Part shown: positions 1-64,000 of the stretch, in pieces
Position numbering within the stretch: position 1 is the first letter of the stretch
Layout of the letters: every line of letters starts with the position of its first letter
From: Blautia luti
GTDB lineage: Bacteria; Bacillota; Clostridia; Lachnospirales; Lachnospiraceae
Direction of reading: 5' to 3'
Length of the DNA stretch: 64,000 nucleotides
Assembly: GCF_033096465.1 (NCBI RefSeq)
Contig: NZ_AP028156.1
Coordinates: forward strand, 97,001 to 161,000
Notes under the pieces: generated by a model
The model's database searches: none
The model's input: the letters and a program-made list of their open reading frames with translations, nothing else
What the model was told of the DNA's origin: nothing
Made by a program: the position numbers and the translations under genes

Positions 1-18
1 CGCTTGACAAAGCAATAA
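1..18 (+). CDS. Possible 3' end of a response regulator (partial)
   Basis: Six codons read Arg-Leu-Thr-Lys-Gln-stop up to the left edge. OmpR-type response regulators often end in a Gly-Tyr-Arg-Leu-type tail, and a sensor kinase gene starts 30 bp downstream, so this is probably the end of the cognate regulator. The identification rests on context; too little sequence is present to prove it. Confidence 0.35.
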   Translation, partial: RLTKQ

Positions 19-48
19 ATTAAATAAAAAAGGAAAGGGACAAACATT

Positions 49-2694
49 ATGAAGGGAAAAGGATACAGAAGCAGTTCTGTCAAGGCAATCTGGATCGTGA
101 TCGCGCATCTGGCAGCAGTTGTAGCAGCAGTCTGTGCAGCTATGTTTGTGATGATCTATCAGACTGGAATCCGCCTGGATGACAGAGGCAAAAGTTACAC
201 AGAATCAGAAGCATTTGAGAAACAGGTCAGCAACAGAGGATCAGATATTCTGGTCAGTCTGGCAGCGCAGGATGACATTAACTATCTGAAAAATGCTGGT
301 TCATCGGCAGTAATCGATCTGGCAGAATTTGAGGAAAAAGGAAACACCCGTGATTCCATCAGAGATCTTTCTCTGAAAAATACTTCCGGGCTTGCGTACT
401 CTGTAAGTGATCTTCTGGAGTGGGGAAAAGACTGGGAGGCAAACTATTATGAAGGTGTTTATGACGAAGATTCACAGGTCATAAGATGTGAATCTTCTGA
501 CGGAACCAGCCACTATTTTTATCGGACTGACTTTAAAAAGATGGTGGCAGATGGAACACTGAAAATTAATTACAATACAGATTTTCTTGAAGAAGATGAT
601 TTCGAATCAAAGACCGAGTCCGAGAAACTGGATACCGTAGCAGATGAACTTTATTACAGATATACCTCACAATCAGAGAATATCGGCAACGTTACGGATA
701 CCAGAACAAACACAGAATATCCGGGATGTTTTTTCGTAGAACTGAGTCAGCTGGACGAGAAATTTGCACCACAGGGAGCTGAGAATATCCTGGATGCGGT
801 AAACAAAAGCACGGAATGGAATGGGAGACTGGAGGATGCATATAAGGAGTTATTCACACTTCTGGACTGCATCCGTGCCATACAGTCAGATGAACAGTTC
901 AATGATTATGAAACATCACTGGCATCCGTCTTTCACAGCGTGGGAGACTATACCGAAGGGAGTACCAACCTCACATATCTTTTCGCAGATAAAGAAACAC
1001 AGACAATCTATACAAATAAAAAAGCGTACAGCAGTTACGCACAGCTGGAGCAGAACCTTGAGACAATATTTAAAGAAAAAGCATATGCAGTTGTTTACCC
1101 GGAATTAAGTAAGTGTGTGACAAATATTCCGGATGCAGATCTGCAGGTGTGGAATCATACCATTGACCAGAGCTTTGACACAAAGGATTTTGTGTTTGCA
1201 GTTTCGGTTGATACGGAATTTTCTGTGGCAGATTCCATGGCTGATGAGGCAGAGAGCTATGAGACATATTCAAAGCTTATGTTTCCGATGCTGGCAGGAG
1301 CAATCTTCGGAAGTGTGCTCTGGCTGATCGGTATGGTGTGGCTGACTGTGACAGCAGGAAGGAAACCGAAGGATGAAGAAATCCATCTGAATGGATTTGA
1401 CAGATGGTATACAGAAATTGCAGCAGGAGCAGTGATCGGTATATGGCTGGCAGGAACGATCATATCAGGAACTTTGATAGCCAACTCATCATTGGGTTAC
1501 AGTCATGCGGTAGTGACAGTGATTGTTACCTGTCTCATATGTGGAACTTATACAATGGCATGGTTTCTGATCGGATATCTCAGCCTGGTAAGAAGAATAA
1601 AAGCAGGAACCTTATGGAAAAACAGTCTGATTAGAAAAGTTCTGAAATGGATTGGAAAATGCAGTGGGAAGCTTGCCGGTTTTGCCAGAGCTTTTTCCAG
1701 AAATACAGCAGAAAAAATAAAAGTTCTGCTTGTGGGAAGTGCGTTTTTATTCTTGCAGTTTCTGATCATCGGCTGCGTATTCAGTGGTGCAGGAGTATTC
1801 TTGCTGGCATTGCTGGCTGTAGATGTGGCTGCTATGATTTTTGCCATCCGAAAAGCGGACGGGCAGGATCTTATTATGGATGGCCTGAAGAAAATCAGCG
1901 ATGGAGAACTGCAATATAAGATCAAAACAGATACACTTACCGGAAAACAGAAGGTGATGGCAGAATATATCAACAATATTGGCGGTGGTCTGGATGCTGC
2001 TGTGGAGAACAGCCTGAAAAAAGAAAGAATGCAGACAGAGCTGATCACAAATGTTTCCCATGATCTGAAAACACCTCTGACTTCTATTATCAATTATGTG
2101 GATCTGATGAAACGGGAAAATCCGACAGATCCGAAAATACAGGAATATTTACGCATCCTGGATGAGAAATCCCAGAGACTGAAGGTGCTCACAGAGGATG
2201 TGGTAGAGGCATCCAAGGCAAGTACCGGAAACATTAAGCTGGAGATGAATGATATTGATTTTGTGGAAATGGTGCAGCAGGTGATCGGAGAATTTGAAGA
2301 AAAATTCCGGGAAAGGAACCTTACCATGATGGTGCATTTCACAGACGAACCATCCATTATTTATGCAGACGGTCAGAAAATGTGGCGTGTTCTGGAGAAT
2401 GTATTTGGCAATGTTGTGAAGTATGCAATGGAAGGCACCAGAGTCTATGCAGAAATCAGCAATCAGAATAAAAAAGTAATCTTTTCCCTCAAAAATATCT
2501 CTGCACAGCCACTGAATTTCTCCGCAGATGAACTGACAGAACGATTTATCAGAGGGGATGTGGCACGAAATACAGAAGGAAGCGGTCTGGGACTCTCCAT
2601 TGCAAAGAGCCTGACAGAACTGCAGGGCGGAGAGTTTAAACTGCATCTGGATGGAGATTTATTTAAGGTAATAATTACTTTTGCAGCGAAGTAA
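49..2694 (+). CDS. Membrane sensor histidine kinase, multi-TM
   Basis: An 881-residue sensor kinase of a two-component system. A first membrane segment lies at about residues 13-38, followed by a long extracellular region to about 405 and then several membrane segments between about 408 and 600. The cytoplasmic kinase core follows: the HisKA H-box reads VSHDLKTPLTS with phospho-accepting His671, the N-box Asn is about residue 788 (VFGNVVKYA), and the G-box is GSGLGLSIAKSL at about 845. An AAGGAAAGGG ribosome-binding site precedes the ATG. The cognate response regulator probably lies just upstream of the window. The ligand is not evident. A T-tailed hairpin ends the unit. Confidence 0.9.
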   Translation: MKGKGYRSSSVKAIWIVIAHLAAVVAAVCAAMFVMIYQTGIRLDDRGKSYTESEAFEKQVSNRGSDILVSLAAQDDINYLKNAGSSAVIDLAEFEEKGNTRDSIRDLSLKNTSGLAYSVSDLLEWGKDWEANYYEGVYDEDSQVIRCESSDGTSHYFYRTDFKKMVADGTLKINYNTDFLEEDDFESKTESEKLDTVADELYYRYTSQSENIGNVTDTRTNTEYPGCFFVELSQLDEKFAPQGAENILDAVNKSTEWNGRLEDAYKELFTLLDCIRAIQSDEQFNDYETSLASVFHSVGDYTEGSTNLTYLFADKETQTIYTNKKAYSSYAQLEQNLETIFKEKAYAVVYPELSKCVTNIPDADLQVWNHTIDQSFDTKDFVFAVSVDTEFSVADSMADEAESYETYSKLMFPMLAGAIFGSVLWLIGMVWLTVTAGRKPKDEEIHLNGFDRWYTEIAAGAVIGIWLAGTIISGTLIANSSLGYSHAVVTVIVTCLICGTYTMAWFLIGYLSLVRRIKAGTLWKNSLIRKVLKWIGKCSGKLAGFARAFSRNTAEKIKVLLVGSAFLFLQFLIIGCVFSGAGVFLLALLAVDVAAMIFAIRKADGQDLIMDGLKKISDGELQYKIKTDTLTGKQKVMAEYINNIGGGLDAAVENSLKKERMQTELITNVSHDLKTPLTSIINYVDLMKRENPTDPKIQEYLRILDEKSQRLKVLTEDVVEASKASTGNIKLEMNDIDFVEMVQQVIGEFEEKFRERNLTMMVHFTDEPSIIYADGQKMWRVLENVFGNVVKYAMEGTRVYAEISNQNKKVIFSLKNISAQPLNFSADELTERFIRGDVARNTEGSGLGLSIAKSLTELQGGEFKLHLDGDLFKVIITFAAK

Positions 2695-2709
2695 ACATCG
2701 TTAATCAGG

Positions 2710-2754
2710 GCAGAACATATGGAAGCAAGATCGGCTAACATGTGTTCTGCTTTT
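2710..2754 (+). terminator. Rho-independent terminator after the sensor kinase
   Basis: Arms GCAGAACA (2710-2717) and TGTTCTGC (2743-2750) are perfect complements and are followed by TTTT. It lies 16 bp after the kinase stop codon. Confidence 0.65.
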
Positions 2755-2879
2755 CCATGTAAACAACAGGTGTATAGAAAAAATCTTCTGGTAAGTCCAG
2801 ACTATGTTTGATAAAATAAGTGTTATAATATCTGAATATCCATAATATTTCCAATTCATGAAGAAGGTGAGTACATATA

Positions 2880-3005
2880 ATGAAGACATTAAAAAAGTAC
2901 AAAGAACAGCAAATGCAGGATCTGGAATTTGCTAAGGGATATGAAGCGATTCAGCCGGAATTGGAAGTAATCAGGAAACGTAATGCACAAGAAGAGAGGA
3001 CATAA
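2880..3005 (+). CDS. 41-residue HigA-type antitoxin N-terminal-like small protein
   Basis: A short ORF (starting MKTLKKYKEQQMQD) with a GAAGGTGAG ribosome-binding site. Its sequence (LEFAKGYEAIQPELEVI) resembles the extension that precedes the helix-turn-helix in HigA/XRE antitoxins, which typically reads 'dpeFa..YealePE..ii'. The DNA-binding domain is absent: the ORF stops where it would begin. It ends 3 bp before the thioesterase ATG, so it may be co-transcribed with it. It is either a truncated antitoxin relic or a small protein in its own right. The family resemblance is from memory, and no toxin gene is adjacent. Confidence 0.5.
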   Translation: MKTLKKYKEQQMQDLEFAKGYEAIQPELEVIRKRNAQEERT

Positions 3006-3008
3006 AAA

Positions 3009-3719
3009 ATGAACTACAGTTTTAACAGCAGAGTCAGATACAGTGAGACAGGCGAAGACGGCAGACTGACATTGCCGGGGGCTTTGAATTATTTTCAGGA
3101 TTGCTGTACATTTCAGGCGGAGTCCATCGGGCTTGGTATGGAGGTACTGAAAGCAAGAGACAGGGCGTGGTTTCTTTCTTCCTGGCAGGTGATCGTAGAT
3201 GAATATCCGGCTATGGGAACAGAAATCAAAATTACAACTGCACCTTATGATTTCAAAGGGTTCATGGGTATGCGTAATTTTACTATTGAAACTGCAGACG
3301 GCAGATTGCTTGCCTGGGCAAATTCAAATTGGACAAATCTTATTATCAGCAAGGGAATTCCGGCACGATTGACACCGGCAGATACAGACAACTATGTACT
3401 CAGCAAAAAGATGGAAATGGATTATGCTCCAAGAAAGATCAGTCTGCCGGATGACATGATATCTCAGGAACCATTCCAGGTGCAGAAACATCATCTGGAT
3501 ACAAATCATCATGTAAACAACTGCCAGTACATCTGTATGGCAGAAGATTTTCTCCCGGAAAAATTCAAAGTATATCAGATGCGTGCGGAATATAAGATGC
3601 AGGCAAAGCTGGGTGACATGATCTGTCCGAAGACGAAAGTGGAATCAGGGAAAGTTGTTGTATCTCTGGATGATGAGAAGGGGAAGCCGTATGCAATTGT
3701 GGAGCTTGCGGAGAAGTAA
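3009..3719 (+). CDS. Acyl-ACP thioesterase
   Basis: A 236-residue protein with the double hot-dog layout of bacterial acyl-ACP thioesterases, which release fatty acids from acyl carrier protein in the cytosol. The first hot-dog begins with a hydratase-like opening (VRYSETGEDGRLTLPGALNYFQ style). The second carries the conserved HHLDTNHHVNNCQY stretch, with catalytic-region Asp, Asn and His residues. Length fits the family. The start at 3009 follows GAAGAGAGG and lies 3 bp after the small upstream ORF. Substrate chain length cannot be read from the sequence. Confidence 0.88.
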   Translation: MNYSFNSRVRYSETGEDGRLTLPGALNYFQDCCTFQAESIGLGMEVLKARDRAWFLSSWQVIVDEYPAMGTEIKITTAPYDFKGFMGMRNFTIETADGRLLAWANSNWTNLIISKGIPARLTPADTDNYVLSKKMEMDYAPRKISLPDDMISQEPFQVQKHHLDTNHHVNNCQYICMAEDFLPEKFKVYQMRAEYKMQAKLGDMICPKTKVESGKVVVSLDDEKGKPYAIVELAEK

Positions 3720-3754
3720 GGAGATTTGTAGGAATGATACCCCGGTATTTATTT

Positions 3755-3790
3755 GTTACTGTGCACGGAGTGTACAGTAACATTTATTTT
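3755..3790 (+). terminator. Imperfect hairpin after the thioesterase gene
   Basis: Arms GTTACTGTGCAC and GTGTACAGTAAC (3755-3781) are complementary except at one position, with a 3-nt loop and a T-rich tail. It may terminate the thioesterase unit. Because the arms form a near-palindrome around GTGCAC/GTGTAC, a protein-binding site is also possible. Confidence 0.45.
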
Positions 3791-3814
3791 GTGATGTTTA
3801 TAGAAAGATACAAG

Positions 3815-3844
3815 TTGGTACATGTACCGTACAAGTGATATAAT
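3815..3844 (+). promoter_or_regulatory. araD promoter with palindromic operator
   Basis: A TTGGTA -35 (3815-3820), 18-bp spacer and TATAAT -10 (3839-3844). The spacer region holds the perfect 12-bp palindrome GGTACATGTACC (3817-3828), followed by CGTACAAGT. The GTAC-rich palindrome resembles operators of AraR-type GntR/LacI repressors of arabinose genes in Firmicutes. Placed between the -35 and -10, a bound repressor would block RNA polymerase. No araR gene lies in the window. Confidence 0.6.
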
Positions 3845-3961
3845 ACAGGTAACAGTAAGATATTTTCCGGTTGGGATATTGTACAGGAATACAAAAACCG
3901 GGAGAATATGAAAATCGTTGCCCCAAAATATGAATGAAAAAAGCAAAAGGAGAAGGAAATT

Positions 3962-4657
3962 ATGCTGGAAAAATTAAAAGAGGAAGTTTACAAAGCAAAC
4001 ATGGATCTTCCGAAATACGGACTTGTTACATTTACATGGGGAAATGTAAGTGGAATTGACAGAGAATCAGGACTTTTTGTTATCAAACCAAGTGGGGTAG
4101 ACTATGATCTGCTGACTCCGGATGATATGGTTGTAGTAGACCTGAACGGAAATAAAGTAGAAGGAAAATATAATCCATCATCTGACACAGCAACTCATGT
4201 TGAATTGTACAAAGCATTCCCGAATATCGGCGGAGTTGTACATACACATTCTTCATGGGCAACAAGCTGGGCACAGGCAGGAAGAGGAATTCCTTGCTAT
4301 GGAACTACACATGCAGATTACATTTACGGAGAAATTCCATGTGCACGCTGCCTGGAAGGAAAAGAATTCGATGAGTATGAGAAGAACACAGGTCTTCTGA
4401 TCGTTGATCTGTTCAAAGATAAAGACTACGAAGCAGTACCTGCAGTACTCTGCAAGAACCATGGCCCGTTTGCATGGGGCAAAGATGCTCACGAAGCAGT
4501 ACATAATGCAGTAGTTGTAGAAGAAGTTGCGAAGATGGCAGCACGCTGCGAGATGATCAATCCACAGGTAAAGCCTGCTCCACAGGATCTGCAGGACAAG
4601 CATTATTACAGAAAACATGGTGCAAATGCATATTATGGACAGGGCAATAATAAATAA
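3962..4657 (+). CDS. araD: L-ribulose-5-phosphate 4-epimerase
   Basis: Interconverts L-ribulose 5-phosphate and D-xylulose 5-phosphate, the last arabinose-specific step before the pentose phosphate pathway. The 231-residue length matches the class II aldolase/AraD family. Zinc-binding histidines fall where expected: His94 and His96 in [12 protein letters not shown], and His167 in [10 protein letters not shown]. The [16 protein letters not shown] stretch is also characteristic of AraD rather than of fuculose aldolase. A strong ribosome-binding site (GGAGAAGGA) precedes the ATG. The gene stands alone, with its own promoter/operator and terminator; araA, araB and a transporter must be elsewhere. 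Confidence 0.95.
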
Positions 4658-4682
4658 GAATCAGTGAATAAGAGATAAAAAA

Positions 4683-4728
4683 TCTCCCGGAAAGAGTGAG
4701 CGCTACTCTGAAATCCGGGAGACTTTTT
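4683..4728 (+). terminator. araD terminator
   Basis: Arms TCTCCCGGA (4683-4691) and TCCGGGAGA (4714-4722) enclose a second helix AGAGT/ACTCT and are followed by CTTTTT. Confidence 0.9.
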
Positions 4729-4738
4729 ATTTTGCACC

Positions 4739-4767
4739 TTAACAATTACATTTATTTACCTTATAAT
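4739..4767 (+). promoter_or_regulatory. Promoter for the duplicated membrane protein
   Basis: TTAACA (4739-4744), a 17-bp spacer and TATAAT (4762-4767). The predicted transcript start, about 4774, lies too close to an in-frame ATG at 4782 to allow a ribosome-binding site. This supports the ATG at 4845 as the real start of the next gene. Confidence 0.65.
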
Positions 4768-4844
4768 GAACTCATAAGAGAATGCAAGAAATTAGGTTGA
4801 TATACTGGAATAGTAAGGATTTCAGACAACTGGAGGAAATGCAT

Positions 4845-6062
4845 ATGAAAGAGCAGCAGGAAAAAATAAGAGTATTAGATCCACATATAATACTGATATT
4901 ATTTATATCAGCGTTTGTATTCGGCATAGGAATGCTGATGATTTTCCTGGAAAGAAAGGAAATAAGAGCAGAGGGATATGAATTTATATTTTTTAGTGTG
5001 GAAATATTAATGTTGCTGTTAATCTTGTATTATATGAGAACTGTTGTGCTGAGCAGAGAAGGCTGTACGGTATCCTGGCTGTTTTGGAAGAGAAATTATA
5101 AATGGGAAGAGCTTGCTGTTATTAGAGAGGATGTCTGGTATACATATGGTAAAGGAGGGAGTATACGTTATCAGGGGATTGTATTTTCCAAATATGTAGT
5201 AAATAAGAAGAAAAAGAAATATACTACCAGGATGATCGTTAATGCGCTTCCGCTTTCAGATTGTTTTTACATTACTTTTGATGAACATGGCAATGTTTTT
5301 TCTTATAAATTAGAAAAAGGAAAAAAGCAAGTTATTAGAAAAATGTTCGTAAATGTTCGTGAAAAAATGAAGGAATGGGGAGTGGAGGTAGAAAAAGGAG
5401 AGGGAATAAAAGAAGAAGAAAAACAAAGACAATATGATGAAATGATAGAATTGAGGAGGCAACAAAGAAAAAAAATTCAAAGCAAAGGAGCAGACTGTAC
5501 AAATTTAAAAGAATATCAGCAAGAAGTAATAAAGATCAGAGATTTTTTTCAGATAACCATGGTAATACTTATTACGGTACTGCTTATTTGGACAGGGCTG
5601 TCTGCTGAAGAGGGAGAAAGAATTCCAATATTGATTCTTGAGTTTTTGATTGATGCACCATTATTGTTTTTCTCTTCAAAAGTCGTAACATTAAGTAAAG
5701 AAGGCTGCAAAATATCGTATCTGTTTTTCAAAAAAATGTATAAATGGGAAGAACTTGAAATTATACGTGAAGATTATTTTCCAAGTTTCCGAGCCCGGAG
5801 AAGCAGAGGTATTGTTTTTTCTAAAAGAAAAAAGAATAAAGCAGGATATATATATACAACACGGGAAATTGTAGGATCAGGTCATATTTTAGAGAGTTTT
5901 TATATTGTTCTTGATGCAGATGGAAATATACATTTATATAAGCGTCTGGCAGCAAAGGCTGGCAAAACAAAACTGAGAAAAGTAGCTGTAAATATTCCCC
6001 GGAAATTAGCGGAATGGGGAGTGGAAATGGAAAAAGGTGATGAAATATACAGGAACGTATGA
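4845..6062 (+). CDS. Internally duplicated membrane protein, unknown function
   Basis: A 405-residue protein made of two homologous halves. Each half has a pair of hydrophobic segments, then a beta-rich soluble module, and ends in a related tail. Matching pairs are LSREGCTVSWLFWKRNYKWEEL with LSKEGCKISYLFFKKMYKWEEL, GIVFSKYVVNKKKK with GIVFSKRKKNK, and KEWGVEVEKGE with AEWGVEMEKGD. The soluble module is reminiscent of small bacterial PH-like domains, but I cannot name the family. The start at 4845 is chosen because GGAGG lies 8 bp upstream; earlier in-frame ATGs lack a ribosome-binding site. Its stop overlaps the next start. Composition is AT-rich relative to its neighbours. Confidence 0.7.
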   Translation: MKEQQEKIRVLDPHIILILFISAFVFGIGMLMIFLERKEIRAEGYEFIFFSVEILMLLLILYYMRTVVLSREGCTVSWLFWKRNYKWEELAVIREDVWYTYGKGGSIRYQGIVFSKYVVNKKKKKYTTRMIVNALPLSDCFYITFDEHGNVFSYKLEKGKKQVIRKMFVNVREKMKEWGVEVEKGEGIKEEEKQRQYDEMIELRRQQRKKIQSKGADCTNLKEYQQEVIKIRDFFQITMVILITVLLIWTGLSAEEGERIPILILEFLIDAPLLFFSSKVVTLSKEGCKISYLFFKKMYKWEELEIIREDYFPSFRARRSRGIVFSKRKKNKAGYIYTTREIVGSGHILESFYIVLDADGNIHLYKRLAAKAGKTKLRKVAVNIPRKLAEWGVEMEKGDEIYRNV

Positions 6063-6379
6063 TTTATAAGAAGATTGAAATTGCAGTAGGCGGGTATGCT
6101 GTGACTTCTGACAGAGAAGCAGAACCGATTGTCATGCAGTATCTGGCAAAGGGATATCATACGGTAACAGATGATTGTGTTTCTGTAGAGAATTCTCTGT
6201 TATTTTTTAATGCACTGCGGAAATTCAAAATACCGGTAGAAATGCATCTTTATCCTGTTGGCGGACATGGTCTTAGCCTTGCAAATGAAGAGACAAGCTA
6301 CGAAGACGGCAGATGCATACAAAAAGAATGCCAGACATGGATGGAACTGGCATGTAAATGGATAGAAAATATAAAATAA
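6059..6379 (+). pseudogene. Alpha/beta-hydrolase (esterase) with internal deletion
   Basis: A 106-residue ORF whose start overlaps the preceding stop (ATGA). The N-terminal part (GGYAVTSDREAEPIVMQYLAKGYH) matches the oxyanion-loop region near the start of acetyl-xylan-esterase-like hydrolases. The C-terminal part (VSVENSLLFFNALRKFKIP then LYPVGGHGLSLANEET) matches the catalytic-His end of the same family. The roughly 130-residue middle, including the Gly-x-Ser-x-Gly nucleophile motif, is missing, so it cannot be an active hydrolase. The reading frame is kept across the joint. Family assignment is from motif recognition. Confidence 0.7.
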
Positions 6380-6398
6380 AATAAGATAATAAAAATAC

Positions 6399-6425
6399 AA
6401 AGGCGGCATTGTGCCGCCTTTATTA
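6399..6425 (+). terminator. Terminator after the esterase remnant
   Basis: Perfect arms AAAGGCGGCA (6399-6408) and TGCCGCCTTT (6412-6421) with a 3-nt loop and a T-rich tail. Confidence 0.85.
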
Positions 6426-6518
6426 TTTGTGTTATACTGAAATATAAAGCCAATGCCAGGCTATAATTGACATTGCAGAATATTGTACCGGCAAGATGAC
6501 AACAGAAATGGAGATTAT

Positions 6519-7358
6519 ATGATAGAGTTAGGAAAAAAACAGAAATTAACAGTAGTAAAGTCCGTAGATTTCGGTATTTATCTGGGTGAGGATATGCATG
6601 CGGATGCGAAGAACCGTGTACTTCTTCCATCCAAACAGGTTCCGGAAGGAACAAAAGAGGGCGACAGCATTGAAGCATTTATTTACAAAGATTCTCAGGA
6701 CCGCCTTATCGCAACAACAAAAGAACCGAAACTTCAGGTAGGACAGACCGCAGTCCTGAAAGTATCTCAGGTGACCAGAATCGGAGCATTCCTTGACTGG
6801 GGATTGGAGAAAGACCTTCTGCTTCCATATCATGAGCAGACTTTGAAAGTAAGAGAAGGCGAGGATGTACTGGTAGCGCTCTATATCGACAAAAGCAGCC
6901 GTCTCTGCGCAACGATGAAGGTTTATCACTACCTTTCAACCAGAACTCCTTATGTAGTAGGAGATATGGTAAAAGGCCGTGTCTATGAGATCAGCGACAG
7001 ATTCGGTGTATTCGTGGCAGTTGATGACAAATATTCCGCATTGATCCCTGCAAGAGAAGCTAAGGGAAAATACCGTCCGGGTAAGATCCTGGAACTGCGT
7101 GTCAGTGAAGTAAAAGAAGACGGAAAGATGAATGTCACAGACCGTCAGAAAGCATATCTGCAGATCAACGAGGATGCCGAAAATGTCCTGGAAGTCATCA
7201 ATGAATTCGCAGGTGTTCTTCCATTTGACGATAAAGCATCACCGGAAGTCATTCAGAGAGAATTTGGCCTGAGTAAGGGTGCTTTTAAGCGTGCCATTGG
7301 ACATCTGATGAAAGAAGGCAAAGTAGAAATTAAAGATAAGAGAATCTACGCGAAGTAA
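6519..7358 (+). CDS. cvfB: CvfB-like S1-domain RNA-binding protein
   Basis: A 279-residue protein of the CvfB/YitL family: tandem S1-type RNA-binding domains followed by a C-terminal winged helix. Tell-tale segments are TRIGAFLDWGLEKDLLLPYHEQ, DRFGVFVAVDDKYSALIPA and the final FGLSKGAFKRAIGHLMKEGKV winged helix. In Staphylococcus aureus CvfB affects virulence gene expression; the role here is inferred to be post-transcriptional regulation. The ATG at 6519 is preferred over an upstream in-frame TTG because GGAG lies 5 bp ahead of it. Confidence 0.85.
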   Translation: MIELGKKQKLTVVKSVDFGIYLGEDMHADAKNRVLLPSKQVPEGTKEGDSIEAFIYKDSQDRLIATTKEPKLQVGQTAVLKVSQVTRIGAFLDWGLEKDLLLPYHEQTLKVREGEDVLVALYIDKSSRLCATMKVYHYLSTRTPYVVGDMVKGRVYEISDRFGVFVAVDDKYSALIPAREAKGKYRPGKILELRVSEVKEDGKMNVTDRQKAYLQINEDAENVLEVINEFAGVLPFDDKASPEVIQREFGLSKGAFKRAIGHLMKEGKVEIKDKRIYAK

Positions 7359-7414
7359 AAAGAACTGTATAACCAATATAATAGTTAAAGCATAAGAACA
7401 GGAGAGATACAAAG

Positions 7415-10400
7415 TTGGAGTTTACACATCTTCATGTCCATACAGAATACAGTCTGCTGGATGGTTCCAATAAAATAAAAGAATATGTAGCCCGTGTCAA
7501 AGAACTTGGCATGGACAGTGCGGCGATCACAGATCACGGAGTCATGTACGGTGTGATCGATTTTTACCGTGCAGCAAGGGCCGAAGGAATCAATCCGATC
7601 CTGGGATGTGAGGTTTATGTAGCTCCCGGCTCCCGATTTGACCGTGAAGCAGGAAACGGGGAGGACAGATACTATCATCTGGTTCTCCTGGCAGAGAATA
7701 ATCAGGGATATGCCAACCTGATGAAAATCGTGTCTAAAGGATTTACCGAGGGATTTTATTACAAGCCAAGGGTAGATCTGGAGGTATTAAGAGAGTACCA
7801 TGAGGGAATCATTGCATTAAGTGCATGTCTGGCAGGTGAGGTTGCCAGATATCTTCAAAGAGGAATGTATGAAGATGCAAAGGCAGCAGCGCTGCGTTAT
7901 CAGGATATCTTTGGAAAGGGAAACTTCTTCCTGGAGCTGCAGGATCATGGAATTCCGGCACAGCAGGTAGTAAATCAGGAACTTTTGCGCATGCACGAAG
8001 AAACAGGAATCGATCTGGTGGCAACCAATGACGTGCATTATACAATGGCAGAGGATGCTGCGCCCCACGATATTCTTCTGTGTCTGCAGACGAACAAGAA
8101 ACTTGCAGACGAAGACAGAATGCGTTATGAAGGCGGACAGTATTATGTGAAATCTCCGGAGGAAATGGCGCAGCTTTTCCCATATGCACTGGAAGCCCTG
8201 GAAAACACTCATAAGATCGCGCAGAGATGCCACGTGGAGATTGAATTCGGCGTAACCAAGCTGCCGCGATTCGATGTGCCGGATGGTTTTACCTCCTGGG
8301 AATATCTGAATAAACTGTGTTTCGAGGGTCTGGAAGAACGTTATCATCCGGTTACTGATGAATTAAAATCCCGCCTGACATATGAATTATCCACGATCAA
8401 AAATATGGGATACGTGGATTACTTCCTTATTGTGTGGGATTTCATCAAATATGCCCGTGACAATGATATTATGGTAGGTCCTGGACGAGGTTCAGCAGCA
8501 GGAAGCCTTGTTGCCTACACTTTGGGTATCACACAGCTTGACCCGATCCGTTATGATCTGCTTTTCGAGCGATTCCTGAATCCGGAACGAGTATCCATGC
8601 CTGATATTGACGTTGACTTCTGCTTCGAAAGAAGACAGGAAGTGATCGAATATGTACGGCGCAAATACGGAGATGACTGTGTGGTTCAGATCGTTACTTT
8701 CGGTACACTGGCAGCCCGCGGTGTTATCCGTGATGTCGGCCGTGTTCTGGATATGCCCTATGCACAGGTTGCTGATATTGCGAAAATGATTCCCCAGGAG
8801 CTGAATATCACTATTGATAAAGCCCTGAAAATGAATCCTGAACTGAAGAAGGCATACGAAGAACAGGATGATGTCCACTATCTGATCGACATGGCGAGAC
8901 GTCTGGAAGGTCTTCCGCGGCATACCTCTATGCATGCAGCAGGCGTGGTGATCAGCCAGAAAGATGTTTCCGAATATGTACCTCTTTCCAGAGCACAGGA
9001 CGGTTCCATTGTTACTCAGTTCACCATGACAACACTGGAAGAACTGGGACTTCTGAAAATGGACTTCCTGGGTCTGCGTACCCTGACAGTGATCCAGAAT
9101 GCAGTGAAACTGATCCAGAAAGACGCAGGCGTTACGCTGGATATGCAGAAAATAGATTATAATGATAAGAAAGTTCTTGATTCTCTCGGTACCGGCCGTT
9201 CCGATGGTGTATTCCAGCTGGAAAGTGCAGGAATGAAGAACTTCATGAAAGAGCTGAAACCACAGAGTCTTGAAGATGTGATCGCGGGAATTTCCCTTTA
9301 CCGTCCGGGTCCTATGGATTTCATCCCCCAGTATATCCGGGGCAAAAACCGTCCGGATACCATCAAGTATGACTGTCCTCAGCTGGAGCCAATCCTTAAG
9401 CCGACTTATGGCTGTATCGTATATCAGGAGCAGGTTATGCAGATCGTTCGTAATCTGGCAGGCTATACCCTTGGACGAAGCGACCTTGTCCGCCGTGCCA
9501 TGTCCAAGAAAAAAGCGGCAGTTATGGAAAAAGAACGCCGGAATTTCGTATACGGAAATGAAGCTGAAGGGGTTCCGGGATGTATTGCCAATGGGATCGA
9601 CGAGGCAACAGCTAATAAGATCTATGATGACATGATCGATTTCGCCAAGTATGCGTTCAATAAATCTCATGCAGCGGCATATGCAGTTGTTTCTTATCAG
9701 ACTGCATATCTGAAGTACTATTATCCGATAGAATTTATGGCAGCGCTGATGACATCGGTGATTGATTTTCCTACAAAAGTAGCAGAATATTTCCTGGTAG
9801 GCCGTCAGATGGGAATCAAGATCCTTCCGCCGGATATCAATTGCGGAATGTATGGTTTCTCTGTAGATAACGGCGCGATCCGATATGGATTGTCTGCAAT
9901 TAAGAGTGTGGGGCGTCCAGCTATCGAGAGCCTGGTGGAAGAGAGAGAAAATAACGGGAAGTATAAATCCCTGAAGGATTTTATGGAACGAAATTCTTCC
10001 CAGATGAATAAACGAGCCATTGAGAACTTTATCAAAGCAGGTGCCATGGACTGTCTGGAGGGAAATCGCCGTCAGAAGATGATGGTCTATCAGCAGATTT
10101 CCGACAGCATCAGTCAGGAGAGAAAGAACAGTCTGGCAGGACAGATGAGCCTGTTTGACCTGGTCAGCGATGAGGATAAGAAGGAATTCGAGATCCGTAT
10201 GCCGGATGTGGAGGAATTTGATAAGGAAGAGCTGCTGGCATTTGAGAAAGAAGTTTTGGGAATTTATCTGAGCGGACATCCGCTGGAAAGCTGCAGAGGA
10301 ATGATGGAGAAAACAATTTCCGCGAGAACTATAGATTTCCAGCCGGATGAAGAGACAAATATCCCTAAGGTAGTGGATGGACAGAAGGTGATCATCGGAG

Positions 10401-10882
10401 GAATGATCACAGAGAAGACCATTAAATATACCAAGACAAACAAAATTATGGCGTTTCTGACAGTAGAGGATCTGGTAGGAACAGTAGAAGTGGTTGTTTT
10501 CCCAAGAGATTATGAGAAAAGCCAGGTTCTTTTGCAGGAGGATGCCAGAGTATTTATACAGGGCAGGGTTTCAGCTGAAGATGACAGGGCAAGCAAGCTG
10601 ATCCTGGAGAAGATCAGATCCTTTGATGATGTACCCAGAGAGCTGTGGATCCAGTTTGAGAACCGCAGTGAATACGGGAAAAAGGAACAGCAGCTTCTGG
10701 CAGATCTTCGGGAATCACCGGGAAGAAGCAGTGTGGTGATCTATCTGAAAGATGTGAAAGCCATGAAAAAGCTTCCGGCAGCCTGGCAGGTACAAATTCA
10801 GGACTCCTGGATGGGCCGATTGGGTGAAAAATATGGTAAAACCAATGTTAAAGTTGTAGAAAGAGGATTGAAAAACTTATAA
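7415..10882 (+). CDS. dnaE: DNA polymerase III alpha subunit
   Basis: A replicative DNA polymerase subunit of 1155 residues. The N-terminal PHP domain (residues 1 to about 270) opens with THLHVHTEYSLLDG and keeps AITDHGVMYG. The polymerase core contains GPGRGSAAGSLVAY and the catalytic PDIDVDF, with Asp397, Asp399 and Asp401. A helix-hairpin-helix and an OB-fold (about 980-1060) complete the C-terminus. Layout is that of DnaE rather than PolC, which carries an inserted exonuclease. The TTG start is supported by AGGAGA 10 bp upstream. Confidence 0.97.
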   Translation: MEFTHLHVHTEYSLLDGSNKIKEYVARVKELGMDSAAITDHGVMYGVIDFYRAARAEGINPILGCEVYVAPGSRFDREAGNGEDRYYHLVLLAENNQGYANLMKIVSKGFTEGFYYKPRVDLEVLREYHEGIIALSACLAGEVARYLQRGMYEDAKAAALRYQDIFGKGNFFLELQDHGIPAQQVVNQELLRMHEETGIDLVATNDVHYTMAEDAAPHDILLCLQTNKKLADEDRMRYEGGQYYVKSPEEMAQLFPYALEALENTHKIAQRCHVEIEFGVTKLPRFDVPDGFTSWEYLNKLCFEGLEERYHPVTDELKSRLTYELSTIKNMGYVDYFLIVWDFIKYARDNDIMVGPGRGSAAGSLVAYTLGITQLDPIRYDLLFERFLNPERVSMPDIDVDFCFERRQEVIEYVRRKYGDDCVVQIVTFGTLAARGVIRDVGRVLDMPYAQVADIAKMIPQELNITIDKALKMNPELKKAYEEQDDVHYLIDMARRLEGLPRHTSMHAAGVVISQKDVSEYVPLSRAQDGSIVTQFTMTTLEELGLLKMDFLGLRTLTVIQNAVKLIQKDAGVTLDMQKIDYNDKKVLDSLGTGRSDGVFQLESAGMKNFMKELKPQSLEDVIAGISLYRPGPMDFIPQYIRGKNRPDTIKYDCPQLEPILKPTYGCIVYQEQVMQIVRNLAGYTLGRSDLVRRAMSKKKAAVMEKERRNFVYGNEAEGVPGCIANGIDEATANKIYDDMIDFAKYAFNKSHAAAYAVVSYQTAYLKYYYPIEFMAALMTSVIDFPTKVAEYFLVGRQMGIKILPPDINCGMYGFSVDNGAIRYGLSAIKSVGRPAIESLVEERENNGKYKSLKDFMERNSSQMNKRAIENFIKAGAMDCLEGNRRQKMMVYQQISDSISQERKNSLAGQMSLFDLVSDEDKKEFEIRMPDVEEFDKEELLAFEKEVLGIYLSGHPLESCRGMMEKTISARTIDFQPDEETNIPKVVDGQKVIIGGMITEKTIKYTKTNKIMAFLTVEDLVGTVEVVVFPRDYEKSQVLLQEDARVFIQGRVSAEDDRASKLILEKIRSFDDVPRELWIQFENRSEYGKKEQQLLADLRESPGRSSVVIYLKDVKAMKKLPAAWQVQIQDSWMGRLGEKYGKTNVKVVERGLKNL

Positions 10883-10955
10883 AAATGCGCTAAACTAATA
10901 CCCGAATATGTGTATAGTAAAAATGAGATAGATTCATAAGATGGAGGAAGAAAAG

Positions 10956-11954
10956 ATGGCAGAAAACAAGATAAAAACCATTGGCGTCCTTACCAGCGGT
11001 GGTGATGCACCGGGAATGAACGCTGCAATTCGTGCAGTTGTCAGAAGAGGTTTAAGTAATGGCCTGAATGTAAAAGGTATTCTTAAAGGATACAATGGTC
11101 TGTTAAACGAAGAAATCATTGATATGAGTGCCAAGGACGTTTCCGACACGATTGAGCGCGGCGGTACAATCCTTTACACAGCACGTTGTGCAGAATTCCG
11201 TACACCGGAAGGACAGCAGCGTGGTGCAGAAATCTGCAAAAAGCACGGCATCGACGGACTTGTTGTTATCGGTGGTGATGGATCTTTTGCAGGTGCTCAG
11301 AAACTTGCAAACCTTGGAATCAATACAATTGGTCTTCCGGGAACAATTGACCTTGATATCGCATGTACAGAATATACGATCGGTTTCGATACAGCTGTAA
11401 ACACAGCAATGGAAGCAATCGATAAAGTACGTGATACTTCTACTTCCCATGAGAGATGCAGTATCATCGAGGTTATGGGACGTGGTGCAGGATATATTGC
11501 TCTGTGGTGCGGTATTGCCAACGGTGCTGAGGACGTTCTGGTTCCTGAGAAATATGACTATGATGAGCAGAAGCTGATCAATAACATTATCGAGAGTCGT
11601 AAGAAAGGCAAAAAGCATCACATCATCATCAATGCAGAAGGTATTGGTCATTCTGAAGCAATGGCAAAACGTATCGAAGCTGCCACAGGTATCGAAACAC
11701 GTGCTACAATCCTTGGACACATGCAGCGTGGTGGAAGCCCGACATGTAAAGACCGTGTATATGCATCTATGATGGGTGCTCTGGCAGTAGACCTTCTTGT
11801 TGCAGGTAAGACATGCCGCGTTGTTGGATATCGTCACGGTGAATTTGTAGACTTCGATATCAATGAAGCACTTGCTATGCAGAAAGGTATCTCTGACTAT
11901 CAGTGGGAAGTATGCCAGTCACTTTCTCATAACTATGATAAAAACAACAAATAA
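10956..11954 (+). CDS. pfkA: 6-phosphofructokinase
   Basis: Phosphorylates fructose 6-phosphate in glycolysis. The 332-residue length fits bacterial PfkA. The GGDGS motif (GGDGSFAGAQ) with Gly is typical of ATP-dependent enzymes. The catalytic loop reads PGTIDLDI, keeping both Asp residues of the usual GTIDND but with Leu in place of Asn. ERCSIIEVMGRGAGYIA and LGHMQRGGSP complete the substrate sites. The ATG at 10956 is chosen: the ATG at 10941 runs into the ribosome-binding site GGAGGAAG (10943-10950). The ktrB gene follows after 3 bp. Confidence 0.95.
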   Translation: MAENKIKTIGVLTSGGDAPGMNAAIRAVVRRGLSNGLNVKGILKGYNGLLNEEIIDMSAKDVSDTIERGGTILYTARCAEFRTPEGQQRGAEICKKHGIDGLVVIGGDGSFAGAQKLANLGINTIGLPGTIDLDIACTEYTIGFDTAVNTAMEAIDKVRDTSTSHERCSIIEVMGRGAGYIALWCGIANGAEDVLVPEKYDYDEQKLINNIIESRKKGKKHHIIINAEGIGHSEAMAKRIEAATGIETRATILGHMQRGGSPTCKDRVYASMMGALAVDLLVAGKTCRVVGYRHGEFVDFDINEALAMQKGISDYQWEVCQSLSHNYDKNNK

Positions 11955-11957
11955 CAA

Positions 11958-13352
11958 ATGAATAAAAAGATGCAGTTATATAACAGACTGCATAAATTAA
12001 ATACTGCTCAGATAATTACCCTCGGTTTTGCGGGGGTGATTATCTTAGGGGGATTACTTCTGTGGCTGCCGTTTTGTACGGCACCCGGAAATCACACTTC
12101 TTTTACAGATGCCATGTTTACCGCAACTACAAGTGTATGTGTAACAGGGCTTGTGACAGTTGTTACGGCAACTCACTGGACTCTGGCAGGTAAGATTATT
12201 ATTCTTGTTCTGATCCAGATTGGAGGTGTGGGACTGATTTCCCTGGGCAGTATTATTTTTATAAGTCTGAGAAAGAAAATATCGCTGAGGAACCGGCGTG
12301 TTATCCAGGAGTCCTATAATATGGACAGAATGAGTGGAATGGTCAGGCTGGTGAAGAAAGTTCTGATCTGTGTGTTTGGAGCAGAAGGAATCGGTGCAGT
12401 GTGTTATGCAGTTCGATTTATTCCACAGTTCGGTCTGGCAAAAGGTTTGGGATACTCTGTTTTTACGGCAGTATCTGCATTCTGTAATGCTGGTATTGAT
12501 CTGCTGGGAGAGGACAGCCTGGCTCAGTATGTTGATGATCCGATCGTGAACTTTACAAGTGTAGGACTGATCATTATGTCAGGACTTGGATTTGTGGTCT
12601 GGTGGGATATCTGGGATAAGATTAAACGAGTCATCAGAGGGAAACTTCCGGTGGGACGTATGTTTAAAAATCTCCGTCTTCACAGTAAGATCGTGCTGAT
12701 GATGACGCTGATACTTGTTGTGGGCGGTACAGTACTGATCTTTCTGTTTGATCATGGAAATCCGGAAAGTATCGGGATATATTCGCCGGGAACGAAGTGG
12801 ATGGCATCTTTGTTCCAGTCAGTTACCACAAGAACAGCCGGATTTTTTACTGTAAGTCAGGAGAGGTTTTCCAATGCAACTTATATGCTGTGCCTGATAT
12901 TGATGTTGATCGGCGGTTCCCCTATGGGAACAGCAGGTGGAATTAAAACAACAACAGTTGCGGTCCTTCTGCTGAGTCTGAAATCCAATCTTCAGGGAAA
13001 ACGGGATGTGGAAGTACACCACAGGAGAATCAGAGACAGCTACATCCGTTCTGCAATCGTAGTGACAGGTATGGTACTTACAGTACTTATTCTCATGAGT
13101 ATGCTGTTGTGTGTAGCCATGCCGGAAGCACCGACAGAAGATGTTGTTTATGAAATTACATCTGCGGTTGCAACGGTAGGACTTAGCAGAGGGCTGACAT
13201 CCTGCCTGAATACAGCTGGCAAATGGATCGTGATCCTGACTATGTATCTGGGAAGAATCGGTCCGCTGACTCTGGGAACTGCAGTGACTGTACGTGCACA
13301 GAAAATGCCGGCAGATTCACATCTGGCAGAAGAAGATATTATGATCGGATAG
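11958..13352 (+). CDS. ktrB: Ktr/Trk potassium uptake channel subunit
   Basis: A 464-residue membrane protein of the TrkH/KtrB family, which conducts K+ (often Na+-dependent) across the cytoplasmic membrane. About eight to ten membrane segments are visible, with pore-loop selectivity sequences typical of the family: TTSVCVTGLVTV, VSAFCNAGIDL, TTRTAGFFTV and SAVATVGLSRGLT. It lies 3 bp after pfkA and 74 bp before ktrA, which encodes its regulatory partner. Confidence 0.93.
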   Translation: MNKKMQLYNRLHKLNTAQIITLGFAGVIILGGLLLWLPFCTAPGNHTSFTDAMFTATTSVCVTGLVTVVTATHWTLAGKIIILVLIQIGGVGLISLGSIIFISLRKKISLRNRRVIQESYNMDRMSGMVRLVKKVLICVFGAEGIGAVCYAVRFIPQFGLAKGLGYSVFTAVSAFCNAGIDLLGEDSLAQYVDDPIVNFTSVGLIIMSGLGFVVWWDIWDKIKRVIRGKLPVGRMFKNLRLHSKIVLMMTLILVVGGTVLIFLFDHGNPESIGIYSPGTKWMASLFQSVTTRTAGFFTVSQERFSNATYMLCLILMLIGGSPMGTAGGIKTTTVAVLLLSLKSNLQGKRDVEVHHRRIRDSYIRSAIVVTGMVLTVLILMSMLLCVAMPEAPTEDVVYEITSAVATVGLSRGLTSCLNTAGKWIVILTMYLGRIGPLTLGTAVTVRAQKMPADSHLAEEDIMIG

Positions 13353-13426
13353 TAACGGTTCGGTAGTCAGGCGGATATTCGCAGAGGATAACGAATACAT
13401 GTTCAGAAAGAGAAATGAGGAAGAAA

Positions 13427-14080
13427 ATGAAGAACAAATCTTATGCAGTGATCGGTCTTGGGCAGTTCGGGATGACGGTAGCCCTTACTCTGGCAGAGGC
13501 GAACTGCGATGTACTTGCCATTGACGATAAAGATGATAATGTGCAGGACATCGCAGAGAAAGTTTCCTATGCTGTTAAGGCAGATGTGCGTGATCCGGGA
13601 ATTCTGGAATCGCTTGGAGTTCAGAATGTAGATGTTGCGGTCATCGCAGTAGCCGAGAATATGGAGGCCAGTATTACAGCAACCATGCAGGTGAAAGAAC
13701 TTGGAGTTCCTTTTGTCATGGCAAAGGCAATGAATTCTCTTCATGGCAGGATACTGGAGAAAATAGGGGCAGATAAGGTGATTTATCCTGAACATTCCAT
13801 GGGTGTCAGAGTTGCAAGAAATCTTCTCTCCAGTGGATTTGTCGATATGTTTGAGCTTTCTTCTGATTTCAGTATGGCAGAATTTAAGATCCCGCGGGAA
13901 TGGATAGGAAAAACACTTCGGGAGCTGAAGGTCAGGGAAAAGTATAACATCAATCTGATCGGTCTGAAGCATGGCGACAAGATGAATATGAATGTGGCGC
14001 CGGATGAAGTGTTTCCGGCAGACTGCACAGTTGTTGCAACAGGAGCAAACAGTGACCTGAATAAGGTTTCGGAAAATTGA
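13427..14080 (+). CDS. ktrA: Ktr potassium uptake regulatory (RCK) subunit
   Basis: A cytosolic gating ring subunit of 217 residues. The N-terminal Rossmann RCK_N domain opens with AVIGLGQFGMTVA and the acidic turn LAIDDKDDN that binds nucleotide. A C-terminal RCK_C domain spans about 140-215. The ATG at 13427 is preferred because GAGGA sits 6 bp upstream; the ATG at 13415 has a poor site. It is the expected partner of the preceding ktrB. Confidence 0.92.
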   Translation: MKNKSYAVIGLGQFGMTVALTLAEANCDVLAIDDKDDNVQDIAEKVSYAVKADVRDPGILESLGVQNVDVAVIAVAENMEASITATMQVKELGVPFVMAKAMNSLHGRILEKIGADKVIYPEHSMGVRVARNLLSSGFVDMFELSSDFSMAEFKIPREWIGKTLRELKVREKYNINLIGLKHGDKMNMNVAPDEVFPADCTVVATGANSDLNKVSEN

Positions 14081-14089
14081 GGATAAGAT

Positions 14090-14863
14090 ATGATCACCAG
14101 TGTAAATAACGGACAGGTAAAAAATATCATACAGCTGAACCAGAAAACAAAAGCCCGCAGAGAACAAGGGCTTTTTGTTGCAGAAGGAAGAAAAATGTTC
14201 GGCGAAGCACCGAGGGATTGGATCTCGAAGGTGTATGTATCAGAAGCTCTCAGCGGTGATGCAGAACTGATGGTTCAGGTGGAGAAACTTCCATATGAGA
14301 TAGTAGCAGATTCTGTTTTTCGACAGATGAGCGATACGCAGACGCCTCAGGGAATTATGACAGTGCTTAAGAAACCTTCCTATACAATAGAAGATATTCT
14401 CGGCGGGAAAAATCCGCTGGTTATGATTCTGGAGGATCTGCAGGATCCGGGAAATGCCGGAACTATTCTCCGTACAGGAGAGGGCGCCGGAGTAAGCGGA
14501 GTTCTTCTGACAAAGACCTGCGTGGATATCACAAACCCGAAGGTTATACGATCAACCATGGGGTCTGTCTACAGAATGCCTTTCCTATATGTGGAAAATG
14601 TGGTATCATTAGCACAGGAACTGAAAGACAGAAATATTCGCACATTTGCGGCGCATCTGCATGGTAAGAACTCTTATGATCAGGAATCCTACACAGGAGG
14701 AACTGCTTTCCTGATCGGCAACGAGGGAAAAGGACTGACAGATGAAGCGGCAGACAGTGCTGATTGTCTGATACGGATTCCTATGTGTGGAAAAGTAGAA
14801 TCTCTGAATGCTGCCATGGCATCCGGAATTCTCATGTATGAAGCTGCTCGTCAGAGACGATAG
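14090..14863 (+). CDS. TrmH/SpoU-family RNA 2'-O-methyltransferase
   Basis: A 257-residue SPOUT methyltransferase expected to 2'-O-methylate rRNA or tRNA using S-adenosylmethionine. An N-terminal substrate-binding domain (about residues 1-95) is followed by the knotted catalytic domain: motif 1 DLQDPGNAGTILRTGEGAG, motif 2 FLIGNEGKGL and motif 3 IRIPMCGKVESLNAAMASGI. The target nucleotide cannot be read from the sequence. It begins 9 bp after ktrA. Confidence 0.9.
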   Translation: MITSVNNGQVKNIIQLNQKTKARREQGLFVAEGRKMFGEAPRDWISKVYVSEALSGDAELMVQVEKLPYEIVADSVFRQMSDTQTPQGIMTVLKKPSYTIEDILGGKNPLVMILEDLQDPGNAGTILRTGEGAGVSGVLLTKTCVDITNPKVIRSTMGSVYRMPFLYVENVVSLAQELKDRNIRTFAAHLHGKNSYDQESYTGGTAFLIGNEGKGLTDEAADSADCLIRIPMCGKVESLNAAMASGILMYEAARQRR

Positions 14864-14883
14864 CAGACGAAAGGAGGAGTTTC

Positions 14884-15318
14884 ATGCAGCCTTTGATCTG
14901 GCTTGGGATTCTTGCGTTATTGCTTGTTGTAGAGGCAATTACGGCAGGACTGACCACCATCTGGTTTGCTGGCGGCGCACTGGTCGCTGCTATTGCATGT
15001 TATGCAGGAGCGAACCTCACTGTACAGATATTGCTGTTTCTGTGTGTTTCATTGGTACTTCTCATCTTTACCAGACCACTGGCAATGAAGTACTTTAACA
15101 AAGAAACCATACAGACCAATGCAAACAGTCTGATTGGAAAGAAAGCAGTTGTGATTCAGGAGATTGACAATCTGGCGCAGACAGGCCAGGTTCGTATCAA
15201 TGATATTGAATGGACTGCACGTTCTGCTGATGACGAAAAAATCGGCGAAGGCACCGTTGTAACGATCGAAGAGATCCGAGGTGTGAAACTTATTGTAAAA
15301 CAGAATAAGGAGGATTAG
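14884..15318 (+). CDS. NfeD-family membrane protein
   Basis: A 144-residue protein with membrane segments in the first about 75 residues (LIWLGILALLLVVEAITAG, then a second pair) and a C-terminal OB-fold (about 85-140, LIGKKAVVIQEIDNL to GVKLIVKQN). NfeD proteins are typically encoded beside SPFH/stomatin proteins and modulate them; here the SPFH gene follows after 2 bp. AAAGGAGG precedes the start. Confidence 0.9.
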   Translation: MQPLIWLGILALLLVVEAITAGLTTIWFAGGALVAAIACYAGANLTVQILLFLCVSLVLLIFTRPLAMKYFNKETIQTNANSLIGKKAVVIQEIDNLAQTGQVRINDIEWTARSADDEKIGEGTVVTIEEIRGVKLIVKQNKED

Positions 15319-15320
15319 TT

Positions 15321-16262
15321 ATGGGCGTGGTTTTTCTGATAGTTATTATCGTTATTGCGGTATGGGTCCTTGCATCCTGTGTCCGCATTGTACCACAGGC
15401 ATATGCAGTAATCCTGGAACGTCTGGGAGCTTATCAGGCAACCTGGAGTACAGGAATTCACTTCAAGGTTCCGTTTATTGAACGAGTAGCCAGAAAGGTA
15501 AATCTGAAGGAACAGGTAGTGGATTTTCCACCGCAGCCGGTTATCACAAAGGATAACGTAACCATGCAGATTGATACTGTTGTGTTCTTTCAGATCACAG
15601 ATCCGAAGCTTTATACTTACGGTGTGGAGAATCCGATCATGGCAATCGAGAATCTGTCCGCAACAACCCTGAGAAATATTATCGGTGACATGGAACTGGA
15701 TGAGACACTGACATCCCGTGAGACCATTAATACCAAGATGAGAGCTTCCCTTGACGAAGCAACTGATCCATGGGGAATCAAGGTTAACCGTGTGGAATTA
15801 AAGAATATCATACCTCCGGCAGCTATCCAGGATGCAATGGAGAAACAGATGAAGGCCGAGCGTGAACGTCGTGAAGCGATTCTGATCGCAGAAGGTCAGA
15901 AGAAATCGACGATTCTTGTTGCAGAGGGTAAAAAACAGTCCGCGATCCTGGACGCAGAAGCTGAGAAACAGGCAGCGATCCTTCGTGCAGAAGCGCAGAA
16001 AGAGCGTATGATCAAGGAAGCAGAAGGTCAGGCAGAGGCAGTTCTGAAAGTACAGAATGCCAATGCAGAGGGTATTCGCATGATCAGAGAAGCAGGAGCA
16101 GATGAAGCAGTTCTCACACTGAAGAGCCTGGAAGCATTTGCCAGGGCAGCAGACGGTAAGGCAACCAAGATCATTATTCCGTCGGATATTCAGGGAATCG
16201 CAGGTCTGGCAAGTTCTCTGAAAGAGATTGTAACTGATCCGAAAGCTGAGACTGATAAATAA
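15321..16262 (+). CDS. SPFH/band-7 (stomatin-like) membrane protein
   Basis: A 313-residue stomatin/QmcA-like protein. One N-terminal membrane anchor (VVFLIVIIVIAVWVLA) is followed by the SPFH domain (about 25-190, with VPQAYAVILERLGAYQATW and WGIKVNRVELKNI). A long Ala/Glu/Lys-rich coiled coil (about 190-260) repeats an EAEGQKK-type motif. Such proteins form ring-like membrane scaffolds. The NfeD gene immediately upstream is the standard partner. The substrate or client is unknown. Confidence 0.92.
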   Translation: MGVVFLIVIIVIAVWVLASCVRIVPQAYAVILERLGAYQATWSTGIHFKVPFIERVARKVNLKEQVVDFPPQPVITKDNVTMQIDTVVFFQITDPKLYTYGVENPIMAIENLSATTLRNIIGDMELDETLTSRETINTKMRASLDEATDPWGIKVNRVELKNIIPPAAIQDAMEKQMKAERERREAILIAEGQKKSTILVAEGKKQSAILDAEAEKQAAILRAEAQKERMIKEAEGQAEAVLKVQNANAEGIRMIREAGADEAVLTLKSLEAFARAADGKATKIIIPSDIQGIAGLASSLKEIVTDPKAETDK

Positions 16263-16288
16263 CAATATCCGTCAGAGATATAGTTGTG

Positions 16289-16314
16289 AAGGAAGCAGGA
16301 TTATCTGTTTCCTT
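16289..16314 (+). terminator. Hairpin after the NfeD-SPFH pair
   Basis: Arms AAGGAAGCAG and CTGTTTCCTT pair over 10 positions (one G-U) with a 6-nt loop. There is no clear U-tract, so termination is only tentative. Confidence 0.35.
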
Positions 16315-16408
16315 ACATAGAAACAAAAGAAAACAGAAAGCTATTGTTCCGTGCAGAATGCATTAGGAAGAATAGTAACAAATAAATGACATCGGGGAGA
16401 GAAATATC

Positions 16409-17410
16409 ATGAATTTAAAAGGAAGAAACTTTCTGACGCTGAAAGATTTTACACCAGAGGAGATCACATATCTCATTGACTTATCTGCAGAACTCAAAGC
16501 TAAGAAAAAAGCCGGCGAGCTTCACGAATATTATAAAGGCAAAAACATTGCTCTGATCTTCGAGAAAACAAGTACAAGAACACGCTGCTCTTTCGAAGTA
16601 GCTGCTCATGATCTTGGAATGGGAAGCACATACTTGGATCCGACAGGTTCCCAGATCGGCAAGAAAGAGAGCATCGCAGATACAGCAAGAGTTCTTGGCA
16701 GAATGTATGATGGTATCGAATATCGTGGATTTGGTCAGGAAGTTGTTGAGGAACTTGCAAAATATGCAGGAGTTCCGGTATGGAATGGTCTTACAAACGA
16801 GTATCATCCGACACAGATGATCGCTGATATGCTGACAATCCGTGAGCATTTCGGAGATTTAAAAGGACGCAAACTTGTATACATGGGCGATGCCCGTTAT
16901 AACATGGGTAATTCCCTGATGATCGCGTGTACCAAACTTGGTATGCACTTCGTAGCATGCACAACTAAGAAATATTTCCCGAACGCAGAGTTAGTTGCTC
17001 AGTGTGAGGAATATGCGAAGGTATCCGGCGGAAGCATCACTCTGACAGAGGATGTTCAGGCAGGAACAAAGGATGCAGACGTTATCTATACAGACGTATG
17101 GGTATCTATGGGTGAGCCGGATGAGGTATGGACAGAGAGAATCCATGATCTGACACCTTATAAAGTAACAAAGGACGTTATGAAGAACGCAGGAGAGAAA
17201 GCAATCTTCCTTCACTGTCTGCCAGCATTCCATGACCTTAAGACAAAGATCGGCAAGGAAATGGGCGAGAGATTCAATCTGACAGATATGGAAGTAACAG
17301 ATGAAGTATTTGAATCTGAGCAGTCCAAAGTATTTGATGAGGCAGAGAACCGTATGCATACCATCAAAGCTGTCATGGTAGCAACATTAGGAGAGCCGGA
17401 GAACAAATAA
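16409..17410 (+). CDS. argF: Ornithine carbamoyltransferase
   Basis: Makes citrulline from ornithine and carbamoyl phosphate in arginine synthesis (or runs in reverse in the deiminase pathway). The 333-residue length fits. The carbamoyl-phosphate site is [11 protein letters not shown], followed by HPTQMIADM. The ornithine/catalytic site is HCLPAFHD, and [11 protein letters not shown] is also conserved. The birA start overlaps the stop by 1 bp. No other arg gene is adjacent, so anabolic versus catabolic use cannot be decided. Confidence 0.95.
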
Positions 17411-18213
17411 TGGCATATCTGTATAATGAAGAAACAATTTCACAGGCAATAAACACAAAATGGGCGGGCAAAACCGTCCATTTTGCAAAAGAAACAGATT
17501 CTACCAATTCATGGATCAAGCGTCTGGCAAAAGATGGTGCAGAGCATGGAACTCTGGCAGTTGCGGAATTCCAGTCTGCGGGAAGAGGGCGTTTTGACAG
17601 AAGATGGGAAGCGCCGGAGGGCAGCTCTATTATGATGACACTGCTCTTACGTCCGGAATTTTCACCGCAGTATGCGTCTATGCTGACACTGGTTATGGGA
17701 ATGGCAGTGGCACAGGCAGCAGAGGAACTGGGGTTTAACGTAAGTATTAAATGGCCCAATGATATTGTGATCTCTAAGAAGAAAATCTGTGGTATCCTGA
17801 CTGAGATGGGGACGAATGGTGTGAAGATCAATTACGTTCTTATTGGAGTGGGAATTAATGTAAATCTGAAAGAGTTCCCTGAGGAAATGCAGGATAAAGC
17901 AACATCATTGCTTCTGGAGGGTGGTCATGAATATGACAGAAATCAGATCATTGCACTGGTTATGAAATACTTTGAGATCAACTACGAGAAATTTATCCAG
18001 ACCTGTGATTTTACGCATCTTCTGGATGATTACCACAGAATCCTTGCGAACCTGGATCAGCCGGTCAGAGTGATCGACGGTGACAGAAGCTTCGAGGGAA
18101 TCTGCAGAGGAATCGATGAAAAAGGTGAGCTGCTTGTGGAAAAGCAGGACAAAGAAGTTGTGAAAGTCAGCGCTGGAGAGGTCTCGGTGCGTGGACTTTA
18201 CAGTTATGTATAA
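17410..18213 (+). CDS. birA: Biotin-[acetyl-CoA-carboxylase] ligase, catalytic-only
   Basis: Attaches biotin to biotin carboxyl carrier proteins. The 267-residue protein has the catalytic core (STNSWIKRLA, GRGRFDRRWEAPEGSSIMM for biotinyl-AMP, KWPNDI) and the C-terminal SH3-like domain. It lacks the N-terminal helix-turn-helix that lets Escherichia coli-type BirA also repress biotin genes, so it should be an enzyme only. Its ATG overlaps the argF stop (TAATG), which suggests translational coupling. Confidence 0.9.
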   Translation: MAYLYNEETISQAINTKWAGKTVHFAKETDSTNSWIKRLAKDGAEHGTLAVAEFQSAGRGRFDRRWEAPEGSSIMMTLLLRPEFSPQYASMLTLVMGMAVAQAAEELGFNVSIKWPNDIVISKKKICGILTEMGTNGVKINYVLIGVGINVNLKEFPEEMQDKATSLLLEGGHEYDRNQIIALVMKYFEINYEKFIQTCDFTHLLDDYHRILANLDQPVRVIDGDRSFEGICRGIDEKGELLVEKQDKEVVKVSAGEVSVRGLYSYV

Positions 18214-18339
18214 AGAGTCGTTCGGGCATTATACGATATGACTTTTTAACCGCCTGAGAATTATTAATAAATATGGAATCTGTGATTTAAGTTAAATTAC
18301 ATGATTCTGAAGAATTTCGAAAGAGGGAAACAGTAATTT

Positions 18340-18705
18340 ATGTATCAAGATAATATTACTCTCTGCGGCGCAAGCGCCTATGAGAAGAAATTTTATTTTA
18401 ACCAGGATTTCAATGCACTTCCGGATCATGTAAAGAAAGAACTGCAGATCATGTGTGTTCTTTACACAGAAGACGTAGGTGGAATCCTGACTTTGGAATT
18501 TGACGAAAACGGCAGACTCCAGTTCAAGACAGAGGCTTTGGAAGCAGATGCCCGCTACGATGAGATTGGAAGCGGTCTGAAAATCAAACAGATCCAGCAG
18601 GACAAGAAAGAACTTCTGGAATCTCTGGAAATGTATTATAAAGTATTCTTCCTCGGAGACATCCCGGAGGAAGAACTGAAGAAAACACCGGGCAGCGAGG
18701 ACTGA
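18340..18705 (+). CDS. Conserved hypothetical protein (DUF6145-like)
   Basis: A 121-residue acidic, soluble protein with no membrane segment or catalytic motif that I recognise. It begins MYQDNITLCGASAYEKK and has a mixed alpha/beta pattern (LCGASAYEKKFYFN, LTLEFDENGRLQFK). It resembles a small Lachnospiraceae family annotated as DUF6145; that name is from memory. It ends 4 bp before dusB, so it is probably co-transcribed with it. Confidence 0.65.
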   Translation: MYQDNITLCGASAYEKKFYFNQDFNALPDHVKKELQIMCVLYTEDVGGILTLEFDENGRLQFKTEALEADARYDEIGSGLKIKQIQQDKKELLESLEMYYKVFFLGDIPEEELKKTPGSED

Positions 18706-18709
18706 ATCC

Positions 18710-19693
18710 ATGCAGAAAGAACCATTCATGAAAATGCAGTGGAAAATAGGGAATGTACAGATTGATAATCCATTTGTCCTTGCACCAATGGCAGGTGTTA
18801 CAGACCTGCCGTTTCGAATTCTTTGCAAGGAACAGGGCGCTGGTCTGATCTGTATGGAAATGATCAGTGCGAAAGCAATTTCTTTTCACAATAAGAATAC
18901 GATCGCTCTGATGGAAATTGACCCGTGCGAGCATCCGGTATCCATGCAGCTTTTCGGTAGTGAGCCGGATCTTATGGCAGAGGTTGCGAAATCCATTGAG
19001 GACAGAGACTTTGATATTCTGGACATCAATATGGGATGTCCGGTACCGAAAGTAGTCAATAATGGTGAGGGTTCTGCATTGCTGAAGAATCCGAATCTGA
19101 TCGAAGAGATTGTTCGAAAAGTGTCATCTGCTATCAGTAAGCCGTTAACTGTCAAGGTGCGTATCGGATTTGAAAATGAGCCGATAGATATTGTTGAGAT
19201 TGCGAAGCGTATCGAGGATGCAGGTGCAGCAGCTCTTGCAGTGCATGGCCGTACCAGACAGCAGTACTATTCCGGCACAGCAGACTGGGATACCATCCGC
19301 AGGGTGAAAGAAGCAATCACTATTCCTGTAATTGGAAATGGGGATGTAGATTCTCCATTGAAAGCAGAAGCCTTGGTGAAACAGACCGGATGTGATGCGG
19401 TTATGGTTGGCCGCGCAGTGAGAGGAAATCCATGGTTGTTCCGTGAACTGAATCATTATTTCCAGACAGGAGAACTGCTGGAACGCCCGTCTGTAGAGGA
19501 AATCCGTGAGATGATCCTGCGCCATGCCAGAAAGCAGATTGAATTAAAAGGGGAATTCGTGGGAATCCGTGAAATGCGTAAGCATGTTGCATGGTATACC
19601 GCAGGCATGCGTCACAGCGCCGGACTTCGAAGAGAATCCAATATCATTGAAAGTTATGAAGCGCTGGAGGAGCTTTTGTCCAGATTAGGATAG
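18710..19693 (+). CDS. dusB: tRNA-dihydrouridine synthase
   Basis: An FMN-dependent enzyme that reduces uridines in tRNA to dihydrouridine. The 327-residue TIM-barrel carries the family signatures VLAPMAGVTDLPFR, the catalytic-Cys loop MGCPVPKVVNNGEGSALLK, VHGRTRQQYYSG and VGRAVRGNPW, followed by the helical C-terminal domain. This arrangement is that of DusB. CGAGGA lies 8 bp upstream of the chosen ATG. Confidence 0.93.
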   Translation: MQKEPFMKMQWKIGNVQIDNPFVLAPMAGVTDLPFRILCKEQGAGLICMEMISAKAISFHNKNTIALMEIDPCEHPVSMQLFGSEPDLMAEVAKSIEDRDFDILDINMGCPVPKVVNNGEGSALLKNPNLIEEIVRKVSSAISKPLTVKVRIGFENEPIDIVEIAKRIEDAGAAALAVHGRTRQQYYSGTADWDTIRRVKEAITIPVIGNGDVDSPLKAEALVKQTGCDAVMVGRAVRGNPWLFRELNHYFQTGELLERPSVEEIREMILRHARKQIELKGEFVGIREMRKHVAWYTAGMRHSAGLRRESNIIESYEALEELLSRLG

Positions 19694-19776
19694 GACTTCA
19701 GATGATAGAAAATGCTGAAAAATCATAGTTTGTGAGTTATTTTGTATCTGCTGAAATGAGAAATATAAACAATAGC

Positions 19777-19813
19777 AAAGGTGCCCGGAATGCTTGACAA
19801 TCCGGGCACTTTT
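19777..19813 (+). terminator. dusB terminator (overlaps the greA promoter)
   Basis: Arms GTGCCCGGA (19781-19789) and TCCGGGCAC (19801-19809), extended by AAAG/TTTT, with an 11-nt loop and a TTTT tract. The loop contains the -35 hexamer of the next promoter. Confidence 0.85.
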
Positions 19814-19822
19814 ATGTATAAT
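19794..19822 (+). promoter_or_regulatory. Consensus sigma-A promoter of greA
   Basis: TTGACA (19794-19799), an exact 17-bp spacer and TATAAT (19817-19822): a perfect consensus promoter. The -35 lies in the loop of the dusB terminator and the spacer contains its 3' arm. The resulting greA leader is about 135 nt. Confidence 0.9.
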
Positions 19823-19903
19823 ACAGGAATTGTGAATATCCTAGAATAAGTCTGCCCTTTTTCAGGTATGATGTATCAGGAAGCACATAAATCCATGTAG
19901 TGA

Positions 19904-19940
19904 TCCGGGGTGTGCAGGACACACCAAAGACTATACCGGA
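19904..19940 (+). other. Hairpin in the greA leader
   Basis: An inner helix GGTGTG/CACACC (19909-19914 with 19920-19925, loop CAGGA) is nested in an outer helix TCCGG/CCGGA (19904-19908 with 19936-19940). It ends 23 nt before the greA start codon and has no U-tract. Confidence 0.5.
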
Positions 19941-19963
19941 TGTTGAAAGGGAGTAAGGTTGTT

Positions 19964-20446
19964 ATGGAAGAAAAGAAGAACTTACTAACTTATGCAGGAC
20001 TTAAAAAATTAGAAGAAGAGCTGCATGATTTAAAGGTAGTAAAGAGAAAAGAAGTAGCAGAGAAAATTAAGGAAGCCAGAGAACAGGGCGACTTATCAGA
20101 GAATGCGGAATACGATGCAGCGAAAGACGAACAGAGAGACATTGAAGCACGTATCGAAGAAATCGAGAAGATCTTAAAGAATGCTGAAGTAGTTGTAGAG
20201 GACGAAGTAGATCTGGACAAGATCAGCGTTGGATGTAAGGTTAAAGTACATGATTTTGAATTCGAAGAAGACATCGAGCTGAAGATTGTAGGTTCCACAG
20301 AGGCGAACAGCCTTGAAGGCAAAATCTCCAACGAATCCCCTGTAGGAAAAGCACTTATCGGTGCTCACACAGGTGATGTAGTAGAGGTAGAAATGCCGGC
20401 AGGAATCATGAAATACAAAGTTCTGGAGATCCAGAGAAACGTATAA
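19964..20446 (+). CDS. greA: Transcription elongation factor GreA
   Basis: Stimulates cleavage of backtracked transcripts by RNA polymerase. From ATG 19964 the protein is 160 residues, the usual GreA length. An N-terminal coiled coil (about 1-75: [13 protein letters not shown] to [20 protein letters not shown]) carries the acidic tip sequence [14 protein letters not shown]-terminal FKBP-like domain (about 80-160) ends in [21 protein letters not shown]. An in-frame upstream extension from 19910 lacks family similarity. It is transcribed from a consensus promoter and ends in a strong terminator. Confidence 0.95.
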
Positions 20447-20460
20447 GAGACAGATGACTG

Positions 20461-20511
20461 AGGTGCGCGTAGAGATTTATCATGCAAAGGCATAACGCGC
20501 ACCTTTCTCTG
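20461..20511 (+). terminator. greA terminator
   Basis: Perfect 10-bp arms AGGTGCGCGT (20461-20470) and ACGCGCACCT (20495-20504), followed by TTCTCT. Confidence 0.8.
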
Positions 20512-20683
20512 ACTATATAAGCAGATAATAAGAAGTTTGTTATTTCTTATTTTTGTCTGTATATCTGATAAATTGATATTTGAAAATACAGGATTCTGTT
20601 GAATGGAATCTTCTGTTACATCTGATATCACATAGAAATGTAGAACAAATAATAATTATACAAGTATATAAGGAGGAACCAAG

Positions 20684-22708
20684 GTGGCACAGCAGAAGCA
20701 GGAACAGGATTTAAACCAGTTACTGAAGGTACGTCGCGATAAGCTTGCAGATCTTCAGGCTAATGGAAAAGATCCATTTCAGATCACAAAGTTTAACCAG
20801 ACTCATCACTCAATGGAAGTGAAGAATCTTTATGAAGCACATGAGGCAGAACTTCTCAAAGACCGTGCAGAAGTAGATGTAACAGGTCTTGATGAAGAAC
20901 AGGCAAAGGAAGCTGTTAAGAAAGATTACGAAGAGAGAAGAGAAATTATGGACGCAAGCCCGATCCACGTAGCGATCGCAGGCCGTATGATGTTCAAGAG
21001 AGTTATGGGTAAGGCTTCTTTCTGCAACATCCAGGATTTACAGGGAAATATTCAGGTATATGTAGCAAGAGACGCGATCGGAGCAGACTCTTATGCAGAT
21101 TTCAAGAAATCCGATATCGGTGATATCTTCGGACTGGAAGGTTTTGCATTCAGAACAAGAACAGGTGAAATCTCTATCCATGCAGAAAGCATGACTCTTC
21201 TTTCCAAGAGCTTACAGATTCTTCCTGAGAAATTCCACGGACTGACAGATACAGATACACGTTATCGTCAGAGATATGTAGACCTTATCATGAATCAGGA
21301 CAGCAAGAACGTATTTATCAAACGTTCCCAGATTCTGAAAGAAATCCGTAACTTCCTTGCAGACCGTGACTTCATGGAAGTGGAAACTCCGATGCTGGTT
21401 GCAAATGCAGGCGGTGCTGCAGCAAGACCGTTTGAAACTCATTATAATGCACTGAACGAAGATGTTAAGCTTCGTATTTCTCTTGAACTTTATCTGAAGA
21501 GACTGATCGTTGGTGGTCTTGAGAGAGTTTATGAAATCGGACGTGTATTCCGTAATGAAGGTGTAGATACCCGTCATAATCCGGAGTTTACTCTGATGGA
21601 GCTTTATCAGGCATATACAGATTATGAAGGCATGATGGAACTGACTGAGTCTATGTTCCGTTATCTGGCAGAGAAGGTTTGTGGTTCTGCGAAGATTTCC
21701 TATAATGGTATCGAGATCGACCTCAGCAAACCTTTTGAACGTCTGACCATGAACGATGCGATCAAGAAATATGCAGGAATTGACTTTGATGAAGTTGCAG
21801 ATGATGAAGCAGCTAAGAAGCTTGCAGCTGAACATCATATTGAATATGAAGAACGTCATAAGAAGGGTGATATCATTAACCTGTTCTTCGAGGAATACTG
21901 TGAGAAAGAACTGATCCAGCCAACCTTTATCATGGATCATCCGATTGAGATTTCTCCGCTGACAAAGAAGAAACCTTCTGACCCGAATAAGGTAGAGCGT
22001 TTCGAGCTTTTCATCAATACATGGGAAATGTGTAACGCATATTCCGAGCTTAATGACCCGATCGATCAGAGAGAGCGTTTCAAAGCACAGGATGCTCTTG
22101 CTGACGCAGGTGATGAGGAAGCGAACCACACAGATGAAGACTTCCTGAACGCACTGGAGATTGGTATGCCACCTACAGGTGGTATCGGATACGGAATTGA
22201 CCGTCTTGTTATGCTGCTTACAGACAGCCAGGCAATCCGTGACGTACTGCTGTTCCCGACAATGAAGTCACAGGGGGCAGCAAAGAACGAAGCAAACAAT
22301 GCTGCACAGGAAACAAAGCCAGTTGAGAAGATTGATTTTTCCAAAGTAAAAGTTGAGCCATTATTCGAAGAAATGGTTGATTTCGATACTTTCAGCAAGT
22401 CAGATTTCAGAGCTGTAAAGGTAAAAGCATGTGAAGCAGTTAAGAAATCCAAGAAGCTGTTACAGTTCACTCTGGACGATGGAACAGGCATAGATCGTAC
22501 CATTTTAAGCGGTATTCACGCTTATTATGAGCCAGAAGAACTGGTTGGAAAAACACTGATCGCTATCACTAACCTGCCGCCAAGAGCTATGATGGGAATT
22601 GATTCCTGTGGAATGTTACTTAGCGCAATCCATGAGGAAGAGGGCGAAGAAAAACTTCATCTTCTGATGGTTGATGATCACATTCCAGCAGGTGCAAAGC
22701 TCTATTAA
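20684..22708 (+). CDS. lysS: Lysyl-tRNA synthetase with C-terminal tRNA-binding domain
   Basis: A class II aminoacyl-tRNA synthetase charging tRNA-Lys. The OB-fold anticodon domain is at about 75-180. The catalytic domain has motif 2 [20 protein letters not shown] and motif 3 [22 protein letters not shown], near residue 505. At 674 residues it is about 170 longer than a typical LysS. The extra C-terminus (about 565-674, from [18 protein letters not shown] to [10 protein letters not shown]) is an EMAP-II/Trbp111-like tRNA-binding domain of the kind found on MetRS, joined by a low-complexity linker. The GTG start follows AGGAGGA. Confidence 0.94.
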
Positions 22709-22855
22709 GATGATGTAAAGATGTACCGTTTTACCAAATAGACGGGACATACTTCATTTGATAAAAAAATGAAAAACAGCGATTTACATCAAAATTACAT
22801 CATTTGATGCAGAAATCGGTGCAAGTAAGAAAAAATTGCATGATTAGTACGATGA

Positions 22856-22887
22856 ATGGGCAATTCCAATTGGAATTGCCCATTTTT
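22856..22887 (+). terminator. Terminator downstream of lysS
   Basis: A perfect palindrome, ATGGGCAATTCC / GGAATTGCCCAT (22856-22883), runs into TTTTT. It lies about 150 bp after lysS and just before the LOG-family remnant. Confidence 0.8.
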
Positions 22888-22902
22888 GAAAAGAGGAAAA
22901 AT

Positions 22903-22971
22903 ATGAATATTACGGTATATCTTGGTGCAAACGAAGGTAATAATCCCTCTGCAATTTCTTTACTTCCGTGA
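22903..22971 (+). pseudogene. 5' remnant of a LOG-family gene
   Basis: A good ribosome-binding site (AAGAGG) precedes ATG and an ORF of only 22 residues. Its opening, MNITVYLGANEGNNPS, matches the N-terminus of LOG-family nucleotide-binding proteins (phosphoribohydrolase type). The homology stops at once, and the ORF runs into the 3' end of the opposing araC-type gene, overlapping it by 12 bp. The remainder was probably lost when the neighbouring block arrived. Confidence 0.6.
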
Positions 22972-23856
22972 TACAAAATCAAAACTTTTCTCCTTCATCC
23001 TATACTTCCTCGGTGTCACTCCATACTTCTGTTTAAACGCCTTGATAAAATGGCTGCAGTCACAAAATCCTGTCTCCTGGCTGATATAAGTTAGGTCAAA
23101 ATCTGTGAATTGCAATAAGTCCTCCGCTTTTTGCAGTCTTACCGTGAGAATCATCTCCTTGCAGGTCTGCCCATAGTACTCCTTGAATATTGCGGCAAAA
23201 TGCGAATAACTCATATGAAATTTTTCTGCCAGCTCCGCCACCGAGAGATCTTCCTGGTAGTGCTGTGAAATGTACTCAGATACCTCTGTAAATTTTTCAC
23301 TTAATACAGTTTCCTTTTTCCTTTTTTTTATCTGAAAGCCTTCCTGCTTCCAGACACGAAGAATTTCTGCCATAAGAAGACAATAATTCGAATGCATAAT
23401 AATGTCATAACCAAATTGCTTTTCTTCTAACGTCTTCACTGATCCCTGAATCAGCTGCTTCATTTTTTCCTGATTAAATTTCTCTTTCGAAAAATAAACC
23501 GATAGCTTCTGCTCCACTGCTGCCATGGCGATCAGACTCGAAATCGATGGAAGTGCCGAACCGGATATATTCAGATGTGCCGGATCGAATTTCAGGACAT
23601 AGTAACGGATTGGAAGCTGTCCTGTTGAATAAATTGCATGAGCCATCTGCGGATAAAATACGATCAGATCTCCCGGTTCCAATACATAATTCTCTTCTCC
23701 TGCCTCTACATACGCCTTTCCCTCCATCATGTAAAGAATCTCCACAAAATAATGCCAATGTGGAAGAATTGGAAACATCTCAGATGTCTGTGCATCAAAT
23801 AAAAAGGCTTCATATGGTTTGTTTAATTTGTCTGAACATTCAAAATAAGGTTTCAC
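22960..23856 (-). CDS. AraC-family transcriptional regulator
   Basis: A 298-residue regulator. An N-terminal cupin sensor (about 20-110, HWHYFVEILYMMEGKAYV and LEPGDLIVFYPQMAHA) is followed by two AraC helix-turn-helix units: SVAELAEKFHMSYSHFAAIF and LTYISQETGFCDCSHFIKAF, ending in the family tail QKYGVTPRKYR. It is divergent from the GH113 mannanase gene (133 bp apart), so it most likely controls that gene in response to a sugar or oligosaccharide. Confidence 0.92.
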   Translation of the reverse strand: MKPYFECSDKLNKPYEAFLFDAQTSEMFPILPHWHYFVEILYMMEGKAYVEAGEENYVLEPGDLIVFYPQMAHAIYSTGQLPIRYYVLKFDPAHLNISGSALPSISSLIAMAAVEQKLSVYFSKEKFNQEKMKQLIQGSVKTLEEKQFGYDIIMHSNYCLLMAEILRVWKQEGFQIKKRKKETVLSEKFTEVSEYISQHYQEDLSVAELAEKFHMSYSHFAAIFKEYYGQTCKEMILTVRLQKAEDLLQFTDFDLTYISQETGFCDCSHFIKAFKQKYGVTPRKYRMKEKSFDFVSRK

Positions 23857-23989
23857 AGATTATCTCCATCATAGATTTTTACAATTTTATAATAGATTCA
23901 TTATATCATAGCTTTTTTCTACATGATATACTTCCAGCAGAAAACATTCAGAAACTATATAATTCGAAAGACAGGAGGTTTTTACCAAA

Positions 23990-24946
23990 ATGAAAATTCA
24001 AAATCAACTTGGATATATTAAAGGAATTACATTTGCCCCATTTCACAAACGTGGTTCTCTTTCTACACAGACTGCACGTGATAGTTTTGATTATATGATA
24101 GAACACACGGCTGCTGATTTCGTAATCCTTGCTCCTGTAGGGCTACAGGACCACGCACACTCAGAAGAGATTTGTTACACTTCCAGTGCCACATTCTCAG
24201 ATGAAGAATTAATCAATATGATACGTTATGCAAAAAGCAAGAGCATCCGTGTTGCCCTGAAACCTACCGTCAATTGTAAAAACGGTGTCTGGCGCGCTTA
24301 CATCAGTTTCTTTGAAAAAGATGTTCCATGTGAACCGAAATGGGGCAACTGGTTTGCCTCTTACACAGAATTCCAGACACACTATGCCAAAATTGCAGAA
24401 GCCGAACAATGTGATCTTTTTATTGCAGGATGTGAGATGGTAATGACGGAACACCGCAGTGAAGAATGGAGAAACGTAATCGCTGCGATCCGAAACTATT
24501 ACCACGGACCTGTTTCCTATAATACCGATAAATATCAGGAAGAAAATGTAACCTGGTGGGATTGTGTCGACATGATCTCCTCCAGCGGATATTATCCGAT
24601 TGATCAGTGGGAACAGGAACTTGACCGTATTGAAAGGACCGTTCAGAAGTTCAAGAAACCATTTTTCTTCGCTGAAGCAGGATGCATGTCCAGAAAAGGT
24701 TCCTCACTGGTGCCTAACAACTGGGCAATTCAGGGAGCTTTACGTCTGGAGGAACAACCAGACTGGTATCGAGCTATGTTCGAGGCCTGCGCAAAACGCT
24801 CATGGGTCAATGGTTTTGCCATGTGGGAATGGGCACCGGTTCTTCCTTCCAGAAGTACTGCGGCAAGAGATACCAGCTACGAAATCTGCAACAAACCGGT
24901 ACAGGAGGTTATTAAAGACTACTATGGGAGAGACAAAAGAAAATAA
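23990..24946 (+). CDS. GH113-type beta-mannanase-like glycoside hydrolase
   Basis: A 318-residue TIM-barrel enzyme resembling glycoside hydrolase family 113. The two candidate catalytic carboxylates are Glu149 (FIAGCEMVM) and Glu229 (FFFAEAGCMSRKG), 80 residues apart. From memory, this is the same spacing as the Glu151/Glu231 pair of the Alicyclobacillus GH113 mannanase. Trp-rich segments (WGNWFASY, WMWEWAPVLP-like FAMWEWAP) fit a sugar-binding cleft. There is no signal peptide, so it should act inside the cell on imported oligosaccharides. A strong AGGAGG precedes the start. The broken ABC transporter gene begins inside its 3' end. Confidence 0.85.
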   Translation: MKIQNQLGYIKGITFAPFHKRGSLSTQTARDSFDYMIEHTAADFVILAPVGLQDHAHSEEICYTSSATFSDEELINMIRYAKSKSIRVALKPTVNCKNGVWRAYISFFEKDVPCEPKWGNWFASYTEFQTHYAKIAEAEQCDLFIAGCEMVMTEHRSEEWRNVIAAIRNYYHGPVSYNTDKYQEENVTWWDCVDMISSSGYYPIDQWEQELDRIERTVQKFKKPFFFAEAGCMSRKGSSLVPNNWAIQGALRLEEQPDWYRAMFEACAKRSWVNGFAMWEWAPVLPSRSTAARDTSYEICNKPVQEVIKDYYGRDKRK

Positions 24947-26293
24947 CATACAACAAACTTCAGAACAGGATCTCTGGCAGGAAGAAGCTGCCATGATGCA
25001 CATCTTCAGCCGGAACAGAAAAAATAACCTGCGCACGCTTCTTTCTCTTTTCAAGGGACACTATGGCGCGCTGGCTGGTTCCATTTTCTTTTTCATTATC
25101 AAGCATTCCCCAACCTGGGTTCTTCCAATCGTCACAGCTAATATTATCAATGCAGTGACAGACCACAACGGGAATATTACCAAAATTCTGATTCTGAATA
25201 CCATCCTTATGATTGCATTTCTGGTACAGAACATACCAACCAACTACATCCATACCTGGCTCTATGCCAAAACGGTACGAACAGTAGAGAAAGAACTGCG
25301 CGAAGCCCTAGTCTGCAAGCTTCAGCAATTGTCGATCACCTATCACAAGGAAATGCAGTCCGGAAGGCTTCAGTCGAAGATCATGCGAGATGTAGAACAG
25401 ATACAAAATCTTGCATCTCAGATCTTTATCTCTCTTTTGACTATCATTCTGAACATTAGTGTATCCTTCGGAGTGGTCATCTTCAAAAGTCGGATCGTAT
25501 TTCTTTTCTTCCTCTGCACGATACCGGTTTCTGTTTTGATCATTGTTGGTTTTAAAGGAAAAATCAAAACCCATAACCGTGCTTTCCGTAAAGAAATGGA
25601 AGAAACTTCTGCAAAAGTAATGGAAATGGTTGAAATGATTCCTGTAACTAAAGCTCACGCTCTGGAAGATCAGGAAGCCCGTAAAATGAGTGAACAGCTT
25701 CGTAAAGTTGCTGAAAAAGGGCTTCAGCTTGATATGATTCAGACATACTTTTCTTCAATCAGCTGGGTTGCATTTCAGATCTTTCAGGTATTCTGTCTTG
25801 CATTTACAGCCTACATTGCATGGAAAGGAATCATCGGTGTCGGAGATATCACCTTATACCAGACTTATTTTTCCAGCATCGTCGCTCAGATTGCAAGTAT
25901 TGTGACTTTGCTGCCAATCATTGCGAAAGGCCTGGAATCCGTTGAATCGATTGGTGATGTGCTTTGTGCAAATGATATTGAGGACATGGGGAAAATCTTT
26001 CCGGCGGACAACGGCAGCGCATCTCTATTGCCCGTGCATTTTTACGGAATCCGAAGATCCTGATTCTGGATGAGGCAACTTCTGCGCTTGACAGCATCTC
26101 TGAAAAGAAGATTCAGGATTCAATCCAGAAACTTGTGAAAGGACGTACCACACTGATCGTAGCCCACCGTCTGTCTACCATTCGCAATGCTGACCGGATT
26201 GCTGTGATTGAAAAAGGAAATGTTCTGGAATGTGGCTCTTACGAAGAATTGATAGAGAAAAAAGGCACATTTTATCGGATGGAGAAAATGTAA
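24924..26293 (+). pseudogene. ABC exporter with internal deletion and frameshift
   Basis: The first part (24924 to about 25990) encodes a full ABC-exporter membrane domain: TM segments, ending in LLPIIAKGLESVESIGDVL, which leads into the nucleotide-binding domain. At about 25993 the sequence jumps, in another frame, straight to the ABC signature [19 protein letters not shown], Walker [14 protein letters not shown] and the H-loop IVAHRLST, ending at 26293. The first about 120-130 residues of the ATPase domain, including Walker A and the Q-loop, are missing and the frame is broken. No functional ATPase can be made. The start overlaps the GH113 gene by 23 bp. Confidence 0.85.
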
Positions 26294-26424
26294 AAAATCA
26301 GTAGCTGGTTAGTTCAGAAACCTGTCTGCGGGATTGATCTGGAAAGAGTAGAAAGAAAATAGCTGGACAAATGCAGAGGCACAGAGAGAGTTACTGAGGA
26401 AATGGTATTTATTATTTAGGCGTC

Positions 26425-26453
26425 TTGACTCTTAGCCTAAATTTGAATAGAAT
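26425..26453 (+). promoter_or_regulatory. Probable promoter of the NifX-FKBP gene
   Basis: TTGACT (26425-26430), a 17-bp spacer and TAGAAT (26448-26453). The implied leader is about 170 nt. Confidence 0.55.
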
Positions 26454-26505
26454 AAGATATAATCAAAATTGAATAACGATTATGATAAAAGTTGTACTAG
26501 AACGT

Positions 26506-26563
26506 GTCTGAAAAAATATCCCACAAATTGTGACGCATATCTTGCAGAAAGCCTTTTTCAGAC
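26506..26563 (+). repeat. Inverted repeat/hairpin in the NifX-FKBP leader
   Basis: Perfect 10-bp arms GTCTGAAAAA (26506-26515) and TTTTTCAGAC (26554-26563) surround a smaller palindrome, CACAAATTGTG. The right arm ends 9 bp before the 36-bp palindrome-ended element. It may be a terminator-like regulatory hairpin or a small repeat sequence. Confidence 0.5.
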
Positions 26564-26571
26564 AGGATCCA

Positions 26572-26607
26572 GGGGGACAGGAAAAATGTCTAGAAACACC
26601 GTCCCCC
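26572..26607 (+). repeat. Palindrome-ended short element, copy A
   Basis: 36 bp with perfect 7-bp terminal inverted repeats GGGGGAC/GTCCCCC. The core reads AGGAAAAATGTCTAGAAACA. It matches copies B (28177) and C (28230) in the core GAAAAATGyCTrGAAACAC. This copy lies in the 5' leader, ending 8 bp before the AGGAGG of the NifX-FKBP gene. Confidence 0.75.
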
Positions 26608-26631
26608 AAAAAAACAGGAGGAATTATACAA

Positions 26632-27477
26632 ATGAAAATTGCAGTAACATACGAAAACGGAAAAGTTTTCCAGCATTTCGGAAAAACAGAATCTTTTAAA
26701 ATATACGAAGTAGAGGATAACCAAATTGTTTCCAGTGAAGTGATCAGCTCTAATGGCTCCGGACATGGTGCGCTGGCGGGACTTCTGGCAGAGCAGGGAA
26801 TTGATGTGCTGATCTGCGGTGGTATCGGCGGTGGAGCACAGGCGGCACTGGCTGATGCGGGGATTGAATTATGTGCAGGAGCACAGGGAGATACAGACCA
26901 GGCAGTAGAAGCTTATTTGAAGGGAGAACTGGTATCTTCCGGCGTGAACTGTGACCATCACGGAGAGGGACATTCCTGTGGACATCATGAAGAAGGACAT
27001 TCCTGCGGTGACAGCTGTGGAGGCGGATGCGGTTCACACAGTACCATCACAGGACGTAACGTGGGCAAAACCTGCCGCACTCATTACAGAGGAACATTTA
27101 ATGATGGCACTCAGTTCGATTCCTCTTATGACCGTGGAGAACCACTGGAATTTATCTGCGGTGCCGGACAGATGATCAAAGGATTCGATGCAGCAGTAGC
27201 TGACATGGAAGTTGGCCAGGTGGTTGACATTCACCTGATGCCGGAAGAAGCATATGGTATGCCGGATCCTAATGCAATTTTTACACTGGAGATCGCACAG
27301 CTTCCGGGATCTGAAGATCTGGAAGTAGGACAGCAGGTATATCTCTCCAATCAGTATGGACAGCCTTTCCCTGTAAAAGTCACAGCGAAAGAAGAAAAAA
27401 ACATCACATTTGATGCTAATCATGAGATGGCAGGAAAAGAACTGAACTTCAAGATCGAACTGGTTGAAGTGAAATAA
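26632..27477 (+). CDS. NifX/NifB-type cofactor-binding domain fused to SlyD-like FKBP
   Basis: A 281-residue three-part protein. Residues 1 to about 105 form a dinitrogenase-iron-molybdenum-cofactor-type domain (MKIAVTYENGKVFQHFGKTESF, VLICGGIGGGAQAALADAGI). Residues about 108-135 are a His/Cys-rich linker (HHGEGHSCGHHEEGHSCGD, then CGGGCGSH), a likely metal site. Residues about 140-281 are a SlyD-like FKBP peptidyl-prolyl isomerase (FNDGTQFDSSYDRGEPLEF, GAGQMIKGFDAAVADMEVG) including the inserted chaperone flap. SlyD proteins deliver nickel, so a metallochaperone role is a reasonable inference. ATG 26632 follows AGGAGG. Confidence 0.85.
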   Translation: MKIAVTYENGKVFQHFGKTESFKIYEVEDNQIVSSEVISSNGSGHGALAGLLAEQGIDVLICGGIGGGAQAALADAGIELCAGAQGDTDQAVEAYLKGELVSSGVNCDHHGEGHSCGHHEEGHSCGDSCGGGCGSHSTITGRNVGKTCRTHYRGTFNDGTQFDSSYDRGEPLEFICGAGQMIKGFDAAVADMEVGQVVDIHLMPEEAYGMPDPNAIFTLEIAQLPGSEDLEVGQQVYLSNQYGQPFPVKVTAKEEKNITFDANHEMAGKELNFKIELVEVK

Positions 27478-27623
27478 TTGAAATCAGCCATAACCGCTGA
27501 AGCAAAAACAGCACCAATCCCGTTATAATAAATGAAGGAAGTTTTATCTTCCGGCAGAAAGCATCTGTTTAACTGTGCAAGTATCGAAAAAGATGCTTAA
27601 AAAGAGAAAGAGAGTGAATAAGA

Positions 27624-27845
27624 ATGCTTACATTATTATTTGTCATTTGTATGTTTGGTATTTTCGGAAAGCTCATCGGGCTTGCGTTTAAAATGACCTG
27701 GGGAATTGCGAAGGTGCTGTTCACACTGGTATTCCTGCCAGTTATTCTGGTCGGATTGGCAATGGGTGGCCTTTTGGTTGTTGCATTTCCGCTTCTGATC
27801 GTGGTAGGAATTGTATCGCTGGCAGTGGGATTGCTGAAGGGCTGA
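27624..27845 (+). CDS. Small membrane protein, unknown function
   Basis: A 73-residue very hydrophobic protein with two or three membrane segments (LTLLFVICMFGIFGKLIGLAF, VLFTLVFLPVILVGLAMGG, VVAFPLLIVVGIVSLAVGLL) and almost no soluble part. Gly-rich helices are visible but I recognise no family. It lies 24 bp before the U32-like gene. Confidence 0.6.
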   Translation: MLTLLFVICMFGIFGKLIGLAFKMTWGIAKVLFTLVFLPVILVGLAMGGLLVVAFPLLIVVGIVSLAVGLLKG

Positions 27846-27868
27846 AAAATAGAATGGAGAAATGCTCT

Positions 27869-29293
27869 ATGAGAAGATCAGATGAATTTCAACCGGCAGA
27901 TCTGAAGGGAATTTCCATGATCCCTTTCGGACTGCTAGCAGGATTTATGGATGAAAAAGAAATCAGAATCACAGAGCTTGCAGAAGAAGGATTTCGGTTT
28001 CGACTGTCGGAGAAGGCAGTCAGACCGAAATCCTTTTACGTATGTTTCTATGATATGGAGAGATCAACTTATGAAAAAATATGTCTGCAGGATTATAAAC
28101 TGATAGAAATAGCAGACGAAAACGGTAAGCCAGGACAACCAGAAAATGAAATCACAGAAAACTCCTGGGTTTCGCAGGGACAAGAAAAATGCCTGGAAAC
28201 ACCGTCCCCATATACAGCATGGGTTCAGTGGGAAAAGGAAAAATGCCTGGAAACACAATCCCTCATAAGAAAATTCCAAGAACAATACAGCAGATATATC
28301 CGCCTGAAACTGGAAGATGACGATGAAGAACTCGCCAGGGTATTAACGGGATACCCGGAAAAAAAGCCAGTTAATTATTATGATCAGGAAGAGAAACAGA
28401 ATTACAGCCCGGAAACAGCAATTGAAATTGACCGGCCGGAATTATACAGAGAGTATCTGCAGAAAGATATAAGCCATCTGGTGAGACAATGTTACGAATG
28501 GAAATGGATAGCGAAAAGTGTGTCAGAATCAAAATCTAATTTCAGACCAGATCGTATTTACATTGGAAATCAGTTCTGTCACCTGTTATTCCCGAATGAA
28601 AAAGAACTATTTATGATGCTGGAGAAAGCACATAAGGAATCTCTTGGAATTACAATTGCGTTCTCTTATGTCCGGGAGTTTATGTTAAATCCCGTGGAAG
28701 AGCTGGTAAATCGTCTTGCGCAATGGTGCAGAGAAAAAGATACCTGCATAGAAATCGTTATAAATGACTGGGCGATGGCAGATATTATAGCAAAACAAAA
28801 TGTAGAATCAGCAAGACCATATCTCATTCCCTGTTTGGGAATTTTGTTAAATAAGCGAAAAAAGGATCCAAGATTCCCCTATAAAAAAGGTGATAAAAGC
28901 CTGTACAGTCAGAACAATCTAAATGCAGATTTCTATCGCGAATATCTGCAGAGCGAGTTTGGAATTCAGCGCTATGAATGGGAATCCTGCGGCTATGAGC
29001 AGGAATTTCCACAGGGAAAAAACAGTCTGCATCTTCCCTACTATCAGACCAATACTTCCCAGTATTGCCCACTCCACGCAATCTGTACAACAGGAAACCG
29101 AGGTATGCAGCGTCTGGTGAAAGAATGTCCATATTATTGCAGTACCTATACTCTGACATATCCAAAACATCTGAACATGACCGGACGCTTTAATTCTTTA
29201 TTTGGCATAGATAAAGAATTACTGGAACATCCGGAAAAAATAGCAGGTTACATAAACGCAGGAATAAATCGATTAGTTATCAGCTGGAGGTGA
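27869..29293 (+). CDS. U32-peptidase-like Fe-S protein carrying two inserted palindromic repeats
   Basis: A 474-residue protein. The C-terminal half has features of the U32/UbiV family: VINDWAMADI, then IPCLGILLNKRKKDPR, and a cysteine set CPLHAICTTGNR...CPYYC likely to hold a 4Fe-4S cluster. The N-terminal variable region contains two in-frame insertions of a dispersed repeat, visible as QEKCLETPSP and KEKCLETQSL, 18 codons apart. The ATG at 27869 is preferred to 27854 because GGAG is suitably placed. The gene is 5 bp from a second U32 gene, which suggests a heterodimer as known for UbiU-UbiV. Substrate unknown. Confidence 0.65.
   Translation: MRRSDEFQPADLKGISMIPFGLLAGFMDEKEIRITELAEEGFRFRLSEKAVRPKSFYVCFYDMERSTYEKICLQDYKLIEIADENGKPGQPENEITENSWVSQGQEKCLETPSPYTAWVQWEKEKCLETQSLIRKFQEQYSRYIRLKLEDDDEELARVLTGYPEKKPVNYYDQEEKQNYSPETAIEIDRPELYREYLQKDISHLVRQCYEWKWIAKSVSESKSNFRPDRIYIGNQFCHLLFPNEKELFMMLEKAHKESLGITIAFSYVREFMLNPVEELVNRLAQWCREKDTCIEIVINDWAMADIIAKQNVESARPYLIPCLGILLNKRKKDPRFPYKKGDKSLYSQNNLNADFYREYLQSEFGIQRYEWESCGYEQEFPQGKNSLHLPYYQTNTSQYCPLHAICTTGNRGMQRLVKECPYYCSTYTLTYPKHLNMTGRFNSLFGIDKELLEHPEKIAGYINAGINRLVISWR
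28177..28208 (+). repeat. Palindrome-ended short element, copy B (inside a gene)
   Basis: 32 bp with 5-bp terminal inverted repeats GGGAC/GTCCC and core AAGAAAAATGCCTGGAAACA. It is translated in the host gene as Gly-Gln-Glu-Lys-Cys-Leu-Glu-Thr-Pro-Ser. Confidence 0.75.
28230..28262 (+). repeat. Palindrome-ended short element, copy C (inside a gene)
   Basis: 33 bp bounded by GGGA/TCCC with core AGGAAAAATGCCTGGAAACA. It is more diverged than copy B at its 3' side (CACAATCCC in place of CACCGTCCC), lies in the same reading frame and is 54 bp from copy B at the core. Confidence 0.7.
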
Positions 29294-29298
29294 AGCAA

Positions 29299-30399
29299 AT
29301 GAAAATCACAGCAGGCTTAGGATCAATAGATGAATACATCAGATTCGCAGAAGCTGGTGCAGACGAATTTTTCAGCGGTTATGTACCATATTCCTGGGCG
29401 GAGAAATACGGCACAGTGATGCCGTTAAATCGACGGGAAGTATTCTGCTACAATGTACAGCTTGGCGCCTACAGTGAACTGGAAATACTTTCCACAATGA
29501 TAAAGAAATATGGAAAACCTGTCCATCTGACATTTAATTCTCTCTATTACATTCCACAGCAGTATCCGGAGATAGTGGAAATCATTCAACGCTGCATGAA
29601 ACTGGGCTTCCACAGCTATATCATAGCAGATCCGGCGCTGATCTTATATCTGCGAAATCAGGGAATTGACTGCGATATCCACCTAAGTGGAGAAAACGGA
29701 GAAGTAAACAGCCGTATGATTGATGTTTTGCAGTGCCAGAAACTCAAACGTATTATATTCCACCGGAAGAATACTTTCGAAGATATGCAGGCAGTTATCC
29801 ATGCAGAACAACTGGCAGGCGGTGAACGAGCGCAGACAGAATTTGAAGCATTTGTCCTCAACGAAATGTGCCAGTTTAGCGGTGCATTTTGCAATTCTCT
29901 TCATTGTGATGAAATGGGATATCTTTGCAGAGTACCATATCATCTGGAAAAGATAGCAAAAAAAGACAGACTGTGTATGTACGCCAGTGATTACAGTAGT
30001 GGCGACTTTGATAAGATAAATGAGTGTAAATCAGGTGATGGCGAGAGGCATAGCAGGCAGATTTCAGAAGTTTCAGACGAGGAGTCTGTAGAAGTGGAAG
30101 ATGAAACCTGGCTTAATAGATACGACGACACAGGCTATCTATGCGGTGAAACCGGGTGTGGCCTATGTGCTCTTTACCAGTTGCAGAAAGCCGGCATCAC
30201 CCATCTGAAGCTGGTAGGCAGAGGCAATTACGTAGATTTTATGGAACAAGACATCCGCAATCTCCGCCGGGCACTGGACATTCTGGACAAGAGCCTTGCG
30301 AATCTCCAGCAGGATCAGGATAATGAGAAAATATTTCAGCAGCAAATGAAGCAGACGATTTTTCCAAATGGATGCAGTGAAAATTGCTACTACAGATAA
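29299..30399 (+). CDS. U32-family peptidase/hydroxylase-like Fe-S protein
   Basis: A 366-residue U32-family protein. It opens with a beta/alpha-barrel start (KITAGLGSIDEYIRFAEAGADEFF) and has the family cysteine block MCQFSGAFC...CDEMGYLCRVP, followed later by CGETGCGLCAL and HLKLVGRG. The four conserved cysteines fit a 4Fe-4S cluster. Several U32 proteins (UbiU/V, RlhA, TrhP) are now known to catalyse hydroxylation with prephenate as oxygen donor rather than proteolysis. GGAGG lies 8 bp before the ATG, 5 bp after the preceding U32-like gene. An acidic variable insert (about 245-270) precedes the last cysteines. Confidence 0.8.
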   Translation: MKITAGLGSIDEYIRFAEAGADEFFSGYVPYSWAEKYGTVMPLNRREVFCYNVQLGAYSELEILSTMIKKYGKPVHLTFNSLYYIPQQYPEIVEIIQRCMKLGFHSYIIADPALILYLRNQGIDCDIHLSGENGEVNSRMIDVLQCQKLKRIIFHRKNTFEDMQAVIHAEQLAGGERAQTEFEAFVLNEMCQFSGAFCNSLHCDEMGYLCRVPYHLEKIAKKDRLCMYASDYSSGDFDKINECKSGDGERHSRQISEVSDEESVEVEDETWLNRYDDTGYLCGETGCGLCALYQLQKAGITHLKLVGRGNYVDFMEQDIRNLRRALDILDKSLANLQQDQDNEKIFQQQMKQTIFPNGCSENCYYR

Positions 30400-30543
30400 C
30401 CTGTACCAATATCAGAAATACAATATTTTCAAGGAAAATCACTGTTAAAACGGTTAACAAAATCCTAATTCATCAAGAAAGAATTCTGTCCAAAAACTTC
30501 GATATAAACAGTTAGAAAACTTAACTTAAATTTCCCTGTTTTG

Positions 30544-30572
30544 TTGCTGATTGACTTAAATTATGGTATGAT
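30544..30572 (+). promoter_or_regulatory. Probable promoter of the phosphoglucomutase gene
   Basis: TTGCTG (30544-30549), a 17-bp spacer and TATGAT (30567-30572), with TG one base before the -10 (extended -10). Confidence 0.45.
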
Positions 30573-30633
30573 GGAACTATATTAAGCTAATATATACAAA
30601 AAAATCTAAAAAAACAGGGCAGGAGTGGTCAAA

Positions 30634-32316
30634 ATGTATCAAGAAGAATACGAACGCTGGTTAGCAGCAGATCTGCAGGACGCAGACCTCAATCCGGAAT
30701 TATCCAAGATCGAAGGAAACGATGAAGAAATTAAAGATCGTTTCGCAGTAGCACTGAAGTTCGGAACAGCAGGACTTCGTGGAGTACTTGGTGCCGGAAC
30801 AAACCGTATGAATATTTATGTAGTACGTCAGGCAACACAGGGACTGGCAAACTGGGTGAAAACACAGGGCGGAAACCAGACAGTAGCCATCAGCTATGAC
30901 AGCCGTCTTAAGAGTGACGTATTTGCCAAAACTGCAGCAGGTGTACTGGCAGCAAATGATATCAATGTCAGAATTTACGATGCACTGATGCCTGTACCGG
31001 CACTTTCTTTTGCAACACGTTACTATGAATGCAATGCAGGTATCATGGTAACAGCATCTCACAATCCGGCTAAGTATAACGGATACAAAGCATATGGTCC
31101 TGACGGATGCCAGATGACAGACGATGCAGCAGCAATCGTATATGATGAAATTCAGAAAACAGATGTGCTCACAGGTGCGAAATATATGTCTTTCGCAGAA
31201 GGTGTAGAAGAGGGAAAAATCCGCTTCGTAGGTGATGACTGCAAACAGGCACTTTATGAAGCAATCGAATCCCGCCAGGTTCGTCCAGGCTTATGCAAAA
31301 CAGCTGGACTGAAACTGGTTTACAGCCCATTAAACGGCTCCGGACTTGTACCTGTAACTCAGGTATTAAAAGACATCGGAATCAAAGATATTACAATCGT
31401 TCCGGAACAGGAATATCCGAACGGATACTTCACAACCTGCAGCTATCCGAACCCGGAAATCTTTGCAGCTCTTGAATTAGGATTAAATCTTGCAAAAGAA
31501 ACAGGTGCAGACTTAATGCTTGCAACTGACCCGGATGCAGATCGTGTTGGTATCGCAATGAAATGCCCGGATGGTTCCTATGAACTGGTAACAGGTAATG
31601 AAGTAGGAGTTCTTCTCCTTGACTACATATGTGCAGGCCGTATCGAAAAAGGCACAATGCCAAAGAACCCGGTAGCAGTTAAATCTATCGTTTCCACACC
31701 ACTTGCAGATGCAGTAGCAGAGCATTATGGCGTAGAACTCAGAAGCGTACTTACAGGATTCAAGTGGATCGGCGATCAGATCGCACAGCTTGAAGCAGCA
31801 GGTGAAGTAGACCGTTTCATCTTCGGATTCGAAGAGAGCTACGGATACCTTGCAGGCCCATATGTACGTGATAAAGATGCTGTTATCGGATCCATGCTGA
31901 TCTGCGAAATGGCTGCATACTACAGAAGCATCGGAAGCTCTCTGAAACAGAGACTGGAAGAGATCTATGCACAGTACGGACGTTACCTCAACAAAGTAGA
32001 CAGCTTCGAATTCCCGGGATTAAGCGGAATGGACAAGATGTCAGCTCTGATGCAGGGACTTCGTGACAAACCTCTCACAGAGATTGCAGGTCATCAGATC
32101 GTCAAAGTAACAGATTACAAGAAACCAGAAGAAACAGGACTTCCGGCAGCAAACGTACTGATCTACAAACTGGACAACGGTGAGACAGTAGTCGTTCGTC
32201 CATCTGGTACAGAACCTAAGATCAAAATCTATTACACAACTCTCGGCAAGAACCTCGAAGAGGCAGAAGCTGAGAAAGAGAAACTTGCAGAAGCTCTGAA
32301 ACCAATTATGGGCTAA
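30634..32316 (+). CDS. pgcA: Phosphoglucomutase/phosphomannomutase
   Basis: Interconverts hexose 1- and 6-phosphates, feeding glycogen, cell-wall precursor or glycolytic use. The 560-residue length matches the PgcA-type alpha-phosphohexomutases of Firmicutes. All four domains are present: the phospho-serine loop VTASHNPAKYNGYK with Ser142, the metal loop DPDADRVGIA, the sugar loop GFEESYGYL and the phosphate loop RPSGTEPKIKIYY. ATG 30634 follows AGGAG by 8 bp; an in-frame GTG at 30625 overlaps that site. Confidence 0.93.
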   Translation: MYQEEYERWLAADLQDADLNPELSKIEGNDEEIKDRFAVALKFGTAGLRGVLGAGTNRMNIYVVRQATQGLANWVKTQGGNQTVAISYDSRLKSDVFAKTAAGVLAANDINVRIYDALMPVPALSFATRYYECNAGIMVTASHNPAKYNGYKAYGPDGCQMTDDAAAIVYDEIQKTDVLTGAKYMSFAEGVEEGKIRFVGDDCKQALYEAIESRQVRPGLCKTAGLKLVYSPLNGSGLVPVTQVLKDIGIKDITIVPEQEYPNGYFTTCSYPNPEIFAALELGLNLAKETGADLMLATDPDADRVGIAMKCPDGSYELVTGNEVGVLLLDYICAGRIEKGTMPKNPVAVKSIVSTPLADAVAEHYGVELRSVLTGFKWIGDQIAQLEAAGEVDRFIFGFEESYGYLAGPYVRDKDAVIGSMLICEMAAYYRSIGSSLKQRLEEIYAQYGRYLNKVDSFEFPGLSGMDKMSALMQGLRDKPLTEIAGHQIVKVTDYKKPEETGLPAANVLIYKLDNGETVVVRPSGTEPKIKIYYTTLGKNLEEAEAEKEKLAEALKPIMG

Positions 32317-32322
32317 GTGACT

Positions 32323-32568
32323 ATGGAAGAATATGAAGTAATCAGTATCCCGGTATCTGACGGTACAGAACGAGATTTCGCGATCATGGATACGTTTGAA
32401 TTCGAGGGACAGGGATACCTGGCAGTTTCTCTGATCGAGGGAGATGAGATTCAGGAAGGTGTATACATCTACCGTTATCATAATGCGGAAGATGGAGATG
32501 TTGTGGTAGAGCAGATTACTTTACCGTCAGAATACAAAAAGGTTACGAAATTTTACGAGCAGATGTAA
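32323..32568 (+). CDS. DUF1292 family protein
   Basis: An 81-residue acidic protein of the DUF1292 type (YEVISIPVSDGTERDFAIMDTFEFEGQGYLAV style beta-rich fold, ending in YKKVTKFYEQM). Function unknown. It starts 6 bp after the phosphoglucomutase stop with no clear ribosome-binding site, so it is probably translated by coupling. A bidirectional terminator follows. Confidence 0.8.
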   Translation: MEEYEVISIPVSDGTERDFAIMDTFEFEGQGYLAVSLIEGDEIQEGVYIYRYHNAEDGDVVVEQITLPSEYKKVTKFYEQM

Positions 32569-32585
32569 GTGAAAAGAAAATAAGA

Positions 32586-32636
32586 AGAGATCCCAGATTC
32601 AGCGGATGAATTGTGCTGAGCCTGGGATCTCTTTTT
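32586..32636. terminator. Bidirectional terminator between convergent units
   Basis: Perfect arms AGAGATCCCAG (32586-32596) and CTGGGATCTCT (32622-32632), followed by TTTT on the + strand. It lies between the DUF1292 gene and the end of the leftward surface-protein gene. Confidence 0.85.
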
Positions 32637-32654
32637 AAGTTTTACAGATTGGTT

Positions 32655-35600
32655 TTATTTCACAGTGACTGATTTTACAGATGACCATGTGGAATAATAT
32701 TTCTTGCCGCTGACAGTCTTATAAGTTCTGATGCGGACATAATATTTTTTCTTTGAGGTCAGGTTCTTGAGTACTGCGGATTTGGCAGAGCTTTTCGCTG
32801 TGATGTGTTTGGCATTTTTCATATCACTGCGCCGGCTGTAGTAGATCTGGTATCTGCTGATGGATTTCCTTGCTGTCCAGGAAACTGTGGCCTGTTTTTT
32901 GGCAGTTGATTTCAGGGACAGTTTGGAAGTGGTGAGAGGACGAACTGTTACGGAGATTTTTTTGGATGCTTTCTCGTAATCCTGTCCTCTGGCAGCTGTG
33001 ATAGTGAGTGTAACTTTACCAGGAGCTACAGGGATAATCTTAGTTCCGGAAACCTTGACGATTTTGGAATTGGAAGATTTCAGGGTGATTTTACCATCTG
33101 TTTCTGCTGTAAAGATGCTGGTCTTCTTGGTACTCTGATTCAGAGTCACACTTTTGGCAGTGATCACGGCAGGGATTCGGGCATTGGTGATGGTAAAGGT
33201 TCTGGTCATGGAGCCGGTGTAATTGCCCTGGCCTGTGATGTTTACAGTGGCAGTACCGACATCGATGTTATCGCTGTAGGAAACAGTGAAATCAGTATCT
33301 GGTACAAGCATTTTGTCTCTGGATTTCACAGTAACTGAAGGTTTCTGCTCTGTGCCGTTGTATCTGAAAATATCGGCAGAAAGAGAGGCAGTCAGCTGGC
33401 TGATATCAGCAGGGGTGATGGTGAATTCCTTTGTGATAGTGCCGGAGTAGTTGCCTTTACCTTTGATGGTTGCTTTGGCAGTACCTGCATTTGTGTTGTT
33501 ACTGTAAGAAACAGTGAAATCCGTGCCGGAAACCAATACCTTATCGCCAGATTTCACAGTAGCACCTGGTTTCTGTGCGGAACCGGTATAAGTAACTGTA
33601 TCTGCAGAAAGCTCAGCGGAAAATCCGGAAAAATCAGCCGGAGTGATCGTAAACTGTTTCCTGATAGAACCGGAATAGTTACCTTTACCTGTAATAGTGA
33701 CAGTGGCAGTGCCTGCGTTTACATTGCTGCTGTAAGAAACTGTAAAGTCGGTATCTGCAGTTAACTGTGCATTATCGGATTTCACAGTGACTACAGGTTT
33801 CTTTTCTGCGCCATCGTAGATAAAGGAATCAGCAGAAAGAGAAGCTGTGAATTTGCTGAGGTCAGCCTGAGTGATCTTAAAAGATTTCGTAATGGTACCG
33901 GAATAGTTGCCTTTGCCTGTAATAACGGCTTTGGCAGTGCCGACATTAATGTTGTCAGTGTAGGAAACGGTGAAGTCAGTACCGGAAGTCAGCTGTTTAC
34001 TGCCGGATTTCACAGTAACCTCAGGTTTCTTTTCTGTGCCGTCATAGCTGAATGTGCCTGCTGCTAGTGAAGCAGTCAGTTTGCTGAAATCCGCCGGAGT
34101 AATGATGAATTCTTTTGTAATAGAACCGGAGTAATTGCCCTTACCTGTAATGACTGCGGAAGCTGTGCCTACGTTTACATTGTTACTGTAGGAAACAGTG
34201 AAGTCCGTGCCGGAAGTGAGCGCTTTGTTTCCGGATCTGACTGTTGCGGACGGTTCCTTTTTAGAACCATCGTATCCAAATGTGCTTGCTGAGAGGGAAG
34301 CGGTAAAATTTGCGATGTCAGCCGGAACAATCCTGAAGCTTTTTGATGTAGAACCGGTGTAGTTATTTCTGCCTGATATTGTTACCGTAGCAGTACCTAC
34401 AGCACGGTTATTGCTGTAGGAAACCGTGTAATCTGAACTGGCAGTTAAGGTGTTATTACCGGATTTTACAGTAACTTCAGGTCTTTTGTCGGAACCGTCA
34501 TACGGGAAAGAATCTGCAGATAATATAATGCTGCAGTTACTGATGTCCTGTTTCCGAATTGTGAAATACTGGGTTAATGTACCTTTGTAATTGCCCTGGC
34601 CGGTGATGCATGCCCGTGCGTAATTAGTAACTTTGATATTGTTAGTATAAGCGACGGTATAATCAGTATCTGGTGTCAGTTTCTTACCATTATGTGTGAC
34701 ACTTACGGCTGGTTTTTGTTCAGAACCGTTGTAGTAAGCGGATTCAACGGAGATACTGGTATCAGTTGCTGTTAGTGTTTGAGGATTAATACGGTAAGTG
34801 GTGCTTACAGAACCTGTATATTTACCAATACCTGTGGCTGTTACTGTAACAGTACCTGCATTTACGAGATCTCCTTCGTAAGAAAGTTTAAAATCTGTTC
34901 CTTCTGTTGCTGCAGCACCGTTTATTGTTAAGGTTGCAGATGGTTTATGTTCAGTTCCATCGTAATTATAGGTACTTCTTTTAAGAGAAAGACGGGAATG
35001 GCTGCTGTCGATCATATTGACATAAAAATCGGTTTTCAGGACATAATCGTCGCTGTATTTGGATTTAATGCTGATAGTGGCTTTGCCGGCTTTTTTGGCA
35101 GTGATCGTAGCCATATCAATTGTATTCATTTTTATAGACAGAACACTTTCATCTGAATTGCTGATCACACATTCTGATAATTCAGGATAAGATGAATTGG
35201 CAGAATTGAACTTAGGAGTCCACCAGAGATCGGCAGACTGTCCAATATCCATATAATTAGATCTGCCCATATAGATATAGTTATAACTGTCAGGTTCTTT
35301 CTTCTTCCACAGATTGATAGAGGTAGGAACGGAAACGGTATCCTGATAGCCGCAGGCTGTACAGGAACGTTTCATTAATCCATTAACTGGGGTTCCATTG
35401 GCAAACTTGTGACCATTTGTAATCCTTGAAGCATGATTCTCTGAAAGGTTGGACAGGTTGATGCTGTAAAAGGTATTTACCTCATTTTTCCAGGTATACC
35501 AGATCAGTTTTCCATTTACAATGACTGGAACACAATCAGACAGATTTCCTACCATCTGGTAAATAGAACTGGTTTGCTGTCCGTTTCCGTCCAGAGCAGT

Positions 35601-36956
35601 ATAGTAAACATGTCCCTGGCTGGACCACATAATGATGAAACTGTTGCTGCCTGTTTTGATCAGATGGGGAGCAGAGGCTGTATCTTCAGTTCCTGCATAG
35701 TTGGAAAGATAACGGATCACTGGTGTATCACCGGATTTTGGGGCAGAAAGGATGAAAACATTTCTGGTGGTTCTGGTATTGTCAATATCACAACTTCCTG
35801 CAACCAGATAAGAAGAATCTGAATATTCAAATCCGCCTACTGTAGCAGCCGTATAAGTACCGCCGCCTAATGTAAAATCCATTATTACAGAGGTAGAGAA
35901 ATTCTTGGTAAAACGTCCGGTGCTGCTGTCAATGGTACTTTTGACAAGATTGATTCCTCGTGGATAGGTATCACCCTGATCTACTCCCAGGAAGGTTCCA
36001 TTATCCATTTTCAGAAATTGTGTAAAAGTATGACTTACGTAACCGGAAGGGGTATATTCCACTTTATAATACTGATCCATAATACTCATATCGGAAGTAT
36101 TTACAGAGAAAGTTACATTTGCCTGATGTCCATTATACATAACATGACAGGTTCTGACATAGAGGTAGTTTCCGGATACCATCATTCTGGCTGTTCCGAA
36201 TGCAAATGGCTGGGCAGTATTGGCACCAAAAAGGCTGCAGGAGCCCTGGGCTTTCCAGTCTTTGGAATATTTTGTCACACGGTAGGTTTCCACAGAATCA
36301 TTATGATCCGGGTTGTTTTGACCAGTGAGAATATAGTAATTGTCATTGCTTTCATAGAATGCGCCGAAAATTGGCAGGGACAGATCCAGTGTCATTGCTC
36401 TTTTGAAGTTATAGGATGTGTCGTAATATTCGATCAGAAGCTTACCATCCAGGGCACCGGCCTGTACACGCATAAGGTTGCCGTCAGGGCTTGTGGTGAG
36501 ATAGGAATCGATGGTTGTAGCCCAGGCTTCATAGTCCTGAGATTCCAGATTGCTTCCCTTGTAAGTATCGCAGATTGTTTTTAGAGAAGGATCATTTTCA
36601 ATGTCTGCTTCTACAATAGAATAATTAAAATGAGTAGAGATGGAATTCTCCAGACCGCCGGCAACCGGCGCTTCTTCTGTTTCCACCTCATCAGAAGAGA
36701 ATTCACTGTTCGTTTCTTCATCAGTGAAAATCTCGTCTTCAGAATCAAAAGCTGCTGTGTCGTCTGTGGCATCATCTGCCGAGAAATCGTCTGTGGCTGT
36801 CGGATCTGCGACAGCTGAATTGGTGTCTGTCTGAGCCTGCGTGCTGTCTTCTGTAAAGTCAGAGCCGTCTGAAAAATCAGTGGCACTGACTGGAGATGTT
36901 CCTAGCAGGCAGATAGAAAGCAGGACAGATAGAGATTTTAAAGTTCTGTTTTTCAT
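32655..36956 (-). CDS. Giant secreted repeat protein with C-terminal Fn3-like domain
   Basis: 1433 residues. A signal peptide (KSLSVLLSICLLGTSPVSA) is followed by TDFSDGSDF and an acidic disordered stretch to about residue 95. A domain at about 100-520 looks like a beta-propeller-type extracellular region, with a CxxC (CTACG) at its end. A bacterial Ig-like module leads into eight tandem copies of an about 77-residue MBG-type repeat (GTDFTVSYSNN...GKGNYSGS). It ends in another Ig-like module and an Fn3-like domain (KKYYVRIRTYKTVSGKKYYS). There is no LPxTG motif, so anchoring is unknown. AAGGAGGAG precedes the start. Its N- and C-termini resemble the protein at 38499. Confidence 0.85.
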   Translation of the reverse strand: MKNRTLKSLSVLLSICLLGTSPVSATDFSDGSDFTEDSTQAQTDTNSAVADPTATDDFSADDATDDTAAFDSEDEIFTDEETNSEFSSDEVETEEAPVAGGLENSISTHFNYSIVEADIENDPSLKTICDTYKGSNLESQDYEAWATTIDSYLTTSPDGNLMRVQAGALDGKLLIEYYDTSYNFKRAMTLDLSLPIFGAFYESNDNYYILTGQNNPDHNDSVETYRVTKYSKDWKAQGSCSLFGANTAQPFAFGTARMMVSGNYLYVRTCHVMYNGHQANVTFSVNTSDMSIMDQYYKVEYTPSGYVSHTFTQFLKMDNGTFLGVDQGDTYPRGINLVKSTIDSSTGRFTKNFSTSVIMDFTLGGGTYTAATVGGFEYSDSSYLVAGSCDIDNTRTTRNVFILSAPKSGDTPVIRYLSNYAGTEDTASAPHLIKTGSNSFIIMWSSQGHVYYTALDGNGQQTSSIYQMVGNLSDCVPVIVNGKLIWYTWKNEVNTFYSINLSNLSENHASRITNGHKFANGTPVNGLMKRSCTACGYQDTVSVPTSINLWKKKEPDSYNYIYMGRSNYMDIGQSADLWWTPKFNSANSSYPELSECVISNSDESVLSIKMNTIDMATITAKKAGKATISIKSKYSDDYVLKTDFYVNMIDSSHSRLSLKRSTYNYDGTEHKPSATLTINGAAATEGTDFKLSYEGDLVNAGTVTVTATGIGKYTGSVSTTYRINPQTLTATDTSISVESAYYNGSEQKPAVSVTHNGKKLTPDTDYTVAYTNNIKVTNYARACITGQGNYKGTLTQYFTIRKQDISNCSIILSADSFPYDGSDKRPEVTVKSGNNTLTASSDYTVSYSNNRAVGTATVTISGRNNYTGSTSKSFRIVPADIANFTASLSASTFGYDGSKKEPSATVRSGNKALTSGTDFTVSYSNNVNVGTASAVITGKGNYSGSITKEFIITPADFSKLTASLAAGTFSYDGTEKKPEVTVKSGSKQLTSGTDFTVSYTDNINVGTAKAVITGKGNYSGTITKSFKITQADLSKFTASLSADSFIYDGAEKKPVVTVKSDNAQLTADTDFTVSYSSNVNAGTATVTITGKGNYSGSIRKQFTITPADFSGFSAELSADTVTYTGSAQKPGATVKSGDKVLVSGTDFTVSYSNNTNAGTAKATIKGKGNYSGTITKEFTITPADISQLTASLSADIFRYNGTEQKPSVTVKSRDKMLVPDTDFTVSYSDNIDVGTATVNITGQGNYTGSMTRTFTITNARIPAVITAKSVTLNQSTKKTSIFTAETDGKITLKSSNSKIVKVSGTKIIPVAPGKVTLTITAARGQDYEKASKKISVTVRPLTTSKLSLKSTAKKQATVSWTARKSISRYQIYYSRRSDMKNAKHITAKSSAKSAVLKNLTSKKKYYVRIRTYKTVSGKKYYSTWSSVKSVTVK
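33180..34980 (-). repeat. Eight tandem about 231-bp (77-residue) repeats
   Basis: Within the giant surface protein the unit recurs with a period of about 231 bp. The anchor segment is Gly-Lys-Gly-Asn-Tyr-(Ser/Thr)-Gly-(Ser/Thr). The five central copies are closest to each other. The N-terminal copies (GIGKYTGS, GQGNYKGT) and the last copy are more diverged, as expected for internal expansion. Confidence 0.85.
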
Positions 36957-37047
36957 GTTACTCCTCCTTAAAAAAGTGTGTGAATATTATGGGTATATTT
37001 TACAATAAATGGAACAAAAAGTGTAGATTTCCGGGGCAAAAAAATAC

Positions 37048-37076
37048 TTTAAAATAAGAGTGCCAGGCTTTATAAT
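37048..37076 (+). promoter_or_regulatory. Probable promoter of the DUF362 gene
   Basis: TTTAAA (37048-37053), a 17-bp spacer and TATAAT (37071-37076), about 100 bp upstream of the start codon. Confidence 0.5.
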
Positions 37077-37179
37077 TACACTTAACAAAAGCAGATAATG
37101 GAACAGATAAAAAAATCCGTTGTCTGATAAAAAAGGGGATTATAAAAATTCTCTTAGTATTTAACAGGAGGAAACGAAA

Positions 37180-38304
37180 ATGGAAAAATCAACCGTATAT
37201 TTCACAGATTTCCGATGCTCAGTAGGAACCAGCCAGCTGGATAAGCTGAAAAAACTCTGTATTGTAGCTGGAATCAAAGATATTGATATGGAAGGGAAAT
37301 TCGTAGCGATCAAGATGCATTTCGGAGAGCTTGGAAACATGGCATTTCTGCGTCCGAATTATGCAAAAGTAGTCGCTGATCTTTGTAAGGAGCAGGGAGG
37401 ACTTCCGTTCCTGACAGACTGCAACACCCTTTACCCGGGAAGCAGGAAAAATGCCCTGGAGCATCTGAATTGTGCGAACATGAATGGTTTTAACACCATC
37501 ACTACCGGATGTCAGATCATCATTGGTGACGGACTGAGAGGTACGGATGAAGTGGAAGTGCCTGTAGTAAATGGAGAATACTGTGAAACAGCACTGATCG
37601 GACATGCAATCATGGATGCGGATATTTTTATCAGCTTAACTCATTTCAAGGGACATGAAGCGACCGGTTTCGGAGGCACGCTCAAAAATATCGGTATGGG
37701 CTGCGGAAGCCGTGCAGGAAAAATGAAACAGCATGCCAGCGGAAAACCGGCTGTAAATGAGGAACTCTGCCGTGGATGCCGCCGTTGTGCCAAAGAATGT
37801 GGCAGTGATGCCATTACCTATCTGAATAAAAAAGCAGTTATTGATTATGACAAATGTAAAGGCTGTGGACGCTGTATCGGAGCCTGCAGTTTTGACGCAG
37901 TTTATAATCCAAACAGCAGTGCCAACGAACTTCTGGACCGCAAAATGGCTGAGTATGCACAGGCAGTCTGTCATGGACGTCCATGTTTCCATATTTCCCT
38001 GGTGCAGGACATCAGCCCGAACTGCGACTGTCACGGAGAAAATGATGCGCCGATCCTTCCAGATATCGGAATGTTTGCAAGTTTTGACCCGATCGCACTG
38101 GATCAGGCATGCGCAGATGCCTGTCTGAAAGCAGCACCTATTGCCAACAGCCAGCTGGGAGAACATCTGGCGAAACCGGACTGGCACTGCCACCACGACC
38201 ATTTCAAAGATTCCAATCCAAACATTGAGTGGGAGGCTACACTGGATCAGGGTGAAAAGATAGGACTGGGAACCAGACAGTATGAACTGAAGATTGTGAA
38301 ATAG
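37180..38304 (+). CDS. DUF362 protein with two 4Fe-4S clusters
   Basis: A 374-residue cytosolic protein. The DUF362 domain spans about 1-195 and 290-374 (VAIKMHFGELGN, THFKGHEATGFGGTLKNIGMG). A bacterial ferredoxin insert at about 198-245 has two cluster motifs, CRGCRRCAKEC and CKGCGRCIGAC. Later His/Cys residues (CDCHG, CHHDHF) could add a metal site. DUF362 proteins are candidate redox or metal-linked enzymes of undefined reaction. Strong AGGAGG. It lies between two large secreted-protein genes but has no obvious link to them. Confidence 0.88.
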   Translation: MEKSTVYFTDFRCSVGTSQLDKLKKLCIVAGIKDIDMEGKFVAIKMHFGELGNMAFLRPNYAKVVADLCKEQGGLPFLTDCNTLYPGSRKNALEHLNCANMNGFNTITTGCQIIIGDGLRGTDEVEVPVVNGEYCETALIGHAIMDADIFISLTHFKGHEATGFGGTLKNIGMGCGSRAGKMKQHASGKPAVNEELCRGCRRCAKECGSDAITYLNKKAVIDYDKCKGCGRCIGACSFDAVYNPNSSANELLDRKMAEYAQAVCHGRPCFHISLVQDISPNCDCHGENDAPILPDIGMFASFDPIALDQACADACLKAAPIANSQLGEHLAKPDWHCHHDHFKDSNPNIEWEATLDQGEKIGLGTRQYELKIVK

Positions 38305-38360
38305 AAAAGGAGCAGTGTGAATTACAGCTTTACAATTACGGAAGTATTGGACACTTCTGG

Positions 38361-38450
38361 GTGAAAAAATACGAAAATCTCCGGGTACTGGAATATCAGA
38401 TCGAGATCTTGCGTGATAAGTATGATTATCTGGGAGAGGAAGTTTTATAG
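38361..38450 (+). pseudogene. Short open stretch, possible gene fragment
   Basis: An open frame runs from about 38290 to a stop at 38448-38450; the first usable start is GTG 38361. The translation (KKYENLRVLEYQIEILRDKY) is plausible helical protein, and the frame is open for about 50 codons, but it lacks a ribosome-binding site. It is either a relic of a small gene or chance. Confidence 0.25.
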
Positions 38451-38498
38451 AGATACTGTTCACGCAGATATAGAAATAAAAGGAAGGAGAGAGGGGCT

Positions 38499-41400
38499 AT
38501 GAAAAGGATGTTTGCAATACTGCTGGCATTTCTGGTACTTGTTCAATCTACCTGGGTCTTGGCAGCAGATTTTTCAGATGGGACAGGAGATGATACTTTT
38601 TCTTCGGGATCAGAAGACATGATAACAGAGCCATCTGAAGAAGAGATTTTTTCTGAACCGGATATGTCTTCGGAGGATGAAACGTCAGAGGATAATTTTT
38701 CGACGTCTGATGAGGAGGAAAATGAAACACAATCAGCGCAAAACGATCAGGAACAGGAAATAACTGCAGAAAGCCTGATTGGAAAAGATTATTATGCAGG
38801 ATCTGACTATATAGGATTCTTCAGAGGAACAACTACTTCTGATAATAAAGAGATCTATTTTAAATGGAAAAAAGGATATGAGATCCTGTATCTGTACATA
38901 TCGGATGTGCATAGTACTTCGCCGGATCACTTTTCTACATTGCTGTACTTAAATTATATGAGCGATTTTTCCACTGTTTCTGTTTCAGAAAGAAAGTCTT
39001 ATTATGGGGCTTGTCTGGAAGGTACTTTGGAGAAAAATGGACAATGGGAATTTAAAATAACAGATATTTTTGGGTCAGTAGTATACAGGCAGAATTTTGA
39101 TGAATCTGGTCAGAAGGCACTTTTTGATCTGAATGATCAGAGGATTCTGCTGGACAGTGAAGGAAGTGTAAAGGGATCTTATTATGTAAGAGACGGGAAC
39201 TCAGTCAAAGCGGAACTCGATTTGATCACATGGGAGATCCAGGATACGAAAATTGCGCAATTTAAAGGTTTTTCCTATGATATTTCAGCAGAAAATTCCA
39301 GAAATGTAATTGCTTCACTAAACATAAAATTAAAAGCTGTCAATGTGGGAAAAACGACTTTGACAGGTACTACTGCGGAGGGAAAAACAGTATCCTGTAC
39401 TATTTATGTAGAACCTGAGATGAAAGTTACAGCACCGGTAAGCATTCCTGACAGTGATGAGATCATATGTAAGATTTCTCTTCCAAAGGCAAATAAAGAT
39501 TATCTGGATAATTATATGAAAAATCTGAAACATACGATCAAGAATAATGATTCAACAGGTTCCTTAACAGAGGATTCTTTTTCATATAGTATTTCTTCTG
39601 ATAATACCAGCGCTTCAGGAATATTAAAAGTAAGAGCTTCCGGTTCTCAGGGAAGTGCAGATATCACTTTCACATCAGAAGGTGGATTTTCGAAAACGGT
39701 TAATGTTCCTATTGCAAGAGATAACATTTCAGATTACTTTGTGCTGAGAAAAGATACGAATCGTTTTGATCATGCTCATAGTACTTGGGGGACTGCAGAT
39801 TTTTCAACGGATTATCTGGATCTTCTTTTAAACATGCAGTCGAAACATCCGGTCATCAGCAAAAACAGATTACGCCAGGAAGAGCACAGAGCCTGGGATG
39901 GTTCCTGTCTGGGAATGGCATTATCTATGATTTACATGAATGAAGGAATGCTGTCTGAGCGTTTAGGAGATACCTATTATTACAGTTTCGACAACCCGCT
40001 TAAAGGTTCGCCGTTAATGAATACGATCAATTATTATCAGCTTTGCCAGAATTCAGATAATTTTTCATATTCTCATAGTACATATAAAGAAGGACTTACA
40101 AACCTTTTAATGGGAGAAAGTCTTAGCTCTTTTTTGAAAAATATGGTTACAGAAGCAAAGAAGAGTTCTAATGAACGCCTGCCATTCTGCTTTACCTATA
40201 CCTATACTTATATGGTCGATAATAAATCTCACACAGATGGTCATTCAGTAGTAGTATGCGGATATGAAAAAGATGCTCATACAGGCGGGCATCTGATAAA
40301 AATTTACGATTGCAATACGATATCTTCCAGGTATCTGTATATGAATATTTCTTCAGATTTCAAATCTTTTTCATTTACAGACAGTAATGGCGCGGTGTTA
40401 AATTCTTTATGGAAAAATATGCAGTTTATAGGAATTAATGATCTGGCATCCGCATCATGGAATCTGTTAAAGAATTCAGGAAAAAGTATGGTAAGTGTCA
40501 ATGCTGCATCCGCGTCACAGAATACTGCTGAAATAAGTTTTTCTGCATATAAACAGTTTAATCTGAAAAATGAAAAAGGACAGACACTGTCATATGATGG
40601 AAATACATATGCGGGAAATCTGCCGGTATATTCTTCAAAAGTAAGTGGTGAAACAAACCCTGTTATTACAATTGAAACGGATCCGGTTAATTCTTTCGAG
40701 GTTTCCGGTTTTACTGATGAATTTGAGATTTCGGCAGAGATAAATGGAAAATATTATAATGCCAGTACAGATGGTGCTTCGAAAATAGTGCTGGATAAAA
40801 CGAATGGAATTGTGACAGATGGAGAAAATTACTCATTTTCTATGGCGGTAAGTGCAGATCTTCAGACTTGTGATCTTTTTCAAGTTTCCGGATCAACCAG
40901 TGGAACAAGTAACATGACCAGTGATGCTGATAAGATTACTTATCAATCGGAAGAGACAGTTTCCGGTGTAAATGTAGCTATTTATAATGGAAATGATTAT
41001 CGTACGGAGAATGTGAATTCTGATTGTGATGAAATCAGTTTCTCCGATACATCTGCAGGGCAGTTAAGTGTTTCGAAAATATTGACATCCGGAAGCTGCG
41101 GAGCAGATGCTCAGTGGAAATTAAATACCCGGGGGATACTCACGATCAGTGGTTCTGGTAAAATGGAGGATTTATATGGAGAAACTTTTGTGCCTTCTTA
41201 TTATCAGTCCAAGGTAAAGAAAGTAGTAATACAGAATGGGATCACAAGGATAGGTGGTGCGGCATTTTTTGAATTGAGTAATCTGAAAGAAGCTGTGATT
41301 CCTGAGAGTGTGACGGAGATTGGATATCAGGCGTTTGCATTTTGCGGGATGTCAGATATTGTAATTCCGGCATCAGTTATTACCATTGAGGAAGGGGCAT

Positions 41401-42704
41401 TTACAAGTGATAATCTGAAGAGTATCTCTGTAAATGCGGATAATAAATCCTTTACTTCTGTAGATGATGTTCTGTTCAGTAAAGATAAAACAGTGCTGGT
41501 GGCATATCCGGGAGGCAAGGCTGCGGAGTCTTATTCAATTCCGGAGGGAACACAGAAGATCGGCATTATGGCGTTTGAAATGCAGAGTAATCCGGAGTCT
41601 GTTATAATTCCGGCAAGTGTGGATTATATAGGAGAACAGGCATTCGGATGGATGGGCAAGAAACTGAAAAGTATTTATTTCAAGGGGGATATGCCGGTAT
41701 TCGAGGAGAATTCCTATAGCAATGTATTTTCGAATACGACGACTACAGCGTATTATCCTGATGATAACAGTACGTGGAAAAGAAGTTCACTTCCCGGTGT
41801 GTCATCAGTAACATGGAAAACCTGGACAGTACCCGGAAAGCCGACAGTGACACCGACGGCAACGCCTACGCCAACGCCAAAACCGACGGTGACACCGACA
41901 CCAACGGCGAAGCCAACGCCAAAGCCGACGGTGACACCGACACCAACGGCGAAGCCAACGCCAAAACCGACAGCAGCGCCGAGCCCAACGGTGACACCAA
42001 CACCAACGGCGAAGCCCACAGCGACACCAAGGCTGACGGTAACGCCTGGTCCCACAGCGACGCCGAAACCGACAGCAGCGCCGAGCCCAACGGCAGCGCC
42101 TGAACCAACGGAAACACCTGCGCCGAAGCCAACGGTGGCACCGACAGCAACCCCTGCACCAACGGCGAAGCCCACAGCAGTTCCAACCCCTGCTGTGCTT
42201 ACAGGAAAGTTCACAGTCACTCTTTCCAAAACATCCTATACCTATAATGGAAAAAAACAGACTCCGAAAGTTACAGTAACTTATAAAGGAAAAACTGTTT
42301 CTTCGAAATACTATACAGTAAGTTACAAAAACAACAAAAACGTAGGAAATGCATCTGTCACTGTAACGGGAAAAGGAAAATACAAAGCCTGCTCAGGAAA
42401 AGCATCATTTAAAATTATCCTAAAGCCAGGAAATATATCAGAACTGAAAGCCGGAAAGAAATCCGCATCTGTCAAATGGAGCAAAATATCAGGAGCAGCC
42501 GGATATCAGCTGCAGTACAGCACCAGCAAAAAATTCTCAAAGAGTAAAACTGTAAAGATATCAGGAACTGCAAAAAATAAGCAGACAATTAAAAGTTTAA
42601 GTTCCCAAAAGACTTATTATGTAAGAATCCGTGCATATAAGACGGTAAACGGTAAGAAATGGTACGGAGCCTGGTCGAAGAGTAAAAAATGTTGTGTTAA
42701 ATAA
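38499..42704 (+). CDS. Giant secreted protein: papain-like peptidase, BspA-type LRRs, Fn3-like
   Basis: 1401 residues. A signal peptide (MFAILLAFLVLVQSTWVLA) is followed by ADFSDGTGD and an acidic disordered stretch to about 85. An Ig-like module lies at about 210-310. A papain/C39-like peptidase domain (about 440-650) has candidate Cys470 (DGSCLGMALSM), His582 (DGHSVVVCGYE) and then IYDCN. Leucine-rich repeats of the BspA type follow (about 900-1085, AFFELSNLKEAVIPESVTEIG). Next are a Thr/Pro-rich linker (about 1113-1232), one MBG-type repeat and an Fn3-like domain (TYYVRIRAYKTVNGKKWYG). No sortase signal. It is probably an exported adhesin-protease. Confidence 0.85.
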   Translation: MKRMFAILLAFLVLVQSTWVLAADFSDGTGDDTFSSGSEDMITEPSEEEIFSEPDMSSEDETSEDNFSTSDEEENETQSAQNDQEQEITAESLIGKDYYAGSDYIGFFRGTTTSDNKEIYFKWKKGYEILYLYISDVHSTSPDHFSTLLYLNYMSDFSTVSVSERKSYYGACLEGTLEKNGQWEFKITDIFGSVVYRQNFDESGQKALFDLNDQRILLDSEGSVKGSYYVRDGNSVKAELDLITWEIQDTKIAQFKGFSYDISAENSRNVIASLNIKLKAVNVGKTTLTGTTAEGKTVSCTIYVEPEMKVTAPVSIPDSDEIICKISLPKANKDYLDNYMKNLKHTIKNNDSTGSLTEDSFSYSISSDNTSASGILKVRASGSQGSADITFTSEGGFSKTVNVPIARDNISDYFVLRKDTNRFDHAHSTWGTADFSTDYLDLLLNMQSKHPVISKNRLRQEEHRAWDGSCLGMALSMIYMNEGMLSERLGDTYYYSFDNPLKGSPLMNTINYYQLCQNSDNFSYSHSTYKEGLTNLLMGESLSSFLKNMVTEAKKSSNERLPFCFTYTYTYMVDNKSHTDGHSVVVCGYEKDAHTGGHLIKIYDCNTISSRYLYMNISSDFKSFSFTDSNGAVLNSLWKNMQFIGINDLASASWNLLKNSGKSMVSVNAASASQNTAEISFSAYKQFNLKNEKGQTLSYDGNTYAGNLPVYSSKVSGETNPVITIETDPVNSFEVSGFTDEFEISAEINGKYYNASTDGASKIVLDKTNGIVTDGENYSFSMAVSADLQTCDLFQVSGSTSGTSNMTSDADKITYQSEETVSGVNVAIYNGNDYRTENVNSDCDEISFSDTSAGQLSVSKILTSGSCGADAQWKLNTRGILTISGSGKMEDLYGETFVPSYYQSKVKKVVIQNGITRIGGAAFFELSNLKEAVIPESVTEIGYQAFAFCGMSDIVIPASVITIEEGAFTSDNLKSISVNADNKSFTSVDDVLFSKDKTVLVAYPGGKAAESYSIPEGTQKIGIMAFEMQSNPESVIIPASVDYIGEQAFGWMGKKLKSIYFKGDMPVFEENSYSNVFSNTTTTAYYPDDNSTWKRSSLPGVSSVTWKTWTVPGKPTVTPTATPTPTPKPTVTPTPTAKPTPKPTVTPTPTAKPTPKPTAAPSPTVTPTPTAKPTATPRLTVTPGPTATPKPTAAPSPTAAPEPTETPAPKPTVAPTATPAPTAKPTAVPTPAVLTGKFTVTLSKTSYTYNGKKQTPKVTVTYKGKTVSSKYYTVSYKNNKNVGNASVTVTGKGKYKACSGKASFKIILKPGNISELKAGKKSASVKWSKISGAAGYQLQYSTSKKFSKSKTVKISGTAKNKQTIKSLSSQKTYYVRIRAYKTVNGKKWYGAWSKSKKCCVK
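41838..42195 (+). repeat. Thr/Pro-rich linker with 42-bp direct repeats
   Basis: A coding low-complexity tract. The 42-bp unit starting at 41883 recurs at 41925, encoding the 14-residue unit Pro-Thr-Val-Thr-Pro-Thr-Pro-Thr-Ala-Lys-Pro-Thr-Pro-Lys; degenerate copies follow. It forms an extended cell-wall-spanning style linker and is a likely site of length variation. Confidence 0.85.
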
Positions 42705-42705
42705 G

Positions 42706-42751
42706 AAAACAAGGTCTGAACGCTGAAAAACAATGTTCAGACCTTGTTTTT
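42706..42751. terminator. Bidirectional terminator between convergent genes
   Basis: Perfect 16-bp arms AAAACAAGGTCTGAAC (42706-42721) and GTTCAGACCTTGTTTT (42735-42750). It has U-tracts in both directions, serving the secreted-protein gene and the leftward kinase genes. Confidence 0.9.
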
Positions 42752-42753
42752 AT

Positions 42754-43572
42754 CTACTGGTACCGCAACATAACAATTGAATCAAAGCTATCTCCGTGAT
42801 CCAGCCACTGGCAGCTGCCGTCATTTTTGGTGCAGATGTCTTCGATGATAGATAAGCCGAAGCCATGGTTTACGATATCGGATTTGGAGGTTTTGTGGTC
42901 AAAAGTTTGTGCAGGGTCTTTGCTGTTTCGCATATGTATGGTAAGAAAACCAGCTGACATGCGTGAGGTCACGGAAATAAAAGGTTCCGGAAGTCCGCAT
43001 GTACTGCAGCTCTCAAGTCCATTATCCAGGAGATTGAAAAATATACTGCTCAGTTCAGAAGAAGAAATGCACGACTTCTCCGGAAGAAGGATCTCATAGC
43101 TGATTTTGACATTTTTCTGCAAAGCCAGAAATCTTTTGTCCGCAAGGATCGCATTGATCAGGCTGTCATGGCAGATCGGGTGGAAACGCTCCTTCTGGAA
43201 ATTATCTGTAATAGCAGGAAGGTAGTTCTGGATCTTATCATATTCACCTGACTTCAGATAAGTCTGAAGTGTCTGGAGATTCTGGATCGTGGCCTGCTGG
43301 AATGCCAGCGTTTCCTGACGTCTGGAAATAAAAAGCTGTTCCTGATCTTTCTGCAGCTGTTCCTGTTTCTGAAGAGACTGGAATTCTGCCTCCTGCTGGG
43401 CGTTTTTCAATGACTGTTTAACCAGAAGATAGAGATGCCTGTAAATAAACAACAGCAGGAAAGACTGGATAAGCAGGAAAATATAGGCAATTTCAGACTT
43501 TACGGAAAGCAGAAAATTGCACAGCTGGACTCCGAAAATTTCCAGAAACAAAATAATAAAACCAGATTTCAT
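42754..43572 (-). CDS. GHKL ATPase half of a split AgrC-like sensor kinase
   Basis: 272 residues. Two N-terminal membrane segments (FIILFLEIFGVQLCNFLL, IAYIFLLIQSFLLLFIY) and a coiled coil (about 65-105) lead to a dimerisation helix and a GHKL ATPase domain, with N-box FFNLLDNGLES and G-box HGFGLSIIEDI. Where AgrC-type kinases carry the phospho-accepting H-D-x-x-N, this protein reads ATIQN (in LAFQQATIQNLQTL), so it lacks the His. Its ATG overlaps the stop of the upstream gene (ATGA), with GAGGA just ahead, so the two are translationally coupled. It should bind ATP but cannot autophosphorylate at the usual residue. Confidence 0.8.
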   Translation of the reverse strand: MKSGFIILFLEIFGVQLCNFLLSVKSEIAYIFLLIQSFLLLFIYRHLYLLVKQSLKNAQQEAEFQSLQKQEQLQKDQEQLFISRRQETLAFQQATIQNLQTLQTYLKSGEYDKIQNYLPAITDNFQKERFHPICHDSLINAILADKRFLALQKNVKISYEILLPEKSCISSSELSSIFFNLLDNGLESCSTCGLPEPFISVTSRMSAGFLTIHMRNSKDPAQTFDHKTSKSDIVNHGFGLSIIEDICTKNDGSCQWLDHGDSFDSIVMLRYQ

Positions 43573-44471
43573 AAGTTCCTCTTTTCCGGCGGAAGATCTG
43601 AAAGAAGAGATTCCAGATATTTCTCTGCCTCATCGTATTTCTTAGTGTTTATCAGGTAATTCAAAGAAAAAAGATGATTCTCCATGTCGTGGTTCCATTT
43701 GCGCACAGAACGGTATTCCTTCTCCATTTCCTGTGAAAATTCCATCTGTTTTCTGGTAAAATCCATCTGCTGAACAAGCAGCTCATGCTCCTTTTCCCTG
43801 GCGTAGATATTGCGGAAAGCCCGAAGCACAATAAAATAACAGAGAAATTCAATCAGCCAGTACAGAAAGATCAGCCAGCCATACCAGGGAGAATTTTCCT
43901 TATACAGGATCAATCCCGTAATAAGAGACGAAACCTGTGCAGGAAAGACCAGTTCTGCAAGGGTAGTCAGATGGATGCTGTGAGAGTACTTTTTCAGCAG
44001 GGGAACTACCTTCGAGATGATCAGTAATGCAATAAGGAAGGTCAGAGTTGTCATAAGAAGGAGTTCCCATGTGGTAGAAAGCGTATGGTAAATGTTATAA
44101 GCTGCTTCTCCGTGGAGCAATGCATAAAGTGACAGGATCAATGATCCGGAAATGGATTCAGAGATCATCATGATCGAGATATAGATCAAAAATGCCGAAA
44201 GCTTCCTTTTCAATGTATCTGTAAAAAGGAGAATCACCCACAGGACAAGGGCTAGCTGGAGCACCCAGGTTCCGAAACTCTGATAAAAATATTTTACGAC
44301 AATGGCGAAAGCCGTAGAGATCATAAAACAAAGAAAAATCCGTACGCGGCTTCGGGAGAGAAATTTCCCGGAAGGTGTAAGGATGCCGGGGAAAAAGAGA
44401 GCAGCGCAGCAGGAAATGGAAAAGGATGCCGGTAAAAGTGAACATAATAAATATTTGAGAATATAAACCAT
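43569..44471 (-). CDS. Sensor/His half of a split AgrC-like kinase (no ATPase domain)
   Basis: 300 residues. About six or seven membrane segments fill residues 1-215, like the AgrC/ComD sensor. A helical hairpin then carries a full H-box, RKWNHDMENHLFSLNYLI, and the family continuation KYDEAEKYLESLLSDL. The protein ends there (PEKRNL-stop), with no GHKL ATPase domain. The ATPase domain is supplied by the next, overlapping gene. A LytTR response regulator gene precedes it by 29 bp. The alternative is an ordinary kinase gene broken by mutation, but the next gene has its own membrane segments and coiled coil, which argues for two real proteins. Confidence 0.78.
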   Translation of the reverse strand: MVYILKYLLCSLLPASFSISCCAALFFPGILTPSGKFLSRSRVRIFLCFMISTAFAIVVKYFYQSFGTWVLQLALVLWVILLFTDTLKRKLSAFLIYISIMMISESISGSLILSLYALLHGEAAYNIYHTLSTTWELLLMTTLTFLIALLIISKVVPLLKKYSHSIHLTTLAELVFPAQVSSLITGLILYKENSPWYGWLIFLYWLIEFLCYFIVLRAFRNIYAREKEHELLVQQMDFTRKQMEFSQEMEKEYRSVRKWNHDMENHLFSLNYLINTKKYDEAEKYLESLLSDLPPEKRNL

Positions 44472-44500
44472 GATATTGCCTTTCTGTAAATAATATAAAG

Positions 44501-45208
44501 TTACCTGAGCATCAGCAGCGAAAATGCTTTTTTTGTATCATCATAATGGGCACGGCTGACAGGAATGCCCTTCCCGTTATTCAGTATGATCTCAGCATGA
44601 TGAAGACTGGTGACTGCATGCAGATTTACGAGAAAGCTTCTGTGGCAGCATACAAAAAAGGAAGGAAGCTGCTGTTGAAGTTCACTGAGTTTATCTCTGG
44701 TGGTATAGGTTTTATTTCCGGTATAAATAAAAGTTTCCCGCAGATTACGCTCCAGATACAGAATATTATCTGCAGGAATTCTGAGCTGAGTCTGCTTTAC
44801 CTTAAAGGTAAGATACTGTTTCCGGCCGGTGTCCAGATTTTTCAGCGCAGCATGCAGGGCATCTGCCAGATAATCATTCAGCCGGTTTTTGTTAATGAAG
44901 TAGGTATGCTTCGTTGAATAGACATCGGAAGCATACTCCAGATACTGGCTGATGAAGATCAGCTGTGTCTGAGGATTCCGGCTGTTGATCATCTGTCCCA
45001 GATCGATCCCTGAAATAGATTTGTCCTCCAGTTCAATATCCAGAAAAACAAGGTTATACTGACAGACATTCTCTGACAGTGCTTTCAGGAATTCCCTGCC
45101 GGAAAGGAAAGAATCCAGTTTATAGGGAACATTTAACATAGTTTTAAGGTTGTTTTTTATAATTTCAACGAAGATCTCATTGTCTTCGCAGATAGCAATT
45201 TTCAGCAT
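44501..45208 (-). CDS. LytTR-family response regulator (AgrA-like)
   Basis: 235 residues. The receiver domain (1 to about 120) has acidic CEDN at residues 7-10, phospho-acceptor VFLDIELED and a Lys-bearing KHTYFINKNR end. The DNA-binding LytTR domain (about 135-235) includes ILYLERNLRETFIYTGNKTY and FFVCCHRSFLVNL. It is the first gene of a leftward operon with the two half-kinases. AgrA-like regulators bind paired direct repeats; a 12-bp direct repeat lies about 100 bp upstream. Confidence 0.9.
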   Translation of the reverse strand: MLKIAICEDNEIFVEIIKNNLKTMLNVPYKLDSFLSGREFLKALSENVCQYNLVFLDIELEDKSISGIDLGQMINSRNPQTQLIFISQYLEYASDVYSTKHTYFINKNRLNDYLADALHAALKNLDTGRKQYLTFKVKQTQLRIPADNILYLERNLRETFIYTGNKTYTTRDKLSELQQQLPSFFVCCHRSFLVNLHAVTSLHHAEIILNNGKGIPVSRAHYDDTKKAFSLLMLR

Positions 45209-45291
45209 AATTCAATAATTCACCTTCGGATGTATATGTATTCAGCTAATTTTTGGCCGTAGTGTCTTTATAAGAACAATATACAGGAAAA

Positions 45292-45390
45292 ATGGTGGAA
45301 AGTCTACGGCAAATATTACAGCAGCAGATCGTGAAGGGGAGAAACATGCCAAATATTACAGTTTTATGGTTAATTATGCAAATTGGTTGA
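45292..45390 (+). CDS. Candidate 14- or 32-residue hydrophobic peptide
   Basis: A 32-codon ORF (MVESLRQILQQQIVKG then RNMPNITVLWLIMQIG). AGGA lies close to the first ATG. An internal ATG at 45346 has a better site, AGGGGAG, and would give MPNITVLWLIMQIG. The peptide has an amphipathic, basic-ending first half and a hydrophobic second half. A terminator-like hairpin lies 88 bp downstream, which makes a separate small transcript plausible. A cognate signal for the neighbouring sensor is possible, but an ORF this short can arise by chance. It has no AgrD-type Cys. Confidence 0.35.
   Translation: MVESLRQILQQQIVKGRNMPNITVLWLIMQIG
45310..45361. repeat. 12-bp direct repeat pair, 40 bp apart
   Basis: CAAATATTACAG occurs exactly at 45310-45321 and 45350-45361 (reverse strand CTGTAATATTTG). 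A 40-bp period is close to four helical turns. It could be a regulator-binding site in the divergent region. Confidence 0.4.
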
Positions 45391-45477
45391 AATAAATACA
45401 AAAAACTATACAATAACACCTGTGAGGTAATTTCCAAGCCGGTAGTAAAAGAAAAAGATAAAATATTTACTTATGAA

Positions 45478-45519
45478 ACAAGGGCCGAATCCCGGGGACG
45501 GGGTTTAGGTCCTTGTTTT
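45478..45519 (+). terminator. Terminator-like hairpin before the acyltransferase
   Basis: Arms ACAAGGGCC (45478-45486) and GGTCCTTGT (45508-45516) pair with one G-U, continue inward (AATCCC with GGGGTT) and are followed by TTTT. Its loop side shares CGGGGACGGGGTTT with the hairpin at 46817. Confidence 0.65.
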
Positions 45520-45553
45520 ATGAAATTAGTTGAACGGGAGACGATATGCTGAT

Positions 45554-45589
45554 ACAATAATATTTAGGATAAATATGGAATATTATTGT
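45554..45589. promoter_or_regulatory. 11-bp inverted repeat upstream of the acyltransferase
   Basis: Arms ACAATAATATT (45554-45564) and AATATTATTGT (45579-45589), 14 bp apart and ending 28 bp before the start codon. It may be an operator or an mRNA hairpin. Confidence 0.4.
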
Positions 45590-45617
45590 GTTATAAAAAA
45601 GATTTACAGGAGGTTTT

Positions 45618-46790
45618 ATGTTTACTTTAGTTCAGAAAAAGAAACAAAATACGCAGAGTATAGAAGGAAATATACATAAATCTCAGGATATTTTTGGTAA
45701 ATATCAATCCGACTGCCTGAAGGGAATTGCCATCATTATGCTTATTGCCCATCACTGCTTTTTGGGGCCATCCCGTTATAAAGGTCAGGAGCTTATTTTT
45801 ATCATACCTGAATCAGTGTGGAATTATGTTGCTCTTTTCTTTAAAATATGTGTGTCGCTTTTTGTTTTTATCAGTGCATATGGATTAACGAAAAAGATGA
45901 TGTCTTTGCCAAAAGATGCAGATAGTCAGACCACCCATAAATTTATAGGAAATATGATTTTATCAAGGGTGATCCGTCTGCTGGGAGGATTTATTTTTGT
46001 ATTTTTGCTGGTAGATATTTTTGCATTATTCTATGATCCGGGGCGTCTGGCTGAAATTTACGGAAGCGTCTTTCCTCTGAATATGGAATACTATATCCTG
46101 GATATGCTTGGCCTGGCCCAGCTGCTGGGGACACCTACATTTCTCGGAACTTACTGGTATTACAGCCTGGCACTGATACTGATCGTACTTGTTCCCCTGT
46201 TTTATCTGCTTTTAGAGAAGGTGGGGTCTTTAGCGTTTTTGTGTGTGGTTGCAGTACTGAATTTTACAGTTACTTTCGGAAACATAAATATCTGGCATTA
46301 TATCTTGTGCATTGCTGTCGGTATTGCTGCGGCTTATGGTAACACGATTACCCGAATGGTACAGTTTCGGATATGTGGCAATAATGTGATTAATAAAATT
46401 TTGAAATTCCTGCTGGAATTTTCAGGAATACTACTTGTGATGAGCGTACGTGAAGGTCCGTTAAAGGGTGTTCTGTATCCGTTCTGGGATGCGGTTATTC
46501 CGGTTATGGTAACGGCTTTTGGATGTGAGTTCCTTTTCTCCCTGCCGGGACTTAAACAGGTCCTGAGGTTCCTGGGAGTATATTCTGCGAATATTTTCCT
46601 GGTTCATAACTATATCCGCAGGGTTTGGTTCTATGATTTTACATACAGTTTTAAATACCCGCTGTTGATCGTAAATGTATTGATGATCATTTCGCTGATG
46701 CTCTCTATTGGGATAGAATTTTTGAAGAAAGTTCTTCATTATAATGAGGCCGTTGGCAAGATTGTTAAGCTTATAAGTCGGGGAAGGTGA
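45618..46790 (+). CDS. Acyltransferase-3 family membrane protein
   Basis: A 390-residue integral membrane protein with about ten membrane segments. The N-terminal motif DCLKGIAIIMLIAHHCFLG carries the His pair and Arg/Asp-like arrangement of acyltransferase-3 (OafA/YrhL) proteins, which O-acylate cell-surface sugars or related acceptors. SAYGLTKKM and LGTYWYYSLALI are also family-like. The acceptor is unknown. AGGAGG precedes the ATG. Confidence 0.8.
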   Translation: MFTLVQKKKQNTQSIEGNIHKSQDIFGKYQSDCLKGIAIIMLIAHHCFLGPSRYKGQELIFIIPESVWNYVALFFKICVSLFVFISAYGLTKKMMSLPKDADSQTTHKFIGNMILSRVIRLLGGFIFVFLLVDIFALFYDPGRLAEIYGSVFPLNMEYYILDMLGLAQLLGTPTFLGTYWYYSLALILIVLVPLFYLLLEKVGSLAFLCVVAVLNFTVTFGNINIWHYILCIAVGIAAAYGNTITRMVQFRICGNNVINKILKFLLEFSGILLVMSVREGPLKGVLYPFWDAVIPVMVTAFGCEFLFSLPGLKQVLRFLGVYSANIFLVHNYIRRVWFYDFTYSFKYPLLIVNVLMIISLMLSIGIEFLKKVLHYNEAVGKIVKLISRGR

Positions 46791-46816
46791 AAAAGGATTA
46801 TTGGAAAAGATATGAT

Positions 46817-46860
46817 ACAGGGTCTGGACTTCGGGGACGGGGTTTGGGTCCTGTTTTTTT
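46817..46860 (+). terminator. Terminator after the acyltransferase gene
   Basis: Arms ACAGG and CCTGT with partial inner pairing, followed by a run of seven T. It shares the CGGGGACGGGGTTTgGGTCC core with the hairpin at 45478. Confidence 0.65.
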
Positions 46861-46903
46861 GATAAATTTAAGAAAATGGCCAGAATTTGTCGAAACATTT
46901 TAG

Positions 46904-46932
46904 TTGAATTATCGCCCATATTGTGCTAAAGT
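46904..46932 (+). promoter_or_regulatory. Possible promoter of the Rpn-type pseudogene
   Basis: TTGAAT (46904-46909), a 17-bp spacer and TAAAGT (46927-46932), leaving a leader of about 165 nt. The rest of the 315-bp gap holds only the short hairpin ACGGA/TCCGT near 46975. Confidence 0.4.
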
Positions 46933-47105
46933 AAAACAAAGCATTTCATTTCTATCATTCTATACGGACATTTTCCGTATCTGAGCTTATCAGCCGTTCG
47001 GCTATCACGAAGAAATCTCAATGCTTAAATAACTTGATCAGGCAGGGAGGTTTCCGGAAGATTATTACCATGGGATTCTCCCGACAGTGCAAAAGGAGGA
47101 TTAAC

Positions 47106-47388
47106 ATGGCAGAAAATAACACCGATGTTTTACCTGCGAACCGGATTTATAAATCACGGATCTTCGCAATGCTGTTCAGCAACAGGAATGAACTGCTGAA
47201 ACTTTACAATGCGATCAATGGAACCAGGACATAACCGAAAACTGATGGAAACCGGCAAAACACTTCAGGACTACGCAGAATATACATCACGTGTAAGAAC
47301 CTATGCAGCAGAAATGTCGCTGGATGAAGCCGTAGAACGTGCTATCACGGAATGCATCAGAGAGAAAATATGTGAAAATAAATCCCCA
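47106..47388 (+). pseudogene. Rpn/PD-(D/E)XK transposase-like gene, collapsed
   Basis: After AAGGAGG and ATG, the ORF encodes 42 residues (KSRIFAMLFSNRNELLKLYNAING) matching the N-terminus of Rpn/YhgA-like PD-(D/E)XK nucleases, then stops. In the next frame, from about 47225, the C-terminal region of the same family appears (LQDYAEYTSRVRTYAAEMS then LDEAVERAITECIRE). The nuclease core is gone, the frame is shifted and the last residues run into a terminator. It is not functional. Confidence 0.7.
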
Positions 47389-47427
47389 ACAGGGTCTGAA
47401 CTGAGAAAAAAGTTCAGGCCCTGTTTG
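47389..47427 (+). terminator. Terminator at the end of the Rpn pseudogene
   Basis: Arms ACAGGGTCTGAAC (47389-47401) and GTTCAGGCCCTGT (47412-47424), with one G-U pair and a short T tail. Confidence 0.65.
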
Positions 47428-47539
47428 CGTTATAGTTGTAAACAGAAATTGACAGCCAATTTCCCTACAAGTTATAATAAGAAAAATACTTACCAACAAC
47501 TTTAAATATCAGCAGTTATAGAAGACAGGAAGAGTATGA

Positions 47540-47881
47540 ATGAGAGAAATAAAACAGGACAGGAATCATAACAGACATAAGAAGAAAATTGCAGCACTGC
47601 TCGGCATTTTCTGCGTGGGAGCTGTTCTTTTCAGCGGATGTGCCGGTGTGGGAGATGTACAGAAGGGAAATACCCGGAGTCTGCCCCAGGTTATTGTGGG
47701 CAGTGATGATTATCCGCCGTTTAATTTCGAAGATGCCGGAAGCATTCCAATCATTGCCATGACTGCCAATGCCTTCGACGAAGATGTGAGACAATGCATG
47801 GAAGCGGGAATGAATGCACATCTTTCCAAACCGCTGGAGATGAAAAAGGTTGTGGAAACCATTGCCGGATATTGTGGATAA
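47540..47881 (+). pseudogene. Collapsed hybrid sensor kinase (SBP start joined to receiver end)
   Basis: A 113-residue ORF. Residues 1 to about 67 are a lipoprotein signal (VLFSGCAG lipobox region) and the beginning of a solute-binding domain ([18 protein letters not shown]). Residues about 68-113 are the end of a response-regulator receiver ([35 protein letters not shown]), with its conserved Thr/Ala and Lys. This is what remains if a large SBP-HisKA-HATPase-receiver hybrid kinase loses everything in between; the joint is in frame. A lipid-anchored half-receiver cannot work as a signalling protein. Confidence 0.75.
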
Positions 47882-47901
47882 AGAGCGTGATATCTTTTAC
47901 A

Positions 47902-47930
47902 TTTACAGTAAAGTAACAGTCTGGTATACT
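47902..47930 (+). promoter_or_regulatory. Promoter of the nucleoside hydrolase gene
   Basis: TTTACA (47902-47907), a 17-bp spacer and TATACT (47925-47930), 26 bp before the start codon. Confidence 0.65.
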
Positions 47931-47955
47931 ATAGAGAAAAAAGAGGAAATCGGTT

Positions 47956-48915
47956 ATGGAACAGAGAAAAATTATTATGGATTGTGATCCGGGAATTGAC
48001 GATGCAATGGCATTGGCGTATGCAGCTTCCAGACCGGATGCGTTTAAAATCCTGGCAGTTACCACAGTGGCAGGGAATCAGGAACTTCAGAAAGTAACAG
48101 CGAATGCGCTGGATCTGACTGCGTTTTATGGTCTGGATACAGAGGTGGCAGCAGGAATGTCCCAGCCGTTGATCAACAAACTTGCACCGGCTACAGATTA
48201 TCACGGAGAGAATGGACTGGGAAATTGTGTTCTGCCTGGGTCTGAGAAACAGGCAGTGGAAGAAATGGCTGTATTTTATATAAGAAGAAAGCTTATGGAG
48301 CTTCCGGAGAATGAGAAAGCTACTCTGGTCTGTACAGCGCCTCTGACAAATATTGCTATGCTTCTGAAGCTTTTTCCGGAAGTAAAAAGCAGAATATGTG
48401 AGATCATATTTATGGGAGGTTCCGCATCAGGAGGAAATGTAACTGCTTCTGCAGAGTTCAATATTTATACGGATCCGGAAGCTGCGAAGATTGTATTTGG
48501 TTCCGGTGTGCCCCTTGTAATGTGCGGCTTGGATGTAACGGAGAAATGTGTGCTTACAGCGTCCCAGATCGCGAAACTGGCACAGTCCGGCAATAAGATC
48601 GCTCATTTCTGCGGAGAAATGGGAGCCTACAGTCTGGATCACGGGAACAAATATAAAAGAGTGGTAAGCATTCACGATGCAGTGCCATTTATGTATCTGA
48701 CCCATCCGGAGATCTTTGAAGCAGAGAAAGCCGTGTTGGATGTGGAATGCTCAGACTGTGCGTCCAGAGGTAGAACGATCTGCGATTTCCGCTGGTGGAG
48801 AGAAGAAGAACTGGAAAGCAATAATCTGGTGCTGATGAGAGCAGACAGCACAGAATTCCAGAAATATCTCATCGAAGGTCTTTATGAACTGGGTGAGATG
48901 GTGAAAGGAAACTAA
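47956..48915 (+). CDS. Nucleoside hydrolase
   Basis: Cleaves ribonucleosides to base plus ribose in salvage. The 319-residue IunH-family protein has the calcium-binding N-terminal motif DCDPGIDDAMAL (Asp9, Asp11, Asp15, Asp16), VTTVAGNQ, IIFMGGSASGGNVT with AEFNIYTDPEAA, and the late HDAVPFMYL. Base specificity cannot be told from sequence. The exonuclease gene follows after 17 bp and is probably in the same transcript. Confidence 0.92.
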   Translation: MEQRKIIMDCDPGIDDAMALAYAASRPDAFKILAVTTVAGNQELQKVTANALDLTAFYGLDTEVAAGMSQPLINKLAPATDYHGENGLGNCVLPGSEKQAVEEMAVFYIRRKLMELPENEKATLVCTAPLTNIAMLLKLFPEVKSRICEIIFMGGSASGGNVTASAEFNIYTDPEAAKIVFGSGVPLVMCGLDVTEKCVLTASQIAKLAQSGNKIAHFCGEMGAYSLDHGNKYKRVVSIHDAVPFMYLTHPEIFEAEKAVLDVECSDCASRGRTICDFRWWREEELESNNLVLMRADSTEFQKYLIEGLYELGEMVKGN

Positions 48916-48932
48916 CAAGAAGGAACAGACTC

Positions 48933-49892
48933 ATGAATTATATTGTCTTTGATCTGGAATGGAACCAGAATCCGGAGGGGAAAAAGACCCGCAATGATAA
49001 ACTGCCCTTCGAGATCATAGAGATCGGAGCAGTAAAAGTAAACAGCAGAAAAGAAATCACAGACAGCTTCCACAGACTGATCCGGCCACAGGTTTATAAC
49101 TGGATCCATGACAGTATTCATGAAGTGATCCATGTAGATTATAAGGATCTGCTGGATGGAATCCCTTTTCAGCAGGCTGCACGGGAATTTCTGGAGTGGT
49201 GCGGACCGGACTGGTATTTCTTTACCTGGGGAAATCAGGATGTGATGGAACTTCAGAGAAATATGAAATTTTATGGAATGCTGGATCAACTCCCGGGTCC
49301 TGTGACTTATTATGATGTACAGAAACTCTACAGTCTTTCCTTTGATGACGGAAGCCACAGATGTGCACTGGAACATGCTGTGGATGAACTGAAGATCGGG
49401 AAGCAGCAGGGCTTTCACAGGGCACTGGCAGATGCGGTGTACACGGCGGAAGTTCTGAAGCATCTGAATAACATTATGATCATAAATCACCCCTCCCTGG
49501 ATGTATATCAGAATCCGAAAAAGAAAAAAGATGAGATCCATATCTCCTATCCGGAATATGACAAATATGTATCCAGAGAATTCGTCGCAAAGGAACGGAT
49601 CATGAAAGACAGAGAAGTGACAAGCACCAGATGCCCCATCTGTCATCAGCCGGCCAGACGCAGGATCCGGTGGTTCATGAACAATCCAAAGGTTTATTTC
49701 AGTGTTTCTGTCTGTGATGAACATGGACTGGTACGAGGGAAGATCCGTATTCATAAAACGGATGAAGAGAAGTATTTCGCTGTGAAAACGCTGCGGTTCA
49801 CAGATACAGAAGAAGCGGAGGAACTCCGTGAAAGAAAGGAGCTTCTCCGCCGCAGAAGACAATTAAAAAGAAATACCGGAAAGGAGGTCTGA
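48933..49892 (+). CDS. DEDDh 3'-5' exonuclease family protein
   Basis: 319 residues. The exonuclease fold occupies about 1-185: Exo I FDLEWNQ (Asp7, Glu9), Exo II near FTWGNQDVMEL and Exo III HRALADAVYTA, the ribonuclease T/KapD-like arrangement. A C-terminal part (about 205-319) has a CPICHQPARRR zinc-ribbon-like motif and basic residues suited to nucleic-acid binding. The substrate may be RNA or DNA. Its last 30 bp overlap the end of the convergent dacA-type gene. Confidence 0.82.
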   Translation: MNYIVFDLEWNQNPEGKKTRNDKLPFEIIEIGAVKVNSRKEITDSFHRLIRPQVYNWIHDSIHEVIHVDYKDLLDGIPFQQAAREFLEWCGPDWYFFTWGNQDVMELQRNMKFYGMLDQLPGPVTYYDVQKLYSLSFDDGSHRCALEHAVDELKIGKQQGFHRALADAVYTAEVLKHLNNIMIINHPSLDVYQNPKKKKDEIHISYPEYDKYVSREFVAKERIMKDREVTSTRCPICHQPARRRIRWFMNNPKVYFSVSVCDEHGLVRGKIRIHKTDEEKYFAVKTLRFTDTEEAEELRERKELLRRRRQLKRNTGKEV

Positions 49893-51110
49893 AAGGATCT
49901 CCTTTTCATATTGCATTCCATAGCCGACCATATGGCCGTCCAGATAATATTTACTTTTGATTCGTTTCGGACCTACGGAGTTGGGCAGGACTTTCTGCTT
50001 CTTCTCCAGGGTACTTACATCAGTTCCGGTGGGAACTGTCACATACACATGCCTTATATAATAGAAAGGACAGATATCATCCGTACTCTTCAGCAGATAT
50101 TTCTCAGAGGGGAGATATCTGGCTGGAACAGGATTCAGATCCACGTTCATATCGACTTTCTCGAAATTGTCAAATCCGTAATCCAGCAGGGAGGCTGTAT
50201 CAGGGAAAGCTCCGTTGGTGGAATTCAATACCACTGCCACCAGAACCATGTTGCCTCTTTTGGCATAGGTTACCAGGGTGTTTCCTGCGTTGGTGGTGTA
50301 TCCGGTCTTACCGCCCAGTACTCCGTCATATGCATAGGACTGTCCGGCCATCATCTTATGATGGTTGAGAAAATAGCGGGTTTCCGGCTGCATATTGGTA
50401 GGCGGAACCTCATAAACCTGGGTAGTGACGAACTTGCGGTAAAGAGGATTGTACCAGGCTGCCTTGGCAATTTTCATCATATCATTGGCAGTGGTGTAAT
50501 GCTTCTCATCGTGAAGACCGTTGGGATTGTTAAAGTGTGTGTTGTGGCAGCCAAGCTGTTCGGCGCGCTGGTTCATCAGCTCTACGAATTTCTTCACAGA
50601 TCCGCTGACTTTCTCAGCCAGGGCCAAAGCCATTTCATTGGCAGATTCCAGCATGAGAGCCATGAGGGCCTGTTCTACTGTAAAGACTTCCCCTGTCTCT
50701 GCATAAATAGAAGAACTGCCGGACTCGATGCCGTATGCTGCTTCCTGGGACATGGTGATGGTATCGTTCATATCCAGGTTCTCACATGCCAGCAGTGCCG
50801 TCATGATCTTCGTGATGCTGGCAGGATAAAGCTTCTCATCTGCATTCTTGGAATAAAGAACAGTATCTGTTACTGCGTCCATCAGTACTGCTGACTGACC
50901 CTCGATACTGGGGCCGGTAGGCCATCCTTTGATGGAATCCGTGTCTGCAGCCTGTGAATAATAAGCGGAATGCTCCGGCACAGGAGTGGCAGTGATGATG
51001 GGATCGTCTTCCGCCGCATAAATGATTCCCGGCTGGGTGGCGAAAAGTCCTGCACAGAGAGCAGCAGAAATCAGTTGCTTCATTCGTTTATGAAATTTTC
51101 TTTTAAACAT
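49863..51110 (-). CDS. D-alanyl-D-alanine carboxypeptidase (PBP5 family)
   Basis: A 415-residue exported enzyme that trims D-Ala from peptidoglycan stems. Signal peptide (QLISAALCAGLFATQPGIIYA). Penicillin-binding motifs: SxxK at Ser98-Lys101 (PASITKIM), SxN in LESANEMAL and KTG in GGKTGYTTNAG. A C-terminal beta domain (about 310-415) follows. It is of the DacA/DacF type. The stop region overlaps the convergent exonuclease gene by 30 bp, leaving no room for an intergenic terminator. Confidence 0.92.
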   Translation of the reverse strand: MFKRKFHKRMKQLISAALCAGLFATQPGIIYAAEDDPIITATPVPEHSAYYSQAADTDSIKGWPTGPSIEGQSAVLMDAVTDTVLYSKNADEKLYPASITKIMTALLACENLDMNDTITMSQEAAYGIESGSSSIYAETGEVFTVEQALMALMLESANEMALALAEKVSGSVKKFVELMNQRAEQLGCHNTHFNNPNGLHDEKHYTTANDMMKIAKAAWYNPLYRKFVTTQVYEVPPTNMQPETRYFLNHHKMMAGQSYAYDGVLGGKTGYTTNAGNTLVTYAKRGNMVLVAVVLNSTNGAFPDTASLLDYGFDNFEKVDMNVDLNPVPARYLPSEKYLLKSTDDICPFYYIRHVYVTVPTGTDVSTLEKKQKVLPNSVGPKRIKSKYYLDGHMVGYGMQYEKEILSDLLSGISF

Positions 51111-51315
51111 TTGAATATTTACCCTTCATAAAATCAGTTGGTATATTTTGTATCCGTGTTGTATTGTAACATATAAATATCAGATATCTGTAATCTGGTA
51201 AAAAATCTTTTTTACAGACAGCAGATTTTACACTATTATACCATTATTTACAAGAGGTGTGTAAAAATTTCTGGTTCCTCCTGGTTAGGATTACCTTAAA
51301 TATACCAAAAAATAC
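51111..51315. other. AT-rich gap upstream of the ileS leader
   Basis: About 200 bp between divergent dacA-type and ileS units. It should hold the dacA promoter on the reverse strand; I could not pick a convincing one. The rest of the 678-bp gap is the ileS promoter, T-box leader and an inverted repeat. Confidence 0.4.
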
Positions 51316-51345
51316 TTGACACAGGGAAATTCCAGACCTTATAAT
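51316..51345 (+). promoter_or_regulatory. ileS promoter
   Basis: TTGACA (51316-51321), an 18-bp spacer and TATAAT (51340-51345), just upstream of the T-box leader. Confidence 0.85.
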
Positions 51346-51386
51346 AAATCCGCATAGTGTTAAAAAAACATAACCACAAAAACGTT

Positions 51387-51632
51387 GATGGAGACAGTAA
51401 CTGCAGTCGAAAGCGGACAGCGAACCGGGGAAGGTGTGAGCCCGGCAGTGAGTAAATGCGGCGAATATCACTCCGGAGTTGCAGCTCTGAAGGGCAGACA
51501 GGCAGGTAAGGGCTGACGGAAATCCCCGTTAAAGGATTCTTGTATCGGCAAAAACAGCCCGTACAATGTAACAGGTGGTATAACGAACGTCAATAAACCT
51601 TCGTCCTTTTACAAAAGGGGCGATTTTTTTGT
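51387..51632 (+). promoter_or_regulatory. T-box riboswitch of ileS
   Basis: A tRNA-sensing leader. Stem I starts near GATGGAGACAGTAA (51387). The specifier region GCGAATATCACTCC places ATC (Ile codon) at 51467-51469. The T-box sequence CAGGTGGTATAACG (from 51572) contains TGGT to pair with the tRNA acceptor end, followed by the antiterminator. The terminator is TCGTCCTTTT/AAAAGGGGCGA (51601-51623) plus seven T. Uncharged tRNA-Ile should favour read-through into ileS. Confidence 0.9.
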
Positions 51633-51692
51633 TTTATAGGATAAAGATGAGGACTTTTGATAGTAAACGCCTTTATCCTATAAAACAAAAAA
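51625..51692. repeat. Perfect 22-bp inverted repeat between T-box and ileS
   Basis: The left arm (51625-51646) starts in the T-tract of the T-box terminator and ends TATAGGATAAAG. The right arm (51671-51692) starts CTTTATCCTATA and ends AAAAAA. The loop is 24 nt. No mismatch occurs in 22 bp. Confidence 0.85.
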
Positions 51693-51788
51693 GATCAAAG
51701 GCTTGTTTTCGTTCTTAAAAGACACAGGAAATATTTTGTATATTTTCCAATGTCTGATACAAATAATTTAAACAGGAGGTAAATTACT

Positions 51789-54700
51789 GTGTACCAGAAA
51801 GTTGATACGAACTTAAACTTTGTAGACCGTGAGAAAAAAGTAGAAGAATTCTGGAAAGAGAACCATATCTTTGAGAAAAGTATGGAGAACAGAAAAGAGG
51901 GAGAAACCTATACTTTCTACGATGGACCGCCGACCGCAAACGGTAAACCACATATCGGTCATGTGCTTACACGTGTAATCAAAGATATGATCCCGAGATA
52001 CCGTACAATGAAAGGCTACATGGTTCCGCGTAAAGCAGGATGGGATACTCATGGCCTTCCGGTAGAGCTGGAAGTAGAGAAGAAACTGGGACTGGATGGC
52101 AAGGAACAGATCGAAGAATACGGTATGGAGCCGTTTATCAAACAGTGTAAAGAAAGTGTCTGGAAATACAAAGGAATGTGGGAGGATTTCTCTTCTACAG
52201 TTGGTTTCTGGGCAGACATGGAACATCCATATGTAACTTACTATGATGATTATATTGAATCCGAATGGTGGGCACTGAAAGAAATCTGGAACAAGAAACT
52301 TCTGTACAAAGGTTTCAAAATCGTTCCTTACTGTCCACGCTGCGGTACCCCGCTTTCCGCACAGGAAGTATCCCAGGGATACAAAACTGTAAAAGAGCGT
52401 TCCGCAGTTGTAAGATTCAAAGTTATCGGTGAAGATGCATATTTCCTTGCATGGACAACAACACCTTGGACACTTCCGTCCAACGTTGCACTCTGCGTAA
52501 ACCCGGATGAGACTTACTGCAAAGTAAAAGCAGCAGATGGATACACATATTACATGGCAGAAGCACTTCTGGACAAAGTTCTTGGCAAACTTGCCAAAGA
52601 AGAAGGCGAGAAAGCATACGAAGTTCTGGAAACTTGCAAAGGAACAGATCTGGAATACAAAGAATATGAGCCGCTTTTCGCATGCGCAGGAGAAGCAGCA
52701 GCAAAACAGAAAAAGAAAGCTCATTTTGTAACATGTGACACATACGTTACCATGAGCGATGGTACCGGTATCGTTCATATCGCACCGGCATTCGGTGAAG
52801 ACGACAGCAGAATCGGACGTAACTACGATCTTCCATTTGTACAGTTCGTAGATGGCAGAGGTAATCTGACAAAAGAAACTCCATACGCTGGCATTTTCGT
52901 AAAGAAAGCAGACCCGATGGTTCTCACAGACCTGGACAAAGAAGGCAAACTTTTCGATGCTCCGAAATTCGAGCATGAATATCCACACTGCTGGAGATGT
53001 GACACACCACTGATCTACTATGCAAGAGAATCCTGGTTCATCAAAATGACAGCAGTCAAAGATGACCTGATCAGAAACAACAATACAATCAACTGGATTC
53101 CGGAGAGCATCGGTAAGGGACGTTTCGGTGACTGGCTTGAAAATGTTCAGGACTGGGGTATCAGCCGTAACCGTTACTGGGGAACACCACTGAACATCTG
53201 GCAGTGCGAATGCGGACATATGCATTCTATCGGAAGCCGTCAGGAATTATTTGAGATGAGCGGCGACGAGAAAGCCAAGACAGTAGAGCTTCACCGTCCA
53301 TACATTGATGAGATCACACTGAAGTGTCCGGAGTGCGGTGGAGAAATGCACCGTGTACCGGAAGTTATTGACTGCTGGTTCGACTCAGGAGCAATGCCTT
53401 TCGCACAGCACCACTATCCATTTGAAAACAAAGAATTATTTGAGCAGCAGTTCCCTGCAAACTTTATCTCCGAGGCAGTAGACCAGACCCGTGGATGGTT
53501 CTATTCACTCCTTGCAGAATCCACACTGCTCTTCAACAAAGCACCATACAAGAACGTAATCGTTCTGGGACATGTCCAGGATGAGAACGGACAGAAGATG
53601 AGTAAGTCCAAAGGAAACGCAGTTGACCCGTTCGATGCACTGAACAAATATGGCGCAGATGCCATCAGATGGTACTTCTATATCAACAGTGCACCATGGC
53701 TTCCGAACCGTTTCCACGGCAAAGCAGTTGTAGAAGGACAGCGTAAATTCATGAGCACACTCTGGAACACTTACGCATTCTTCGTATTATATGCAAATAT
53801 CGATAACTTCGATCCGACCAAATACAATCTTGAATACGACCAGCTTCCAGTAATGGACAAATGGCTCCTCAGCAGATTAAACACAACTGTTCAGACAGTA
53901 GATAATGATCTGGCAAACTACAAGATCCCGGAAGCAGCAAGAGCACTTCAGGAATTCGTAGATGAGATGAGTAACTGGTATGTAAGAAGAAGTCGTGAAC
54001 GTTTCTGGGCAAAAGGAATGGAGCAGGATAAGATCAACGCTTACATGACTCTGTACCATGCACTGGTAACAATCGCCAAGACAGCAGCTCCGATGATCCC
54101 GTTCATGACAGAAGATATGTACCAGAACCTGGTAAGAAGCGTAGACAAAGATGCACCTGAAAGTATCCACCTCTGCGACTTCCCGACTGTAAACGAAGCT
54201 TGGATCGACAAAGATCTGGAAGCAGATATGAAAGAACTTCTTGAGATCGTAGTTCTTGGACGTGCATGCAGAAATACAGCAAACATCAAGAACCGTCAGC
54301 CGATCGGAATTATGTATGTAAAAGCTGAGAAGAAGATGGACAAATTCTACACAGACATCATCGCAGACGAGCTGAATGTCAAAGAAGTAAAATTTGCAGA
54401 TGACGTAGAATCCTTTATCTCCTACAGCTTCAAACCACAGCTGCGTACAGTAGGACCGAAATACGGTAAACTCCTCGGCGGAATCAAGCAGGCTCTCACA
54501 GACATCAATGGAACAGCAGCGATGAACGAACTGAGAACCAACGGTGTCCTGAAACTGGATATCAACGGAAATGATGTAGAGCTTACAGAAGAAGACCTTC
54601 TTATTGAAACAGCACAGACAGAAGGCTATGTATCCGAATCCGACGGTGAAACATCCGTAGTTCTTGATACAAACCTGACACCTGAACTGATCGAAGAGGG

Positions 54701-54944
54701 ATTCGTTCGCGAGATCATCAGCAAGATCCAGACCATGAGAAAAGAAGCTGGCTTCGAAGTCATGGACAAGATCGTAGTATACGCTCACGGAAACGACAAG
54801 ATCCAGGATGTCATGAAAGCACATGAAGACGAAATTAAGTCTGAAGTACTTGCAGACGAAATGGTACTTGGAGAGACCGATGGTTATGTGAAAGAATGGA
54901 ACATCAATAAAGAAGCAGTAACTATGGGTGTTAAGAAACTGTAA
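51789..54944 (+). CDS. ileS: Isoleucyl-tRNA synthetase (long, type 2-like)
   Basis: Charges tRNA-Ile. At 1051 residues it is longer than the about 920-residue common bacterial form and resembles the eukaryote-like IleRS2. The HIGH motif is in PPTANGKPHIGHVLT and the KMSKS motif in GQKMSKSKGNAVDP. An editing domain (CP1, about 190-390, with WTTTPWTLPSNVALCV) and the anticodon-binding C-terminus are present. The GTG start follows AGGAGG. Expression is set by the upstream T-box. Type-2 assignment is from length and motif style; IleRS2 enzymes are known for low mupirocin sensitivity. Confidence 0.95.
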   Translation: MYQKVDTNLNFVDREKKVEEFWKENHIFEKSMENRKEGETYTFYDGPPTANGKPHIGHVLTRVIKDMIPRYRTMKGYMVPRKAGWDTHGLPVELEVEKKLGLDGKEQIEEYGMEPFIKQCKESVWKYKGMWEDFSSTVGFWADMEHPYVTYYDDYIESEWWALKEIWNKKLLYKGFKIVPYCPRCGTPLSAQEVSQGYKTVKERSAVVRFKVIGEDAYFLAWTTTPWTLPSNVALCVNPDETYCKVKAADGYTYYMAEALLDKVLGKLAKEEGEKAYEVLETCKGTDLEYKEYEPLFACAGEAAAKQKKKAHFVTCDTYVTMSDGTGIVHIAPAFGEDDSRIGRNYDLPFVQFVDGRGNLTKETPYAGIFVKKADPMVLTDLDKEGKLFDAPKFEHEYPHCWRCDTPLIYYARESWFIKMTAVKDDLIRNNNTINWIPESIGKGRFGDWLENVQDWGISRNRYWGTPLNIWQCECGHMHSIGSRQELFEMSGDEKAKTVELHRPYIDEITLKCPECGGEMHRVPEVIDCWFDSGAMPFAQHHYPFENKELFEQQFPANFISEAVDQTRGWFYSLLAESTLLFNKAPYKNVIVLGHVQDENGQKMSKSKGNAVDPFDALNKYGADAIRWYFYINSAPWLPNRFHGKAVVEGQRKFMSTLWNTYAFFVLYANIDNFDPTKYNLEYDQLPVMDKWLLSRLNTTVQTVDNDLANYKIPEAARALQEFVDEMSNWYVRRSRERFWAKGMEQDKINAYMTLYHALVTIAKTAAPMIPFMTEDMYQNLVRSVDKDAPESIHLCDFPTVNEAWIDKDLEADMKELLEIVVLGRACRNTANIKNRQPIGIMYVKAEKKMDKFYTDIIADELNVKEVKFADDVESFISYSFKPQLRTVGPKYGKLLGGIKQALTDINGTAAMNELRTNGVLKLDINGNDVELTEEDLLIETAQTEGYVSESDGETSVVLDTNLTPELIEEGFVREIISKIQTMRKEAGFEVMDKIVVYAHGNDKIQDVMKAHEDEIKSEVLADEMVLGETDGYVKEWNINKEAVTMGVKKL

Positions 54945-55268
54945 TTGATAACATATGATCAATTGCTGATAAGATACTGATAAATTACAGATATTTCGCA
55001 GGAAATATAGTACTTTCGCAATGCATGATAACAAAAAAAAGTTATAAAATTCGGCAATTATACACATGACAGACTGTCGGAAAAAGAGTATCATTATCTA
55101 TGACAGTCTGATTTCAGAGAGGAAATTGGAGGCGGAGATTCTTTGCCCCCAATTTCTCTGATATGAGAAAACAGAAGAGTTGACGGAATGAAGAGGTTCG
55201 CCGGCAATATCCGCAAGGCATATTACTGAGAATAAAGTGAACCGTGAAACCATTACGGGAGGTATGAA
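54945..55268 (+). other. Structured gap upstream of glgP
   Basis: 324 bp without a gene. Two hairpins are visible: CAGACTGTC/GACAGTCTG (55070-55078 with 55102-55110), and a nested CAGAG..AAATTGG / CCAATTT.CTCTG (55115-55160). The second has no U-tract, so it may be a structured 5' leader of glgP rather than a terminator. I found no convincing promoter. Confidence 0.5.
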
Positions 55269-57731
55269 ATGACAAACGAAATGTTCAAGAAAGAGGCATT
55301 CAAGAAAAGCGTAAAAGACAACGTAAAATTCCTCTATCGAAAAACAATTGAAGAAGCTACACAGGAGCAGATTTTCCAGGCAGTAAGCTACACAGTTAAG
55401 GATGTTATCATTGATAACTGGCTTGCAACACAGAAAGCATATGAAGAACAGGATCCGAAGATCGTATATTATATGTCCATGGAATTCCTGATGGGACGTG
55501 CTCTCGGAAACAACCTGATCAACCTTTGCGCTTACGGTGAAGTAAAAGAAGCTCTCGAAGAACTGGGATTTGACCTTAACTGTATCGAAGACCAGGAGCC
55601 GGATCCGGCACTTGGAAACGGTGGTCTGGGAAGACTGGCTGCATGCTTCCTTGATTCTCTCGCAACTTTAAATTACGCAGCATATGGCTGCGGAATCCGT
55701 TATCACTACGGAATGTTCAAACAGAAAATCGAAAACGGTTATCAGATCGAGGTACCGGATAACTGGTTAAAGAACGGCTACCCATTTGAACTGCGCCGTC
55801 CGGAATATGCCAAAGAAGTACACTTCGGCGGATATGTAAGAGTAGAGTACGATCCTGAAAAGGGCGGAAACAAATTTATCCACGAAGGATATCAGGCAGT
55901 AAAAGCCATTCCTTATGATATGCCGATCACAGGATATGACAATGATGTAGTAAACACACTTCGTATCTGGGATGCAGAGCCAATCGTAGACTTCGAGCTG
56001 GATTCCTTTGACAAAGGTGATTACAAGAAAGCAGTAGAGCAGGAGAACCTTGCCCGCAATATCGTAGAAGTCCTTTACCCGAATGACAACCACTATGCAG
56101 GTAAAGAGCTGAGACTGAAACAGCAGTACTTCTTCGTATCTGCAAGCCTCCAGGCAGCAATTGCCAAATACAAAAAGAAACATGACGATATCCATAAATT
56201 ATATGAAAAAGTAACCTTCCAGATGAATGATACACATCCGACTGTAGCAGTAGCAGAGTTAATGCGTATCCTCATGGATGAAGAAGGACTTGGATGGGAT
56301 GAAGCATGGGAGGTAACAACCAAATCTGTTGCTTACACAAACCATACTATCATGTCCGAAGCACTTGAGAAATGGCCGATCGAGCTCTTCTCCAGACTGC
56401 TTCCGCGTGTATACCAGATCATCGAAGAGATCAACCGTCGTTTCATTCTCGCTATCCAGGCAAAATATCCGGGAAACTACGAGAAGATCAAAAAGATGGC
56501 AATCATCTATGACGGACAGGTTAAGATGGCTCACCTTGCAATCGCAGCAGGCTACTCTGTAAACGGTGTTGCACGCCTTCATACAGAGATCCTGAAACAT
56601 CAGGAATTAAAAGACTTCTATGAAATGATGCCTGAGAAATTCAACAACAAGACAAACGGTATCACTCAGAGACGTTTCCTGCTCCATGCAAATCCACTCC
56701 TTGCAGACTGGATCACAGAGCACATCGGACCGGACTGGATCACAGACCTTCCACAGTTAAAGAAACTTGCAGTTTATGCAGACGATGAAAAAGCACTCCA
56801 GGAATTCATGAACATCAAGTTCAAGAACAAAGAGCGTCTGGCCAAATACATCCTCGAGCACAATGGCGTAGAAGTAGACCCACACTCCATCTTCGATGTA
56901 CAGGTTAAAAGACTTCACGAATACAAACGTCAGCTCCTGAACATCCTGCATGTTATCTATCTGTACAACCAGATCAAGATGCATCCGGAAATGGAATTCT
57001 ATCCAAGAACATTCATCTTCGGTGCAAAAGCATCCGCAGGTTATGCAACAGCCAAGAAGATCATCAAACTCATCAACTCCGTAGCAGATGTAGTAAACAA
57101 CGATGCTTCCATCAACGGCAAGATCAAAGTTGTATTCATCGAAAACTACAGAGTATCCAATGCTGAGTGGATCTTCGCAGCAGCAGACGTTTCTGAGCAG
57201 ATCTCCACAGCAAGTAAAGAAGCATCCGGAACAGGTAACATGAAGTTCATGCTCAACGGTGCTCCGACACTTGGAACTATGGACGGTGCCAACGTAGAGA
57301 TCGTAGAAGAAGTTGGTGCAGAGAACGCATTCATCTTCGGTTTAAGCTCCGACGAAGTCATCAACTACGAAAACAACGGCGGATACGATCCAAACGTAAT
57401 CTACAACACAGACGAAGAAATCCGTCAGGTACTGATGCAGCTCATCAACGGAACTTTCTCCAGCGACACAGAACTCTTCCGCGACCTGTACGATTCACTT
57501 CTTAATACAAAGAACACAGACAGAGCAGACCGCTACTTCATCCTTGCAGACTTCCGCTCCTATGCAGATGCACAGAGACGTGTAGAAGAAGCATACAGAG
57601 ATGAGAAAGGCTGGGCTAAGAAAGCACTTCTGAATACAGCACACAGCGGCAAGTTCACATCCGACAGAACTATCCAGGAATATGTAGATGATATCTGGCA
57701 TCTGGACAGAGTAATTGTAAGAAAGAAATAA
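55269..57731 (+). CDS. glgP: Glycogen/maltodextrin phosphorylase
   Basis: An 820-residue PLP enzyme releasing glucose 1-phosphate from alpha-1,4-glucans. Conserved GNGGLGRLAACFLDSLATL, GYGIRYHYGMF-type loop (CGIRYHYGMF), NDTHPTVAVAELMR and the PLP-lysine segment EASGTGNMKFMLNGA with Lys659. Length fits GT35. The product can be used by the phosphoglucomutase encoded earlier in this window. GGGAGG precedes the start and a strong terminator follows. Confidence 0.95.
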   Translation: MTNEMFKKEAFKKSVKDNVKFLYRKTIEEATQEQIFQAVSYTVKDVIIDNWLATQKAYEEQDPKIVYYMSMEFLMGRALGNNLINLCAYGEVKEALEELGFDLNCIEDQEPDPALGNGGLGRLAACFLDSLATLNYAAYGCGIRYHYGMFKQKIENGYQIEVPDNWLKNGYPFELRRPEYAKEVHFGGYVRVEYDPEKGGNKFIHEGYQAVKAIPYDMPITGYDNDVVNTLRIWDAEPIVDFELDSFDKGDYKKAVEQENLARNIVEVLYPNDNHYAGKELRLKQQYFFVSASLQAAIAKYKKKHDDIHKLYEKVTFQMNDTHPTVAVAELMRILMDEEGLGWDEAWEVTTKSVAYTNHTIMSEALEKWPIELFSRLLPRVYQIIEEINRRFILAIQAKYPGNYEKIKKMAIIYDGQVKMAHLAIAAGYSVNGVARLHTEILKHQELKDFYEMMPEKFNNKTNGITQRRFLLHANPLLADWITEHIGPDWITDLPQLKKLAVYADDEKALQEFMNIKFKNKERLAKYILEHNGVEVDPHSIFDVQVKRLHEYKRQLLNILHVIYLYNQIKMHPEMEFYPRTFIFGAKASAGYATAKKIIKLINSVADVVNNDASINGKIKVVFIENYRVSNAEWIFAAADVSEQISTASKEASGTGNMKFMLNGAPTLGTMDGANVEIVEEVGAENAFIFGLSSDEVINYENNGGYDPNVIYNTDEEIRQVLMQLINGTFSSDTELFRDLYDSLLNTKNTDRADRYFILADFRSYADAQRRVEEAYRDEKGWAKKALLNTAHSGKFTSDRTIQEYVDDIWHLDRVIVRKK

Positions 57732-57752
57732 AATAATTACCGGATAAAATAC

Positions 57753-57797
57753 AGCCCCGGCAGTACAGTGATAGAAATTGTACTGTCGGGGCTTTTT
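57753..57797 (+). terminator. glgP terminator
   Basis: Arms AGCCCCGGCAGTACA (57753-57767) and TGTACTGTCGGGGCT (57779-57793), with one G-U pair, followed by TTTTT. Confidence 0.92.
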
Positions 57798-57889
57798 ACG
57801 TGGTTGAAATCCACTGCAGGCGGAGAATCCTGCCTGTCAGTTCTGTCAGAGAGTTACCTGGAATAAGATAGCATAACGGAGGGTTGAAC

Positions 57890-58501
57890 ATGACTTATTT
57901 ATGGAGCGGTATGATCCTGGTGGGGATTATTTACGGTCTTCTGACCGGGAATTTGAAAGCTGTTACTGAGGCTGTGGTGTCATCTTCCAGGGAAAGCGTA
58001 AACCTGTGCATTTCCATGGCAGGAATTGTAGGAATGTGGACCGGACTGATGAAGATCGCGGAAGGTTCCGGCCTGATCGAAGGACTTTCAGGGAAAATGG
58101 GACCTGTGCTCCGGTTCCTTTTTCCGGGGCTGGATCCTGATTCCATGGCAGGCAGATATATTTCCGTGAATTTCCTGTCCAATATTCTGGGGCTTGGATG
58201 GGCAGCCACTCCCGCAGGGCTGAAAGCCATGGAAAGTCTGGCAGAAGCAGAAGAGGAGAAAAGAATCTCCGGTATACAGGCAGCCCCGTCAGGAACTGCT
58301 ACAGATGAGATGTGTACTTTTCTCATTATCAATATTTCTTCGCTGCAGCTTATTCCGGTAAATATCATTGCGTATCGTGTACAATATGGCAGCGCAAACC
58401 CCACAGCTGTAATAGGACCTGCCATTGCTGCCACTGCAGTAAGCACAGGAGCGGCAGTGATCTTCTGCTGGATCATGAACAGAAAGGGGAGGGCAGGATG
58501 A
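57890..58501 (+). CDS. spmA: Spore maturation protein A (nucleoside-recognition domain)
   Basis: A 203-residue membrane protein of the SpmA family, involved in core dehydration of developing spores in Bacillus. About five membrane segments carry Gate-domain motifs (MAGIVGMWTGLMKIAEGSGLI, NILGLGWAATPAGLKAM, AAPSGTATDEMCTFLIIN). ATG 57890 follows GGAGGG by 6 bp, preferred over TTG 57884, which abuts that site. The stop overlaps the spmB start (ATGA). Confidence 0.92.
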   Translation: MTYLWSGMILVGIIYGLLTGNLKAVTEAVVSSSRESVNLCISMAGIVGMWTGLMKIAEGSGLIEGLSGKMGPVLRFLFPGLDPDSMAGRYISVNFLSNILGLGWAATPAGLKAMESLAEAEEEKRISGIQAAPSGTATDEMCTFLIINISSLQLIPVNIIAYRVQYGSANPTAVIGPAIAATAVSTGAAVIFCWIMNRKGRAG

Positions 58502-59025
58502 AGCTTCTGTCGTATGTATCGGAATTGCTGATGCCGTTTCTGATCCTGTATGTGGTCGGTTACGGGCTTGCTTCCAGAAGGGATATTTACGGAGATTTTA
58601 TGGAGGGAGCAAAAGACGGACTGAAAACAGCAGCAGGGATCTGTCCTACCCTGATCGGTCTGATGACTGCAGTGGGAATCCTGCGTGCATCAGGATTTCT
58701 GGACTTTGTGGGAGGATTGCTGGGAAAACTTACAGAAAGGATGGGGGTGCCCTCGGAGATCCTGCCGCTTACAGTTGTGCGGATGTTTTCGTCCAGTGCA
58801 GCAGTAAGTCTTCTGCTGGATATTTTCAAAGAATATGGGACTGACTCTGCAGCGGGGCTTATGGGAGCTGTGATCATGAGTGCCACAGAAAGTGTATTCT
58901 ACTGTATGAGTGTTTATTTTGCAGCTGCAAAGATCGAGAAAACCAGATATACGCTGCCGGGTGCACTGATCGCCACCCTGGCAGGAACGGTTACAGCAAT
59001 TTTTCTGGTGCAGATGATGATCTGA
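58498..59025 (+). CDS. spmB: Spore maturation protein B
   Basis: A 175-residue membrane partner of SpmA with the second Gate-type domain (GAKDGLKTAAGICPTLIGLM, VVRMFSSSAAVSLLLDIFKEYG, VIMSATESVFYCMSVYF). Its ATG overlaps the spmA stop, so translation is coupled. It is expected in the mother cell or forespore membranes during sporulation. Confidence 0.92.
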   Translation: MKLLSYVSELLMPFLILYVVGYGLASRRDIYGDFMEGAKDGLKTAAGICPTLIGLMTAVGILRASGFLDFVGGLLGKLTERMGVPSEILPLTVVRMFSSSAAVSLLLDIFKEYGTDSAAGLMGAVIMSATESVFYCMSVYFAAAKIEKTRYTLPGALIATLAGTVTAIFLVQMMI

Positions 59026-59046
59026 TATCTGCCCATAACGTAAAAA

Positions 59047-59101
59047 GGAGCAGATTCCTGTAGGAAAAACGGTAGATCTGCTCCAATATTGCCCTCCGGG
59101 C
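59047..59101. terminator. Hairpins between spmB and plsC
   Basis: Arms GGAGCAGA (59047-59054) and TCTGCTCC (59077-59084), followed by a smaller GCCC/GGGC hairpin and a T-rich stretch. It probably separates the convergent genes. Confidence 0.5.
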
Positions 59102-59111
59102 AGGATTCTTT

Positions 59112-59858
59112 TTATTTTTCAGTCAGCGGTTTATTTTTTACCAGCATGTCATGAATGATATTGCGGGTATATTCACCGATATGTTTCTTATCTTCCTTGC
59201 TCAGCTCGTCCGGATAAATAGGTTTCCCGTATTCCACCACAACCTTCGCAGGATGAATGGTTGGGAAATGAGCTTCGAAAACATCAGCGGAATTGCTGAT
59301 CGCCATAGGAATGATAGGACATTTCGCTTTGGCTGCGATCTTGAAGCTTCCCTCATGGAAAGAAAGCATATCCAGTTCATCTTCATTTTTATTTCTGGTT
59401 CCCTCGGGGAAAATACAGATGGAGATTCCGGATTTCACTTTATCTACTGCTGCCAGGATGGTCTTAAGTCCCTGTTTAATATCCTTTCTGTCCAGAAACA
59501 GGCAGTGCAGATAACGCATCCAGTTAGACAGAAGAGGGATTTTTTCCATTTCTTTTTTCGCAATGTATCCGGTGCGGATGGGACAGCGGGAATAAGTCAG
59601 CAGGATATCGAAGTAGCTTCTGTGGTTGCCGATATAAAGTACAGGAGTATCCTTCGGGACATTTTCCTCACCGATCACAGTGACTTTCGCTCCGGTAATC
59701 CACAGGATAAAGCGGAACATAAACTGAACAATGCGCAGGGAACTGATATCCTTCGCCATAGGTGCGAACTTCCCGATGATCCATTCTACCAGAAGGATCG
59801 GGATAGAAAGGATCAGAAATCCGATCACCACAATACAGACTAATATAAAACGTATCAT
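59112..59858 (-). CDS. plsC: 1-acyl-sn-glycerol-3-phosphate acyltransferase
   Basis: A 248-residue membrane-bound enzyme making phosphatidic acid. A long N-terminal hydrophobic segment (residues 3-30) is followed by the acyltransferase motifs: NHRSYFD (His79, Asp84), the FPEGTRNKNEDEL glycerol-phosphate site and IPMAISN. Length is typical of PlsC. Confidence 0.9.
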   Translation of the reverse strand: MIRFILVCIVVIGFLILSIPILLVEWIIGKFAPMAKDISSLRIVQFMFRFILWITGAKVTVIGEENVPKDTPVLYIGNHRSYFDILLTYSRCPIRTGYIAKKEMEKIPLLSNWMRYLHCLFLDRKDIKQGLKTILAAVDKVKSGISICIFPEGTRNKNEDELDMLSFHEGSFKIAAKAKCPIIPMAISNSADVFEAHFPTIHPAKVVVEYGKPIYPDELSKEDKKHIGEYTRNIIHDMLVKNKPLTEK

Positions 59859-59961
59859 AATAAATTCCTTTCCGGGTCATCATATACAGACCTGACCCAC
59901 AGTCATAATGCCATTATACGGAATCCATCTGAAACCTGCAATGCTTTTCCTTCCAAAAAGA

Positions 59962-59990
59962 GCATAAGCGGCCGTTTTTTCTCATAGAAT
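59962..59990 (+). promoter_or_regulatory. Possible sigma-E-type sporulation promoter
   Basis: GCATAAG (59962-59968), a 14-bp spacer and CATAGAAT (59983-59990) resemble the sigma-E -35/-10 pattern, whose -10 is CATACaaT. The downstream genes are prcB-like and sipL-like, and sipL belongs to the mother-cell program in Clostridioides, which supports the reading. Confidence 0.4.
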
Positions 59991-60022
59991 GGGTAATAAG
60001 GGAACAGCAGCAGGCAGGCGCA

Positions 60023-60433
60023 ATGAAGAAAAAAGCAGGAGGATTTTTCATACTGGTATTTCTGCTGTCAGCATTACTGGCAGGGTGCCGACTTATACGC
60101 ATAGAAGAGGGAGAACGCAAACCTCTGGAATATACCATTGTGAAACTGACGGATCTTCCTCAGGAGGCGCTGGAGTTCATAGAGCAGAAGAAGGAAAAAG
60201 AATTCCAGATGACTTACCGTGTGGGAGATGACCTGTATCTGATGAAAGGCTACGGAGTGCAGATGACAGGAGGATACAGCATTCAGGTAGAAGAGATGTC
60301 TGAGTCCGAAAATGCGGTGTTCTGCAGGACCCGTCTTCTGGGCCCCTCGAAAGAGGATCAGGGCGGCGAGCCATCCTGTCCATGTATTGTGCTGAAAATA
60401 AAGAATACAACGAAGCCGGTAGAGTTTTTCTGA
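60023..60433 (+). CDS. PrcB-like lipoprotein
   Basis: A 136-residue putative lipoprotein. Signal peptide with lipobox LLAGC, then a soluble domain with the PrcB_C-type sequence MKGYGVQMTGGYSIQVEEM and a Pro-Cys-rich end (PSCPCIVLKI). PrcB proteins were described as part of a protease complex; the role here is unclear. It is 58 bp upstream of the sipL-like gene and probably shares its transcript, which suggests a sporulation link. Confidence 0.72.
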   Translation: MKKKAGGFFILVFLLSALLAGCRLIRIEEGERKPLEYTIVKLTDLPQEALEFIEQKKEKEFQMTYRVGDDLYLMKGYGVQMTGGYSIQVEEMSESENAVFCRTRLLGPSKEDQGGEPSCPCIVLKIKNTTKPVEFF

Positions 60434-60491
60434 TGCAGGACCGGGCTACAAGTTCAAAAATCGAAAAGTTAAAAAAGAAAGGGAATTAAAC

Positions 60492-62051
60492 ATGCTGGAA
60501 TTAAAAAAAGAAAATGTTCAGATGCTTCGTGTAAAAAATAAAGCAGTCAGCCAGGTGACCTTTGATGTAGATTACAATGTGCCGGATGCGAAAGCGGACA
60601 TGGGAAGGATCGTGCAGAGCAAGGCAGATGTTTCCATGGATGAAGTCCGTCTCAGCGAGGGAAAGGCCTTTCTCAAAGGTTCTCTGAATGCGGATATCCT
60701 GTATGTCAGTGAAAATGAGGGCAGGATCTGCAGTCTTTCTGCTTCACTTCCCATGGATGAAACAGTGAATCTGGAAGGAATCCAGGGCGGGGATAAACTG
60801 TGCCTGAGCTGGGAAATCGAAGATCTGACTGTCCGCATGATCCACTCCCGGAAGCTGAGCATCAAGGCCATCGTGACTTTTTATGCAGTGGTGGATGAGC
60901 TGACCCAGGTTCAGATACCGACGGCACTGGACGAGAATGAGATTTCTGTAAAAAAGAAAAAAGTCCGGCTTATGAGTCTGTGTGTACATAAAAAAGACAC
61001 CCTCCGGATCAAAGAAGATATCAGTCTGGCGTCAAACCGGCCGAACATAGAGTCCCTTTTATGGTACACAATAGAACCCCGCAACCTGGATCTGCGGCCT
61101 GAGAATGATAAAATCCGGGCGAAGGGGGAACTGTCGGTTTTTGCCCTGTATATGGGAACAGAAGCGGAAAATCCTCCCCAGTGGCTGGAATATGCGCTGC
61201 CTTTTAACAGTGAAGTGGAATGCACAGGCTGCGGAGAAGACCTGATCCCCCACATTGAAGTTTCTGTTCTTCATCATACCATGGAAGTGAAGCCGGACGG
61301 TGACGGGGAAGAGCGGATCCTGCAGGCAGATGTGGTGCTGGAGTTGAACATGAAGCTTTACCGTGAAGAAGAACATGACCTGATCCTGGATGTATACACT
61401 CCGCTGAAAGAGTGCGTGATACAGAGAAAAAAGGAACAGCTGGAAAGTCTTCTGGTGCGGAATTTCTCCAAATGCAGGGTGACAGACCGTATAGAAGTCA
61501 AGGAAAGCCAGGGCAAAGTGCTGCAGCTTTGTCACAGCAGCGGCAGGGTAAAGATCGACAGCACGAAGATCACACAGGAAGGGATCCTGGCAGAAGGTGT
61601 TATCATCCTGAAGATCCTGTATATTATAGGAAATGATGAGATGCCTTTTTACTCTATGGAAACCATGCTGCCTTTTACCCATGTAATCGAAGCCAAAGGG
61701 ATCACGAAGGACAGCGTCTATTTCCTGCAGGCAGATCTGGAACAGCTTTCCACTACTATGGCTGACGGAGATGAGATCGAGGTAAAAACAGCAGTGGGAC
61801 TGAATGTGCTGGTCCTGCGCCAGTGGGAAGAGCAGCTGATAGACCAGGTGGAAGAAAAGCCCCTGGATATGAAAAAGATCGAAGCAATGCCGGGGATCAC
61901 TGTATATATGGTGAAGCAGGAGGATACCCTTTGGGATATAGCCAGACAGTTTTATACCACAGTGGATGAGATCTGCGCAGTCAACGGCATTACAGAGAAA
62001 GAAGTAAAGGCAGGGCAGCCGCTGCTTCTCATCAAACAGGTGCAGAATTAA
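60492..62051 (+). CDS. sipL: SipL-like DUF3794-LysM spore coat protein
   Basis: 519 residues. Tandem DUF3794 (SipL/SPOCS) domains fill most of the protein (FDVDYNVPDAKADMGRIVQSKA, VEVKESQGKVLQ-type later copy). A C-terminal LysM (about 465-515) reads YMVKQEDTLWDIARQFY and AGQPLLLIKQ. This is the architecture of Clostridioides SipL, which tethers SpoIVA to the forespore surface in coat assembly. There is no signal peptide, as expected for a mother-cell protein. Confidence 0.85.
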   Translation: MLELKKENVQMLRVKNKAVSQVTFDVDYNVPDAKADMGRIVQSKADVSMDEVRLSEGKAFLKGSLNADILYVSENEGRICSLSASLPMDETVNLEGIQGGDKLCLSWEIEDLTVRMIHSRKLSIKAIVTFYAVVDELTQVQIPTALDENEISVKKKKVRLMSLCVHKKDTLRIKEDISLASNRPNIESLLWYTIEPRNLDLRPENDKIRAKGELSVFALYMGTEAENPPQWLEYALPFNSEVECTGCGEDLIPHIEVSVLHHTMEVKPDGDGEERILQADVVLELNMKLYREEEHDLILDVYTPLKECVIQRKKEQLESLLVRNFSKCRVTDRIEVKESQGKVLQLCHSSGRVKIDSTKITQEGILAEGVIILKILYIIGNDEMPFYSMETMLPFTHVIEAKGITKDSVYFLQADLEQLSTTMADGDEIEVKTAVGLNVLVLRQWEEQLIDQVEEKPLDMKKIEAMPGITVYMVKQEDTLWDIARQFYTTVDEICAVNGITEKEVKAGQPLLLIKQVQN

Positions 62052-62111
62052 CAATCCCCGGATCATCTTTGGTTATTGAAAAATTTTCCATAAAAAACCG
62101 TTTTTCTCTTA

Positions 62112-62140
62112 TTGAAATAAAAAAAGAAATGTTTTAAAAT
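62112..62140 (+). promoter_or_regulatory. Probable promoter of ispE
   Basis: TTGAAA (62112-62117), a 17-bp spacer and TAAAAT (62135-62140), about 65 bp upstream of ispE. Confidence 0.6.
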
Positions 62141-62204
62141 AAGTATCAGAAATGTATTGTATACAAAGTACAAAGAATAATACAAAGGAGTGTCTGAGGG
62201 ATAT

Positions 62205-63062
62205 ATGCGGTTACGTGCACTGGCGAAAATAAATCTGGGACTTGATATCCTGGGGAAAAGAGAAGACGGATATCATGAAGTAAGAATGATCATGCAGACC
62301 ATACAGATGTATGATGTACTGGAGATGAAGAAAAAGAAAATTCCGGGAATTTCCCTTGCAGTGAATTACCCGTTTATTCCATCTGATGAACGGAATCTGG
62401 TGTATAAAGCAGCGAAGCTTTTGATGGATGAATTTCAGGTGGAAGAGGGAGTTTCTATCCATCTTGATAAATTTATCCCGGTGGCTGCAGGCATGGCAGG
62501 AGGTAGTTCAGATGCGGCAGCAGCACTGGTAGGGATCAATCGTCTGTTCAGGCTGGGACTTACGGAGAGGGATCTGATGGAGCGTGCGGTGAATATAGGG
62601 GCAGATGTTCCTTATTGCGTAATGCGGGGAACTGCCCTGGCAGAAGGAATCGGCGAGAAACTTACAAGGATCGCCCGTATGCCACAGTGTTATGTGCTGG
62701 TAGGGAAACCGGGAATCAATGTTTCTACGAAGGCTGCGTACGAGAGCCTGAAGCTGGATCAGATACAGACTCATCCGGATATTGACGGAATGGTCCGGGA
62801 TATAGAGAATAGTGATCTTTATTCCATGGTGAATAAAATGGGAAATGTATTCGAATCGGGGATCATCGGGAAATATCCGGTTATCCGTGAGATTAAGGAT
62901 TTGATGGAAGAACATGGAGCTTTGAAGGCCATGATGAGCGGAAGCGGTCCTACAGTATTTGGAATTTTTGATGATAAAAAGAAAATGGAGGAAGCAGCAG
63001 CAGTCCTCCGTGAGAGCAGACTGGCGAAAACAGTTTTCGGCACAGAGATTTTTAACAAATGA
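62205..63062 (+). CDS. ispE: 4-diphosphocytidyl-2-C-methyl-D-erythritol kinase
   Basis: A GHMP kinase of the MEP isoprenoid pathway. From ATG 62205 it has 285 residues, starting MRLRALAKINLGLDILGKREDGYHE-like. The ATP loop is PVAAGMAGGSSDAAAAL and the C-terminal GHMP motif is MMSGSGPTVFGIFD. An in-frame GTG at 62190 overlaps AAAGGAG, so the ATG is preferred, although AAAGGAG is then 14 bp away and the nearer site is GAGGG. Confidence 0.92.
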   Translation: MRLRALAKINLGLDILGKREDGYHEVRMIMQTIQMYDVLEMKKKKIPGISLAVNYPFIPSDERNLVYKAAKLLMDEFQVEEGVSIHLDKFIPVAAGMAGGSSDAAAALVGINRLFRLGLTERDLMERAVNIGADVPYCVMRGTALAEGIGEKLTRIARMPQCYVLVGKPGINVSTKAAYESLKLDQIQTHPDIDGMVRDIENSDLYSMVNKMGNVFESGIIGKYPVIREIKDLMEEHGALKAMMSGSGPTVFGIFDDKKKMEEAAAVLRESRLAKTVFGTEIFNK

Positions 63063-63107
63063 GATTTCTGACTCCACAGATCAGAGAAACAGGAGGTTAT
63101 AATACGA

Positions 63108-63827
63108 ATGACAAGTGATTTTTCTGTAAATATGAATGAATACCTGCCCCTGCGCGACGTTGTGTTCAACACACTGCGTCAGGCGATCCTGAAAGGAGAA
63201 CTGAAACCGGGCGAGAGATTGATGGAGATCGCCCTGGCTGAGAAGCTTGGTGTGAGCAGAACCCCTATCAGGGAGGCAATGCGTAAGCTGGAGCAGGAGG
63301 GACTTGTAGTCATGATCCCCAGAAGAGGTGCGCAGGTTGCTAACATCACAGAGAAGGATTTAAATGATGTTCTGGAAGTCCGTATTGCGCTGGAGAATGT
63401 GGCTATCGAGAAGGCCTGTGACCGTATGTCAGAGGAAGAGATGAGCAGACTGTGGCTGGCAGCCAAGGAATTCGAACATACTATTGCAGAGGGAAATCTG
63501 GTGAAGCTTGCAGAGGCAGATGTGGCATTCCATGAGATCATTTACCAGGCATCCGATAACAAGAGACTGATCCAGGTACTGAATAATATGCGTGAGCAGA
63601 TCTACCGCTACCGTGTAGAATATCTGAAAGAAGGAGAGACCAGAGATATTCTGGTGAAAGAACACGAAGAGCTGACGAAAGCCATCAGGGATCGTGATGT
63701 GGAGCGTGCGAAAAAACTTTCCTACCAGCATATCGAGAATCAGAGAACGGCGATCATGCGTTCCATCGAAGCCGAGAATGCAGAACGGGCCAGAGCTGAG
63801 AAAGAGAAATCAAGAGGACATAAATAA
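63108..63827 (+). CDS. GntR-family (FadR/FCD) transcriptional regulator
   Basis: 239 residues. An N-terminal winged helix (about 15-80) has ALAEKLGVSRTPIREAMRKL. A C-terminal all-helical FCD ligand domain (about 88-220) carries the metal-binding pattern (EVRIALENVAIEKA, DVAFHEIIYQAS and late HEELTKAI/SYQHIENQ). The effector is probably a small carboxylate, by family. The last about 20 residues are charged. AGGAGG precedes the ATG. It lies 45 bp after ispE and may be co-transcribed with it. Its target genes are not evident. Confidence 0.92.
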   Translation: MTSDFSVNMNEYLPLRDVVFNTLRQAILKGELKPGERLMEIALAEKLGVSRTPIREAMRKLEQEGLVVMIPRRGAQVANITEKDLNDVLEVRIALENVAIEKACDRMSEEEMSRLWLAAKEFEHTIAEGNLVKLAEADVAFHEIIYQASDNKRLIQVLNNMREQIYRYRVEYLKEGETRDILVKEHEELTKAIRDRDVERAKKLSYQHIENQRTAIMRSIEAENAERARAEKEKSRGHK

Positions 63828-63850
63828 TATCCGGAAATCTGGAAATTCTA

Positions 63851-63876
63851 AGAGAGGTGAACAGCCTCTCTTTTTT
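63851..63876 (+). terminator. Terminator after the GntR gene
   Basis: Arms AGAGAGG (63851-63857) and CCTCTCT (63865-63871), with a run of six T. Confidence 0.85.
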
Positions 63877-63934
63877 GTTGCTGAAGCGACCCGTACGAAA
63901 AACAGGCTGTTGGATACAGACAGGAGGAACTGTT

Positions 63935-64000
63935 TTGAAAGATAGAAATAAATTGAAAAATAAAAGTGATCTGAATGACTTAAAAACAGATTTGGAAAAG
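63935..64000 (+). CDS. Start of an unidentified gene (partial)
   Basis: AGGAGGA (63922-63928) precedes a TTG start and 22 open codons to the window edge (MKDRNKLKNKSDLNDLKTDL). The peptide is charged and helical. Too little is present to name it. Confidence 0.5.
   Translation, partial: MKDRNKLKNKSDLNDLKTDLEK

Follow-up and report, generated by a model that had tools for sequence, protein, structure and literature searches.

A probable divided-labour AgrC-like sensor kinase in Blautia, with related loci in other Lachnospiraceae

In the window, the 64,000-nucleotide stretch of Blautia luti DNA analysed here, the products of two overlapping genes most probably share the work of one AgrC-like sensor kinase, membrane-bound and hetero-oligomeric, in which the partners have undergone complementary loss: the phosphoacceptor His and the catalytic domain lie on two proteins, each without the other's part. 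In the proposed mechanism, the multi-TM domain of the receptor (H) subunit would do the sensing and the same subunit would carry the phosphoacceptor His (HDxxN), while the ATPase (A) subunit, placed beside it via its TM helices, coiled coil and His-less DHp helices, would bind ATP and phosphorylate the H subunit in trans; the phosphate would then pass from the H subunit to a LytTR regulator, which the H subunit may also dephosphorylate. We infer the binding, the trans phosphorylation, the stoichiometry and the phosphatase role, and a trans-phosphorylating heterodimer appears to fit the sequences best. As to origin, one kinase would have lost its ATPase domain and a partner kinase its His. The initial annotation of this DNA had instead pictured one kinase split in two; the complementary lacks that it described stand, and two kinases with complementary losses are the better description.

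Table 1. Features of the divided kinase locus, in window coordinates.
Feature	Position	Strand	Basis or remark
Receptor (H) subunit gene, 300 aa	44471..43569	(-)	ORF list
ATPase (A) subunit gene, 272 aa	43572..42754	(-)	ORF list
LytTR response regulator gene, 235 aa	45208..44501	(-)	29 bases upstream of receptor gene
ATGA, receptor stop / ATPase start overlap	43572-43569	(-)	sequence
AGAGG, five bases before ATPase-gene ATG	43582-43578	(-)	sequence
His261 codon, predicted phosphoacceptor	43689..43691	(-)	invariant in 19/19 diverse receptor halves
Gln93 codon, at H-box His position	43294..43296	(-)	alignment
N-box FFNLLDN, residues 178-184	43021..43041	(-)	N180, N184 invariant in 18/18 diverse members
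G-box HGFGL, residues 236-240	42853..42867	(-)	H236, G237, G239, L240 invariant in 18/18 diverse members
Two identical 12-nt copies CAAATATTACAG	45310 and 45350 (span 45310..45361)		upstream of regulator; possible regulator site

The receptor half has a multi-TM sensor (seven hydrophobic segments in a hydropathy scan), a coiled coil and the H-box RKWNHDMENH, and it ends 39 residues past the His. Nothing ATPase-like was found in it by Pfam at E<=10; its DHp match, SPOB_a at residues 247-297, scores 24.3 bits and so lies under the curated cut-off of 28.1. HDxxN is the pattern of phosphoacceptor, base and phosphatase residues, and Asp262 and Asn265 are as invariant among the 19 diverse receptor halves as His261. 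The receptor half has 24 matches, 22 of which cover the H-box and read WNHD without exception; the stop falls 39 residues past the His in 21 of these 22. The odd one out is P0146, a metagenome homolog in which the receptor continues in frame into the start of the ATPase half and then goes out of frame.

The ATPase protein consists of two TM segments (two hydrophobic segments in the hydropathy scan), a coiled coil, DHp-like helices without His, and a GHKL ATPase domain matched by HATPase_c_5 at 53.9 bits against a curated cut-off of 22; a weak SPOB_a match (17.9 bits) starts just past the His position. It is thus not simply the missing C-terminal part of the receptor: TM segments, coiled coil and DHp-like helices occur in it too, and part of the domain content is therefore common to both proteins. 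The AGAGG five bases before its ATG makes a separate start plausible for this gene. Much of what the initial annotation had read from the letters is confirmed by these data, namely two overlapping leftward genes at 42754-44471 (by ORF coordinates and the ATGA), a preceding LytTR regulator gene (by Pfam matches to LytTR at 76.1 bits and to the receiver domain at 43.4 bits), a receptor with multi-TM sensor and intact H-box and no ATPase domain (by Pfam, hydropathy and homolog alignment), and an ATPase protein with two TM segments, a coiled coil and a complete GHKL domain (by hydropathy and Pfam). Its reading of ATIQN at the H-box position of the ATPase protein needs adjusting: the His is indeed absent, but the aligned residue is Gln93, the second Q of AF-Q-Q-ATIQN, immediately before ATIQN.

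The lack of the His is a conserved property of the ATPase family. Homologs of the ATPase half numbered 242 at E<=1e-3, and the best 120 of these 242, mostly of 270-300 aa plus fragments and a few longer proteins, were aligned with the query to the family model. Three of the resulting 121 rows do not reach the H-box position; in the other 118 it is never occupied by His, and the residues found are Q (58), E (36), T (8), F (4) and I (4), and more rarely K (3), V (2), A (2) and N (1). A His one place later (QEHMKE), where the H-box has Asp, occurs in 10 of the 121 rows. As a control, 20 other short-frame, lower-scoring matches to the ATPase-half model were taken from genus and family, and 19 of them carry an HD/HE H-box, so that shortness does not generally go with loss of the His in this superfamily; the exception, L176, is a 183-aa frame starting past the H-box position, and apart from it the 20 control frames yielded no further His-less case. 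In an alignment of all loci, with duplicated loci counted, 69 of the 80 longer rows have His there, and the apparent lack in L058, L029 and L108 is a gap artefact. A separate observation concerns L171 (G304), where a 282-aa protein (2911-3759, (+) strand; a weak match of 29.8 bits) adjoins a short complete kinase and has HYQKVM at the expected H-box; it is perhaps another His-less partner.

Both families occur in the same genomes. Among 60 genomes of the window's genus, Blautia, the ATPase-half profile gave 14 matches of at least 224 bits in 11 genomes, the next match scoring 119 bits in a 454-aa frame, and the receptor-half profile gave 15 matches of at least 299 bits in 11 genomes; these are the same 11, and neither family is found at high score in the other 49. 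Lower receptor-half matches comprise one of 122 bits, in one of the 11 genomes, to a receptor ending before the DHp, and short matches near 50 bits, two in all, in two genomes outside the 11. A reading of the two genes as unrelated neighbours was rejected, given that the same 11 of 60 genomes carry both families. Searching genome contigs with a single protein as query found no relative; an 18-row alignment gave 23 loci, at least ten of them (L039-L048) of the window's type and one (L061) cut by a contig edge. Loci were picked for reading by their ATPase protein; those read comprise one mixed locus and 23 whose ATPase subunit lacks the His, and in 23 of these 23 the receptor and ATPase genes lie in one cluster.

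Within these clusters the gene order varies widely: with RR for the regulator, we found RR-H-A, H-RR-A, RR-A-H, H-A-RR and A-H-RR-H, as well as RR-H-A-H, RR-A-H-H, RR-H-H-A and RR-H-H-H-H-A. In L076 the regulator is on the opposite strand, in L136 a short receptor (148 aa from the first start) is followed by two His-less kinases, and L078 has three receptor genes, one of which stops short of the DHp. One of the two receptor genes of L074 has an in-frame stop; this second gene (3951-4848, (+) strand), beside an intact one, is possibly decaying. If the two parts were not both needed, it would be hard to see why both are kept through repeated reshuffling. Selection on the two halves is purifying: over three genome pairs, the receptor half has a dN/dS of 0.16-0.23 and the ATPase half one of 0.12-0.22, with 0.15-0.25 for the regulator in two of the three pairs.

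These observations bear on the simplest alternative, one kinase gene interrupted by a frameshift or stop, which we consider extremely improbable. Overlapping stop and start would suit such a break, as would P0146 with its in-frame passage into the A half, but coiled coil and DHp are present in both proteins, which interruption of one gene cannot give, the same boundaries recur at low identity, both halves are under purifying selection and the gene order is permuted; on these grounds the broken-gene reading was rejected. No strain of the species with one intact kinase at the locus was seen. The checks on relatives that the initial annotation had suggested also speak for its model. The two halves, whose adjacency was to be examined, share one cluster in all 23 loci, and the lack of the missing part is conserved in both lineages. 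Of the two findings that it had named as contrary to its model, an intact H-box His in ATPase orthologs does not occur among the query and the best 120 of 242 homologs, and a single intact kinase was not seen in relatives, all 11 of the 60 genus genomes with either family at high score carrying both halves in one cluster.

The system belongs near the AgrC/GHKL (HPK10-type) receptor kinases, with which it has in common a multi-TM sensor followed by an H-box, a DHp, an HATPase_c_5 domain and a LytTR regulator in the operon. It differs in that His and ATPase domain share one chain in AgrC and are on two chains here, and because this one-chain feature is lacking the pair is not AgrC by definition; the NCBIfam AgrC model scores 10.8 bits against an equivalog cut-off of 500.

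Indirect evidence that the two halves may bind each other comes from a natural fusion. At L041 (= L077) an operon RR-H-A is followed by a 653-aa protein composed of a receptor, a linker and a His-less ATPase half, beside the separate halves. The fusion was folded as a single chain in place of the heterodimer, with 23 input rows (the fusion, 19 receptor halves and three ATPase halves) chosen by trial for correct alignment. A 52-row alignment, which laid the receptor DHp onto the DHp of the ATPase half, was discarded. The fusion model (mean pLDDT 76.1, pTM 0.52) is good over most of the ATPase domain and the sensor and poor in the linker, and its best fold matches in the PDB are the AgrC cytoplasmic kinase and ATP domain (6e52, 6e95, 4bxi), with many histidine kinases also among the matches; a PDB sequence search with the ATPase-half profile gave no match at 0.01. 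In a model of the A subunit alone (mean pLDDT 80.7, pTM 0.49), a helix of residues 29-108 runs from TM2 through the coiled coil into the DHp, followed by a helix at 111-129 and then the alpha/beta domain.

Given that TM segments, a coiled coil and DHp-like helices lacking the His are all retained in the A subunit, a mixed H-A dimer is favoured over two homodimers that meet. According to the latter reading, H and A would each form homodimers, and the A dimer would phosphorylate the H dimer in a transient complex or tetramer, in the manner of CheA4 on CheA3, with no mixed four-helix bundle. We regard this as rather unlikely but worth serious consideration: TM segments, coiled coil and DHp-like helices are present in both proteins, so that each could dimerise, mobility of the A subunit would be convenient where a locus has more than one receptor for it, and CheA3/CheA4 acts through separate proteins in the account cited below (PMC3591291). 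The fusion, however, has one H and one A part per chain, and an A subunit independent of its partner would have little reason to keep a DHp.

A further possibility is that another complete kinase of the cell serves the receptor, the His-less protein being a separate ATPase, an inhibitor or a phosphatase regulator. The genome does hold other GHKL kinases (eight family matches) that might serve the receptor, which counts against the divided kinase, and His-less kinase-like proteins with a regulatory role exist, DivL being one. Such a role nevertheless seems improbable in view of the perfect co-occurrence and tight linkage of the two families, the retention of the ATP-site residues and the natural receptor-ATPase fusion.

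Divided kinase loci are also present in nine further Lachnospiraceae genera (G105, G243, G270, G111, G241, G223, G246, G250 and G183), a number that is a lower bound and not a rate, good matches having been followed in samples of 299, 397 and 299 genomes. With a second receptor alignment in the family sample, G183 was the only weaker match followed, and G250 was followed among the stronger ones; most matches below about 60 bits have frames of more than 400 aa and are probably complete kinases. In an order sample of 295 genomes, with matches listed at E<=1e-26, the short-frame matches read, apart from the window's own (G027, G585), carry the His, and the best match, from G528, is a 606-aa kinase with LKHEMKNH. 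The ATPase subunits of G111, G241 and G246 keep the whole sensor domain (439-459 aa) and have the His replaced by Q, Q and R, respectively; with the sensor kept and the His lost, complementary loss is seen directly in these three. The ATPase subunit of the window's lineage may descend from a short complete kinase, since such kinases exist, or from a shortened AgrC-like kinase.

The number of origins was addressed with trees of the ATPase domain (146 columns); these rest on a short alignment, have many open forks and flagged long branches, and their bootstrap is not fully settled. The first tree was calculated from 95 rows, 85 after near-copies (85%) were dropped, with 22 His-less labels, and gave five changes between His and no His, one of which was a labelling error: L056 had been labelled His-less through a gap effect and reads QKHDFLN. 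For the second tree (81 rows, 23 of them His-less), L055, L056, L058, L020, L036 and L052 were dropped and L169 and L170 added; six changes are needed, four of them forced by well-supported branches, and the His-less rows form one group in 0 of 200 bootstrap trees. The His thus appears to have been lost at least four times on the tree, the exact number being unsure because the alignment is short and the branches are long. G105, G243 and G270 group with the window's type in a single 16-row clade (support 96/86), and in the second tree G246, G223 and G183 each stand, with support, beside His-bearing kinases. Three arrangements share one supported clade of the first tree. G124 has a tandem array of five complete kinases around a single regulator (L140), the H-box being intact in each; in G396 a His-only receptor comes after a complete kinase, an intermediate state (L141); and G246 combines one His-less kinase with four His-only receptors (L138). 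These look like stages, their order in time being inferred. The tandem kinases of L140 are noted as a possible precursor state of divided systems.

Several loci have more than one receptor per His-less ATPase subunit, with four in L138 and two each in L135, L137, L169 and L086. Within L138, the sensor parts of the four receptors share 46-82% identity and their linker-plus-DHp parts 78-89%, and the corresponding values against the ATPase subunit are 43-52% and 48-51%; in five two-receptor loci the sensor parts are 25-65% and the DHp regions 55-89% identical. That the DHp is more alike than the sensors among co-located receptors is suggestive only, because DHp regions are expected to be more conserved anyway. 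Read most simply, such loci would have receptors for different inputs work through a single enzyme and a single regulator. On balance we believe, by a narrow margin of confidence, that one His-less ATPase subunit serves several His-only receptors, whose inputs would add up on or compete for one enzyme and LytTR regulator, and that division of the kinase came about on four or more occasions in Lachnospiraceae. Directly after the four-receptor locus of L138 lies a 760-aa protein (6472-8754, (+) strand) with no Pfam match, whose end, on reading, resembles a wall-anchor signal.

By analogy, the pair would work like a split kinase, and split kinases are already known. In CheA3/CheA4 of Rhodobacter sphaeroides, as the cited passage describes them, the phosphorylated His is on one protein and the catalytic domain on the other, and neither works alone; these are soluble chemotaxis CheA proteins with the His on a separate P1 domain (PMC3591291), in contrast to the membrane receptors here, whose His is on a DHp and which would feed a LytTR regulator. 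Hik36-Hik43 of Synechocystis is likewise one histidine kinase encoded by two genes together, with a two-hybrid interaction, but the architecture given in the cited passage is unrelated, Hik36 carrying an HPt domain and Hik43 having CA, CheW-like and receiver domains in CheA-like fashion (PMC7656254). A His-bearing DHp without recognisable ATPase domain also defines an annotation class in archaea, 'possible incomplete histidine kinase' or 'HisKA, no HATPase'; unlike the present case it is archaeal, and the passage cited names no partner ATPase protein (PMC5847659). Searches of open-licence PMC papers listed no membrane AgrC-like split kinase or shared catalytic subunit, which agrees with the statement in the initial annotation that no described AgrC-type system of such build was known to it.

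New here are that the split occurs in a membrane receptor, that it arose repeatedly and that the enzyme subunit may be shared. Each chain of an ordinary histidine kinase dimer has all the parts, which makes it difficult to assign the phosphorylating and the phosphorylated chain and to see how signal and catalysis are coupled. Nature seems to have built obligate heteromers several times in a major gut family, and such divided kinases would permit direct tests of cis versus trans phosphorylation and of dephosphorylation by the receptor alone, and also of the switch-like behaviour predicted for split kinases in the passage cited (PMC3591291). A shared catalytic subunit, if true, would be a cheap route for a bacterium to add receptors, and His-only receptors and His-less kinases met in annotation may be working parts and not fragments.

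Some neighbours of the system in the window are recorded here. An acyltransferase-3 family membrane protein (45618-46790, (+) strand), divergent from the regulator gene, is a possible target. Two very large probable surface proteins adjoin the system, one at 38499-42704 on the (+) strand, with BspA-type LRRs and a long PT-rich stretch, and one at 32655-36956 on the (-) strand, with fn3-like and repeated domains; the mature parts of both open with ADFSDG / TDFSDG. Further away, the peptide EKCLET is found at three places within two reading frames (window about 26550-26630 and 28154-28244, (+) strand), and two of the three copies sit in GGGACA-AAAAATG-(T/C)CT-GAAACACCGTCCCC-like DNA, which looks like a small repeat element within coding sequence.
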